Origin: Antedon mediterranea | Taxonomy: Eukaryota; Echinodermata; Crinoidea; Comatulida; Antedonidae | NCBI RefSeq assembly: GCF_964355755.1 | Contig: NC_092672.1 | Location: 27,586,501-27,650,500, forward strand | Reading direction: 5' to 3' | Length of the DNA stretch: 64,000 bases | In this document: piece after piece, positions 1-64,000 of the stretch | Position numbering within the stretch: position 1 is the first letter of the stretch | Layout: each line of letters begins with the position of its first letter | Position numbers and translations under genes: made by a program | Notes under the pieces: generated by a model | What the model was told of the DNA's origin: nothing | Databases searched by the model: none | Seen by the model: only the letters and a program-made list of their open reading frames with translations

Positions 1-196
1 GCATCTACGACGAGTGTCTGAGCACTGGTAACAAGATCATGACGGTGAACAACACATGCGTTGGTGTCGACTCCCTTTCAGAAGAACAACTTGACTTTTA
101 CAATATTGGACTCAACACACTAGGAGAAATAGATCTAAGTAACTACATCGATCCATTGAAGTCAAAACGGAAACTTCCCAGCGAAGAGTATTTCAA
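1..196 (+). CDS. SLC6A9-like: SLC6 exon: extracellular loop 2 (partial at left edge)
   Basis: Reading frame starts at base 3. It contains the two loop cysteines (DEC and NTC) and an N-N-T glycosylation sequon, then LPSEEYFK leading to TM4. The donor is GTAATA at 197, phase 2. The exon may continue upstream of the window. Confidence 0.9.
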
Positions 197-3100
197 GTAA
201 TATAGTTCATATTTTATAAAGAGTTGAAAATTGATGTTGCCTGATTAGATTACTGTTTCTTCAGTGATACCACAGAGTAACTCTAACCATGTACTTTTAC
301 TTGAGAAAAAATAGAAATTAAAAATATTGAATATGCTTTCTAAAATATGATGGCTAGGTAATATCAAGTACTATGTTCATATTGTACTTAATACGAGCAT
401 TAGCCATTGACATTCATGAAATCAACTTCGATGAATTGAAACAGTGATCAACTCAGAAGTTTTGTAATATCAAAAGATTGCAAAAACTCACTATTTTTAT
501 TTTAGGAATGCTGTACTGCATGAGGCCTCTGGGATTGGTGATTTGAGCACTGTTGTTTGGCCATTACTAAGCTGTCTTGTCTTTGCTTGGATCATCATCT
601 ATTTCTGTCTTCAGAAAGGCATTAAATCTTCAGGAAAAGTAAGCAATGCAATATATTATAAATAAATCAAAGATCTTTACATTTAATGGGAGAAAACATC
701 TCTCAATGTCTATAGGTTTAATCTCATATAAATAGATGTTCAGTTTATTCACTGATGGTGGTCAGATACTAGAGAATTGCATGTAAGGTTTTTTAATTAT
801 AGTTATCAATAAATGTATGGTTAGCGTTAGAATGACATTATGTTTAAATGTCTTGTTTTATATAGGTGGTATACTTCACAGCAACATTCCCATACATTGT
901 ATTGGTACTTTTCTTGATACTTGGACTGACATTGGAAGGTAGTTACAACGGCATTAAGTTCTTCCTAACCCCACGCTGGGAAATCCTCTATGAACCAAAA
1001 GTAAGTTTGTTAAATCAGGGAGGTATACCTCCCTGGTTAAACCTCTTTATTATTGTGGGTGTGGACATTGTTATTCATCTAGGTACTATAAAGTTTAGAA
1101 GGATACATCTATTCAACTGGACTTACTTGTTAACATAACAGCAACGTTTCACAACCTATCTATATTAATATGTGTTACATTGGGTAATGTTATCTGATTA
1201 TAACTAAATCTGCTCTCAACGTTTATGGTTGTAAATATTCATTTTGTAGTACTAGTAGTACTAAGTACTGAATTTAGAAATTACCTTATAACAAACAAAC
1301 TATTTAGTGTTAGTGACACTACTAATGCATGTTTCATGCTTTTATAATGGTGCTATTTTATTACAGTATTGTTTTGATGTGGTTTATAAACAACTAGATA
1401 AGGCACTCAAAGAGCGCAAACCTCCGTCTAGGCATATAATTAAATCATGTATTCCCATACAGCTATGAAACCATCCTTTAAAATCGAACAAAAACTTTTT
1501 GAGTAATCCTGTAACAAATATAGAAAGAAACAAACATCGATTGACCTCATAACCTCTAAGGTACTACTAAGGTAATGACGAGATGATTAATGTAGGCCCA
1601 GTTTGGAGCTCATACATAGACTAGTTCTGGTGGTGGAACAACTCTTTCTAATAATGACTTAAAAATGGAGGTACACACAGGAGGTACACACAGCTTGTGT
1701 GCTCATTAGAGAGAACCCAGTTCGTCCTTCCTCATAAATAAGGGGTTAAAATAATGGTGTTCTGTTCTTTGTCAGCATGAAGCCATAGTGCCGCCTGACC
1801 TTTCAATTTCAAATAAACATTTAATTTTCTTACTTGAACATCAATATTTAAAATAAGAGGAAGATGGCACTTGACAACACACACAAATACAAATAATCAC
1901 CATTTCATTATTTTTTAGGTATGGCTGGACGCAGCAATTCAGATTTTCTTCTCCCTTAGTACATCATTTGGGGGATTACTGACATTGTCCTCGTACAACA
2001 GGTTTCACAACAACTGCTACTTGTGAGTGAATTACTGTTTATATTTTAAACTAAAACATTTTGTATTTGTTAAAATTGACAAAAGCAAATCAAATTTGAC
2101 TATCTGGTTGGAACCAAAATCTATTCGGCACCATTTAGAAAAATAATATTAACTTTGAAGAAAATTTGTTCAAATTGTTTTTTTACCATGTAAGCCTTTT
2201 ATTACATGATAAAATTATATAAAAATAATAATAATATATATATATATATATATATATAATAATAATTTAGCATTTTCACAGTCATGACATTGACAGTAAT
2301 AAATAAGATTACCTTTACAGTGACGCCGTATTCATAGGCCTAGCCAATTGTATGACCAGTGTGTTCGCTGGAGTTGTTATCTTTTCCATCCTTGGTTTTA
2401 TGGCTAATGAACTTGGACGAGAAGTCAGCGAAGTTGTAGACCAAGGTATGAACATTTGTAGGCTATAAATTTGTGAAGCACTGGTAATTAATGAGATCAC
2501 TTGAGGTGGTCAAGAAAGAAGGATCAAGTACAGTATTACAAAATCAATCGTTTCTAATGTGTAAAGGCAGACTATTCCTGATGACCAAAATATACATTTT
2601 GTTGCCGTGGTTTCAAAACAATATGTAAAAACTACTAAATAATATTTTTTTTGTATAGGCTTTGGTCTAGCTTTCATCGCTTACCCAGAAGCCCTTGCTA
2701 GGCTGCCTGCAGCACCAGTCTGGTCAATCCTGTTTTTCTTTATGCTGCTCACCTTAGGCCTGGACACACAGGTAGAGTTTATTCATTGTAGTTTGTGCTT
2801 AGGGAGACATCCTTTAGTCGATGACTGGGCTCTTCGCAGTAATCCATTTTTTTCACTGAAAGGAATATAATAAAAGAAACATGTACATAAAGATAATATT
2901 GTATCCCTATTGTAGTGAATTTCTTTTAGTTGGTTCCGAGCTTTTTTCAGGCGTATATATTTCCACGCGACATACACAGCTGTCACTGAATGATAACTCA
3001 TACAAAAAGTATATTTAACTCAACTAGAACTTTTATTCCTTGTAACTCGATTAATACATCTTTCTACCACTACCAGTCAAGCCTTAATATTTCTTTATCA

Positions 3101-6100
3101 TCTTTCCGTTTATCTACTTTGATCTTATTCTCTCTTCTCTTCTAATATACATTCTACTTTTATACTGGATATGCAAATTTTAGGCTTCAGAGGAGGATAA
3201 CATTTTCCCTCCAAAAATTATACGATTTTGATTGGCTAATAATAAGGCGGACCTGGTCTAAAGCATCCTTCTCTAAACACAGAGAATCACAACATCAATA
3301 ATATGACATTCCCCTTTTTGGGAAAAAGATTGTGTCAATCTTTCCAAAAATTTTAACATATAAAACCATTTTACTATAAACTATCTACAAATAACACCTC
3401 TATAATATTATTATGCACGGCTTAATCCATCTGCATTTCCATTTAATGATCCTTTCTTGTAAATAACTTTAAATTTATATCCTTGTAAAAACAGAGCCCA
3501 TCTCATAAGTCTAACATTGGCACCCTTCATTGAGTCCATCCATCTCAATGCCTGGTGGTCAGTATGAACTTGAAATTCACAACCATACAGATAATACTTA
3601 AGTTTATTGATAGCCCAAACAATAGAGAGGCACTCTTTTTCTGGCACAGAATATCTCTGCTCATGTACAGATAACTTTCTACTTAAGTACACAATGGGAT
3701 AATCATTACCCTCACCATCTATTTGGCTCAGCACTGCACCTATGCCATAATTTGAGGCATCGGTTTGCAATATAAACATCTTATCAAAATTTGGGGCTTT
3801 TAATACATTATCATCAGTAAGTCGTTTCTTTAAAGTTACAAAGGCATTTTCACATTGTTCATTCCACTTAACGGTATTACTTTTACTCTTTAAAGTTAAA
3901 TCAATCAATGGCTTAGCAATATCGGCATAGTTCTGTACAAAAATTTACTTTCGAAATAAAAAATAGTTTACAAAGTCAGCTTTGCAAATCTTCTCAAAAT
4001 TTACTGGGCTTCCTTCTGTTACTTCAGTCTTCTTCTTTCAGACCTCGGTGAATATATACAGTATCTCCGATGAATATCCAGCAGTCTTGAGCTCAACAGT
4101 ACTTCTTCTTCGTTGTAATATCCAAACAACGCACGGTATAAAAACTGTCAGGAATCCAGATCTTCGTAACCATTTAACTTTTTGGTTACTGATTTAACAG
4201 GCCCGTAGAGTAGGCACTGTCACTTCTTCTTCTTCTTGATACTTAAATCATGTATCTTAAACAAAAATTTTCACCGCTGCCACCATGTAGTGAATTTCTT
4301 TTAGTTGGTTCCGAGCTTTTCTCAGGCGTATATATTTCCACGCGACATACACAGCTGTCACTGAATGATAACTCATACAAAAAGTATATTTAACTCAACT
4401 AGAACTTTTATTCCTTGTAACTCAATTAATACATCTTTCTACCACTACCAGTCAAGCCTTATTTTCTTTATCATCTTTCTGTTTATCTACTCTGATCTTA
4501 TTCTCTCTTCTCCTCTAATATCTATTACATTCTACTTTTATACTGGATATGCAAATTTTAGGCTTCAGAGGAGGATAACATTTTCCCTCCAAAAATTATA
4601 CGATTTTGATTGGCTAATAATAAGGCGGACCTGGTCTAAAGCATCCTTCTCTAAACACAGAGAATCACAACATCAATAATATGACACCTATCAATTTAAA
4701 ACATTTCTTGTTGAATTATGATTATGCCATTGTAACATTAACAACATAACAATAGTTATTCACTTTGACCAAAAATATTTGAAACATAATTCAAAGAAAA
4801 AAAAAGTCAACTGAAAGCCCATTGTATCGGTTTGGCCAAGATTTTATTGTATCAACTTTTTGGTTTAAATTAAATTATATTTTTAATAATCACTTTTTTT
4901 TTCTATCTATGATATATTGTAATAATACTGCAAACTTTTATGTTTTGAGGAACCTCTTTCATAAAATTAACTCATCTTTCGTTAAAATTATGTATTAATT
5001 GTAATGGTATGTCATCAATGCACTATAACAATGATTATGATTTTAGTTCACCCTCATGGAGACTGTTATGACATTCATCACAGATTTCTTTCCAAACCTA
5101 AGAAGGAACAAACCAAAGGTTCTCTTAGCCAGCTGTACAATGATGTGCCTCGCCTCTCTCATCTTTGTCACAGAGGTATTTTGGATTTTTACAAATGGGG
5201 AAAGTGTTAACATATAATATAAATAGTCTGTTAAAAATAGCTTAACCACAAGAGTAGTAAAGCCTAAAAGAGAGAAACATTTTTTAGAAATTTTACCTTT
5301 AGGTGTAGACAGGAGATCACTGAAAATATTCCCATGATTAGGAGGCTTAAAGGATTTCTCTTTACAGGCTGGAGTATACTGGGTGATTCTACTAGACTCG
5401 TACTCAGCTAGCTTTGTTATGCTGACCTTTGCCACCATGGAATGCATAATTGTAAGCTGGGTGTATGGCTATGACAGATTCAAGGAAGACATCTCCACCA
5501 TGATTGGTTCTGCGAGAGTTAACAACAAACTCTTCAATTACTGGCGTGTCTGTTGGTGCTTTATCACACCAGCTTTGCTTAGTGTGAGTAAACTTTATTT
5601 AATTTGGCAATTTCTGCACACATATTTGGTGATTCCCCCTTCCCATCAGGTTAGAGCAGAAATCATGAATAATGCATTAGCCTAATTATTTTTACAGTTT
5701 GTACAAGTGTACAGTTTTGCCAACTGGAGTGCTCCATCTTACAACGGAGGCTTCCCAACCTGGGCACATACAATTGGATGGCTCATTACAGGCTCCACCA
5801 TAATTCTGGTTCCAGTCTTCATCATTGTAGATCTGCGTAATGCATCAGGCACATTCCTTCAAGTAAGTTGGAAAAAATTTAATTTGGTATCGAATCAGAC
5901 ATCATTTCATCTTTATGTAGCTTGATTTGATTTGAAAAACCATTAAAAAGCACTCTCTGTGACTGACCAATTAAGTAAGAGGAAATCCAAGCTTGGTGGA
6001 TTAGATGCTCTGCTACTATACCTAGGGATCAGATGTTGGGATTTTTTTCTCGCGGCAAACTAAAAACAATTCCACTCCCGAAGACTTGTAATATAAAGCT

Positions 6101-6743
6101 CAATTTACACTATCAAATTTTATGTGAAAAAAATGCGATGTGCCCATATATTGGACACAATGATGTCATATTACTACCATATTTAGACACATACTAGTTT
6201 GATAGTGTAGACAGAGCTTTAGACTTTTTGTAGAGCATCTTGTGTATATGTCTGTGAACAGGGTTGTAGAATTTGCTTATGGTTATACTCTTGGCAATTT
6301 AGATAGATTTGTTTTGGAATTTTAATTTAAAAATATAAAAGAAAATGTACAAAAAATAAATCATAGATTGATGAAATACATTTCTAAGTACTACATCTAA
6401 TTTTAGTTTTTAATTGATTAATTTCAGCGATTAAAACTCATCAGCTCTCCGGCTGAAGATTGGGGACCACTGAAGTACGAACATCGGGCCTTGGTCAGGA
6501 AATCTGAAAGTTCAGTTTCTACCATATCCGATCTGGTTGAACAGGAAAAGGGTAAAAATATATTATATTATAATTGTAATAGAGTATATGCTAGTTATCT
6601 AAATAATTATAAATATAATTCTATTTTTTATTTGATTTTTTTTTATTAAACAAATAAATATTATTATTAGTTAATAATATAATGCAATGCTTTTTCTCTT
6701 TTGTTTAGGCAAAACGAGTGGCTCCACAGAGCCTAACAATTAA
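1..6743 (+). CDS. SLC6A9-like: SLC6 glycine-type Na+/Cl- neurotransmitter symporter, 3' part of gene (11 exons)
   Basis: Twelve-TM SLC6 transporters import amino acids or amines across the plasma membrane with Na+ and Cl-. The window holds extracellular loop 2 to the C-terminus. Exons: 1-196, 506-638, 866-1000, 1919-2022, 2321-2445, 2659-2771, 5047-5175, 5368-5583, 5698-5862, 6428-6551, 6709-6743; joined from base 3 they give 490 residues and a stop. Glycine-transporter hallmarks are GIKSSGK before TM5, [12 protein letters not shown] after TM6, LGLDT in TM8 and [14 protein letters not shown] in the tail. TM1-3 (about 130 or more residues) lie off the left edge. TM6 reads [10 protein letters not shown] where GlyT1 and GlyT2 have Trp-Gly-Gly, so Phe replaces the bulky pocket residue and substrate may differ from glycine. 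A proline-like SLC6 is the alternative; SLC6 membership is certain. Confidence 0.95.
506..638 (+). CDS. SLC6A9-like: SLC6 exon: TM4
   Basis: The acceptor is TTTTAG at 500-505 and the donor GTAAGC at 639. It encodes the TM4 helix and ends in the family motif GIKSSGK, which continues as [10 protein letters not shown] in the next exon. Confidence 0.95.
866..1000 (+). CDS. SLC6A9-like: SLC6 exon: TM5 and extracellular loop 3
   Basis: The acceptor is TATAG at 861-865 and the donor GTAAGT at 1001. It encodes [12 protein letters not shown]5, and the conserved loop residues FFLTP and W. The open frame runs past the donor into the intron but is not coding there. Confidence 0.95.
1016..1035. repeat. 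Perfect 20-bp palindrome flanked by near-identical heptamers
   Basis: A perfect palindrome with CAGGGAGG/CCTCCCTG ends begins 15 bp inside the intron. It is bordered by gttaaat (1009-1015) and gttaaac (1036-1042), which look like a target duplication. It belongs with the CAGGGA hairpins at 23321 and 27795. Confidence 0.6.
1043..1918. other. SLC6 intron 3: no feature recognised
   Basis: AT-rich intron sequence without coding potential, apart from a short direct repeat of ggaggtacacac near 1670-1690. Confidence 0.6.
1919..2022 (+). CDS. SLC6A9-like: SLC6 exon: TM6, substrate and ion site
   Basis: It encodes [19 protein letters not shown] and [12 protein letters not shown]. The unwound middle of TM6 contributes to the substrate and Na+ sites in this family. 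Phe stands at the position that is Trp in vertebrate glycine transporters. The donor is GTGAGT at 2023, phase 2. Confidence 0.95.
2234..2257. repeat. (TA)n microsatellite
   Basis: About twelve uninterrupted TA dinucleotides in the short intron between the TM6 and TM7 exons. Confidence 0.85.
2321..2445 (+). CDS. SLC6A9-like: SLC6 exon: TM7
   Basis: It follows a TTTACAG acceptor. It encodes TM7 with the signature [12 protein letters not shown] and ends with VVDQ and a split glycine codon; the donor is GTATGA at 2446. Confidence 0.95.
2659..2771 (+). CDS. SLC6A9-like: SLC6 exon: TM8
   Basis: It encodes [13 protein letters not shown] and the TM8 motif LGLDTQ; the LD..T/S segment forms the Na2 site in SLC6 structures. 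The donor is GTAGAG at 2772. It is followed by a 2.3-kb intron enlarged by an LTR element. Confidence 0.95.
2911..3308 (-). repeat. LTR (3' LTR in element orientation), 398 bp
   Basis: It matches 4286-4686 almost base for base, apart from a few substitutions and small indels (for example around 3085 and 3150). The TG...CA ends are intact. Confidence 0.92.
3411..3908 (-). pseudogene. RT connection/RNase H fragment of the LTR element
   Basis: A 165-residue open frame encodes the end of the reverse transcriptase and the RNase H domain of Ty3-type pol: [36 protein letters not shown], and HTDHQALRW. It ends at NADGLSRA. The catalytic palm, integrase and gag are absent. No start is meaningful; it is a deletion remnant. 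Confidence 0.9.
4286..4686 (-). repeat. LTR (5' LTR in element orientation), 401 bp
   Basis: Partner of the LTR at 2911-3308, with the same TG...CA ends. It is followed on the plus strand by the target duplication CCTAT. Confidence 0.92.
5047..5175 (+). CDS. SLC6A9-like: SLC6 exon: end of TM8, TM9
   Basis: The acceptor is ATTTTAG. It encodes [19 protein letters not shown] (end of TM8 and the intracellular loop) and TM9, ending VTE. The donor is GTATTT at 5176, phase 0. Confidence 0.93.
5368..5583 (+). CDS. SLC6A9-like: SLC6 exon: TM10-TM11
   Basis: It encodes [16 protein letters not shown] (TM10), [16 protein letters not shown] (the conserved loop after TM10), then [14 protein letters not shown] (TM11). 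The donor is GTGAGT at 5584. Confidence 0.95.
5698..5862 (+). CDS. SLC6A9-like: SLC6 exon: end of TM11, TM12
   Basis: It encodes [10 protein letters not shown], an extracellular loop with [12 protein letters not shown], and the last membrane helix. The donor is GTAAGT at 5863, phase 0. Confidence 0.93.
6094..6222. mobile_element. MITE, copy 1 of family 'TAAAGCTC'
   Basis: About 129 bp with inverted ends TAAAGCTC...GAGCTTTA and long subterminal pairing (ACACTATCAAA with TTTGATAGTGT). It is inserted at TA in an SLC6 intron. Relatives lie at 12572-12684 and 16007-16155. No coding capacity. Confidence 0.8.
6428..6551 (+). CDS. SLC6A9-like: SLC6 exon: cytoplasmic C-tail
   Basis: It encodes [20 protein letters not shown], matching the RLK...DWGP..EHR tail of glycine transporters, then a Ser-rich stretch. 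The donor is GTAAAA at 6552, phase 1. A decayed copy lies about 589 bp downstream. Confidence 0.93.
6709..6743 (+). CDS. SLC6A9-like: SLC6 terminal coding exon
   Basis: The acceptor is TGTTTAG. It adds [11 protein letters not shown] and stops at TAA 6741-6743. The 3' UTR follows; the nearest plausible polyadenylation signals are near 7363 and in the 98-bp repeats from 7951. Confidence 0.85.
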
Positions 6744-7039
6744 AGCCTCACATGACCCTACTTGAAGGATCATTAAGGTCCTGGCAGAGGGTGTGCATGG
6801 GACAAGCGGGGGCTTCAAAATAATGTGGTAAGAAAATATTATGTATATTATATAAATATGAGTGTATTTTCAGTGATCCTACCTAAATTTTTTATTATTA
6901 GCATTTTGAAGAACAATCAAAGCAGAGAGCTTCACTGGAACACATTTTAGCTCAAGACATTTTCATATTGATTATTTTTTAACACATTAAGAGAGCCAGT
7001 CACTAAAAATCAAACATTAGGTGGCAAGGGTAAAAATTT

Positions 7040-7640
7040 CGAATATCCAAGATCTGCCCCTGAGGACAAACATCGGGCCTTGGTCAGGACATCTGAAAGT
7101 TCAGTTTCCACCATAGCAGATCTGGTTGAACAGGAAAAGGATAAGAATACATTATATTATAATTGTAATGTAGCAATTAATACTAGTTATCTAAATAATG
7201 ATAGGTATAATAAAGATGAGTCAAAAGGGAAAATTTGCATATGTGTCTTGAAAAATATTGGTTCATGAAAAACCCTTTCAACATTCTGTAGTAATATAAT
7301 ATATTCTGAATAATTCTAATATTTATGTAACACTGTTGTGTACTATGACAACATCTGTAGTAAATAAAATAAATTCTGAATAATTCTAATATTGAAGTAA
7401 CAGTAACACTGTTGTACTATGAACAAATAAATATTGTTATTAATGATTAATTCTTTTTTTCTCTCTGTTCTACTTGATTAGGCTAAACAAGTGGCTCTAC
7501 AGAGCCTGACAAAGCCTCACATGACCCTACTTGAAGGGTCATTGCAGAGGAGCCTTTGCAGAGGCTTCAAAATTACATGGTAAGAAAATATTGTTATATT
7601 ATATAAATATTGAGTGATTCTACCACAAGTGATACTAACC
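7040..7640 (+). pseudogene. Duplicated copy of the last two SLC6 exons
   Basis: Bases 7071-7140 repeat the C-tail exon (catcgggccttggtcagg..., SSVSTIADLVEQEK) and 7481-7580 repeat the last exon and its 3' flank (acaagtggctctacagagcctgac). The intron between them is also similar. In this copy the donor GT of the tail exon has become AT at 7141, so splicing as in the original is lost. It could be a relic or an unused 3' end. Confidence 0.85.
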
Positions 7641-7869
7641 AAAACTTTTTCGACTATTAGCATTTGAACGATCAGTCACTAGGTGTAAATGAAAAAATGT
7701 TTGAAAAGGGAATGTTTAATTAATTTTTAAATAAATGTGTTTCTTTGTTTACTTTCAAACAGAATAAGAACATGAAAAGCTGATGAGGACAAAGGAAGTC
7801 TAGCGTAAATCTCTACGTAAAATGGATCTGGACCAAAGTTCATAAAAAGGTCAAACAATAGAGGAAAAA

Positions 7870-8742
7870 GGACTACATAATTACAGAAATGGACACAGTT
7901 TTCAGCAGTACTGTAGCCTACTAGACCTGTACCCTAAATATTATTGAGAGAATAAAAAAAACCACAAGGACTACATCATTACAGAAATGGACACAGTTTT
8001 CACCAGTACTGTAGCCTACCAGAGCTGTACCCTAAATATTATTGAGAGAATAAAAAAAACCACAAGGACTACATCATTACAGAAATGGACACAGTTTTCA
8101 CCAGTACTGTAGCCTATTAGAGCTGTACCCTAAATATTATTGAGAGAATAAAAAAAACCACAAGGACTACATCATTACAGAAATGGACACAGTTTTCACC
8201 AGTACTGTAGCCTACCAGAGCTGTACCCTAAATATTATTGAGAGAATAAAAAAAACCACAAGGACTACATCATTACAGAAATGGACACAGTTTTCACCAG
8301 TACTGTAGCCTACCAGAGCTGTACCCTAAATATTATTGAGAGAATAAAAAAACCACAAGGACTACATCATTACAGAAATGGACACAGTTTTCACCAGTAC
8401 TGTAGCCTATTAGAGCTGTACCCTAAATGTTATTGAGAGAATAAAAAAAACCACAAGGACTACATCATTACAGAAATGGACACAGTTTTCACCAGTACTG
8501 TAGCCTATTAGAGCTGTACCCTAAATGTTATTGAGAGAATAAAAAAAACCACAAGGACTACATCATTACAGAAATGAACACAGTTTTCACCAGTACTGTA
8601 GCCTATTAGAGCTGTACCCTAAATGTTATTGAGAGAATAAAAAAAACCACAAGGACTACATCATTACAGAAATGGACACAGTTTTCACCAGTACTGTAGC
8701 CTATTAGAGCTGTACCCTAAATGTTATTGAGAGAATAAAAAA
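7870..8742. repeat. 98-bp minisatellite, about 9 units
   Basis: Units begin at ggactacat (7870, 7968, 8066, 8164, 8262, 8359, 8457, 8555, 8653), with period 98 (one 97). Units are nearly identical. Each contains gagagAATAAAaaaa, a canonical polyadenylation hexamer, on the sense strand of the SLC6 gene. Confidence 0.97.
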
Positions 8743-9047
8743 GAATAACACACTATATGATTGTTACAATCTATTATTTAGAGTCTGATAACTTCCAACC
8801 ATGTTATACTGTACAGTAGCACTCCTATTAAGGGATACTTCAGGATGCCATCCATTGCTGACCTTCCTCAACCCTTTTCCATTCTTCCCTGACACTTGTG
8901 TCAAGTTTGAATTTCCCAAATATTTCTTGATGTTATCTCTCCACATTTGTGGTCTTTTTAATTAACTTGTTTTATATATTGTTTTTTTTATATTTACATG
9001 TTCAATGCAATCTATCGGTGTCTGACACACTTACTGTATAGCTCTTG

Positions 9048-9288
9048 CACAAGGCCTAGCAATACTACAGAACTTACCCACACCAGTGTGCACACCACAG
9101 AAAACGCTGGTGTTAGGGCCCTAGTGTGTGTTGTACACCAGAGTTTACACAATCCAGAGTGCACACCACATAAACGCTGGTGTTAAGGCCCTAGTGTGTA
9201 TTGTACTCCAGAGTTTACACAATTGTGTGTACACACCACACAAAACGCTGGTGTGTGTAAACTATGGAGTTTTGCTAGGCCCTGTGAA
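9048..9288. mobile_element. Palindrome-ended element with internal 70-bp repeats (MITE candidate)
   Basis: Inverted ends of ~42 bp: CACAAGGCCTAGCAA at left pairs with TTTTGCTAGGCCCTGTG at right. Inside are about three units of period 70-71 starting at cacaccaca (9091, 9162, 9232). The CACAGGG end resembles hAT-like termini, but no clear target duplication was seen. Confidence 0.6.
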
Positions 9289-10598
9289 AGGGGTAGTATA
9301 CTGTAGTGTATATAATCAAAATTTGTTGCTTTTCATAAAAAAAAATTGTATAATTCTATCCACACATAACTTTGTTAAGACATGAAAAACAGATGCACCC
9401 AAAATTTTTCACCAATTTATATATATTTGACACAACAAATAATTTTGAAACTGTTATTTTTATATTGCCCTTTATATTGAATTAATTTTAATAAAAACAT
9501 ACTTATTATTATAAACATTTCATAATCGATTATTTTAAAATATTGATTTGGTATTGATAAAATTACATATACAACAGCTGTATATATTTTGTATATACTC
9601 TATTCATGTAGTTAGTTATGAATTATATTATATTAAATAATTTATTCGTTAATTCTAATAAACATATATTTATGCTTAAAATATTGTAATCGATCGTTTT
9701 AAAATGTTATTAAATATAGTAAATAATTTATTTATTAATGATAATGTATTGTCCTCCAAACATGAAAAATTAAAGATTAACAAAATTAAATTTTAAATAG
9801 GCCATTTTGTAATTTTAATAAAGTTATTCACGACCACACTTCACTATTCAATTTTGGGTAAAAGTTAAAAGTATATTAAAATAGCATATTTGATTATTTT
9901 TTTATTTTTTTTATTTCAAAACTCAGCAGCAAATGTAATTCAAGTTTTTTTATTTTATGTTTCTATTTAAGGACAATATTATTCTACTGCAGTTACTGCA
10001 TTAACCTATTTATGCAATTATTTAGCAAGGTTATTTCGCTATTATCATACTCACTGTTTATTGCATAAAACTGAAATGAAAATAATTATTTCAGTAAAAA
10101 TAATGTAGTTTGATGCAGTAGAATAAGTTTGAAATAATCCATATTCCCATAATAAAATTACTATACTCCCAATAGTAAGGTTTAGAACATTTAACAGAGA
10201 AGTCAATGGATTGGTGTAAACAAATTGTGGACGGCATTTTCTGTTAACGTGAGGTTTCTTGGGTGGGTTATTAAAATCAGACTACGAAGGCCTACAAATG
10301 TTTTAAGGTGGGTAGAAAACTTTAAAGGTGGGTGTACCTGCATGATTTAAAATATAAACCATATATGTCCAAGTATATTGTATTGGCAAAAATTAGGGAG
10401 TGGAATTATACCATAGAGATATTATATATAGTGTTCACTATAATATCTCTATGATTAAACACAGATAGAATTATCTCTATGATTAAACACAGATAGAATT
10501 GACCAAAGTCTTTTGTCCATATTCACTCTAGATTACTTAGAGGGTAGAATTATGATTGAGTATGAGATATACGGTTGAGTGATGGCTGAAACGGAATT
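9289..10598. other. AT-rich spacer between convergent genes
   Basis: No coding signal. It holds a perfect 13-bp hairpin (10422-10434 with 10441-10453) and a 28-bp tandem duplication (10445-10472 and 10473-10500). Bases 9740-9838 resemble 28670-28780 (aataggccattttgta), a dispersed repeat. Confidence 0.7.
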
Positions 10599-10714
10599 CT
10601 AATCCATCTTGAAGTTGATCAGTTTGCCAGATTTGAGAGATTCTTCGCATGACTCGGCCAGACGAGTTACCAATAAACATTGTTCTTCAGTGACGTCTAA
10701 GGAAGCCTCAAATC
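10599..10714 (-). CDS. Oxidoreductase exon 7 (terminal)
   Basis: It encodes GFEASLDVTEEQCLLVTRLAE, the C-terminal helix, and ends at TAG (10599-10601). The acceptor is CAG just above 10714, phase 1. Confidence 0.93.
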
Positions 10715-13700
10715 CTGTAAAATAAAAACAATTAAAATCAATGACATAAATGCTTTGTTTAACCCCCGGCCAAATATACTTTAATACCCTTTCACATCTG
10801 CATAAATTGTTACTTGTATAACAACTTGTAAACCAGGTTTGATCTCTCGATTTATTACACATTTCATACAAACAAAGGCGAAACCCTGAGAAATCTCGGA
10901 TGGAAAGCGTAGTTGTGATTAGTACTGTATAAGCAGTTTAATACCACCAGGGCAATACATGAGCGTGCAGTAAGAACTCGGAACAAAAACAGCCCTTTAA
11001 ATCAGTATGTTTTTCTCAAGAATTCACAGAGATCTCCTGTGAAATCTCTGGAGATTTCTTACAAAATTGTATTCACACATATGCAAACCCGTTATTAGAG
11101 CCCATTCGTAATTTAAAGTGTGGAAAACCTCTAGTACTTTACAATTTACACATGTTAACAAACACACACACGCACCCAAACACATGTGTAAAAAAACCAA
11201 ACTCACGAGGTGGATTTTTCAATTAAACCTTAACCACAAGCTGATGTTTGCTCCCGACTGCGTAAAATCAAACCTACAGTAATTTGATTTCCCGTATTTG
11301 CAGCACAGTTGGGTTGTCGGTTCCTATGCAATACAAAACTTTGGGTTGAGAGGTCGCTGCATTTTGTCGCGTTGCATTCTAGTGTGAACCACGCTTTACA
11401 GAATCTTTTTGTAAATTGTTTTTTTACTGTACCTTGTAATACATTTAAAAAGTGTTCAAATTCGAGAATGTATGAATCCTTATAACGAGTTGGAAAGGAA
11501 CGTTGAATCGCACCATTGCACAGTCCACGTTCATTATTGATGCTTACGGACGTCGGATACTGATTCACAGTTTGCAGCATGCCTTTAGAGCCGAATACCT
11601 GAGAAAAACATGACATAGTGTTTAAAATGCAAGTATAGACTGTCACAAACTCCCTTTACGTATGTTTCCGAGCGGATGAAAATACCTTAGGAACTCCTTT
11701 GTGACATAAAAGTATACACACAAAATCCACAAAGTTGTAAAATAACTAAAAACAAAGCTTTAATTTCATTCAACTTCAACTTTCAACAATCCAGTAAGCA
11801 CTTTCAACAATAGCTTCACAATAACTTTTACAATCGAATATCCAACCTCTAATATCCAACAACCTTCTTCAAAATAAATGCTTCAATCAAAAATCCTTCT
11901 CCCTTCTTACAACTGTCATACTTCCTCTTATATACAATATGTTCATAACCTTCTAGATAATCCTTATACTTCTTATTCTATTGGATTACAGTTTCTATTA
12001 ATAGCACTTCTAGAATGTTCCTGATTGTTCTTATTAATTCTACATGGTTTCTTAAATAAAAACATCTTATTCTAGAATGTTCATATTAAGGAATGGTAAT
12101 TTATTACACATAGTAGTACATAACGCAACATCCCGCATGGGCACAAAGAACCAGACATACAGTATGACATAGCTTGGTCATCGCAATTTAGAAGCTCTCT
12201 TTACAGTAGGATGCTATCTGTGCAATTATATATATATATATAACTTTTTTTTATTTACAATCTCAGATAATACAAAGTACATGCAAAATTAATTGAAGTT
12301 GTGAACGGGGTTAAGCTGTAAGCTAATGCTTTAGACGCAAAGCCCCTTAAAACAAACAAAAACAGTACAATGTACCATATTAATTGTAACGAAAAAAATA
12401 CTAACAATAGAAATAATGCAGTGATAATAACAAATCAAATGTCGAGAGAAAATGAATTAACCAGTAGCTTAAAATTAAAAAATTATACTGCAATGAACTA
12501 ATACTTATTTATAGAGCATCAACCCTGTGGAATAATTTTTCTGTACATATATCCAAAAATCATGATGAACTCAAGCTATGTGTACACTATCAAAGTTGGC
12601 AAAATAATATGGACATCATATCACTACCATAATTTGGACACATCACACCCTTTTTGTTAAACTAGTTGATAGTGAAGAGCTTTAATCTAAAATCTAATCT
12701 CGTGGAATTTAAAAATATTTATAATTTCTATTGATTTTACATAGTTTTTATTTTTACTAAAATATTATTTAATTTTATTTTTCCATTTTAAATCTTGGTA
12801 GACCAGTACGTTAATGTATTGAAAGAGCTTTTCTAGAATAAAGAAATATTTGTATTGTACTGCAAAACTCTAAAAAAAAATTGTAATATTCGAATAGGCA
12901 GACAGGTGTTTTATTGTTTTTACTGAATTAAAAAAATTACCAAGATTTAAATATTATTTTTTCATATTATATTTTATAGAAATTTATAAATATTTGTGTT
13001 TTTATGGCATTTAATTAAAAACAATATTTAGATTATTATAAGTATTTTTAATGACAAGGATTAATTATTGTTTTAATACCATATTTTATTTAATTTTATA
13101 GATATTTTAGTGTCATTTAACCAAAACACACAAAAAACAAATTATTATGATACGTAATTTCTGAGGACATGGTATTTAAATGAAATTTAATTGAAAATTG
13201 AATGGAATTTTTTTCTAGCCTGCACCTTGGACACCACATGAAGCTAAATGTTTTTGTTTTTCACATAATGGATTTATCTAATCATGTTTTCATGTCAAAG
13301 GTCTAATTAATAAGGCTCCTTACCTCAAGTCTTTGATCATACCCATAATACGCATTACGGTTTAGATCGATTTGAGCAATAGCACCACTCGGAAATTTCA
13401 TCATTATTCCGACTTGATCGACATCATTGAGGGCGCTTATCTCGGGAATAAATGAATGAGCTTGACACACTATGGTAGAGGGAGCTTCACCCATAATCCA
13501 GCATATCATATCCATATCGTGTGTGGCACAGTCGTGGAATATACCACCTATTACAACAAAATGTGTTCAATGTAAACAAATTGGAATTCTCTAATCACTA
13601 GAGAAAACTTTACTAAAAAATTGTTTCTTAAAAGTATGTATACCTTCTTTGAAACCATGTATCAGATAAACTTAATGCATTGTGAATATTATAATGAATA

Positions 13701-16483
13701 TTAGGGTAAAGTTCAGCATTATTTTTCAATTTGCCAGCCCTTCTACACAATTTCACTCTTCCCACTATCTTTCCTCTCCAATTCTGTCAGGGAGCAAAAA
13801 CAGAATACATTGAAAGCCTAATTATCTTATACTTAGAGAGTGAGGATCTGGTAGGTGAAAAAAATGGCAGCATAACTATTATGTCACCACCAAGTTTTTA
13901 ATTAACCTTCACATTTGAGTAGAGTTGTAATGCATTATCATCAGCTAACAACAGATTTTCAGCTGTTTCTATTATGCTAAAGCCAGGAAAAAAAATGTAA
14001 CCACAATAAATAATACTTTAATAGCTAACCTGAAATTTTTAGAAAGGCGGTGCTTGGCTGAGGATGGTCTCTACTTGTAGTTTTAATAGATCTAACTTGT
14101 CCTATTTCACCAGATTTTACACGTGTGTAAATTTCTCGCATTGATGGATCATACCGTCTGAAATTGTATAAATAATAATACTGTAGTTTTAATAATAATT
14201 AATTCATTTTTATTCAGTGGTTACACTAAGCAATAATAATAGGCATAAATGCAATCAACATACTATACACGTGTGCTTCTTTTTACACAATACAATTACA
14301 TCAATAAGTAGGGCAAACATTTGACCTGTACAAATGTATAGGCTTCTATATACATTTACGTAAGGGCACAATTTGGTAAATCGCGCATTAATTCTAGAAT
14401 GTTTACTCGATGGTATATATAAGTTAGTTCGTACGTTCGCCACTGATTTTAACAACCTAATGTAAGCCTGTTTACTAATTAAGTTGAGTTAGATAATTAG
14501 TTATTGACGATTAAAACAAATTGAGGCTCGACGATTAAAACAAATTGAGGCTCAACGATTTGCCCCAAATAGGGGTGTTTTCCGATCGTGGTTTACACTG
14601 TCTTATGGATGTCGATGCTGAAAAATACCTGCACACAATACTACGAGGATGCTTCGCATTTAGCTATCTCCTTCTACGATAATTGTTTTTAATAGCTGAA
14701 AATTGGTTAAACAGCTCGAGTACAGAATCATAATATAAATATTGAAGACAAGCCGATTTTCTTTTAAAAAATACTATTTTGATAGATTTAATATACGTTT
14801 TTATATAACACCTAAATAAATTCCTGTCATTTGATTGGATGAATGTGGGTCACATGGTGTGCAATAGTACGCACTATTAAACGATCGTTTAATAGTACAG
14901 TACTTTTTTTTGTGTACGAAAAAAAATATATATATTTTGTACTTTCGCCGCGATTTGAATGTTATGACTGGTTTAGCGATGAAAGTACATTTTTGGAGCG
15001 ATATATATATACTAATATTATTACCTGTTAAGAGCACAGTATAACAACTTTCCACACTCCCTAGCAGCTGCGTAACATGTTCGTACCACCTCTTCTTCTA
15101 TTGCAATTGGTTTTTCACAAAACACAGCCTTTCCTGTGAAAGATATTGTGAAACATTTTGACATTTTTAGTGACACCAAAACATTTGCAAGAGCTGCTTA
15201 GAAAGAAGTCAACACGTCACCAATTGTAAAATAATTAACAAAAAGCTGACTTTATATTACATTGGAAATGGAAAATATTCTATAAATTTGTTCCGTCTCT
15301 GTACAGTTCATTTCTGTATAGGAGAATACATAATATGATCATGTGTATGTAAGAGTGATTTGTAAATTTTGAGTTCTTTTTAAAATAAATTCTATTGAGT
15401 CAATGTCATCATGCGCATTCTTGACAAACATGCTGCGTAGTTATATCATGAAACAAAGGTCGATATTGCAGCCAGTTTATTAAATCAATGACTCGTAGTC
15501 GTACAGTACCTTCTTTTAAAGCTGCTAGAATGATATCTGAATGATAGGCTGTTGGTGTACACACAATAACAACTTCCACACTAACAATATAAAAACATAA
15601 ATTAATTCTACTACTACAACAAATAAGTAGAGCTATTTGTATTGTCATTTATCAAACCAATAGGTAGGACTTTTGTAGGGGTTCTCTTTGTGAAAAATCG
15701 ACATAACTAGAGGCCTATTTACCACTTCTAGAATCTAGTTTGAAAGAAACCAGCACATCAGCATTTTTTTTTTTTTTATTTATTTTATTTATTCAACTTC
15801 TCACTAACACTGTTAGTGAAGGATCGGGACCAACAGGTGGTAAACACCTCTAAAAACGGTCCAGTCCCAATTGCACAGTGGCTGTGTGTGACAGTGGCTG
15901 TGTTTGTGTGCCCGTACATTTCTCTGGAATAATGAAAAGTGTTTCCAAAAATCTATAAGTTACAAATAACAATCAATGGTGCCATACACATTATAGACAA
16001 ATATTTTAAAGTCTCTGTCTAGTACACTATCAAATTGTTTGACAAAAAAAGTGTGATGTGCCCAAATATGGTAGTGATGCTTAAATATGGTAGTGATATG
16101 TCAATATTATGGGTACATCACTTTTGTTTGTCACATAAAGTTAGACAGAGCTTAATAAGACACTGTATACCTACTGGGAGGTCTTAAAAGAGCTTCCTTG
16201 CATACAATTGCTCCTTATCATGGCATCGGATGGTAAGTTCACCCCCGCAGAAGAAAACAAATTACCTCTTGTCCTGAAATGCTTTCATAGAATCATCTGC
16301 CTTTACTATTTGCACCGAGTCTGTCAAGAAGCAATCATTCCTTATCTTAATAGCTTTCTCAAGATCTTCTTCAACAATCCATTTTAAACACACCCTTGGA
16401 TTACGGACAGCATTCTGTATGTGGATCATTCCGGCCCTTCCAAGACCGAAAATCGCAAGACCAATCTTATGAGGTTTTGACAT
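10599..16483 (-). CDS. Gfo/Idh/MocA family NAD(P)-dependent oxidoreductase (inositol 2-dehydrogenase-like), complete, 7 exons
   Basis: Cytosolic dehydrogenases of this family oxidise sugars or inositols with NAD(P). Exons in order: 16266-16483, 15510-15580, 15025-15133, 14030-14157, 13324-13547, 11433-11598, 10599-10714. They sum to 1032 bases, 343 residues plus stop, usual for the family. The N-terminal Rossmann motif is GLAIFGLGRAG (about residues 7-17). V-C-T-P-T ends the next strand, and FCEKPIA carries the catalytic-region Lys of the EKP motif. GGIFHDCATHDMDMICW carries the conserved D...HD signature of the C-terminal domain. The start is the Met before SKPHK; an upstream in-frame Met at 16562-16564 would add 27 residues that do not look like the family. 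Myo- or scyllo-inositol is the likeliest substrate class, but this is inference. Confidence 0.93.
11433..11598 (-). CDS. Oxidoreductase exon 6
   Basis: It encodes VFGSKGMLQTVNQYP, then SFPTRYKDSYILEFEHFLN, the conserved RY.D.Y..E...F segment of the C-terminal domain. Donor GTACAG, phase 1. Confidence 0.93.
11599..13323. other. Oxidoreductase intron 5
   Basis: AT-rich and non-coding, with a (TA)n run near 12229-12243 and a MITE at 12572-12684. Nothing else recognised. Confidence 0.65.
12572..12684. mobile_element. MITE, copy 2 of family 'TAAAGCTC'
   Basis: It shares TACACTATCAAA, the subterminal atggacatcatatcactacc block and the right end gagctttaa with the copies at 6094 and 16007. The left end is degraded. 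Confidence 0.7.
13324..13547 (-). CDS. Oxidoreductase exon 5
   Basis: It encodes GGIFHDCATHDMDMICWIMG, then FPSGAIAQIDLNRNA and GYDQRLEV. HD.D is the hallmark of the C-terminal catalytic domain. A fragment of a paralogous exon end lies at 48813-48860. Confidence 0.95.
14030..14157 (-). CDS. Oxidoreductase exon 4
   Basis: It encodes RYDPSMREIYTRVKSGEIGQ, matching R.DP....(R)...GEIG in the family, then TTSRDHPQPSTAFLKISG. Both splice sites are canonical. Confidence 0.95.
14354..14790. repeat. Dispersed repeat, copy A (partner 36686-37297)
   Basis: Same-strand similarity to the copy in the Tie-like gene in two blocks: tacgtaaggg...ggggtgtttt, and tttagctatctccttctacg to the gccgatttt region. 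The middle differs. No coding capacity; class unknown. Confidence 0.75.
15025..15133 (-). CDS. Oxidoreductase exon 3
   Basis: It encodes GKAVFCEKPIAIEEEVV, the EKP catalytic motif, and ends YCALNR. Acceptor CAG above 15133; donor GTAATA below 15025. Confidence 0.95.
15510..15580 (-). CDS. Oxidoreductase exon 2
   Basis: It encodes SVEVVIVCTPTAYHSDIILA, the V..CTPT..H strand-helix of the Rossmann domain. It keeps frame with exons 1 and 3 (phase 2 in, phase 1 out). Confidence 0.95.
15768..15925 (-). mobile_element. Retroelement 3' end with A-rich tail
   Basis: On the minus strand a ~130-bp body (GGTCCCGATCCTTCACTAAC...) runs into (AATAA)n and a poly-A of about 14. This is the 3' end of a LINE or SINE; the family is not recognised. 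Confidence 0.5.
16007..16155. mobile_element. MITE, copy 3 of family 'TAAAGCTC'
   Basis: Inverted ends around gtctctgtctagtacactatc and gttagacagagctta, with a partial internal duplication of aaatatggtagtgat (16063 and 16083). Related to the copies at 6094 and 12572. Confidence 0.75.
16266..16483 (-). CDS. Oxidoreductase exon 1 (start codon)
   Basis: ATG at 16481-16483, then SKPHKIGLAIFGLGRAG. The glycine-rich G.G..G dinucleotide-binding loop lies at about residues 11-17, as expected close to the N-terminus. Donor GTAATT below 16266. Confidence 0.92.
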
Positions 16484-16699
16484 GTTTAGTGTATGATTCA
16501 GTGTAGGTATGCAGAACAGTATACTTTCACTGGATGCTATGGAAACAAAATAATTTAATGACATTGCTTTTTATAATATTCAGTTATTAACACCTTTTTT
16601 TACAGGTCACATTTTGCAAAAGAAAAAACTCATGAAATGAAAATGTTCTCTGTTGAGTGTCATGATCATTTTGACTGCTGGTTTGTATTGTACAGTAAT

Positions 16700-16965
16700 G
16701 GTAAACAGATGATCGGGGGCCAAGGACGATCTGGGAGGCCAAGGACGATCGGGGCCAAGGACGATCGGGGGGGCCCAAAGGACGATCAGGAGCCAAGGAC
16801 GATCGGGGGCCACGAACAATCGGGGCCATCCTAGAGATGATTAGGTCCCATTTTTTTATGTGCCCGATCGTTTATACGTTTGGCCTGATGATTGTCTTAG
16901 ACGTTGGGCCCAATAGTCTTAATCGTTGGGCCCGATAGTCTTAACATTGGGCCCGATAGCCAAGT
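16700..16965. repeat. GC-rich minisatellites (16-17 bp and ~22 bp units)
   Basis: About six degenerate units of ccaaggacgatcgggg lie at 16720-16825. They are followed by three units of gttgggcccgatagtctta at 16900-16965. The Pro/Arg-rich open frames here are products of the repeat. Confidence 0.8.
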
Positions 16966-18126
16966 GTATCGTTTGTAAATGTGTTCCATTACAGTTTATT
17001 ATTGAGTTCTCGGCAAACAATGTTTATAATATTAAATGGTATTGGTAGCCATTATGTGCGATTAAAAAAGATATGATAGAAAATTATTAGATTAGTAAAG
17101 GTGGCGTAAGCTAAAAAAAACCAACATTTTGTCATTTGGTAGCTGTATATCATTCTGTGTCTACTAAACCAATTGTTTGGCAGAGAGAGTACCTTGGCCC
17201 AGATCGCCTGTTTTAATCTGTAATGCCTTTCTAATGAGTAGGCCTAGAAAAGCATTAAGTTGACTTAGGCCTAACTCAAAGGGACAACTTTAAAAATTAT
17301 GTTTAACATAAAGATATCTAACATAGTGCATAATATTTTATTATGCTATAAAATTTTATAAATGTGATGTTGGTTTAAGGCTATACAGCTTTTTGTACAC
17401 TGGTGAAATTATAATAGTACTCCCTTTACTATTATACTATTCTATAGCCTATAGTATAGGGGTTATATCTAGGTAGTTTTATAAGTAGGCCATTTCTTTC
17501 CGTAATCTTGGCCCTGCTCGTAGACCTTGGCCAGGCTATACAGTAGGTCTATAACTTGTGTCCCTAATTAGTGTAGTAGCCTAGCCTAGGCTAGTAGTAG
17601 TATTCAGTTTAGTTAGGCCTAGATCAGAGAATTATAATAAGCTGAAGGCTACAGGGCATACTCCAGACTGAAAAGTGATTCCAACAGTAGGTGGAACCAT
17701 GCAAGATGGCGGCAGTAAATATATATAAATAAGAATAAAATACGAAATATAATAATAAAGATTGCGCCAAACATACGCTTGCCATGTAATACATGTTCAT
17801 TTATCTGAATAAACTTTTAAAATTAGAAAAAATGCAAGTTTTAAAATTGATTTTTTATAAACTTGAAATTAGACACTAACTGAAGAATGTGTTCAAAAAC
17901 ATTATTTAATATAAAAAATAATAATCTAACATTAAGACCACACATATTCTTGTTAAAGCACAGTGAAGTTTTTAAAAAATTAAATCATTTCTTGGTAAAT
18001 CTAGCATTTTTTGTATATGAGGATCATAGAATGCATTTATTATGCTTAACACGCTGCGTTGCGTATCGTTCTCACAACGGTCACTCAGATAGGCTCAACA
18101 CAGGCGTTTAGGCCTAATTAGTAGTA
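16966..18126. other. Intergenic, no gene seen
   Basis: AT-rich, with scattered GGCCTA and CCTAGG palindromes (17450-17620). No exon-like sequence. Confidence 0.6.
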
Positions 18127-20373
18127 GTGCGCAAGCCCGTAGCCAGGATTTTTACAGGGGGTTCTTTTTTCCCAAAAAAGGCCCCTCTTATGGGAATTAC
18201 CTCCGGTGTAACCAGCTTATATGATTTAATATCAAACGATCAAAACACCAATGATATTGGTCACCAGCCACAAAAGCACCTCCTCTCCTAAGAGTTTCCT
18301 GCCCCAGGACCTTGGCCTCATCATGGTTGGGGCTTAGGTAAGAAAAATTGGAAAAGATAGAGCGCTACAGGGATGGTTGCAGACTCGCAGGACTATTTTA
18401 AGAGAATTGCCCAAAGACTCCAGTGCTGTACAGGGAATAATTTCGCCAGTGTAGCATAGCAAAAAGCTATACAAAACAACCTTATTGCTATACATTTCTA
18501 AAATTGCTTAGCAAAAAATACAATAGAAAACTATGTTTCTTGACTCAAAAATCAGTTTAATTAGCAATAATGCTAAACAAAATTTTAAAATGAAATGTTT
18601 CTCTGCTGTAGACAATGAGCATTTGAGCAAGAAAATTGTTAAATGACACCCCTACATGGTACTCTCGCACGTAAAATTCATTGCACCTCTAGTTCGACGG
18701 AAATGTCACTCACTCTATAGTGCGCTAGCAAACAGAGGATCGTATCGTAATGTTATTCGACCGGTAATAAAACATACGCAACTAACAATAGGCCTATAGG
18801 ATAACATTTTTGTTTTCGTTCAATGCGAACGTCAAGGGGAAGTTGGTTCCCGATGAAGGTACTTCTGGTACGGTATTACATTCTAATAACTGTACTCAAT
18901 TATTGTAAATTTATTAGCAATTAATAATTTCAAAAAGTTATACAAAAAAATATGAAGCTGCTGCTATAAATATATTGCGCAAAACGTTAAATTGTGTTAT
19001 TTTCAATTAAATGCTAAATAAAGTCAGATGTTAAAACCACAATTTCAAAAATTCATTTTTTATTTATCCACTATAAACTTTAAATAAGTGTTGTTTAAAC
19101 TACACTCCAAAATAAAACAAAGAAAATGATGATATGACATTTGCAGAAGGAAGCAAACTTTGCTCTGCTACCGGTATAACACGGTTCAAATTTCGGAACT
19201 TCCATAAATTCCTACGGAAATTCGGCCTAATATTTACGGACGTATGGAAGTGAAGATAAATAGGGTACTACACACATCGGAAAAAAAACTATACGCACAA
19301 TTATGATTTGGCCTAAAAATTGGCCTCAGATTATGGAAAACCCCCGGCAAAACGCAATAATTATGGACAAATCGATTATCAGCCTTGGTAATATGCCTAA
19401 TATTTAAAAGGAATGAATATAAGCTATATTTTTGTTTTGTCGCAAAGTTCATATGTGAATGCTTGATCCATTAGAGGTAATCTGTGATAGTTTTTATTGC
19501 TTGTATTATAACACAAGTTCATTTTGGATTTTCAGTAAATTACCAATGGTTTATTTAAGGTCAACACACCTCACTATTCATAAAATGGATTGTGTGATAT
19601 CAAAATGGGTTGATTTAAAACGTAACAAAGATACGACCTTGTCTGGTATTTATGCAGTGATGAAGCGGAGGATTGTTTTAGTAGCGTTCCATTTAAAATA
19701 ATCTTTTTTTGTGAAATATTTTAGTTGTGAAGGTCACTAAATTCGTTGGCGCCAGACTTACTTCTTTTACCAATTTTAACAATAAGCTAACAACAAAACA
19801 TTGAACAATGATAAAATGCCGTAAAACTCTGTAACTACTTTATGATTAAGTCTATCAAGTTCCGAGTTTGCTCAGCTACCGACGCGGTACAATAATTCTC
19901 TGTTAATTCTGAAATTCGCCCTAATATTACGGACGGGAATAATTTCGCCAGTGTAGCATAGCAAAAAGCTATACAAAACTATATAACCATATTACACACC
20001 ACAAGTGGCGAACGTCCCCTACGAAAAGCAACACGTGCGCAGTGTAACTAAAATGAACTAACTTTTTTTGCGGGGCTAATACTAAAGTCAGAGACGGCAA
20101 ATAATGTAAAATCACGAATTTTCTTTGTAAAAAAAATTGAAAATTGAAAATACACTGGAAACGGCAGGATTTTACTAGCCTAGCTATTGTATGATACGAT
20201 CTTGCTATTTAGTAATAAAAGTAACATTTGCCTGCTGGCTATACTACAGAAAATGCAAAAAATCCTCATATGGGCTAGGCCTATGCCTAGGCTAGTCTGG
20301 TTTGAAAGGGCACTTCAGGAAAAAGGGGGTTCGTTCCAACCCTACGAACCCCCCTGGCTACGGGCTTGGTGCG
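18127..20373. mobile_element. Non-autonomous DNA transposon with terminal inverted repeats
   Basis: Ends CAAGCCCGTAGCCAGG (18132-18147) and its complement CCTGGCTACGGGCTTG (20353-20368) are flanked by the direct repeat GTGCG (18127-18131 and 20369-20373). The 2.2-kb interior has no transposase. It holds a ~42-bp direct repeat (18436 and 19937, ataatttcgccagtgtagc). A second similar pair carries ctaatattacggacg (19228 and 19920). The superfamily is not recognised. Confidence 0.7.
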
Positions 20374-20537
20374 TACTGCGTAGGGCATATCTGATTGGTT
20401 GATTGCAGCCGTGATCTTGTTGGTTCCCTCTCCATGAAGAATCACTTTTTGAACTGCGGTAACATTGGAGCAATCTAGCCTTCACCTATAAAGTCTTTGG
20501 CCTAATATAGGCTAGACCAAAGTTAGAGCCGGTTTAC

Positions 20538-21027
20538 GATGAATTCGGTCGCGTCTGAAATCGGTCGCGTTTGAAATCGGTCGCGATAAAATCAACTTCC
20601 GGTATTTTGTATGGCGCGCCGCTAGAGCTATACTTTTGATGATATCGGTCGCGTTTGAAATCGGTTGCGTTTGAATATTATATATAATATTGGCCATTTT
20701 GAAAAGACACAGTCCTTCTCCAAGACCTGTGAAATACAAAAAAAAAATTAATTTAATGATTGATAATAAATATTTATTAACCAAGTAAAAAATATCCACA
20801 TAAATAATCTAGTTCCTAAAAAATATCAATTAACTATATAAACGAAAAATGTATATCCCGCTCAGCATGCATCCCGCTCGATCCATACAAAATAGCGCGA
20901 CCGATTTCAAACGCGACCGATATCATCAAAGGTACAGCTCTAGCAGCGCGCCATACAAAATACCGGAAGTTGATTTTATCGCGACCGATTTCAAACGCGA
21001 CCGATTTCAAGCGCGACCGATTTCATC
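20538..21027. mobile_element. Foldback element with CGGTCGCGTTTGAAAT repeats
   Basis: Arms 20538-20670 and 20894-21027 are inverted copies (~130 bp, more than 90% identical by eye). Each contains four or five iterations of a 16-bp motif CGGTCGCGTTTGAAAT plus an identical middle segment. The AT-rich spacer is ~220 bp. No coding content. Confidence 0.85.
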
Positions 21028-21039
21028 TGACACCTTAGA

Positions 21040-21260
21040 GCCTAGGCCTCTAGGCTTGGTTGCAGCCTAGAGATAGGGTCTACTACTAGGCCTAGCTAGG
21101 ACAGGGCCTAGGCCTAGGCTAAGTACATTATTGGCCTCTAAAGTCTAATAAGGGCTAGCTAGGGCTAGCTAGCCTAGGCCTAGCTAGGCTAGGCTGTAGG
21201 CCTAGGCCTATAGCCTCTACTAGCTAGTAGTAGAGGCCTAGCCCTAGCCTGGCCCTGGTA
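21040..21260. repeat. CTAG/GGCCTA-rich low-complexity block
   Basis: Dense overlapping CCTAGG, GGCCTA and GCTAGC palindromes. It abuts the foldback element and may be a hot spot for secondary structure. Confidence 0.85.
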
Positions 21261-21814
21261 GGCTACATCATTCATCTAAGTTCTGAGTGTTCCACATTTA
21301 CAACCTAAACATTACACAGATACAATTTTACATTTTTTTTTTACTTACGCAACACCAGTCACGGTTGGGTTTTTTGTGTGTGGTTTGTTTACTTTTAGGG
21401 CCTAGGCCTAGGCCTAACTGTATTAATTTCTTTTGATAAAAGTTCGCGTGTGAACGACGTGTGTCAGTTGTTTCAATAGAGAGGGCGACCTTATTATTGA
21501 TTGACAAAAAAACATGTCAAAATTATTCTAGGGCTTACTGCAGTTACTGCAGTAACTACAATAACGTATGCATTAAATGTTGGCATGGCTTCTTTATGTC
21601 ACTGTTCTATGGCACGCCAGGACGGACATAAACTATGACAACGTGTTGAGAGTCACATTAGAGCAGGAGCCCAGAGGGGTCAACCTAGCTGGAAAGTTAA
21701 CCAATTTCTATATGCATGTGGCAATTATCTACGTACATATTAATGTATGGAAATGACAGTCTGGCGCGTTTCTTTTGGTGGGTGTGGCTAGGAGGGACAT
21801 TGTAAAGGGTAAAA

Positions 21815-22800
21815 AAAATGAGCTAGATCAGCTGAAAAGTTAACCCCATGAAATATTTTGCAAATTGTTTGACATAGAGTGAAATATAAGGAATGGCCAT
21901 TGCCAGACGATTTTAGTGGTGGGGGGTGCCTGCCAGACCCCTACTTCTGGGGGGTCAAAAATGAGCTAGATCAGCTTAAAAGTTAACCCTCTGAAACTGG
22001 TGGGAAAATGTTCAATAAACTCATAATTATCATGAATGACCATTGCCAGACATTTTCAGTGGTGGATTGTGCCCGCCAGACCCCGTCAAACACCCAACCC
22101 CCCAAAAATTGAGCTAGATCAGCTGAAAAGTTAACCCCATGAAATATTTTGCAAATTGTTTGACATAGAGTGAAATATAATCAATGAATATCGCCAGACG
22201 ATTTTAGTGGTGGGGGGTGCCTGCCAGACCCCCATTTCTGGGGGGCCAAAAATGAGCTAGATCAGCTTAAAAGTTAACCCTCTGAAACTGGTGGGAACAT
22301 CTTCAATAAACTCATAACTATCATGAATGACCATTGCCAGACATTTTCAGTGGTGGATTGTGCCCGCCAGACCCCGTCAAACACCCCACCCCCCAAAAAA
22401 TGAGCTAGATCAGCTGAAAAGTTAACCCCGTGAAATATTTTGCAAATTGTTTGACATAGAGTGAAATAAAATGAATGGACATTGCCAGACGATTTTAGTG
22501 GTGGGGGTGCCTGCCAGACCCCCATTTCTGGAGGGCCAAAAATGAGCTAGATCAGCTTAAAAGTTAACCCTCTAAAACTGGTGGGAGAATGTTCAATGTA
22601 CTCATAACTATTATGAATGACCATTGCCAGACATTTTCAGTGGTGTATTGTGCCCGCCAGACCCGTCAAACACCCCCACTCCCAAAAATGAGCTAGATCA
22701 GCTGAAAAGCTAGCTAACCTTTTAAAACATGCTGTAAAATGTTCAGCATGATCCCTAGTATAATAAATGACCATTGCTAGACATTTAAAGTGGTGGGTTA
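21815..22800. repeat. Satellite with 290-bp dimeric units, about 3.4 copies
   Basis: tgcctgccagacc recurs at 21927, 22218 and 22508 (period 290-291). Each unit is two diverged ~145-bp halves, both starting gagctagatcagct. Open frames through it are incidental. Confidence 0.93.
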
Positions 22801-22978
22801 CACACCGTTCGCTTGTTCGTGATTTCATGTGATAACATTTCATTCGACAACTTTTCAAACATTAGTTTTTGGCTCTGCTTACGTATATGTCAGTTGATAT
22901 ACTATTTTTTAATTTTCATACTTTCCATAGTCAGTTTTGTACATCATTCGCATTTACGCATGTAAAGTGTAGATATTC

Positions 22979-23535
22979 CACTCGACAAGTTTTAAAACGG
23001 TAGTTTTTTTTTTATTGTTAAATTGTAACTGTTGGCGCCGATTTTATATTGGGGGGGGGGGGGGGGGGAGGTGTTCGGTACTGAATGTGAACAGCACACA
23101 TTTTTAAATATGGTACCTCTACATGTCCGGAAATTACACTCTCTCAAAAAAGGTTTTTTTCCCCGTAGTGTGTAATATTAAATCAACCACAACCACAACC
23201 GTAAGATGAGAACATTTTAGGAACAATGGACATGTTAATTGTAACAGGCCCACAAGCTAAATTATATTATTTCATTCTGTTTTTTTTTTTATTATTTAAG
23301 TTTGTGATAATGTGTGTAACCAGGGAGATGTAAAATAAATTTATAAATTAGTTTACATCTCCCTGTGTGTGTAACGTAGGCCTAGGCCTAAGTAAGTGTC
23401 ATACAGTCGTAAAGTTGACATTCACCCCCCCCCCCCCCCCCCCCCGCCCCTCAATATTAAATCGGCGCCAACAGTTACAATTTAACAATAAAACAATAAA
23501 TGTGCGAACAACTACCGTTTAAAACTTGTCGAGTG
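22979..23535. mobile_element. Inverted-repeat element with long G and C runs
   Basis: Arm 22979-23050 (cactcgacaagtttt...ggcgccgatt) is the complement of 23446-23535. The inner edges are a G run (about 18, 23051-23068) and a C run (about 22, 23424-23445). The interior carries a small hairpin at 23321-23365. No coding sequence. Confidence 0.8.
23321..23365. repeat. Miniature hairpin insertion (CAGGGAGATGTAAA)
   Basis: A perfect 14-bp inverted repeat (23321-23334 with 23352-23365) is flanked by the 10-bp direct repeat tgtgtgtaac on both sides (23311-23320 and 23366-23375). A 45-bp element with a target duplication is the simplest reading. Confidence 0.75.
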
Positions 23536-23642
23536 ACAACAACAACATTCATTTTTGTAATAGAACTACAGTACTAATATATATTTATCCTGTATCAGTT
23601 ACTTTCCTTTAACATAATATTAGGAACCACCGAAAAAAAGTA

Positions 23643-26105
23643 CGGTATATAAAACATATACTGTATCAAACTTGGCTCAATAATCACTGGACTAAGTAAA
23701 CAGACAAAAGACCATTTGACTGACAATTATGGCGTTAGCATCCATAACAATACATGGAGGTGATTTTCAACTTCACTTTTATGAAATTATTTATCTGGAA
23801 ACAAACACTTATAATGGTACAGAGTTGCTAGATGACGAACAAGTTCCACGGCATGGGTAACAAAGACCAGTGCAAAAAAGACCTGCTGAACGGCACTTGC
23901 AGTTCCCTGAGCAATGCAGGCAACCAATTCCTCGATAATTGTTCAGAACTTCTGGTCTTGGATGCTCGAGATTGTGCCAATAAAAGTGCAGTAGTGACAG
24001 TTCGTACAATTCAGGATGTAGGTACTACCCAGTACCAACAATATTTCAAGGAAGTTATTCTCGACAGAAGTGTTGCAATTCAACAAGCCATCAAACAGAA
24101 TAAGCTGCCGTTGTTCAACACACCATGGTCAAAATCAGTGTCCAAAACAAAGCAACAAGTTAAGAGTTTAAAAAGTGACTGCAGCCTATTCAGTCGACTG
24201 TATATTGCAAGTCAATCTAGTGATGGAGATTTAGAAGACATCTTCATGCATGAAAACCAGCCATGGCAACCCTCGTTGGCAGTAAATGGAAAGCTTCGAC
24301 TACCAACTAAGAAGTCTGAGTTGCTACAGCATTTGGAGACTGAAGGCCAGCCTGAACCTCCTACATATTTTGACGTAAAGGTGTTTGACAGAGCTGCTAT
24401 TGTCCATGCCCTTTCCAGCACCCATGGATTTACATTTGATTACTACGGTGATAAGGTGAGTACATTTCTTTGCATTCAGGATTGTATCTATTGTTTAACC
24501 ACCACATAATTGGTCACTTCTATATGCGGATCGTTATTCTTGTATCATTTGTATGACAGGTCTTTCTACCGTGGACCAGATAGCAGCTGCAGAATAGTAA
24601 CAGAATTGATATAGTGTGGGACACTTACAGGAGAAAAAAGAGGAAAAGGGGTCAAGAGGAAAGTTGGGGGACAAACAAAGATTCCAGGGAATTTTCCAGA
24701 CTTTCTGAAAGATCCAGTAAATAAAGAGGAGTTATTTAACTTTTTAACTACAAAGGTGTCTACCCATGATTACTCTGACTGCAAAGAAGTTTACATTACA
24801 TCAGGTAAGTTTTATTATGATACATACTCATTTATTTTGTTTGTAACCAAACGATTAATTTACTTATACAGTTTCATACCAATAATTAATTAAAAAGGCA
24901 TATTAAATTAGTAAGTAATTCTTGATATATGTCCTGTAGGCGAGTCTGTTGTATGTTGACATCTACTCAACCTATGTCAATCTGCGACCATGAAGAGGCC
25001 GACTCCAGGATGTGCATTCACATTGATGATGCCTTAAAGAAAGGTAGCAGGGTTATTTTGGTGCGTACAGTTGATACTGATGACGTCGTTATCCTGGTTG
25101 GTATTTTCTGCAATCTAATAGCCTGTTATCTTGGTACGTGTATCTGGGTCGCATTTGGCATGCGTAAGCACTTCTAATATTTTAATATAAATACCATCTG
25201 CCATAACCTAGGAGAGGATAAGTCAAGAGGGCTGCCAGTTTTTCATGCATTTACTGGGTCCGATACTACATCCCAGTTCTTCGGAAAATCAAAACACTCC
25301 GCATGGGAGACGTGGAACTCATTTCCAGCAGTCACAGAAGCCTTTCTTTTCATGGCACATCACCCTTTCAAATCTCTAGGAGTCAACTCATCTCAATTCC
25401 AGTTGCTAGATGAGTTTACATGTCATCTATACGACAAGACAAGTACTTTAAGAAGTGTTACTAAGCTAAGACAAGATCTTTTTTTCAAGAAAGGCACGGA
25501 CAATGGACAACATTCCTCCTACACAGGTAAGGGGAGCTTCCATATAATTGTCAATTGTCGTTTAATAATTTATTATCAGATTCATGTTTTTCTTTCATTA
25601 AAAGGTAACACCAATCTTTAAATTGTTTATTGCAGGATGCACTTTTACAGCATTCCAACAGATCCATATACCAAGCAAGCATTTGGACCACCAGTCTACA
25701 GCCACAGCAGAATGCTCCATCACCAGAAGACTTTGGTTGGACTAAAACCGGCAGTACATGGACACCAGTCTGGACAATACTACCTGAAGCATCCAAGGCA
25801 TGTAGGGAATTGCTAAAGTGTGGCTGCAAAAAGTTGCCTTTTTGCTCAGGGAACTGCAAGTGTCGTTCAGCAGTGCACTGGTCTTGTTACCCATGCCGTG
25901 GAACTTGTTCGTCATCTAGCAACTCTGTACCATTATAAGCGTTTGTTTCCAGATAAATAATTTCATAAAAGTAAAGTTGATAATCACCTCCATGTATTGT
26001 TATGGTTGCTAACGCCATAATTGTCAGTCAAATGGTCTTTTGTCGGTTTACTAATAGTCCAGTGGTTATTGAGCCAAGTTTGATATAGTATATGTTTTAT
26101 ATACC
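23643..26105 (+). mobile_element. Decayed DNA transposon with ~280-bp inverted ends and EEADSR protein
   Basis: Arms 23643-23932 and about 25833-26105 are inverted copies (ggtatataaaacata outermost). The right arm holds the coding end of the transposon protein and the left arm is its inverted duplicate, so the original 5' coding end is replaced. The body holds spliced-looking coding blocks with stops. A palindromic relative lies at 49692-53362. The superfamily is not recognised. Confidence 0.8.
23940..25938 (+). pseudogene. Transposon protein remnant (EEADSR / VDTDDVV motifs, Cys-rich C-terminus)
   Basis: Blocks 23940-24455, ~24627-24806, ~24940-25530 and 25636-25938 continue one another across GT/AG sites. 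Visible are NKLPLFNTPW and SLFSRLYIASQSSDGDLED, then CDHEEADSRM and VRTVDTDDVVILVG. FHAFTGSDTTSQFFGKSKHS follows, and the tail is CGCKKLPFCSGNCKCRS. Stops interrupt it (near 24580-24620 and at 25176). The first ~100 plus-strand bases of the longest open frame (from 23832) are antisense arm and not coding. Such proteins recur as hypothetical ORFs in marine invertebrate genomes. Confidence 0.75.
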
Positions 26106-26124
26106 TTTATTCTAGGCCTGATGT

Positions 26125-26390
26125 TTCCGAAGTATAAAATGCAATTTTTTGAAGACCTGCAGCTCTAGTTTTAAACAGTTTCTTAGCTCAGCCCCAACAA
26201 TAAAGCTGGTCATATTTCGAAGTACAAGAAGTCCATTTTCCGGGACCTAACATCTCTATTTTTCAAACATTTCTTAGCTCAGTCACAACCTTGATAGGGA
26301 CTTATATATTTTGTTTCATGTTTTGAAGTATAATAAGTCCAACTTCCGGGACCTCCAACTCTATTTTTCTAAATTTTCTTTGAACTTTTA
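26125..26390. repeat. Three degenerate ~100-bp tandem units
   Basis: gaagtataa...aagtcc..ttccgggacct..ctctatttt..aa..tttcttagctcag recurs three times with drift. Confidence 0.65.
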
Positions 26391-27470
26391 TTTTTTTAAT
26401 TGAAAAATATGGATTGAAACAGTCATCGCGCATCGTTTTTTTGCACGCAGTATTTTATTTATGCATTATAAAAAATGGAAAAAATGGCTACCCTAAATCT
26501 GATTAAAATGACCTCAAATGACGCTAGAACGCGTTGCTTCCGGGGGCTCCCCCCCCCTGGACCCCCACCGGGGGCCCTTGGCGGCCCCCTGGCCCCCAGC
26601 CTAGTGATGCTCGCTTCGCTCGCATAGCCCCCTCGTCGGGGAATGTAGCCCCCGCGTCGGGAAGATCCTGGCGCCACCCCTGGTATGTATATACGAAGAT
26701 TTAAGTTTTCACCTAATTACGTAATACTAAAAAAAGGGCGTGGTCCAAATGACGTCGTTAAATTGTTCCGATTTTTGGGCACCCCTTCAAGGATTGTTAG
26801 ATATACCCTAAAGAAGGTTTGTGCCAAATTTGGTGCTTTTGTCACAAAGTGCACAAAAAAAGTGCTAAGTTACCCTGCTATACGTGGCGCTATACGATCT
26901 TTGATCTCTCTCTCTCTCTGCGTCAAGTTTTCAACGAGAAGACATCGACATTTTTATGAGCAAACCATTGCGAGTTTTAATACAAGTTTTACGATAATAA
27001 TTAGTTGTCCTAATTATTAGCACTATTACATTTTGATATTCAGCGTTTTAACTTTACATATTTTACTACGTGTTACTGTATGTTATCGTGTTTCAATTTA
27101 ATATTGTACCGTTGTATATATTATTGTCCTGAACTAGCCTAGCCTAACCTTACACTGCGCACGTACGTACGCGCTTCGTGTGGATTTGTGGTTTCTACAC
27201 TCCGTATAGTTTATTTACTTCGAGCCTAGGATACTTCCAGCTTTGGATATCGTTTGACTGCTACAATACTCCATTACCGTATTCTAAATAGGGTAAGTAA
27301 AGACCGAATTACTTATTCCCTAAAACACTTGCCTCACAGTGTGCAAAATTATTACTATTAAAGCCCGGCGCACACTAGAGATTTCGGCTGAGCCAACTGG
27401 CACGAGTAACAATTGGCTCACTAAAAAATGTGCCGCAAACTATGATCGCGTTCTATCGGACGCACACTAA
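26391..27470. other. Intergenic, GC-rich repeat end and unassigned sequence
   Basis: 26520-26680 is a C/G-run-rich block ending ctggcgccacccctgg, typical of repeat termini. 26700-27020 has an open frame of 111 codons with no recognisable motif and the look of repeat DNA. No gene supported. Confidence 0.55.
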
Positions 27471-27473
27471 CCG

Positions 27474-27543
27474 CAAGTAACGAACTTTTGCGTGACGATC
27501 GAAGTAAGAATACTGCGATCGTCACGCAAAAGTTTGTTACTTG
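27474..27543. repeat. 28-bp near-perfect hairpin
   Basis: 27474-27501 and 27516-27543 are inverted copies with one mismatch (arms start caagtaacgaacttttgcg). It sits in a 'ggcgcacactag' type repeat (27365-27700), probably a MITE core. Confidence 0.75.
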
Positions 27544-27794
27544 AAAGGCCGGTGTACACCGAACGCGAAGCCGCGAAGCGTCATGCGTCACGCGTCATTC
27601 GACGGATCGCTTTGAAAGTTGAATTGTCATGCGTCTATTAGTTTTTCTTGTCGGTTCCCACTAAACGCGTCACGATGTGCTGATTCGTCGCGATTGCTAG
27701 GCCTAGGAGATAGTGGGTTGGCCAATACAATGCTACATTTAAAATAATCAGAGAGCTAGAGAAGATGACTCTGAAGTATTTCCTATGCAAGTTT

Positions 27795-27841
27795 AACCAG
27801 AGAAGAGTTAAATTAAAATGTAATTTAACTCTTCCCTGGTT
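27795..27841. repeat. Hairpin with CAGRGAAGAGTTAAATT arms
   Basis: 21-bp arms (27795-27815, 27821-27841) with one or two mismatches. The CCAGRGA ends resemble the hairpins at 1016 and 23321. Confidence 0.7.
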
Positions 27842-29737
27842 ACACCAATCACAGTGTTTGGTTTTGGTGGGAAAATGTTATCCTTTTCCAAAGCTTGAAA
27901 TGTGCATGATTGTATGTATATATCACAAGGACAGAAGAAGATGTATCCAATATCAATACAGTTACAAGAATTAAAGCATTTATTGCATGTTGATTACACG
28001 TACATGTGATCTGCTGACTGTATTTATTAGAGGTGTTACAAATATCTTTCAACAGAGGTTATTATAACCATATAAAACATTTCATATAAACACGAACTGG
28101 GAATCTTCATGGGTTTGTCACTTTCAAATATAAACTATACGCCTAATATATTAATGTAAAGTTTTCACATTCATTTTCTAATTATTATTAAATATTATAT
28201 TATTCATGACAAAACATACAGTTTTTTTCTCATTTGATTAAATGTAATAAATATCCCTAACTCATATTTACACTGTATATTATCTTATGACTTTTTTTCA
28301 CATAAATACACTTATTTAAATAGTGAATCATTGTTTTTAAAGGTATCATTAAATAATTAATCATTACACTGTATATTATCTTATGACTTTTTCACATAAA
28401 TACACTTATTGAAATAGTGAATCATTGTTTTTAAAGGTATCATTAAATATCAACCAGAATTTCTTTTTTACTACTCCTGAATACTTTCACAAAATAATAT
28501 CAAAATAATAAATTTAAAATGTATCATCCCAAAAAAAATGAAAATTGAAGAAATATTATTATTGTTAAAAGTGAATAACTAACCCTAAAGTGTTATACTG
28601 TATTACACACAACGAAAATGTTTTAAATTATATTTTCAGGAAGACAATATATCTTGTCCAAAAAATGTCACTAAACTTAAAAATGTATTATCCCATAGAA
28701 TCATGAAAAATGAAGATGATTAAAATCAAATTTGAATAGGCCATTTTGTAGTTTTAACAAAGTTAATCACTTGCATAGAAAAAAAACCCCAAAAAACTTA
28801 TGTTTTCACTTATAAAATGAAAAAAATTCCATTAGCTGGCTGCCAATTTGACTATTTTTTTTAGTATTGGAGTATAACAAAACATATACATATTATATTT
28901 CCATGTGTTCTCTATTGCTAAAAAAAGACATTCAGTTCAGCTTTCCTTTTACAGTCCAACTCCTCCTTAATCTCTTCCATTTTCTATATAAAAAAAATGA
29001 AACAAGTATTAATAAATTGCTATAGTAAGGCATATTGCTCAAATCATTTTTTCTGGCCAATGTATGTCACCAAGTATTTGTATTTAATATTTTGCTTAGG
29101 CCTATTTTATTGTGTATGTGTATAAATATTTCTACTCTGAGTAAAATGTCTTGCTTCATATGCTACATACATGATTATTATATTTTTGGTGGAGAAATAG
29201 GCATATAAAATGAACTGATCAAGTCAAAAGTTCTTGACAAACAGATCAAAACTTATCAGCATCACCTCATTTTTTACAGTGTTGTGTTCATTCCATTAGT
29301 GATCTGATTTTTGCAATTGGAAGAGGAAAGCGACTCTTATACCGATAATTGCAGGATGAACATGACACGAAATGTAATGTGAACAGGAACTAAACAAGTT
29401 CAAATGATCGCAATATACCACATTTAAAACCCACTTCAAATGATAAGAATACCTTAAATGTTTTTAAATTGTAGTCTCCATTTCCATAGTACTATTTGGG
29501 GGGTGAAGGTGAATTGAACGAACGATTGTGTTAAAAGTTTATCAAGATTTAAGAATACGGAAAGCGAAATGATTAAAACATACTGTTAAGACAGAAGTAA
29601 AAAAACTAATCTGTAAATGTAAATGTTTGTATTATAAACTAATCATTTTATCAATTGCTCTCCTTAGGCTTGTTCATTGTTTTTAACAGGTAATTGTTAA
29701 CATATTTTTTTACATATACCATTTTTTTATATGTTTT
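27842..29737. other. AT-rich intergenic DNA with a 96-bp tandem duplication
   Basis: 28270-28365 and 28366-28459 are near-identical copies (acactgtatattatctta...). Bases 28670-28780 belong to a dispersed repeat also seen near 9740. No gene recognised. Confidence 0.7.
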
Positions 29738-30120
29738 TAGTCGCGTGGTCGCGACTCTATAGTTCACTATGTCGGTCGGTCGGTCTGTCGGTCTGTCGGT
29801 CTGTCGGTCTGTCGGTCTGTCTGTCGGTCCGGTATTACTATGCGTTTTAGCACGTGACTTATGGCTGTTGGCCTTGTTTCCCTTCTACTCGGTAAAAGAG
29901 AGAGATGGGGGAGGGGGAGGGGGGAGAGAGAGAAAGAGAGAAAAGAGGTTTAGTGTAGTAAGTCTGTTGTAAAGTAGTTATTTGATTAGATTTTTTTTAT
30001 CTGTATCTATTTTTAATCCGTGTCTATTTATAATTATTATTTTATATATTCACTCATAAGCCAGAATTGGGTGGTCTTGTATTTCACAAGAGTGTGATTA
30101 AATAAATAAATAAAATAAAT
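29738..30120 (+). repeat. (GGTCTGTC)n, purine run and (AAAT)n tail; possible retroposon
   Basis: 29771-29828 is a GGTCTGTC-type simple repeat and 29895-29950 is GA-rich. The block ends ttaaataaataaataaaataaat (30097-30120), like the tail of a retroposed element. Class uncertain. Confidence 0.5.
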
Positions 30121-30587
30121 ACATTTTATAAAAGCTCTTTCAACTATTGCGACGAACAGGAAAAGTATAGTTTGGTTATCTTAACAGGAACCAACAGTAA
30201 TACTTATCATTTAAAGATTTACTTGAATTGAAAAATATTAATGATTTAAGATGATTTAAACTGGTTTTGAAAATAATGAAATGGAAAAAATAGGGCCTAC
30301 AAACTTATTCAAATGCAACTTATATTTTTAAAGTTTACATTCATGTAGCCTATTTCATGGTTCATTCATTTTTTTAATAAACTTACGTATACAAACAATG
30401 TGAAAAAATAAATAAATTAGAGCAGTTTATGATTTCTTAAATAATGTCCAAATTTGATAGTTTTTTTTAATAATAAAAATGTCAATTTTGAATTTAACCG
30501 GTTCATAAACGACAGTGACACTGTAACAATATTTAAATATTTGCGAGTATTGTATTCAAATTTTGGATGAACTCGCAGCAAGAGCCG

Positions 30588-30595
30588 TATAAAAA
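30588..30595 (+). promoter_or_regulatory. TATA box of the SRCR/Tie-like gene
   Basis: TATAAAAA lies 90 bp before the signal-peptide ATG, in a stretch (30548-30655) conserved with the paralogue promoter at 54089-54190. Both share tattgtattcaaattt, caagagc.gtataaa and ggctgccgc. This paralogue footprint is the main support. Confidence 0.7.
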
Positions 30596-30677
30596 CACTA
30601 CATTCACACCGAAACGTTTAGATAGTATAGGCTGCCGCAACTGCATCTACTTAATGAATTTATACCAAAGTACAGTC

Positions 30678-30756
30678 ATGTGTTTGCCAATGCCTCTGAT
30701 TTTGTTAACTCTCTTAGCAAGTTTGGAAGGAACTCAAGCACATAGTTATCATTCAA
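30678..30756 (+). CDS. TIE-like: Signal-peptide exon
   Basis: MCLPMPLILLTLLASLEGTQA is a typical signal peptide with a likely cut after TQA. Upstream in-frame Met codons (from 30567) would prefix a polar stretch, so this ATG is preferred. Donor GTGAGT, phase 1. Confidence 0.8.
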
Positions 30757-33700
30757 GTGAGTTATACAAAATAAATATAATAAAATTATAATCAAAGTAA
30801 ATTATACTTAAGAAAGCCAAGGCACCTTCTAAAGATTTACTTCAAGTATATACTTGCTATATACGTCCTTTAGTTGAATATGCATGCCCTGTGTGGCACA
30901 GTTCAATTACGAAAGACCAACTAAGTCAATAGAAAGAGTTCAAAAAAGAGCTCTACGAATCATTTATGGCATGAACTATGTATCCTACGAGTCTGCTCTT
31001 AAATTGTCAGACCTTCCATCGCTAGTTAACAGAAGAGTCCAACTCTTACTGAAATTTGGTAAAGGAATAATAAAGTCCGATACATTTAGAAGCATTCTTC
31101 CCCCTGTTCGTGACATTAGCAGAACCCTGAGGTCTGCGAGTAAGCCTCTACTCAAAATTCCGTTTGGTCGTACAGAAAGATTTAGATCTTCACCAGTCCC
31201 TTTTTTAGTCCGACTCATTAATGATGAATATTGAATAGGTTGGCACTATTTTAACTTACAGGTGGACCAATTTTAATGTGGTAAATTATTATTATTTTTT
31301 TAAAACTAGTTTTACCTTTTATACATAATGTATTTATATATTTTTATCAAATTTTTTAAAATACTACTTTTCAGCCTTTTGGCTGCCGTTGTATTTTGAT
31401 GTCTTTTTATGAATAAATATACCTAAATGAATGAGTTAGAGAATGTATCGTTTAAGAATGATCTCATTAAACAAAATGTTTACACTTAAAATAAAAAAAA
31501 TATTTATAATCCAAATATTGTTACTATTCATCAGTTCCATTGCTATTCAGTGACATCATGTCTTTAACTTAGTCTATTTGGTACCATTTTTAAGCACCTT
31601 TTGTGTATCTTGTTTAATTCTTCTAAATTATGTTTCTGTTTATGTCATTTTGTATTGTTGAGGCATGAAGCTATACAATTGTTATAGGTCCATGGTTGAG
31701 GTAACACGTCACTTTCTGAGTCACACTAAATTATTGAAATAGTGAACTTTTTCAATTCACATTATCTGGTATTACTGCAATTTCTGTATGGTAGATTAAC
31801 TTCAATAGTTATTAGAATCAATTATCTGTTGTTATTGGTTATTAATCCTGAAAGAATAGGCCGCATCTATTTTATAACATAATCAAATGGAAATAAATAC
31901 TGAATCTACACTCGATACACTTACAGTATCATGCCAATAGACAATAAACAGCTTGCAGTATCATATGCAGTGTCTGCTAATAGCAACTTAATAATGTAAA
32001 TATACTTCCTATTTTAAGTTGATTTTGCTCATGATTGTTTAATTTGATCAATTTATAATAAATAATAATTTTAAGCAGGAAGTAGCTTACCGACATTATT
32101 TTCTTCAATGTTAGGAATACCGGATTATTCTGTCAGACTTGTCGATGGCACCGACTTCGGTAATGGTAAGTTACAGTCGGGACGAAACGGCCGGTGGTAT
32201 TTTGATTGTGAATTTTGGCAAATGCAAAACACCGAAGTTGTCTGCAGACAACTTGGGTTTCAAGGCGCGGTATCGTTCAGACAAGAGTCGGGGAGTCGAA
32301 CAACAGCGAGTGGTGACTCTTTTTCCAAATTGGAAAACTACTACAAATACAACTGCCAAGGCACTGAAACACGTCTTTCGAGTTGTCCTGAAGAATACCA
32401 GGGACGGCACGACTCTTGCGACTATGTTTTTATTAAATGTTCAAGTAAGTCAATTTGCTTATTGTTATTGTACATTAACTTTTTGTGTGTATTACATGTA
32501 GAACAAGCCGGGTTATAGTATGGAAATACATTTTTCAATTACATTATTCGTGTCCCCGCCCGTAATTTAAAGATGTATTGTCCCCCTGAAAAAATAATTA
32601 TTGGATACTATATACATATTCTCTAATGTACAAATACCTATGTAGTTTTATTATTAAATTTGTATGGTCGTAATTTGAGTTTTTCTGAGTTCAATTCTTT
32701 GTAATTGTCGTTGTTTCTGTTAAACAAAGCTGTAAGTGGTGGATTTGTTTCTGCTGTTGTTTCTGGTTTTTTTTAGCAATTTGACCTTGTATAATGAGAT
32801 GCATAAAATATGACTTTGCTGGATAAATTTGTTTAGTTTACATGTGTACATTTTTTAAGTCCCAACAGTTCGTCTGGTTAGTCAAAAGAGTAATATAATT
32901 AAAATACTATTCATTAACACTTTCTTGGAGAAAGGGTAATTAATTATCTCAAAATGAGACAGATTGTGTCGTTTAAATCAGAACTTGGTGTACTTTTGGA
33001 TCATATTATTAAATCTCTTGACAGTCTTAAACTTAAACACCCAGACGCTGGCTTCATTATTATGGGGGACCTGAACAGAACTGACCTAGCCCCGCTATGC
33101 CGTGCACATAACCTAAAACAAATTGTGAAAGAACCAACGCGAGGGGATGCAATACTAGATATTATAGCCACCAATCTGAAGCCGTATTATTGTGATCCCC
33201 GAATTGTGTCGCCGATGGGTGCTAGCGATCATAATTGTATTCTGTTGTCAGCAACTACAAGGACGAATAGCAACAAAATCGAAAAGCGTGTAATCAGACC
33301 AATGAAAGCAAAAAGTGTTGAAGAATTTGGCCGTTGGATAACTACCCATGACTGGAACGAGGTTATTAACGCGAGTACTACTGAACAGAAAACGCAATCA
33401 TTTTATTTGTCATTGACTTCTGCTATGAACACTTTCTTCCCGGTTAAATCCATTAAGATACATCCAACTGATAAGCCATGGATTTCACAACAAGCAAAGG
33501 ATCTTATAATGAAACGTCAACACGCTTTTACTAATCATGGTAAATCGCTGGAATGGAAATTCTATAGGAATAAGGTACAAAAAGTGATCAAGAAAGACAA
33601 AATTAACTTTTACAATGAACGTTTATTAAACTTAAAAGCCACTAATCCCCATAAATGGCACCAAGGCGTGCAGATGTTAGCTAATAAAACTAAACCCCAA

Positions 33701-36700
33701 CCACTTATCAGTGTTGAGGATATTCCACAGGATGACTATCATGGTATAAGTAATTTTGTAAACAACCATTTTGCTATAACTTCCCAAAGCAGACCTAGTA
33801 TTGATTTATGTAAGCTCCCTACGTATTTACCTGCTAATAAACCCCCTAATTTAAAAGAATGGGAAATGTATAATCAATTAAGAAAAGTTAAAGTAAATAA
33901 GTCCCCGGGCCCTGATAATTTGCCTAACAGATTAATAAGAGATTTTGCATGCGAACTAAGCATCCCTATGACTAATATCTTAAATGCCTCCCTCAGTGAG
34001 GGTCATGTCCCAACTATGTGGAAGGATGCTATTGTTACTCCGGTTCCCAAAGAAAATGGTTGTACTAGGGTTGACAAATTTCGACCAATCTCGCTTACAT
34101 GTATCCTAGCTAAGGTAGCTGAGGGCTTCATTAAAAAATGGCTCTTAACAGATATCGAGAAAAATCTTGATAACAACCAATATGGTTGCCGTAAACACTT
34201 TTCTACAACCCATAATTTGGTTGATCTACTAAATGTGTTCTATGAAGGTAGTAACATTCCCAAATCTGTTGGTCAGTTAGTTTTAACTGACTTTAGTAAA
34301 GCATTCGATTGTGTTGACCACACAATAGCAGTTTCTAAATTAGTAACACTTGGCTGTAGACCTGAAATTGTACCGTGGTTAATTAGCTTTTTGTCAAACA
34401 GAACCCAACAAGTACGCTATAAATCCACCTTATCAATGAGTGTTAATCTAACATGTGGCATCCCTCAAGGTACGCTCCTTGGGCCTATGATCTTTCTTGC
34501 TCTAATTAATGATGCCATGACTCGCCATGTAAAACTTGGAAATATGTAGATGATTTGTGCATAGGACAGATAGTAAAAAAGGATGTAATTTCCTCAATTC
34601 AGAATGATGTTGCTTTACTGAATGTATGGTCTAATGAAAACAAACTAAAACTTAACCCAACTAAATGTAAAACTATGTATTTTAACTTTCAAAGAAATCA
34701 ATATGAACATGAACCCCTTTTCATTGGTAATGCTACAATTGAAATCGTTAATGAAACTAAGTTACTAGGTTTATGGATAAAAGCTAACCTCAAATGGGAC
34801 CGTAATGTTAAAGAAATTGTATCCAAAGCCAGCAGACGTCTGCATATATTATGTAAATTAAGAAAGTTCAATCTTCCGAAATTTGATCTTGTAGATGTAT
34901 TTAAGAGTTACATAAGACCAAGTGTTGAATATGCTGTCCCAGTATGGCATTCTAGTCTCACTAAAAAACAAAGTGATATGATAGAATCTGTCCAAAAAAG
35001 GGCTTGCAGAATAATATTGTGTAATGACTACATATGTTATGACCAAGCACTCAATGATCTTTCTTTAGACACTTTATCTGATAGAAGGCGTAATCTATGC
35101 TATAAGTTTGCTCTGAATTGTTCAAAAAGTATTCATTTTGGAAAATGGTTTCCAGTGAAGAATGTAAGTAACATGAAACTAAGACGTGTAAAGTATCAAC
35201 AACCCAAATGCAGAGTTGAAAGATATAGAAAACGTGCAATACCATACCTTATCTCGCTTCTAAATGAATAATCAGTATATCACCCAGTACAGCTTTGTGA
35301 TTCTTATTGATGCTTTTAGGTGTTTTTTTTTCTTTTTTTAATATTTTAAGCTAAACTTTTTGAATGTTCCTGTATTGTATTTCTTGTGTAAATTGCCTCC
35401 TTTTTTATATATATTTATCATTGGTTTTATACTTTTATACAAATTTTAATATTGAAAAAATGTAAATATCTTTGTAATTCAGCTAAGGCTGCGATAATGA
35501 TATTGAAATAAATGAAAAAAAAAAAAAAAACTATTAGCCAGATTAATTATGTTAAAATATACGGATGCCCTCCTTCCCTCCCTCATTATAGGCTTACAAC
35601 TCAAGCTAAAAGAAAATGATGGTTTTAGAGTGACCCATGATCTGACGTCTCCACATCTTCGTTTTACACACTGACTTTAAAAATAATGGTAACCTTATCA
35701 ATGATCAAAAGATTGTTTTTGAAACTCATAGGCATAGTTATTTATTCTTCAGACAAGACCTCATCGTTTCGACTTGTTGGTGGTGGTTCAGTTAACCAAG
35801 GACGCGTAGAGTTCTGGACTGGTGACAAATGGCTTTCTATCTCCACGTCTTCCTGGACAGAATCAGAGGCAAAGGTTAGCAGTAAAATCAAACAGTAATT
35901 AGCTTTGAAGTAACCATGAATAATATATTAAAGAAAAAAATGTATTTTTTTTTCTCCTGGCGTAATATTATTGTTGTATATTTTCGTATAATTAATTACT
36001 CGTAGGCCTATTGTATTGCGAATTTGTCTTCTATTTTTTTTATACGAGTAGCAATTTGCCTTTTTGCAAATAAATTAAGGTAAGGAAACCTTTTTCGGCG
36101 CTAATTTAACAAGGGTGTGACATGCAGAGAACAACTTCGTCACATACAAATATCTTGACTCCATAAAATGTTCTAGCACTAAATGTCTACATGTATTATA
36201 CATTTATACATTTAGTGCTAGAACATTGTATATTTTATAATGACGTCAAAATTGGTGATATTACATTTTACACTGTTTTTAAAGGAATTTATCTACTTTC
36301 CTTCTATCTTCATGATCATTTTAAGTATTGATGAATATTTTTCTTAAAAAACATAAAAGGTATTATGCCGACAGCTAGGATATATTGATGGAGCTATTTC
36401 ATTTGGATCATCGTCTGGTTACACCAGTGCACGTTATGGCCAGTCACAGAGTACCGCGTGTCCTACAAATGTGAAATGCTCAGGTTGGGAACCAACGCTT
36501 GGTGATTGTAGCGAACTTTATACGTCATCTTATTGTACTCATGCACATGACGTCAGTGTCAAATGTCATCCTAAAAGGCAATATGTCGGTATGTCTAAGT
36601 GAATTTCACAAAATCCCATTTATGAATAAAACCCTTATGCCTATATTAGGTTTACTATTTAATAGAAGTCATTATCTATATCTAGATTTACGTAAGGGCA

Positions 36701-39700
36701 ACATTCGGTAAATCGCGCGTTACTTCTAGAATGTTTACTCGATGGTATATACAGTTGGTTCGTACTTTCGGTACTGATTTTAACCACCTGATGTAACCCT
36801 ATTTACTAATTAAATTGAGTTAGATTTTATTAGTTATTAGCATTTAAAACGAATTTAGGTTCAACGATTTGCCCCAAGTAGGGGTGTTTTGTTGATGACA
36901 GGCCTATTTTCTTAAACAATTATTTGCGATGAATAAAACATTCCAATCTCTCTCAGTAAAATTATTTGATTTAACACAATTCAATAAATGTATGGGTCCT
37001 TGGGGATAAACTTAAAACCTTTAGATATAGTATTGCAATACTTTGAAAATACTGTAAATACGTATTAACCATTTTTGTCGCCGTTTGAATCGCAAATTTC
37101 TAATTGTTATTGTGGGTACTGTTAGATATATGAACACAAATAAACTTTATTACTATGAGTGTGGGTAGACCCTCCGCGTTTAGCTATCTCCTTCTACGAT
37201 ACTTGTTTTAATAGCTGATAACCGGTTGAACAGCTCGAGTACAGCATCATAATGTTGAAGACAGGCCGATTTTTGTACTTTACTATTTCAATCGACTATG
37301 ACAGTGACAGTTTTAACAAAGTATTACATCGCAAATGGTTTACTGTATTTAGTGGTAAATTATTTATAGGTCTATAAAACATGAACACATATTTCGTTAC
37401 TGAGTGGATAAAGAATATATTTAAAAATTGTTCCTCTTTGTACCCATTGTCTTCCCCATTCCTCAACACTAATGTCATATACAAAACCCAAATTGAGTTT
37501 GTTTAAATTAGTCCAAATCAAAATTTTGGACTCATTTTGTGACAAGTTTCTCTTTCGGAAGTAATTCCCAAGGTGGTAATTTTAGTTGACTACATAAATT
37601 ATTCGTTTCTATAAACGACAATGTATTATAGTCCTGCGGTACGTACATTAAAAAAAACATTTTTCTTAAACGCTGAAATTACTGTGTATTAGAGAACGTC
37701 AATCTGTGGGCACGACATAGATGGTCCGCGAGCAAAGCAAGTATTTCTATTTAATTTAAATTAGATAATAACATTGATTATATTGGTATTCTATGTAGTT
37801 TAATTTTAAATTGGTTGGTCACAAGGTAACTGCCAGTATACTGTAGGTAAGGGGGAAGGTAGTGGAATTGCTTATTGAAAATTATTTATGTTTTTTTCTC
37901 AGAATGTCACTGCTTTGTGTCCTCTGAATGTAACAGAACAACCGGAAGTTGCCCTGGTGACCAATGTGCTGTGGGATGGGCCGGAGATTTTTGTCAAATC
38001 GGTAAAAAGTTAAATTTAATTGGAAAATGCTCAAGAGGACTAATAATTAGATTCATCATTGTAAATTAATTGCTCCATTCCAATTTAATGGTTAAATTTG
38101 TTCTATTCATTTTGCTCCATAATATTTCTTACTATTCTATTATTTTACTCCCTAATACGTTTTTGTTTTCTAAAATGTTGCAATGCATACTGAATACAAC
38201 ACCCATATCAATATAACTCTAATATACAATATTATATAGCAAGGTGCGTAAGTCTACTTCACTACTATTAATACACGTTGTGTAAAGTGTAAATGAAAAT
38301 TGGAATTCCCCCGACTACGTTAATACATTTTTTAGCAATATTTCTGTATAAGTAGAGCATTCACATGTTTTAATCTTAGATTGACAGGTTTATTTGTTTA
38401 TTTAATAATTGAAATCCTTCGAAAATAGAACTACCACCAGCCTTATCAAAACCACCTCGGATGGTTCCTTCCGGAACTTCATTGAGTCCAAGAGTAAATT
38501 GGGATGAATTTTCTTCCAATGATTTTAATGTTTTTCCTGTTGTGGGATACTCTGTGTACTACATCGATACATCTCATATCGGATATGAGGAACATTTAAT
38601 TTGTGATGTTGGTGCTACTACAACTTGTCGTACATCAACCCTCCCTGCTGGTAGAATAATTGAAATCGGTGTAGCATGTCGGATAAAAACTGGATCTACA
38701 AAAACACGAGGACCTCTATCACCGACGGTAAATTTCACAACGTATACAGACGGTAAGAAAGAAAATCCTTTTAAAGTTAGGCCTATCACTATAAATTTGT
38801 AATTAAATATCACAGGTCACAACATAATAAATCTCGTGATAAAACTTTGTAAAAGAAATCAAAACATAATATTAATCAACAGATTCACAAACCCTATTGG
38901 ATAAGCGCGGATGACCATTTTTTGCTTTTTAAATTGAACATTTAGTTGAAATTTAGAATTTTAATCAATCAAAATAAAAAATTGATAATAATAAATTAAT
39001 TTACATACTGTAATTATTATAATTATTATGTAGGCTACCGTGCAGTATATTAGTTTTACAATTTTATTTTGTAATGCTGACTAAGATTAATTCCAAACAA
39101 AACTCAAATAAAGCAAGGTTTTCGGTAGCCTATATTATGTCGTTCCAAAAGAAATCAATATTTGATTGTTTCTCGACGTTTCGATTGTTGTACTCAGCTG
39201 CTTTCTGGAGTCAAGTTGACGCAATTAATGAATAGAACAAGCACAGTCTAATCAGTATTGTTATTATTTTAGAAAAAGAAATGGACTTTATTGTAATGAA
39301 TTACAGTCCTTTGATTGAATTAAACAACCCCGAGTCAAGTCTCAAACTTGGAGGTTACAACACAGGTGAACATCAAACAAATAACGTCAACTTTGGGCGT
39401 AAAATCGGCAATGATGCAATAAATGGTACCGATGGCGAAGAGCTAAACCTAGGCCTACTTGAAAACGGTATTTTGACATCAGATAACAACATGTTTCCTC
39501 TACAAAGCACATTATCGGTCGTTCAGAAGTTTGATTTCACATCGATGCTGTTGGAGCTTCCAGCTAACGTCACTTCCGAAAATATTGGCGTGTTCTACAC
39601 TTGGTCATCAACTGGGGTACTAACTTCTAATATTACAACGTTTAGTGTTTCAAAGGAAGGTAACTATTTTATACAGATATTGCCTGCTTAGAGGTTAAAT

Positions 39701-42700
39701 TTTGAATTGAAATTTCCTTGGGAATGATATTTTGCTCTCGGAAATGTTTCCTTCAGATAAAATCCATTCAATTTTTTTATTTCAAATTGAAGTCCAAAAT
39801 CTAAAAAAAACTGTCAATAAGCTCTAAAGGTCTGCTCATACAAAAGCCTCTTTACTTGACTAATAATTGGTCTGAAGTTTAGAGACAAATGTTATTAAGT
39901 AAAGATACGTTTTAAGAAAGGTGGTAGGCCTAAGCGAAAATCGATTTTAACAGTCTAAAGTATTTCTGACTCTCCCCTGACTGAACTACTTTTCATTGTA
40001 GTTATATGCAGTTTTATTTATTTATTTAAAAAATAGTTTAACATTATTTCATCGTGTATTAACACGTATGTTATATTGTGGAAATAAATTGAAATTGAAA
40101 ATTGAAATTGAAAAGATTAGTAGGCCTATAATTGCAGTTGCCTTTATTACTATCTTTTCATTTATAGCTAAAGTTCGATCAAGGAACAGAACGATAATAG
40201 CAGGTTTTGGAGAAAGACTTGAATTAGAGGTGAACATAGAAGACGGTGATTCAGATGAACTACGTTGGCGCCATAACGGACGTGATGTAATGATTGACTG
40301 GAATGGAAAGACTAGTTTAATTATTGAAAGTGTTCGTACTAAAGATGGCGGTATATACGAATGTTACATAGATGGGGAAAGAGAGCTGGGATTACAAGCA
40401 ATAATTCAAGTTTTTATAAGAGGTGACAATCTATCTTATTTTTTACCCTTTGCGATGCCTGGGGTATTTTATGCCCTCTCACAGTTAAATGTATTCAAAT
40501 CACCAAAATGGGCAAATGTAAACAAACTTCCCCTAAATCCTGTCAAATGCGCCGTAATGCATGTTACAAGATGTAAAGAGATAGTTAACTGGGATTATAC
40601 CATAGAATCAGACAATATTCCTAAAGTTACAGAATTCAAATTTATAGGTGTGTAGGCCTATGCAAATAGTTTGTTGTCGTGTCATACACAAGTTAATTTT
40701 GTTGTTGTAAAGCAAGCAGATTGCTTGGTTTCTTTTCAAAATGTAGTAAAAATATGTCCTGGTTAGCTATGTTGAACTTATACAAAGCCCTATTACTTCC
40801 AGTCGTTACCTACTGTTATTCAATGTGGGCACCATTCATACAGGGCGCCGTATGGGACATTGCTAATTTTTTCGAAATATTACAATTTTGTCTACACAAA
40901 ATTAATTTTGTCAATACAAAATTCATTTTGTCAACACAAAATTCATTTTGTATTTACAAAAATTCATTTTGTGTTGACAAAATTTATTCTGTGTGGACAA
41001 AATTAATTATGTGTAGACAAAATTGTAATATTTCGACAAATTTAGCAATGTCCCAAACGGCGCCCCGTACCTACATATTAATAGAATAGAAAGTATACTG
41101 TACAAAGGAAAGCAACAAGGGTAATAATGTTTAGAAAGAAAGGCAATACTTTTCATAATTCTGTATTTGTTTCCTTTCCAAGACTATGGGAGCAAATACC
41201 AAATGACATAAAAGATTCACAAACACTTTCAATATTTAAGGCTGCTCTAACAAAACATTAAATTTCATGTTATGTATAGTTTATTTGTATTTTTCTTGTA
41301 TATGGTTTTATCTTAACTGTTTGTATTGTATGGAGTGAGTGCAAAATCTAGTTGGGCTTTAGTCTATTCTCATTTCTGGTTATTTTTGCATTGATGACCG
41401 AATAAATATTATTATTATTATTATCTATTTCAAATCGCTCTCGAAGGAGAAGCTATAAATGTTATAAAGGCAATAAAAGTCTACACAACTATCAATATCA
41501 TTAAAAATAAAAAAGACGTCATTGATTTGATGAATTTGTGTTATTCAACATAAATAAAAACAACTCTCTGTTGCTTTAGATTGCCCAACACCCAAATGGG
41601 GCGCCGATTGCGACAAAGATTGCCCAGTTTGTTACAATGGAGGAGTATGTCATACTATCAACGGGACATGTTTGTGCCCTTCTGGGTTTATGGGTGATGA
41701 CTGTAGTGAACGTACGTATCGTTTTTTTTTTATTTCGAATGCTATTAAACAAACTTTAAATATACAAAAGTAGAAGGAGAGTCAATTACTGATTTTTTGT
41801 TTTTGAAGCATGTGGTGACAATAACTGGGGACGTTCCTGTTCAGAAATTTGCAGTAGTTCAAATAGAGGTTGCGACGCCATTTTGTTCTGTTTGCCTGAA
41901 CCATTAGGGTGCTCATGTATGGCTGGGTTCAAAGGACCGGATTGCAACGAATGTAAGTATAAGGACAAGATAAGTGTTGTTTTTTACTTTAGTTTTTCTC
42001 TCTCTTCAATTAGAAAGGAAGCAAGTTATGGTTTCTCTCTTATTATTCCAAGTGTGTCCATACGGGACGTTTGGCGCCGACTGCAAGAGTTTGTGCCACT
42101 GCAAGTTTAACGCCTGTGATAGGTCAATGGGATGTATGAATATAACATGCGATGAAGGTTTCAGTGGACCACAATGTCAAGGTAAGGATATTTAATACAT
42201 CTGACATCATCTACAATTCTGTGACGTCGTAACACGTCATACAATTTGTGTTTGTTTAATACGGTGAATATACACGAATAACCTATATACATTAGGATGA
42301 CACAATGGCTGTTTTGTTGCAGATTATGATTATCCAACACCATGTCCCGATGGTTTCTACGGAACATTGTGCCAGTATAAATGTCACTGTTCTATGACGC
42401 TAGGATGTCTCAAGAATGGAACTTGTCTCTTTGGTTGCCAAGAAGGTTGGGGTGGCGAGGACTGTCAATTTGGTAACTTATAATATTATCTTGAGTGTGC
42501 ACCATTGCCATAGTTATCACAGTACATATCTATACCAACATACTCTATGTTTTGATTGTTTTTTAACATACATTCAACAGCGAGTAACATCACTTGCCAA
42601 CAATGTTACGCAAATTCGGCCTGAAATTTTAAAAACAAAGTTGACACTACAGTGCCCCAAATCATAAACTCGTATTTAAAAAGAAATGAATATAAACTAC

Positions 42701-45700
42701 AAGGACATAACAAAATGAACGCCCTAAAAGAACAAAAAGGTAAAACAACAGAATTGAAATTGTTGATAAGCTTTTCACTGTTTGTACTTCTTGCAGCTAT
42801 CCCAGCTCTTCTCAATCCTCCACGCATCTTAAGGTCTAATTTCCACAGTGTTCATCTTGAATGGGATGAATGGGAAGTCCACAAAGACTACGGCCTGGGA
42901 AACGTTACCGGGTATCGTCTGTTTTATCGGTATACAACGCCCTCTGAAGGTGTAGTACGATCTGGCGATTATACAGAGGGTACAGAACTGGTACTGCGTG
43001 AGCTTAATCCTTGTAGACGATACGAGATATTTATTCGAGCGTATAGAACCATATCTGGTGAGCTATTCATTGGAAGACCCAGTTCATCAGTATTTCATGA
43101 CATGGCTTGTAATTGTAAGTAGCAATATCACTTCATAATTTTAAGACAAATACTAAGTAGCCTATCTATTACTCTATCCCCTTCAAGATTCAAAACTGTG
43201 ATAAGGCCTATCTTGTTTGGATGATGAGAAGGTTGGGGTGGCGAGGACTGTCAATTTGGTAATTAATTTAAGCCTATCTTGCACACAATGGTTTCGTTTT
43301 TTTCAACAGCGAGTAAAAAAACTTGTCAAAGCAGATGCGGTCTAACAATTATTTGACACTAAAGTTCCACAAAAAAACTTTTAGAAAGAAAATGAACGTC
43401 GTAAAACAATTTATAAGAACTGTTTGCATTTTTAAGATTCAAACATGTGATATGCATGCTTAGATGATGAGTTCCATCCAATATTCACATGAGGCACGTA
43501 GGGCTACTATAGTTTAACACAATGTTAATCCGAATTAGTTTCTTCAACAGACGGCAGCGTCGGAGTAACGTTAATGGTACATCCAGCAGTTGTCGATGTT
43601 TACAACAAAACTGACAATGTTAACATCTTTGTTTACTCCGGAGCTCTCTCTACAAACATGAGGCTACGACGTACCTGTAGTACTGGTGCAGCTGATGTTA
43701 TTGGTCGACCTGTGTCTTGGTTTGATGGAAGTCCGTACCCAGGATCACACGTTTTGCCAACTATGATGTTTCCTGAGAATACAATGATTGAAACAGTTGC
43801 TGAGTTTGAATACCACGCCCTCATTGCCAAGATTCCAGGAGAATCTTCTTTGGCCAAAAGTGGTGCCTTTTCTGCTGACATTCTAGGGATATGGGCGTTG
43901 CCGAGTCAGTCTACAATTGTCATCTTAGATAAAAATGGTAATGTTTTCAATTGCAAACATTTCTCTATTATAATGTTTTATTAGTAAGCCTGCATATTAT
44001 GACGTAAGACATATATGTTTTAAATGATTACGGTTTTTTAGTAATAGCCCTACAAGCCATGACAGATAAGGTAAGATATTTGTAACTTTTGATTTTGGCC
44101 AAAAAGGATCAAATTTACAAAGTGTGTTATTACTTACTAAATTACTAAAGGATTGTTGTACGCTGCTTACAAAAACTCCAAATGGAATAAAATAGAAGGA
44201 TATAGTATAGTTTCAAAGAAAAAAGACAGGTTTTAGTGAATATTAAATTGCGTTTCCTTCTTCGTTTTACTTATTTCTTATCATCTACATTTCAGCCAAC
44301 GTTAAGCCTGTGGAGAGAACAGTTGTAGTTGGAACTGGTGATAGAATTGTTCTCTCTGTAACCACTGACAGCAATACAACGGGACTAAGATGGCGCTATA
44401 ACGGTGGGAACGGAATCAAAGAATGGAAAGACAAGGGTACAGTGATCATTGAGCATGCGCGAACCAAAGATAGTGGAATTTACGAATGCCACTTTCTAGC
44501 GAAACGAAATCAAGGAAACCATGCAATTATTCAATTAAATGTTAAAGGTAGGTTTTTAATGCAAGTATAAGAAGTTACAATTAAGAAGGACCCACACTAA
44601 TGATGTATTTTAAAATCATACTATAATTATTTTTAAAAAGTTACAAGATAAATACTCACAACAAATCCACCGTCATTGGTTGTTTTCATTCCATTATTAG
44701 TCATGTTGCATCGTCATTCTAATGATAAATGTTCGGTGTTCTGGTACATCTTAATTCAGTAACTTCATAGCTGCACATCATGAATTGTTTAATAACTTAA
44801 AATAAACAGTTTTAACCTCACTATGTATTTTTTTTACAGATTGTCCATTGGGAAAATATGGACCTGACTGTACCTTAAATTGTCCAGTATGTTACAACGG
44901 AGGGATTTGTGACGCTCAGACGTCATTGTGTGTCTGTCCGAGTGGTTTCACTGGAAACGATTGTTCAGAGGGTTTGTTACTTGACAATTATTAGGTGTTG
45001 CATGTTTAATTATTTATTCGTCTAAATATAATATAATAGCCCTAAACGTTTGTCGGTGCCAACATGTTTGTACGTAATTTATAGCAAATGTGTGATGAAA
45101 GTGTTTTGCAAAATGGTGTAAGCATTTACTTCGTCCATGTTTGCGTGTAGAAGTAGAAATCATTTCACACTTCATTCAATTCAATTCTAAACATTCAAAG
45201 GATGTTAAATAAAGCTTCATTTGTTTCAATTAGTATGTAATTCTGGATATTGGGGAGAAGATTGTTCTTTGAATTGTGACAATGAAGATAATGGTTGTAG
45301 AGGCAACTTATTCTGTCCTGCTTCACCACTTGGTTGTGCTTGTTTGCCGGGATTTCATGGACATGACTGCAATGAAGGTAATAAAGATGGAAATAGTTTT
45401 CTTTAGATATTCCTTGAAGCTAAGCAAAACAACTTAAAGAACCAAACAGTAAAATGAATCGACAGCATTACCAACATATTTGGATTGTCCAATTGATTTT
45501 AAATTTTGGGTCTTTGCTAATTTCATTACGGCCTAAATACACATGGACGGCAAGCTCTACCGTCCTGCTGCCATTTCACTGTCAGGCTAGCAAGATATTC
45601 TTCATCCACTGTATCTGTCAATCTAGCTTAAATATTAATAATATCGTATGGTAATTTGTAAATATGACAATAATTTATAGATTTTCATTTCAGTATGCAG

Positions 45701-47145
45701 TGAGGGTTTCTACGGAGCAGACTGTAAGCAAGTATGCAATTGTCCAGCAGACAATTGTGACTCAGTTGCAGGGTGCGAGATTGAATCATGTTTCCCGGGA
45801 TTTCATGGACCTCAATGCCAAGGTAGGCTAAGCTCATCAGTTGAATTGTTCCATGATGACTTGTTGTTCGTTGTACTATAAGGAATAAACTTTGCGTATA
45901 TGCTAAATATTGGAATACTCAAGTGTACTTCACTCTGCTTCCTCTCTAAAGTAAATTGATGTAGGCTTAAAAGATTGGAGGGTGAGTATAGTGAGAGTTA
46001 GGCGCTATCAAACTATCTTGATGGAAGAGGTTGAATACCGTAGACGGGATAGTTTAGACTAATAGCTAGCCAGACCTTTTAAGCTTGGGAAATACTATAC
46101 AATTTTTTTTTTGCAGAGCATGTAAACGTATCTTGTACAAATGGTACTTTTGGACGTCTTTGTAATCAACATTGCCATTGTCAAAATTCAGATTCCTGTT
46201 ATAGCAACGGCACATGCGCAGATGGAGTGTGTGACGAAGAATGGGGCGGTTATGATTGTCAAATAGGTAACTAACGGTTATTTTAATTTATTATTATTTA
46301 ATTTTTTTCGATAACATTTTCTTGTGAAACTTGAAAATGTCTGCATTTTTATCTTAATTAGCATTACCATACCTCGAACATGGTCCTACATTGTATGTTT
46401 CGCCAAACCGTCGAGAGATTACAGTCAGCTGGTTTGATTGGGTATTTGGTCGGGATTTCGGAAATGGTCCAGTCGTATCCTATGAAGTATTATACAAGGA
46501 CTCTATCAACGGGAACTACACAACGACTGGAGTTACAACAACTACTAAGTTTATATTGAATAAACTGAAACCAGGAAAACAGTATAACGTTGCTATTAAA
46601 TGTCTAAAGGATGTTGATGGACAGATGACGTCTGGACCATTAAGTCCAGCAAGTGCTGTCTCAACCTGTAAATTATCAGGTAAAATACTACATGTAGACG
46701 TGTACTAAGTTAGTTTACTAGACGCATGACAGCCGTTCACAACTGGATATATACGCATAATAATGGTCATTTATTTGAGAACCACGTTTCTGATTGTATA
46801 GTATAGAAAATAGTAATACAGTACATAGATATAACATTCCCATTGTAATTAAAATTGCCTTCGTCAGGAAAATAAATCACATTGACGTTCCTAACAATGT
46901 TATTCAAAACAATAAAATAAGGTCTAGCACACAATGTGGAGCTTTCGACTTGCGTTGAACGATGACCTATGAACTGTTACGTCATAATTCATCATGTGCA
47001 GAATAGGACATTTGAACGTGCTTTCTCACTCAATTTTCCAGGAGACAAACAGCGACATAATAATTGGTCTAGATTGTCGCAAATTGAACGCCTCCTAACT
47101 AATATAACGTTTACAAGAATGTTTCTTTTTATTTCAGATGTATAG
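30678..47145 (+). CDS. TIE-like: SRCR-EGF-FN3 protein with a tandemly duplicated Tie-receptor-like ectodomain, predicted secreted (21 exons)
   Basis: Exons: 30678-30756, 32115-32444, 35753-35874, 36360-36588, 37903-38001, 38429-38752, 39273-39659, 40168-40422, 41580-41711, 41809-41952, 42053-42181, 42323-42472, 42797-43114, 43551-43937, 44296-44547, 44840-44971, 45234-45377, 45694-45822, 46117-46266, 46362-46679, 47138-47145. They sum to 4218 bases, 1405 residues plus stop. Nearly all introns are phase 1. Order: signal peptide, two SRCR domains, EGF, FN3, then twice (Ig1-like, Ig2-like, four EGF, FN3). Likeness to vertebrate Tie1/Tie2 is close: MDFIVMNYSPLI opens Ig1 as MDLILINSLPLV does in Tie2, and FCLPEPLGCSC matches FCLPDPYGCSC. 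Tie receptors bind angiopoietins through these domains; here no TM or kinase is found, so a secreted or decoy role is inferred. The last tiny exon is the least certain. Confidence 0.85.
30817..31440 (+). mobile_element. LINE 3' fragment (RT C-terminus and 3' UTR)
   Basis: RT thumb/connector signature YIRPLVEYACPVWHSS, then ERVQKRALRIIYG and PFLVRLINDEY with a stop at 31232-31234. One frameshift near 30929. The 3' end carries tgaataaatatacctaaatgaatg. It is a 5'-truncated copy in intron 1. Confidence 0.85.
31441..32114. other. Intron 1 remainder
   Basis: AT-rich, no element recognised. The acceptor TTCAATGTTAG precedes 32115. Confidence 0.6.
32115..32444 (+). CDS. TIE-like: SRCR domain 1 exon
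   Basis: A whole SRCR domain in one 330-bp exon: VRLVDGTDFGNGKLQ, TEVVCRQLGFQGA, YNCQGTETRLSSCPEE, SCDYVFIKC. Six cysteines. The paralogue exon at 56222-56551 has the same length and phase. Confidence 0.93.
32954..35531 (+). mobile_element. LINE retrotransposon, 5'-truncated, with poly-A tail
   Basis: It begins inside the endonuclease (FIIMGDLNR, ASDHNCILLS). The reverse transcriptase follows with LTDFSKAFDCVDH (motif A), CGIPQGTLLGPMIF (motif B) and YVDD (motif C). A single-base frameshift at about 34535-34550 splits it into 531- and 238-codon frames just before YVDD. The 3' UTR ends in A16 at 35516-35531. It lies sense in intron 2; the long frame suggests a recent insertion. Confidence 0.93.
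35753..35874 (+). CDS. TIE-like: SRCR domain 2, first half
   Basis: FRLVGGGSVNQGRVEFW, then WTESEAK. Donor GTTAGC at 35875, phase 0; the domain continues in the next exon. Confidence 0.92.
36360..36588 (+). CDS. TIE-like: SRCR domain 2, second half
   Basis: VLCRQLGYIDGAISFG, CSGWEPTLGDCSE, HDVSVKCHP. The donor is GTATGT at 36589, chosen because it restores phase 1 for the following EGF exon. Confidence 0.9.
36686..37297. repeat. Dispersed repeat, copy B (partner 14354-14790)
   Basis: Same orientation and the same two conserved blocks as copy A, with a longer, different middle (about 36893-37165). It sits in the intron after the SRCR exons. Confidence 0.75.
37903..38001 (+). CDS. TIE-like: EGF-like exon before FN3
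   Basis: ECHCFVSSECNRTTGSCPGD and CAVGWAGDFCQI: a short laminin/MEGF-type EGF, phase 1-1. Confidence 0.88.
38429..38752 (+). CDS. TIE-like: FN3 domain exon (first)
   Basis: 108 residues with the FN3 pattern: PPRMVPSGTSLSPRVNWDEF, GYSVYYID, then LPAGRIIEIGVACRI and GPLSPTVNFTTYTDG. Phase 1-1. Confidence 0.88.
39273..39659 (+). CDS. TIE-like: Cassette 1: Tie Ig1-like exon
   Basis: 387 bp, 129 residues. MDFIVMNYSPLIEL aligns by eye with the start of mature Tie2 (MDLILINSLPLV). No cysteine is seen in the domain. It has the same length as the cassette 2 exon at 43551. Confidence 0.87.
40168..40422 (+). CDS. TIE-like: Cassette 1: Ig2-like exon
   Basis: 255 bp. LRWRHNG (strand C Trp) and TKDGGIYEC (strand F). 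The strand-B cysteine is absent (RLELEVNI), so the canonical Ig disulphide cannot form. Confidence 0.87.
40441..41427 (+). mobile_element. LINE 3' fragment interrupted by a MITE
   Basis: RT C-terminal pieces LPLNPVKCAVMHV and VTEFKFIGV, then LLLPVVTYCYSMWAPF. A 221-bp MITE follows and the LINE resumes (ERKAILFI, SQTLSIFKAALTKH across frames). It ends in (ATT)n at 41403-41425. Several frameshifts. Confidence 0.8.
40844..41064. mobile_element. Palindromic MITE nested in the LINE fragment
   Basis: Inverted ends GGCGCCGTATGGGACATTGC and its near complement (ending ggcgcc at 41064) pair over ~100 bp. Inside are ~20-bp iterations of acaaaattcattttgtc. No target duplication recognised. Confidence 0.85.
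41580..41711 (+). CDS. TIE-like: Cassette 1: EGF 1
   Basis: 132 bp. CPVCYNGGVCHTINGTCLC and PSGFMGDDC match Tie EGF1 (NNGVCH..TGECICPPGFMG). Confidence 0.92.
41809..41952 (+). CDS. TIE-like: Cassette 1: EGF 2
   Basis: 144 bp. NNWGRSCSEIC and FCLPEPLGCSCMAGFKGPDC; the FCLP.P.GCSC string is a close match to Tie2 EGF2. Confidence 0.93.
42053..42181 (+). CDS. TIE-like: Cassette 1: EGF 3
   Basis: 129 bp. CPYGTFGADCKSLCHC, ACDRSMGC, CDEGFSGPQC. Resembles Tie EGF3 (GFYGPDCK..C.C...CDR..GC). Confidence 0.92.
42323..42472 (+). CDS. TIE-like: Cassette 1: EGF 4
   Basis: 150 bp. CPDGFYGTLCQYKCHC, GCLKNGTCLFGC, GWGGEDCQF. A fourth EGF not present in vertebrate Tie. A relic of its 3' end lies at 43228. 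Confidence 0.92.
42797..43114 (+). CDS. TIE-like: Cassette 1: FN3 exon
   Basis: 318 bp, 106 residues: PPRILRSNFHSVHLEWDEW, YRLFYRY, LNPCRRYEIFIRAYR. Phase 1-1, same length as the cassette 2 FN3. Confidence 0.92.
43228..43420 (+). pseudogene. Relic of a duplicated EGF 4 exon end and its intron
   Basis: gaaggttggggtggcgagg...tttggtaa repeats the end and donor of exon 42323-42472. The following sequence (tgcacac, ttcaacagcgagtaa, acttgycaa) repeats the start of the next intron. Only the final ~33 exon bases survive. Confidence 0.8.
43551..43937 (+). CDS. TIE-like: Cassette 2: Tie Ig1-like exon
   Basis: 387 bp, the same as exon 39273-39659. VTLMVHPAVVDVYN at the start; WFDGSPYPGSHVLP and ADILGIWALPS later. 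One cysteine. Confidence 0.87.
44296..44547 (+). CDS. TIE-like: Cassette 2: Ig2-like exon
   Basis: 252 bp. LRWRYNGGNGIKEWKDKG and TKDSGIYEC. The strand-B Cys is again absent (RIVLSVTT), as in cassette 1. Confidence 0.9.
44840..44971 (+). CDS. TIE-like: Cassette 2: EGF 1
   Basis: 132 bp. CPLGKYGPDCTLNC, CYNGGICDAQTSLCVC, GFTGNDC. Confidence 0.93.
45234..45377 (+). CDS. TIE-like: Cassette 2: EGF 2
   Basis: 144 bp. GYWGEDCSLNC and FCPASPLGCACLPGFHGHDC; same spacing as cassette 1 EGF 2. Confidence 0.93.
45694..45822 (+). CDS. TIE-like: Cassette 2: EGF 3
   Basis: 129 bp. CSEGFYGADCKQVCNC, NCDSVAGC, CFPGFHGPQC. Confidence 0.93.
46117..46266 (+). CDS. TIE-like: Cassette 2: EGF 4
   Basis: 150 bp. 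CTNGTFGRLCNQHCHC, SCYSNGTCADGVC, EEWGGYDCQI. Confidence 0.93.
46362..46679 (+). CDS. TIE-like: Cassette 2: FN3 exon
   Basis: 318 bp: LYVSPNRREITVSWFDWVF, VVSYEVLYKD, LNKLKPGKQYNVAIKCL. Donor GTAAAA at 46680; read-through would stop at 46706-46708. Confidence 0.92.
47138..47145 (+). CDS. TIE-like: Putative terminal exon with stop codon
   Basis: A strong acceptor (TTTCTTTTTATTTCAG) at 47122-47137 joins in phase 1 to give D-V-stop. A polyadenylation hexamer follows at 47271. No TM or kinase exon was seen before the next gene starts at 54.1 kb. Plausible but unproven. Confidence 0.4.
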
Positions 47146-47270
47146 ACAAAAAGAAGCCAAAATCTTGTTATGTCTTTGAAAACTTCCTTAAGCCCATGTG
47201 CCATTAAGTGTTTAATTAATTATAGTAGTAAGCAGCCGTAGCAGGCTAAATATAACAATAATAAGTTTAC

Positions 47271-47276
47271 AATAAA
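47271..47276 (+). terminator. Polyadenylation signal AATAAA
   Basis: AATAAA followed by AATAAAT about 130 bp after the putative last exon of the Tie-like gene. Such hexamers are common in AT-rich DNA, so position is the only support. Confidence 0.35.
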
Positions 47277-48092
47277 AAATAAATCAGCTCTTTAGAACAA
47301 TATAACAGAATAATATCTAAATCAGGAGAAAGAAAGTTTTAATTACTGATCTAGTCGTCTATACTCAACGGAAATAAATTACATAATGCCTATAGGACTA
47401 AATAGGCCTAAGTCACAGATAAGTAAAAGTAATTAACGTATTACGTTAGGTTGTTAAATTGCAGCACTATTGCTTCACTGAACTTAACTACCCTATATAG
47501 ATTAACAAAGTATTTAAAAAACACAAGTTTTCAAAACCAGAGAACGTTGTAGTAGTACAATGCTCACATTATAATCTTATATAATTTTATAGTTAATAGT
47601 ATAACGAAATTAATATTATAATATCATTTATAGAATGAAATAAATTTCTCTGCATTATCGGCGTTCTTTTAAAGTATTTTTTACTGATGGCAGGTAACGG
47701 GGTAGTGCCAACACAGATGTACGCTTAGGTATTAAAATGGAGTGAGTTGTATCACTTGTAATATTGTACTTACTAATATTCCATCAGACTGCATCTCCCG
47801 CCTTCCTTTTTCGTATAAATCACAACGTATTTCAAGTAGTGAATGGGATAATTCGATAACAAAAACACTTGCTAGAACATAGTTTGTAAGTATACCAAAT
47901 GATACATATTCTTTGGTATGCCATACTCAAGCAGCAAATCAATCCACTTGCATTGTACACATGTGTATGTGCAAATGATTTGCATATTAATTGTGTTATA
48001 ACGAAGAAAATTACAACACGTGATGATGGATATGGAATATTCACGGTAATGATAACGATAATGATGACAATGATAATGATTATGTTGAATAT

Positions 48093-48180
48093 AAGGCTTG
48101 GTTCCCACTAGAGACGAAACCCACCGACGTCGGTTGTTTTTCTACGTCCTTGCGTTGCGACTCTAGTGTAAACCACGCTT
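48093..48180. mobile_element. MITE with GGTTCCCACTAG ends, short copy
   Basis: Left end aaggcttggttcccactag pairs with right end ctagtgtaaaccacgctt. The interior is tacgtccttgcgttgcga. A related element follows at 48281, and a matching right end (attctagtgtgaaccacgct) lies at about 11372. Confidence 0.75.
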
Positions 48181-48280
48181 AAATGATGTTAATGATATTA
48201 GGATGATTGTGATATGAAGACTGATGATTATGACGACGATAAGGATTTGGAATTGGAATTGTTTGGCTTTGGTAAAATTG

Positions 48281-48436
48281 AAGCCTGGTTCCCACTAGGG
48301 CGCAACGCAAGAACGTAAAGGCAACGCAAGCGTGTTGACTAATGGCAAGCGACAGTTCGAATAATCCATCGCTTGTGATTGGTCAACTCACGCTGCGTTA
48401 CGTCCTTGTGTCGCGTCTCTTGTGGCAACCAAGCTT
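48281..48436. mobile_element. MITE with GGTTCCCACTAG ends, long copy
   Basis: aagcctggttcccactag...ctcttgtggcaaccaagctt, with internal pairing (gcaacgcaag against cttgtgtcgcg). Same family as 48093-48180. Confidence 0.75.
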
Positions 48437-48812
48437 AAACATGGTATCACTTTTTCGACGTTGGTATTGCCTTCACACATCCTTGATTCGCGCTAACAGG
48501 CCTATTACTATTATGTTTAGTTCGTTTTTCGAGTGTCCAATTAATTATAGGTGTCTGTGAACAGGGATTAGACTTGTCCCAGTTTGGTATTTATAATCTT
48601 TGTTATGCTAGTCCAGCCATCGGCGTTTCTATTTTAGTCTGGAAATATTAATTATTGTATTTGTGAGCTCAAGTATTATACGTATGAAACGCCATAAGTG
48701 CCAAAATATTTATCTTTTTTGCTAATGCATTCGAAATAACCAAGACTAAATAGTAGGGATGTCTCAAAGGAGGGTTGCTAATAATATACTGCCTGTTGTT
48801 ATTCTGTTTTTA

Positions 48813-48860
48813 TACCTCAAGTCTTTGATCATATCCATACACCGCGTTTCGATTGACAAC
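48813..48860 (-). pseudogene. Fragment of a Gfo/Idh/MocA exon end
   Basis: The minus strand reads VNRNAVYGYDQRLEV followed by GTATAA, matching the end of oxidoreductase exon 5 (NRNAYYGYDQRLEV, donor GTAAGG). The similarity stops at about 48 bp, so this is a relic or the only recognisable end of a diverged exon. Confidence 0.6.
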
Positions 48861-50639
48861 AACATGCGCCGGACAGTTTCCGCTTCGCCACAGGTCCTGT
48901 CGACGGACCTGCACAAGCACTCTTTTCCGCCAGGTGACGTACAAAAGCTGACTTGCGCGAAGCGCCATGTTCTGACGATTTTACTAAAAATAGGCCTATG
49001 GAGAAAATGTCACCCTTTATTATGCTATTACCTCAGTTTTCATATTATCTAAAATATACATTTTTAATACAATTATAATAACGTGAGAGTGCCATTTCCG
49101 ACCATCTAAGTGTCATATTTTCAAAATCGCCAAAACTCAGTCCCAACCATGGTGGAGGTTGGATTCCCTACAATTGCGCCCCTCCCATTTTCACAAAATC
49201 CTGGATGATTGTGAAGAACTCGGTATTGTTGAAAGAAACCACTTATCTACAGGCATACCACGTATTAACAGAGTCATTTATGTTCTGCAAATCAAAAAAC
49301 ATTTAAGGTATGTTCATTTTGAAACCCGGATTCGATGAGGTAGGTGGAAAACCTCGGTGGCGACTGGAAAAGGGAGCCCAATCACCACACAAGAGCTGAC
49401 GAAGTCTTGCTGACAGCTAGAAAAACCTGTCTCGATTCGCGTTATTTTACTGGTTTATAATTCATGAACTATCTACCTCATTACTTAATCTAAACCAGGT
49501 AATATTGTTTTCACAATCCGGAATATGTTGTATGTGTTGTATTTGTTTGAGTGTCCACAAACAAAACTGCCGAATTTCAAAATTTGTATTCACTTGCTAC
49601 CTGACCATGGGCTTTGTGAACTTTCAAAAGTCATAACGTCACATTTTACGTAGGCACAATATAATAATGCGTTAAAAGCACACTTAACGTTTAGTAGGCC
49701 TGTTAAGTGACCCAATCCTTCAAATTGTGATAACATTCTGAAACTTTGCACAGTTATTCATTAGGGTGTCAAAAATATGAAATGGAAGGGTTGCACAGAA
49801 TTTGGTCAGGGGAAAGCCGCCATTTTGGATTTCAAAATGGCGGACCCAAATTGTTCACTTTTCAGGTATATCTCTGCTAAATAGGCACATAGAGTTCTGA
49901 ATTTAGGTGCAAATTATATGGTAATGGGGTAACCCAACATATTGGTATAACTAACATTTTAATTGCATGGCGGCCATTTTGGATTTCAAAATGGCGGACT
50001 TCAAATTTTCACTTTTTAGGTATTTTCTCTGCAAAAGAGGCACCTAGTGTTCTGATTTTAGGTCCAAATTATATGGTAGTGGGGTCACCAAACATACTGG
50101 TATAACTAACATTTTGATTCCATTGCGGCCATGTTGGATTTCAAAATGGCGGATTTCAAATTTCCATTTTTCAGGTATATCTCTGCTAAAAAGGCACCTA
50201 GAGTTCTGATTTTAGGTGCAAATTATATGTTAATGGGGTCACCAAACATATTGGTACAGTATAACTAACATTTTGATTGCACACGGCGGCCATTTTGGAT
50301 TTCAAAATGGCGGACTTCAAATTTTCACTTTTCAGGTATCTCTGCTAAAAAGGTACACAGAGTTCTGATTTTAGGTGCCAATTATATGGTAATGGGTCAC
50401 CAAACATATTGGCATTTAACTGACATTTTTATTGCATGGCGGTCATTTTGAATAGTACGGTACCTACAGTTATAATTTTAGGTACAAAGTATAATATAGT
50501 ATTGAGGTCAACAAACATATTAGTATAACGTCATTGATTGCATGGCGGCTATTTTGAATGTAGCTCAACCCGTATGGCTTTACACTATTTGTTTATGTTC
50601 ATAATTACATGCATTTAACACGGACACTTATTGTAGGTC

Positions 50640-51685
50640 ACATTTTCCCTGGCAACCACACAGCTCTGTACATCGTAAATCACTCTTTCTGCATTTACAG
50701 CATCCAAGATCACAGTCAGTGTGTCCAAAGCGAATTAAAACCTTTGTGACATCTGAAAGTTCTCCAAGCAATGAACTCCAAGCTGGACTAAATTTGTTGC
50801 CCTCCTTCCTCTATCCCCAGTTCGCTGGGTCCTGTTCAACCCTGAATGCATCTAGACAGTCGTACCACTTCCTGGCTTCCGTTACACATGTTCTCTTAAT
50901 GCCGCAGATGTTGAGGGATATTTTCAATAGGCTTTTTCTTGTTGTAAAAAGATATCGTATTGCATCATTAAATGTTCTGCAGTAGACATAGTTACAACAA
51001 ACTGTTCTAGATAATCTGTGTCTGTTTCACTAACATGCCCTGCAGACAATGACATCCTCTCAAAAATTGGAATGAAAGAACAAGTAAGCGGCTGATGCTT
51101 GTGATCCAAGAGAAGAAGCAATCTCGTGTATTAAGATGTACTTCAAGTGCTTCCCCACTCCTAACTCGATCAGAAGCTTGTGGATGCCAGGTATTCTGTG
51201 GAAAGCTGACAACAACATCACTGTGTACAGTCTTGACAATGCGTGGACAATTTCAGCGGCAAGTTTAACGTGAACAAACATACGTTCATCTGCCTCTTCT
51301 ATGTTACATGGCATCAGCGATTGTATATTTACTGGTTTGTTACAGCTCTGTCTCCCAAAGACCCTACAAACATTCCGTGATTTGTGCCAATGTTCTCTAC
51401 TACTTCAGTTACAATAAATGAAAACAACTCTGATTTGTTGTCATCAAATCTAAAAAATGTGGTCCAATTGTTGGGCATGCTCCCGCTGGCTTTAACGACC
51501 CTCCTTACACCAGAAACGTGGTTTGAACGCGTACCAGACTTTAAACTGTCATTAAAGTATCTATCGAAAAACAAATCTAGTTGTGTCACTGATCGAAGTT
51601 GACACAAATCACGGAATGTTTGTAGGGTCTCTAGGAGACAGAACTGCAACAAACCAGTCTGTAAATATACAACTGCTGATGCCAT
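50640..51685 (-). pseudogene. EEAD-type transposon protein, left arm copy
   Basis: Minus strand, in order: FDRYFNDSLKSGTR, NNWTTFFRFDDNKSELFSF, PCNIEEADERMFVHV, ALSRLYTVMLLSAFHRIPG, ILIHEIASSLG, then farther on a Cys-rich end (HTDCDLGCCKCRKSDLRC, TELCGCQGKC). The VDTD segment is lost by deletion. Frames are broken between 51060 and 50740. Confidence 0.72.
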
Positions 51686-52520
51686 GTAACATAGAGGCAG
51701 ATGAATGTATGTTTGTTCATGTTAAACATGCCGCTGAAATTTTTCCGCGCATTCTTGTCAAGACTGTAGACAGTGATGTTATTGTTATTGCATTGTCAGC
51801 TTTCCACAGAATACCAGGATCCACGAGCTTTGGATCGAGTTTGGAGTGGGGAAGCACATCCCAATACACGAGATTGTTTCTTCTCTTGGACCACAAGCAT
51901 CAGCCGCTTACTTGTTCTTTCATTCCTTTAGCGGTTGTGATACAACTTCATCTGTTCAAGGAAAAGGTAAAGCTACATTTAACGAGACTTGGAAAAAGAT
52001 GCCATGAATGACTTCAGTTTTCGATAGGATGTCATTGTCTGTAAGGTAAAGTGTCGAGACCTAAGCTAATGATAATGGCCGTGGTGCCCATCTCCATTTC
52101 TTTAGCGTTTGAGCCAGACTCCACTAAGTGTGTATGTTTGTGGGGGTACGCCACTCCTCCCGCACAAACGATTTACCTTCCCAGTACTTTTTACATACCG
52201 GTACCCATTTCTATCATCTGGGTGGGGAGGAACAATGTGGATAAAGAATCTTGCTTAAGGACTCAACACTGCAGTGACCGACCGAGCTTGAACCAGCAAC
52301 CTCTTGATTGCAAGTCCAATGCTCTAACCACTGCGCCACAGTGCTCCACACTCCATTGTCTGTAGGGGATGTTAGTGAAACAGTTCATTGCTGGAACTTT
52401 CAGATGTCACAAAGGTTTTAATTCGCTGTGGACACACCGACTGTGATCTTGGATGCTGTAAACGCAGAAAGAGTGATTTACGATGTACAGAGCTGTGTGG
52501 TTGCCAGGGAAAATGTGACC
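51602..52520 (+). pseudogene. EEAD-type transposon protein, right arm copy
   Basis: Plus strand: PCNIEADECMFVHVKHAAE, then ILVKTVDSDVIVIALSAFHR, which keeps the VD(S/T)DV motif missing from the left copy. A SINE at 52044-52353 splits it from the Cys-rich end (52415-52515, LIRCGHTDCDLGCCKRRK). One Glu of EEAD is deleted. Confidence 0.72.
52033..52364 (-). mobile_element. tRNA-derived SINE with target duplication
   Basis: The minus-strand head has an A box (TGGCGCAGTGG) and a B box (GGTTCAAGCTC) with the expected spacing, then a ~200-bp body. The 11-bp direct repeat cattgtctgta flanks it (52033-52043 and 52354-52364). The opposite arm carries the uninterrupted site near 51040-51056. Confidence 0.9.
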
Positions 52521-53362
52521 TACAATAAGTGTCCATGTTAAATGCATGTAACTATAAACATAAACAAATAGTGTAAAGCCAGTACAATTTGAGCTACGTT
52601 CAAAATGGCCGGCGGCGGCAATGCAATCACAGACGTTATACCAATATGTTTGGTGACCCATTACCATATAATTTGCACCTAAAATCAGAACTCTGTGTAC
52701 CTTTTTAGCAGAGATATACCTGAAAAGTGAAAATTTGGGGTCCGCCATTTTGAAATCCAAAATGGCCACCATGCAATCAAAATGTTAGTTATACTATTAT
52801 TGGTGACCCCATTACCATATAATTTGCACCTAAAATCAGAACTCTAGGTGCCTTTTTAGCAGAGATATACCTGAAAAGTGAAAATTTGAAGTCCGCAATT
52901 TTGAAATCCAACATGGCTGCCATGCAATCAAAATGTTAGTTGTACCAATATTTTTGGTGACCCCACTACCATATAATTTGCACCTAAAATCAGAACTCTA
53001 GGTGCCTTTTTAGCAGAGATATACCTGAAAAGTGAAAATTTGGGGTCCGCCATTTTGAAATCAAACATGGCCGCCATGCAATCAAAATGTTAGTTATACC
53101 AATATGTTTGGTGACCCCACTACCATATAATTTGCACCTAAAATCAGAACTCTAGGTGCCTTTTTAGCAGAGATATACCTGAAAAGTGAAAATTTGGGGT
53201 CTGCCATTTTGAAATCCAAAAAGGCGGCTTTCCCCTGACCAAATTTTGTGCAACCCTTCCATTTCATGTTTTTGACACACTAATGAATAACTGTGCAAAG
53301 TTTCAAAATATTATCACAATTTGAAGGATTTGCCTAAAATATGCACCTTAACATGCCTACTA

Positions 53363-54128
53363 GTTTAACAAAATGACTAAACAAATAGTATAGTTTATTA
53401 CGAAACAAATCAAAATGAAACGTGTTCTAAGTACATATAAGGGCGTTTTTTTATTAAAACCTAAAATACTACAAATGCAAAAAGACAACTGTACAAACAA
53501 ATAATATTGCATCCATAAATTTAACCTCATTGACGGAGGTAATAAAGGTCTTACAATCAAGGAAGCATGTTTTGCAAATATGATTTAAGAATATGGATCC
53601 AGTCATAGGTTCAACCAGTACTGTTAGTATTCTCACAGCCAAACATCAAAGGTCTAGGTTACGAGCCCGAGTTACATAATTGTACAACTCATAATTATTA
53701 GTTTCGTCTGTGATGATGATTTTCTCAAGACTTTGATCATCCCGCTTTTTCACATGAGTAGGGATACCGGTCACTTTCGCTTATACCGAATCTGGTTTAC
53801 GTTTTCAATACGGAAATTACCTTTAATGTAAATGTTTGTATTAAAAAGCCAAACATTTTACCAAAGTTCTGTCAACCATTGCAATAAACAGGACAATTAA
53901 CAGTGTAGTTATATTAACAGGAACAAATCAATACTCTAATGGTCCTACTTAAATTCAATATTGGATAACAATAAGTTTAAGATGTACTTCATAAATTCGT
54001 GATAAAATAAAGTCAACATTTAATATAGACATAATACCTATGAGAACACTAAACACTTGATTAAAGCAGCCGGGCGTATAACTACAAGTATTGTATTCAA
54101 ATTTAGTGTGAATTTGCAACAAGAGCTG
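53363..54128. other. Upstream region of the second Tie-like gene
   Basis: AT-rich. Segments such as aatgtaaatgtttgtatta and ttaacaggaac also occur upstream of the first gene (29620, 30180), suggesting the 5' flank was duplicated with the gene. Confidence 0.55.
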
Positions 54129-54136
54129 TATAAATA
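54129..54136 (+). promoter_or_regulatory. TATA box of the second SRCR/Tie-like gene
   Basis: TATAAATA lies 81 bp before the ATG at 54210, within the block conserved with 30548-30655. Confidence 0.7.
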
Positions 54137-54209
54137 CACCACGCCCACAGTATAATTTACAGTAAGAGTTAGGCTGCCGCCGCATCTACAATCAACAGTA
54201 ACAAAAGTT

Positions 54210-54270
54210 ATGTATTTTACATTGCATATTTTTGTGTTTGCTCTCTTAGTCAGTTGGGAAACAATTAGTG
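54210..54270 (+). CDS. Signal-peptide exon of the paralogue
   Basis: MYFTLHIFVFALLVSWETIS, donor GTGAGT at 54271, phase 1. Confidence 0.78.
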
Positions 54271-56551
54271 GTGAGTGAACTTTTAAATGATTATTTAATA
54301 CATTTTTTTGTTGACAACGACACTCCAAGAAAGCTACTTCCCTGAAGTAACTAATTATAACTACAGTCTGGTGGAGCTGTTAGCAGTTTGCTATCTCTCA
54401 CCCCCCCCCCCCCCCCACCACCCAAAGGCAAAGGGAAGTATGGTACAACATGATAGTTTGAGTAATCAAGCAAAACGTGTTTTGTACTAGCCGTTCTTAA
54501 TGGTGAAATTTGTTTATATGAGCTTATTTGATTTTTATAGGTAGTTATAAGACTATTCTAGATATAATAATAAAAAAAATTGTGTGTGTGTGTTATTTTA
54601 GCTCAAAATGTCCCTTACTTCCTTCTGCTTTGGTATTATGAGCGCACTATGTTGGAAAAAACTATATTGAAAGGAAGCAAATCCATATTAATTATAGTAA
54701 ATCATGGTCACATGGAAAATCAAATTATAAATTAATGGTAAGCAGTATCCTCTACATTAATTATTACACAAAACCAGTATATCAAACTTTGATTTACATA
54801 AAATAGACATATTAAACATAATTACTTGAAAAATCTCCTGAAATATTTTTTTTTTCGTTCTAGAAAATATTTCATACCCAAAAATTTTAATTATTAACTC
54901 ATAATACATGCAAATATTTCTCAATCATCACAATTACTATATCTTCTGTGAATATGATACTTTTTTTAAATTTTTTTTATTCATTTGGTAGAACAAAAAA
55001 AAAAAAACAGGGACAATTCAATTAATTGTTTTTAACATTAAGACTAGGCGAGGTCTTGAGTGCTACAAACAATACAAAAAACTACAATACAAAAATAATT
55101 TTACTCCCTAACGCTTGTTATTTTAAAACAGTGTAGTCACAATACAAATTGGATGGTTAAAAATGTTGCATGGTAATAACAAATATATAAGATGAAATAA
55201 AAATGTCGGGCTTTTAATAAACATAAACATTTACGACACATTTTGGAAAGCATGTGCTTCATCCCTTGTAGTCGTACTCGCATAAAATATGATATGTGAT
55301 TTGTGTTTCTGTACTGTTTCATTTTATAATTCTACTTTTACTTAATATAACCTAAATACTGGCCAATATTCAATTGAAAATTGTCATGATCCAGTACCTA
55401 CTAGCTGTCTGTCAAATTTTATTTTAATACTATATAATAATTATAATTTATGTCAAACATTTCAGATTACAACATTTGTATTTATTTGAAGTAGGCCTAA
55501 CACTCTGTAAGTCTTTGAAAACAAAATGCATAAAATCATAAATTAAAACATTTGTTGGTATTTTGGTTAGAATCATCTTTATTTTGGAGTAAATTCTGCA
55601 AGAAATAAATGGTTTAATCAATCGATTGGAAAAGATACTTCCCTGGGACAGCCATAATACTGCAATCGGATTAGCTAGCGCTTATATAATGGTACAAGCT
55701 TGTCTCATACTTCCTTTGCCTTGGTTTTATTGTCAAAAAGTGAACATACTTCCTAATTATGATATTAATATCTCGCTTAATATCAGGTTTCTGGCAATGA
55801 TTTTTAGTTTAAAATGTGCAGAATGATCCCCTGAATCATGTACGACCCATAACTCATTTTAAAAAAAAATTCCCATACCTTCCCTTCTTTGCCATAGGGT
55901 GGGGGAGGGGAGCATGTTGGTTAACGTGCTTGCCTTCCAATCTACAGTGTTCTAATTCACGACTCCACTCCACTCCACTCCTCAAATGATTCTGTAGTTG
56001 CCGTGTCTTGCTGTTGAATATGAAATATAAACAAATTAAGTTTTCAATTTGGATCTTGACACATTGCACTGATTGGTAAAGGCCTGGGTCTACGGTTATC
56101 AAACTTCCGTACTTAGAATGTATTAGTTTCTCGGACTTTTATTTTATTCTAGACTACTGTTTTAAATTGTAGAAATAAATTATTTAATTAACTTAACTAG
56201 CTTACCTCTTTTGTATGTTAGGTACATCATCGAACCATTCTGTTAAACTTGTCGATGGTACAGACTTCGGTAATGGTAAGCTACTGGTGCGGAGAAGCGG
56301 CACGTGGTATTTTTTTTGTAATACTTGGGATATGGAAGACACTGAAGTTGTCTGTAGACAACTTGGTTATGAAGGAAGTGTATCGTATACTAAAGCGTCA
56401 GGCAGTCGAACAACGGAACTTGGTGATACCTTTTCAAAGTATAGTAACAACTACGGATACTATTGCCAAGGAACTGAAACACATCTTTCAAATTGTCCTG
56501 AAAGATACCAGGGATACTCTTCCTGTGATTATGTTTTAATTACCTGTTCAA
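54210..56551 (+). CDS. Second SRCR (Tie-like paralogue) gene, 5' exons only
   Basis: Signal exon 54210-54270 and SRCR exon 56222-56551 copy the layout, phases and 330-bp SRCR length of the gene at 30678. Nothing after 56551 matches the next exons of that gene. A gypsy element starts at 57.07 kb, so the rest lies beyond 64 kb or is lost. Whether the Tie-like part is present is unknown. Confidence 0.75.
54271..56221. other. Intron of the paralogue
   Basis: A C run of about 17 near 54400, a (TG)n stretch near 54582, and A/T homopolymers at 54845-55010. No gene or clear element. Confidence 0.6.
56222..56551 (+). CDS. SRCR domain exon of the paralogue
   Basis: VKLVDGTDFGNGKLL, TEVVCRQLGYEGSVS, YYCQGTETHLSNCPERYQG, SCDYVLITC. 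Strongly similar to 32115-32444 and of equal length. Confidence 0.93.
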
Positions 56552-56844
56552 GTAAGTTAATTTGCTGTTTTTTGCGTTACTTGTAATGAACAATAACTTT
56601 CAATTGTCAGAGTTGACAGAGGACAATTCAAGCCTACTTTACAACGCATACACACCTATCCGACTGCTTTTACACACACCTCTCCATACATTCCTCAAAG
56701 CAAATGCACATAAATAACGGTGCCGTAGAAATGTTATTTAATTAAATTTACGTAAGTAAATATACTAAAAGAGCTGCATAAAGGGTAAATAGAAAAAATA
56801 AAAATCAAACAAGTTAAAACTGCTTCCATATAAATTTATTAATA

Positions 56845-56875
56845 CGACATGCTCCGGGCATAGCCCATCATCAGG
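56845..56875 (-). ncRNA. Degenerate hammerhead-like motif (Penelope-like element end?)
   Basis: The minus strand reads CCTGATGATGGGCTATGCCC, then GGAGCATGTCG: a CTGATGA box, a GGGC/GCCC stem and GTC in hammerhead order. The GAAA box is changed to GGAG, so cleavage is unlikely. Sequences of this kind occur in Penelope-like retroelement terminal repeats, and cgtattaataaattt follows. No other element part is recognised. Confidence 0.4.
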
Positions 56876-57066
56876 TGAAGAGAATTGTAACAAAGGATAA
56901 CTTGTATAAAAACAATCACTATTGATTGAACGAGTTGTAGGCCTACGGTACTGTACATCAGTCTCGTGTCTAAATAAAGTCACAAAATTACATATAAAAC
57001 AAATCATAAATTTCAAGTGTGAATATGGTAGAGACAACAATGAAATGATGCGAGAAATAACCAGTA

Positions 57067-57172
57067 TGTAATGTTTCAATATAGCAGCCTTTTATTCTCT
57101 ATTCCTTTCTCTACTCTTCTCTACCCATGCGGCTCCTCTGCTGCCCTCATCGGCAAACTATCGGATACCACA
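57067..57172 (-). repeat. Candidate 3' LTR (106 bp) with adjacent polypurine tract
   Basis: The minus strand begins TGTGGTATCCGATAG directly after GAGAGGGGGAAA and ends ACATTACA. It contains AATAAA. Short for an LTR, and no second copy is in the window. Confidence 0.55.
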
Positions 57173-57236
57173 TTTCCCCCTCTCTATAAAGAGCATGCGA
57201 CAATAAAACATCTAAAACTAACCATATAATCAACTC

Positions 57237-58519
57237 TTAAACATCCATAATATAATCTCTAATCCAACTAGGTGGATTTCGATTCCTTCTTCTTCTACGA
57301 GGTTCTGCTAAGTTATTTGCTATGTTCTTTGAAGGAATATTATCTGAAATGGGAAGCTCAATTAAATCACTATCATCAAAGTCTATCATCTATCTATCAA
57401 GGAGCCAAATACTTAACATTCCATTTTTGCCCATTAGTCATGATATAGGCATATTGACCAAGTTTCTGTCTGATTGTAACTGGTTCAGTGAATTTACTCT
57501 TCCCCTTACGTACCCTCTAAGGTTTCTTAATTCTAACCACATCTCCAGGGTTGAAATATCTGTTTTAACACGTTTACGCATGTCATAGCTCTCCTTGGAT
57601 TGTGCTGGTCGCTCTTTAACTCTATGGTCTACTTCCTCAGGTTTTAATTGAGGGGGGTTGTTAGTAACACCTGCAATATCTAGCATATTTCTCAAATGTA
57701 GTCCATGCAATAAAACCGAAGGAGTTTCGCCAGTAGTGGCATAACGCGTTGCCCGATATGTGCCTAAACACTCTGTGAGTGCAAGTCTCACTGGTCGCTT
57801 TTCCAATCTCGCTGTGTGGATAGTTTCATTCAGAATTCGATTAAACCGTTCAATCGTACTATTCCCTTCAGGGTGGTAAACCGTGGAAAATCTGTGTTTG
57901 ATATTTTGCTTAGCGAGAAACTTTTCAAATTCTCGGCTTGTCAACTGTGTCCCATTATCTGAAAGTATCTCATCAGGGTAACCTTCTCTACTGAAAACTT
58001 CAATTAAGAACGTAATTAGAGTTTTTGCAGTGATGTCTGAACAAAACGAAACTTCAGGCCATTTACTACAGTAATCAATCAGGGAAATTATATAACGCTC
58101 GTTTGCCGGAGCCGATTAATCTGCTCCTACAAAATCAATATCCAATTTTTTCCATGGGAGTTCTGGTAAGGATACTGGTTGCATTGGGGCAATTTAGCTG
58201 ACCTGGCAAGTCACACAGTGTTTAATTGCCTCAGAACGTGTACATCTATTTTAGGCCACCAGTAAAGGTCACGTAATCGCTGTTTAGTTCGAACTATACC
58301 CTGATGGTTTTTATGCGCAAATTGAACTAACTGAGCAGTAAGTATTGAAGGTACAACAACATGCTGACCCCTAAATATAATCCCATTGTGAGTAGCTAAC
58401 TCATCCTTAATTCGGTGGTACGGCTGTACACTTTCTGGAATATCTTTTTTGTTATTAGGCCAACCCGAATTTAGGTGTGCTTTAAGCTGTGTACAGACCT
58501 CATCATCCGTTCGTAGCAT
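57237..58519 (-). pseudogene. Gypsy integrase and pol C-terminus
   Basis: In order: VQFAHKNHQGIVRTKQRLRD and YWWPKI (zinc-binding end), then DYCSKWPE, LSDNGT and TIERFNR, supplying the D, D and E catalytic positions. A basic tail (EPRRRRRNRNPPSWIRDYI) stops at 57237-57239. At least one in-frame stop lies near 58120. Confidence 0.85.
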
Positions 58520-59194
58520 TTTCTAATTCTGTTTTCGTTGTGGCTTTATATGCATCCGATAGAACAATTTGACAAACCGCATCGTCATCATCCTCATTTA
58601 TAGCTGAATCGGACGTTTGTATTGGTAATCGCGAATGGGAGTCTGCAATTTTATTTTGTGCACCCGGTTTGTATTCCACCTTATATTTATAATGAAGCAA
58701 ACGTGCGCCCCATCGCGCAATACGCATTGGTCTACGACCTGTACCTTTTGAAGAAAGTACAGTTATTAACGCCTGGTGGTCTGTGCGAAGTAAAGTGTCT
58801 CCCCCACAGGTAAGTATGCCATTTTTCGACCGCCCACACACAGACAAGTGCTTCGCGTTCCCCCACCGAATAATTGCGTTCAGGACCTGTTAACGTTCTA
58901 GACGCACATGCCACTGTTACCTGTGTACCATCACGTGTTATTTGAGTAAAGTACCGCACCGAGGCCATAGCCACTGGCATCAACAACTTTAAGATTCGGA
59001 TCAAATAATACAAGGCTTGAACTGTTAATAATATCTAATTTAATATTTTCCAAAGCAGAATTTTCCTCCTCCGTCCAATTGAATGGTTCAGTTACTAGGA
59101 TCTGCCTCATAGCGTTCACTTTAGATGTGAAATTGGGAACAAATTTGGCATAAAATCCTACCAGGCCTAAGATGTTCATTGCTAGTTTAACCAA
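58503..59194 (-). pseudogene. Gypsy RNase H region
   Basis: GLVGFYAKFVPNFTSKVNA and FNWTEEENSALENIK, then CASRTLTGPERNYSVGEREA and LRTDHQALITVL. Three overlapping frames show two frameshifts. Confidence 0.85.
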
Positions 59195-59199
59195 ACTGT

Positions 59200-60180
59200 A
59201 TTAAACCATATTTTATTAACTTCATACTATATCCACACAAGTAACATACAGTAACAAATGCATTTTCATTAAAAAAAAAATTTTAACTAGCTAATTTGCA
59301 TAATTAATTAGCGTTGATTGCATAATTTTCAAAATAATGTAGCGCTTTAACCAACTGTCATACATAGTTGATTGAGATGTCAAATTAAAGCTCTTCCCAA
59401 GATCTATCCAATGGCCTACATTATATATTATTTAGGGGGGTATGTGATAAACTATGGAAAAATATCTCATGTTCTGAAAACCAAAATCTCAACTTATGTC
59501 ATGTGAAAAGTCTGGTACTACCTATATTATTTATTTTGAGGCCATTAAATAGAGCACACTCTAAAGACCATTTCTGCCCATTTTCAAGTCTGTAGGGGGT
59601 GTAGTTCTACTTCTATATTTTTTCAAAATCTGTAAAACATTGAAAATTTGAAACATAGGAAATCCCGTGTTCTAATATAATTTGGACAAAAAAATAATAC
59701 AGCACATGGTATCTAAAAATAGCCTATTGGAATATCCCCTATATCATGACAAGAGAGGGCAGCAGACACATAAGTTGAAATAACCACTAAAAATGAATTT
59801 TCAACATGGTAGGGGTAGTTTTTATCAGTAAAATTTCAAATTTTTGGTTTGGTTGCCATGGCAACCGGCATGTTATTACCGTTTTTTATTAATTTATTAA
59901 TAATATTAATATATATTTTAATCAATTTTTTTTTTATGTAAGTACAAATACTAAATTACTTAATTATAATGAAAAAAAAAATTGAATAAATTCTCATTTT
60001 TAGTTTCCTAACCCACATATAACACCTTTTTAAGAATGACTTAAGCTGTTGGCAGTTTGTAGAGGTTGCTGCTTTGGCGATGCCATTCACTAACTCATTA
60101 CAGTACCTGGATGTATCCCTTGTATCTATGTATCTATTACATTACTTTCATTTATTTAACATCAAACTCACATTTATCAT
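59200..60180. mobile_element. Unclassified ~1-kb insertion in the gypsy RT
   Basis: AT-rich non-coding sequence separates RT motif C (ending KAEHDT near 60220) from the RNase H lead-in (59194). It has no recognised ends; part of the RT thumb is also missing. Confidence 0.5.
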
Positions 60181-60216
60181 TTAAGGTCATGCCTTTCAAC
60201 CGGGTAAGTACCGCCA

Positions 60217-60776
60217 TTAACGCCCTGTGTCATGTTCTGCTTTGTCGCGTCCGGAAATAATAATATCATCTGTAAAGCATTGTAAGTTAGGTATTCCAGC
60301 CAAGATGGTTGACATCTTCTTTTGAAAACAAGGTGGGGCCGATGATAAGCCAAGACAAAATGTACGAAAACGAAAAACCCCATCATTTGTTATAAATGGT
60401 GTAAGGTTCCGACTACCAGAATCCAACTCGAGCTGGTGGTAAGCAGACTTAAGATCTAATTTAGAAAAATGAGTTGCTCCTTGCATCTCACTTAATAGCT
60501 CTTCAATCGAAGGAAGTGGAAATTTATCTTCCACTATAGCTTCATTCGGTTTCCGTAAATCGACACATATTCTGATGTTACCGTTTTTTCCACGCTACCA
60601 CTAATAGGCGAGATCCACTCAGAAGAGTCAACTTTTTCAATGATGCCTTCATCGAGAACCGCTTGCCGCACCGTAAATGGAAGTCTACGTAGTTTTTGTT
60701 GCACCGGTTTTATACCAGGAGGAACTTTGACCTTATGTGTAAAACCTTTAACTTTACCTAGCCTTTCTGAAAACAA
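60217..60776 (-). pseudogene. Gypsy reverse transcriptase palm
   Basis: GFTHKVKVPPGIKPVQQKLR, then FSKLDLKSAYHQLEL (motif A) and FCLGLSSAPPCFQK (motif B). FTDDIII stands in the place of the usual Y.DD motif C. One frameshift near 60534-60600. Confidence 0.87.
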
Positions 60777-60967
60777 ACATCGAAACTGTGATTGTACATC
60801 ATTAAAAGTAGTCTTAAAACACGAAAGTGTGCTCCCGTCAATATTGATACCAAGGCCTTGAATTAAGTCTTTACCTATTAAACTACTGCCCTTTTAAACC
60901 ACATAAAGTGTTGTTGTAGCACATTCTGTATTGCATTTAACATTAGCTTTAAAACAGCCTACAGTAT

Positions 60968-61590
60968 TTATCTTATGTGTTGTGTAACTTTTATTTGTTT
61001 TACACATTTACCTAATTCGTTTCGAGCAAAATGTTTATAAAACAATTTAAGAGACAATAAGGATACATCTGATGCCGTATCTACTACTCTAAGTTGCAAA
61101 TCAATAGAGTTTACTTTGACAGACACCACAACTGACTTCTTCTTTGAGGTAGCCATTGTACACAAAACCTCATTTTCTGAATCACTTTCTTCACTGGAGT
61201 TTGTACTCGCATACTCTAATTTCTTAACTGATGAATTTCGCCCACGGCATACACTCGCAAAATGCCCTTTCAGATCACAGTGGTTACAGTTCTTTAACTT
61301 AGCCGCATAGTCTGTAGAGTTTGCTAAATGTTTAGTAGATCCACACCTGTAACATCTCTTTAGTCTTAGTCTTGATATAACTATCATCAGGCCTATCTGG
61401 GTATTTTTAAAATTTAGGCTTAGCCTTTAACTCTGAGAAAGTGTTGTCTGTGCTAGACGAACTACCCGTCACTTATACTCTTTCAACGCTGTCTCACATT
61501 GCCTTGCTATCTTAATAGCTTTATCTAATTTCACTTCAAGTTCTGTAAGCAATCTTGTTCTAATTTTATTGTTTTTTGTTTCTCCACGAG
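60968..61590 (-). pseudogene. Gypsy gag end (zinc knuckles) and protease
   Basis: CYRCGSTKHLANSTD is a first knuckle lacking its last cysteine; CNHCDLKGHFASVC is intact. The protease site reads VVDTASDVSLLS, altered from the usual DTG form. Upstream gag (RDQLVEK, ETALKEYK in different frames) is fragmentary to about 61590. Confidence 0.78.
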
Positions 61591-62549
61591 CTGGTCTCTT
61601 AGCATTTCATCGGAAAAAGTTCCAAATTCACATCGTGACGCAAGTGGGTAGTAAAAAAGTGCGAGGCAGTGAGGGATGGAAGGCAAGCGAGGCAAGTCAG
61701 AAAATTATGCGAGGCATCGTTTTACCATCATCAAAAAATGCGAGGCATCATTTTATAATTTTCCAAAATTGCAAGGCGAGGAAATCACCGAAATTGAAGT
61801 AAGCCTAGGCCCGCTAGTTCCCTTTTGCACCTGCCTTGTATTTTAACTCGACATTTGTTAACCAACTTTATCCTGAATACCACACCTTAGAATTAGTAGG
61901 CCTACTTTAATCATGGAGGTATTTTTTATACCTCCATGCTTTAATGAAGAAAAATCATATAAAAGTAACTAATCCGGACAATGATACACAAACTCGTGGT
62001 AGTTGCTTTAACCGTTCTTTATTCTTCGGTAAAGTCTGAAACACAAATAAATTCAATGAAAACACGCACAAGGCAGCACAGCTGCGTGTGCAAACAACCC
62101 CGCAAAACAGTATAGCAGATACATACAGTCAAACTACTACTAGTACTACACGAGGGCTAGCTAGGCTAGTCAGGCTTATGGCCAATTAGCCGATCGAAAC
62201 ACTTAACTAAATAGCCTAACAAATAATTTTAATATCCGAGTCTAAAACATTAACACAACTTAAAGGTTATAATAACGCCTAATAACGTACGTAGTACTCC
62301 CACGTATCACTGTCAGAAATAAGAAAGTTACAGTATCTACTATTAGATAATAAGCGTTATATCTTGCTGACAATTCTGTGTATTAAAGCCCCATTCCTTA
62401 CGTTTTTTAGATCTAATTTAAGATCACAAACTATATTTAATGTAAAAATAATACTATATGGTCCTATTGCGATAACTTTTTTCGTCTTTAAACGGTTAAA
62501 AATGTGAAAAATAAATCGATTTTAATAATTATAGCGGCCCGCTATAAAT
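61591..62549. other. No gene recognised; hairpin at 61912-61938
   Basis: 61650-61800 has iterated gcgaggca. A hairpin catggaggta/tacctccatg lies at 61912-61938. The rest is unassigned. Confidence 0.55.
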
Positions 62550-62565
62550 CCCAAAATGCATTGCG
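62550..62565 (+). promoter_or_regulatory. Staf/ZNF143-like motif
   Basis: CCCAAAATGCATTGCG differs by one base from the Staf/ZNF143 core CCCAGAATGCATTGCG, which marks many animal promoters. It lies in a locally GC-rich stretch (cggcccgc, gcgcgcg). No first exon could be assigned on either side, so a repeat is also possible. Confidence 0.4.
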
Positions 62566-63068
62566 CGCGAATTGATATTTTTGTTTTTCACCTGTAATTC
62601 GCCCACTTTTCGATCGATCGTGAAGCCAAAACAAATGGAAGACTCCTAACTTTTCAGCGAAAATACCGGGTGTTCCCCAATTTGTATCAACGGAGTCTGG
62701 CAAAAATAGAAAGACAATTAATGCAGCAACTATACAACGTCAGCCTAGGTATATAGCTAGCGTACGATGTTCGTACGTTACCGATGTTTACCAGCTAGGC
62801 CTACAAAACTAAGCCTAGCTAGGCTAGGCCTGAGACCGTCCACGAGAGGTCGATCGCCGCGAGCTACTTAGGTAGTGCATTGTTTCTCACTTTTTATCAT
62901 AATTTACCATAAAACGTACATTTAAGACAAGGAATGACATGGTTTAATGTTTTTAAAGTGATATATATGTATTATTTTCCAAAAAACGTCCAAAATTGCA
63001 GGGAAGGGGTCTTTAAATCAAAATAAATATTTACGCCACCAACGTCAAAGTTCGAAATCCGAAACAGT
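62566..63068. other. No gene recognised
   Basis: GGCCTA/CTAGGC-rich around 62735-62830; otherwise unassigned. Confidence 0.5.
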
Positions 63069-63240
63069 AACAATAAATCCGTTAAATTGGTGATTTTACA
63101 GACGTTTTTCTCGCATATTGTTCGCAAATTTCGCACACTCAATGTTCAATCATTTGGTTTCTATGGAACGCCAAAAGAGCAAAATTAACAGTGTGCGAGA
63201 AACACGCCTGTAAAATCGTTAATTTAAGGATTCATTTGTT
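63069..63240. mobile_element. MITE with ~52-bp inverted repeats
   Basis: Left arm (63069-63120, ttaaattggtgattttacag, ttctcgcatattg) pairs with right arm (about 63189-63240, cagtgtgcgagaaac to taaggattcatttgtt). The 68-bp centre is unrelated. No target duplication recognised. Confidence 0.8.
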
Positions 63241-64000
63241 CCTTTTTATGTGATTGTTTCATTAAAGTACTCATGAGGCATACTTCTAAGGTGTAACACG
63301 ATAAAGTTAGTTATCAAATTTGGAGTCAAAATACTAGCGAGGGAAACTAGCGCCAGGTTTATTAGTACGTACATGGACCACAATAAATAAAAATCGTTCC
63401 TAGCCTAATAATACAGTAATAGTGTATCATTATTAATATTACACCAATTATTATTATATCAAAATTGATTAAATTATTTTCTACATAGGCGCGCCTCTAT
63501 GTTAGGGCTAAGCATATTAGCTAAAGTTTAATTTTAGGCCTAGTATTACGATTGTCGGACGTAAATCTTTTCACACGCGTTCCAGAATTCTCGCACAATT
63601 TTTTTCTTTGCGGCATGTTATTTGATAGGCATCTATTCACCGCCAGTTATTGAACTTATCCTGGCCATCGCTGTTCACTTTATTTGCGAGAGGTACATGT
63701 ATTGATTCCCTAGAGAATGAAATGTCAAAAATGTCTTTAGCACGCCGCTCAGAGAGAAGTATGTGCGTTGCTGCCGAAAACACGTGCTATAGGAGGGGAA
63801 TCACCATAAGGCCAAATCCTCTCAGGGCAGAATCGTACTGCTACCTGCTAAATAGTAAAGAAGCATTTTCCATCTCTCAGGTCTACCGGATCGAGGCACG
63901 GGGGTGTGACAAAATATTATTTTCACTCTGCTATGTTTGAGAGACATATTAAATTAACACGTTCGAATACCAACAATCATGGCAGTCGATCATTTGATGA
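63241..64000. other. No gene recognised
   Basis: An open frame of 96 codons (63650-63940, plus strand) has no recognisable motif or splice context. It may be chance or the first exon of a gene to the right. Confidence 0.4.

Follow-up and report, generated by a model that had tools for sequence, protein, structure and literature searches.

A predicted secreted protein with two Tie-type ectodomain cassettes in Antedon mediterranea, from a family that appears to include receptor tyrosine phosphatases

Tie is usually regarded as a set of one or two kinases that control vessels, and we know of no receptor-type tyrosine phosphatase (RPTP) with a Tie-type ectodomain. Among the papers listed by literature searches, likewise, none reports such an ectodomain on a phosphatase. 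The available excerpts of the literature describe SpTie1/2 in a sea urchin (PMC12113024), name the Tie2 loop Phe161-Glu169 as the angiopoietin contact (PMC8294587), treat echinoderm R3-type phosphatases, there described without Tie-type ectodomains (PMC5336234), and present SRCR proteins as opsonins in a starfish, along with an expansion of SRCR genes in a sea urchin (PMC13409769, PMC10855680). PMC8870065, PMC5638244, PMC10815196, and PMC11788884 contributed nothing further.

Here we analysed a stretch of 64,000 nucleotides of the A. mediterranea genome (NC_092672.1, positions 27,586,501 to 27,650,500; hereafter the window), containing a gene, W1, that resembles each of these systems in part. 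With Tie1/Tie2 (Tie2 chains 2gy5 and 4k0v; SpTie1/2) it shares the order and sequence of Ig2-EGF1-EGF2-EGF3, and its EGF exon lengths are near those of the genome's own Tie (132, 135, and 117), but it differs in having two such blocks, a fourth EGF, SRCR domains, no membrane segment, no kinase, and no recognisable contact loop. Some relatives in this genome join the same ectodomain to phosphatase domains, as in RPTPs (relative B finds its best PDB matches in RPTP alpha, epsilon, and LAR-type chains), whereas W1 itself has no phosphatase. With the invertebrate SRCR superfamily it shares two front SRCR domains and tandem copies, yet the excerpts on that superfamily contain no combination with doubled Tie-type cassettes.

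Gene W1 and its tandem copy

A sequence-only reading had placed two seven-exon blocks in the window, and both proved exact to the base in position and length (Table 1). All are open phase-1 exons bordered by AG and GT; shorter chance alternative exons are also present inside some of them. The blocks form the 3' end of a larger gene, W1, for which we obtained a 21-exon model (30678-47145) of 1405 aa, open, with agreeing phases and GT-AG borders throughout. All 21 exons join in frame, so both cassettes can be read in one polypeptide, as had been proposed. The model translation gives, in order, a signal-like start, two SRCR domains, a partial EGF, an FN3, cassette 1, cassette 2, and a stop. Pfam SRCR matched two stretches of the joined N-terminal part (E 4e-30), which count as SRCR domains, while the FN3-type exon upstream of cassette 1 gave no Pfam FN3 match. 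A third cassette, since lost, may have left this exon and the shortened EGF as its tail. Reverse-transcriptase-like frames were seen by eye on the + strand of the second intron (32918-35271), and the window also holds tandem arrays at 7868-8742 and 21813-22709, with units of 98 and 291 bases.

Table 1. Features of W1 and W2 in the window
Feature	Position	Length (bp)	Strand	Basis
W1 exon 1, start and signal-peptide-like sequence MCLPMPLILLTLLASLEGTQA	30678..30756		+	in-frame model; 70% DNA match to W2 exon 1 region
W1 SRCR domain 1, single exon	32115..32444		+	model; Pfam SRCR
W1 SRCR domain 2, first half, then phase-0 junction	35753..35874		+	model
W1 SRCR domain 2, second half	36360..36588		+	model; Pfam SRCR
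W1 shortened EGF, closest to the end of EGF4	37903..38001		+	model; comparison
W1 FN3-type exon 5' of cassette 1	38429..38752		+	model; shuffle scores against cassette FN3s
Cassette 1 first (X) domain, position of Tie Ig1	39273..39659	387	+	no Pfam match; poor structure model
Cassette 1 Ig domain, Tie Ig2 type	40168..40422	255	+	Pfam; Tie2 match
Cassette 1, four EGF exons	41580-41711, 41809-41952, 42053-42181, 42323-42472	132, 144, 129, 150	+	Pfam; Tie2 match
Cassette 1 FN3	42797..43114	318	+	below Pfam cut-off, E 8.5e-4
Cassette 2 first (X) domain, predicted V-type Ig fold	43551..43937	387	+	structure model
Cassette 2 Ig domain, Tie Ig2 type	44296..44547	252	+	Pfam; Tie2 match
Cassette 2, four EGF exons	44840-44971, 45234-45377, 45694-45822, 46117-46266	132, 144, 129, 150	+	Pfam; Tie2 match
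Cassette 2 FN3	46362..46679	318	+	Pfam, over cut-off, E 2e-7
W1 last coding stretch, Asp-Val-stop	47138..47145		+	model; same end in W2
W2 exon 1, start and signal-peptide-like sequence	54210..54270		+	model; DNA match to W1
W2 SRCR domain 1 (remaining W2 beyond the window)	56222..56551		+	model

The Tie-like nature of both blocks was borne out by comparison with PDB sequences, in which the Ig domain plus EGF1-3 found Tie2 chains as best match, with E 1.6e-37 for cassette 2 and 1.6e-36 for cassette 1. Non-Tie2 matches reached 2.8e-5 or weaker, and the sole other EGF protein listed 1.7e-3 and 3.4e-4. Pfam assigned exon 2 of each block to Ig and exons 3 to 6, taken jointly, to EGF-like domains, giving four EGFs per block and not three as in vertebrate Tie. 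The first (X) domain of either cassette had no Pfam match. That of cassette 2 (X2) was modelled with a V-type Ig fold (pLDDT 73.6, five models 50-74; VIA Z up to 11.3), its structure matches being many V-type Ig domains and none specific; Tie2 was absent among the matches listed, which excludes nothing. The predicted fold fits the place of Tie Ig1, and does not identify X2 as Ig1. The model of the first domain of cassette 1 (X1) was poor (pLDDT 47.7).

The angiopoietin-contact loop was not recognisable by eye in 18 aligned Ig exons, nor was it seen by eye in the genome's own Tie; the PDB alignment of cassette 2 with Tie2 seems to start after the loop. Its lack would count against a plain angiopoietin role for W1, and says little either way on shared ligands, because the genome's own Tie also lacks it by eye.

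A second gene of the same build, W2 (1399 aa), begins in the window and ends near C3:27668794. At the DNA level W1 and W2 are 70-90% identical over the 5' part, rising to 95-97% downstream of about 41983. Ka/Ks ranged from 0.10 to 0.53, below 1 in all six exon groups compared (two of which, X1 and Ig1, are subsets of another, with exons 1, 3, and 4 left out), and both genes look constrained. On the - strand of the second W2 intron (57438-61426), retroelement-like frames (integrase, reverse transcriptase) were seen by eye. A third, fragmentary copy lies at C3:27671683-27677868, with a start-like exon, two SRCR pieces, and no cassette seen; no EGF1 signature follows it on its contig.

Relatives of the ectodomain and their phosphatase domains

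A DNA pattern for the Tie-type EGF1 signature (CPxC[YH]NGG) gave 69 matches in the genome against 0 in a reversed control. These fall into 17 groups (gaps under 150 kb), and the pattern misses at least one more EGF1, in the second cassette of relative B. A single signature out of 69 belongs to the true Tie kinase, whose locus (C6:4268001-4288000, - strand) contains an Ig frame, exons for EGF1-3, kinase exons and, by eye, a membrane-like stretch and frames resembling FN3. The kinase exons of this locus match Tie2 with E 1.6e-61 (next family 8.3e-35) and its EGFs with E 3.9e-23; the 20 kb read contains a single EGF block.

The doubled ectodomain is not exceptional here, for at least seven doubled genes occur at three sites in this genome: W1 and W2, four genes at C3:13.14-13.22M (three of them with a second cassette seen in part, cut by the edge of the sequence examined), and one at C6:30.44M. 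This count derives from 14 joined regions read, versus 69 signature sites. Gaps between cassettes in doubled genes measure 99-653 bases. That exon lengths across relatives are all multiples of three is no result, because the exon finder imposed phase 1.

Pfam Y_phosphatase exons were found inside several of the EGF1-signature clusters. For at least 21 of the 69 signatures, a phosphatase exon follows on the same strand no more than 30 kb downstream, compared to 1 in a strand-swapped control; the rule allows no intervening signature except one closer than 9 kb, which is taken as the same gene, and two pairs share one phosphatase. Counts of kinases, SRCRs, and phosphatases are lower bounds, among the matches listed. 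As an example, gene B (C6:30.44-30.46M) carries doubled cassettes followed by a membrane-like stretch and a pair of phosphatase domains. The first of these domains contains WPD and, once an inferred splice is made, HC-SAGVGRTG. The best hits of B in the PDB were RPTP alpha and epsilon (E about 2e-73). The second domain of B and the phosphatases of L025 and L027 show altered signatures (for instance WVD and SDGVGRTG in L027). Phosphatase activity would thus be supported for one domain only, the first of gene B, because the other phosphatase domains read are altered.

Among the relatives, a PTP domain was found in B, C5, and C6; no phosphatase match appeared in the regions examined for A, C, D, F, and W, most of them short. 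Within the gene B cluster, SRCR exons lie 5' of at least two more phosphatase-bearing relatives, and in B2 the single cassette has at least four SRCR sites ahead of it. Judging from these matches, the Tie-type ectodomain family mostly lacks a nearby kinase and appears to include receptor-type tyrosine phosphatases in this genome.

Two further architectures were noted. On the - strand of L025 (6794-7474; C5:7.73M), tyrosine motif repeats (VEPIYAEPE, AEPVYIEP) lie between a membrane-like stretch and the phosphatase exons. At L018 (C8:12.11M, - strand), a C-type-lectin-like frame, seen by eye, follows the FN3 of a Tie-type cassette and may be another architecture or a neighbour gene.

Possible roles of the W1 product

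W1 had been described as a receptor. Its model does not bear this out, because only two codons separate cassette 2 from the stop (C-terminus STCKLSDV-stop) and no membrane segment was seen. The start is hydrophobic by eye, and since no membrane segment, kinase, or phosphatase was seen in the model, we predict a secreted protein. The phosphatase exons of the relatives found no match in the W region either. W2 has the matching stop, which is weak support for secretion because the 3' parts of the two genes are about 95% alike, and a splice form of W1 could reach an unseen membrane exon.

We consider W1 to be, with reasonable though not strong probability, a soluble, bivalent member of the Tie-ectodomain family that includes receptor phosphatases. 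It would be secreted as one chain from one transcript, and its double head could bind the ligands or surfaces bound by the membrane-bound relatives. With two heads it might act as a bivalent trap or a bridge, competing with the relatives' receptors or clustering them. The probable setting would be cell recognition or immune-type defence, and the SRCR domains and tandem expansion fit with immune-type recognition.

A humoral recognition protein or opsonin, in which SRCR domains and double heads bind microbes or damaged cells without any link to the relatives' ligands, is a less likely yet serious alternative. The two SRCR domains of W1, its tandem and expanded family, and the opsonins and expanded SRCR genes that the excerpts above ascribe to starfish and sea urchin speak for it; against it, the excerpts examined contain nothing on microbe binding by Tie-type heads.

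That the region holds two neighbouring genes or an assembly error instead of one polypeptide seems very unlikely to us. The one-polypeptide model does come from genomic sequence, but its exons are all in frame, inspection by eye showed no signal-like start in the 436 bases that separate the cassettes, and the corresponding gap measures only 99 and 114 bases in relatives A and Ap. Moreover, synonymous differences between the W1 cassettes are saturated, so they are too diverged for a recent assembly duplicate. We give equally little credence to the view that W1 is a receptor-phosphatase copy in decay, no longer working after the loss of its membrane and enzyme parts: relatives do have such parts and the third copy next to W1 and W2 is fragmentary, but 1405 codons run without frame damage, the splice borders are intact, and the Ka/Ks values between W1 and W2 stay below 1. 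Least probable of all, and rejected here, is a Tie receptor tyrosine kinase whose ectodomain has been doubled. Both cassettes do find Tie2 as best match. Against this reading, the model runs into a stop, and a TIE2 kinase query found no match in the joined 104 kb. Among the kinase matches listed, none comes within 30 kb of a signature except at the separate Tie locus, and that true Tie, with one block, sits apart at C6:4.27-4.29M.

Beyond the soluble, bivalent protein that we favour, a broader and distinctly doubtful idea is that the Tie-type ectodomain is a common recognition module, placed on opposing enzymes (one kinase, many phosphatases) and on soluble double heads that bridge or trap shared ligands, in a push-pull reading of one ligand system. 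The Tie ectodomain is here an expanded module, adjoining the opposite enzyme at many sites and apparently also occurring as a free double head. Its age and original role become testable, including a recognition role before vessels.

Origin of the doubling

Protein identity between cassettes 1 and 2 of W1 is highest in EGF1 (60%), followed by EGF3 (51%), EGF2 (49%), EGF4 (46%), and Ig (42%), and falls to 21% in FN3 and 16% in the first domain. The correspondence of the blocks exceeds chance. Each of the four EGFs has its positional counterpart in the other cassette as best-scoring partner. Relative to shuffled sequences, the FN3 pair scores higher by 10.9 SD and the first-domain pair by 5.3 SD, with 0 of 300 shuffles reaching either.

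The sequence-only reading had explained the two blocks by tandem duplication. The block is indeed present twice; as to a single internal event, the W1 cassettes as one clade are neither supported nor rejected (AU p 0.215). For the trees we took 31 cassette records and dropped 6 lone FN3 or EGF4-FN3 rows, leaving 25 in the first tree; the tree with the first domain has 15 rows and the AU-test set 19 (six near-identical A rows left out). The W cassettes sit on long branches; the tree that includes the first domain joins them weakly (54.9/65), the tree that omits it does not join them, and neither places them firmly with the phosphatase members.

Simple internal duplication was rejected in two relatives. 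The first cassette of A groups with B and the second with the C5/C4 group (one clade, AU p 0.006), and the two cassettes of B are split by the single cassette of B2 (AU p 0.016). The doubling must thus have come about more than once, or have been reshuffled. The B cassettes are 59-85% alike in six of the seven exons and 24% in FN3, and B thus looks like a younger but not simple doubling. In W1, the intron between the cassettes holds at 43213-43257 a fragment, not found in W2, that resembles the end of cassette 1 EGF4.
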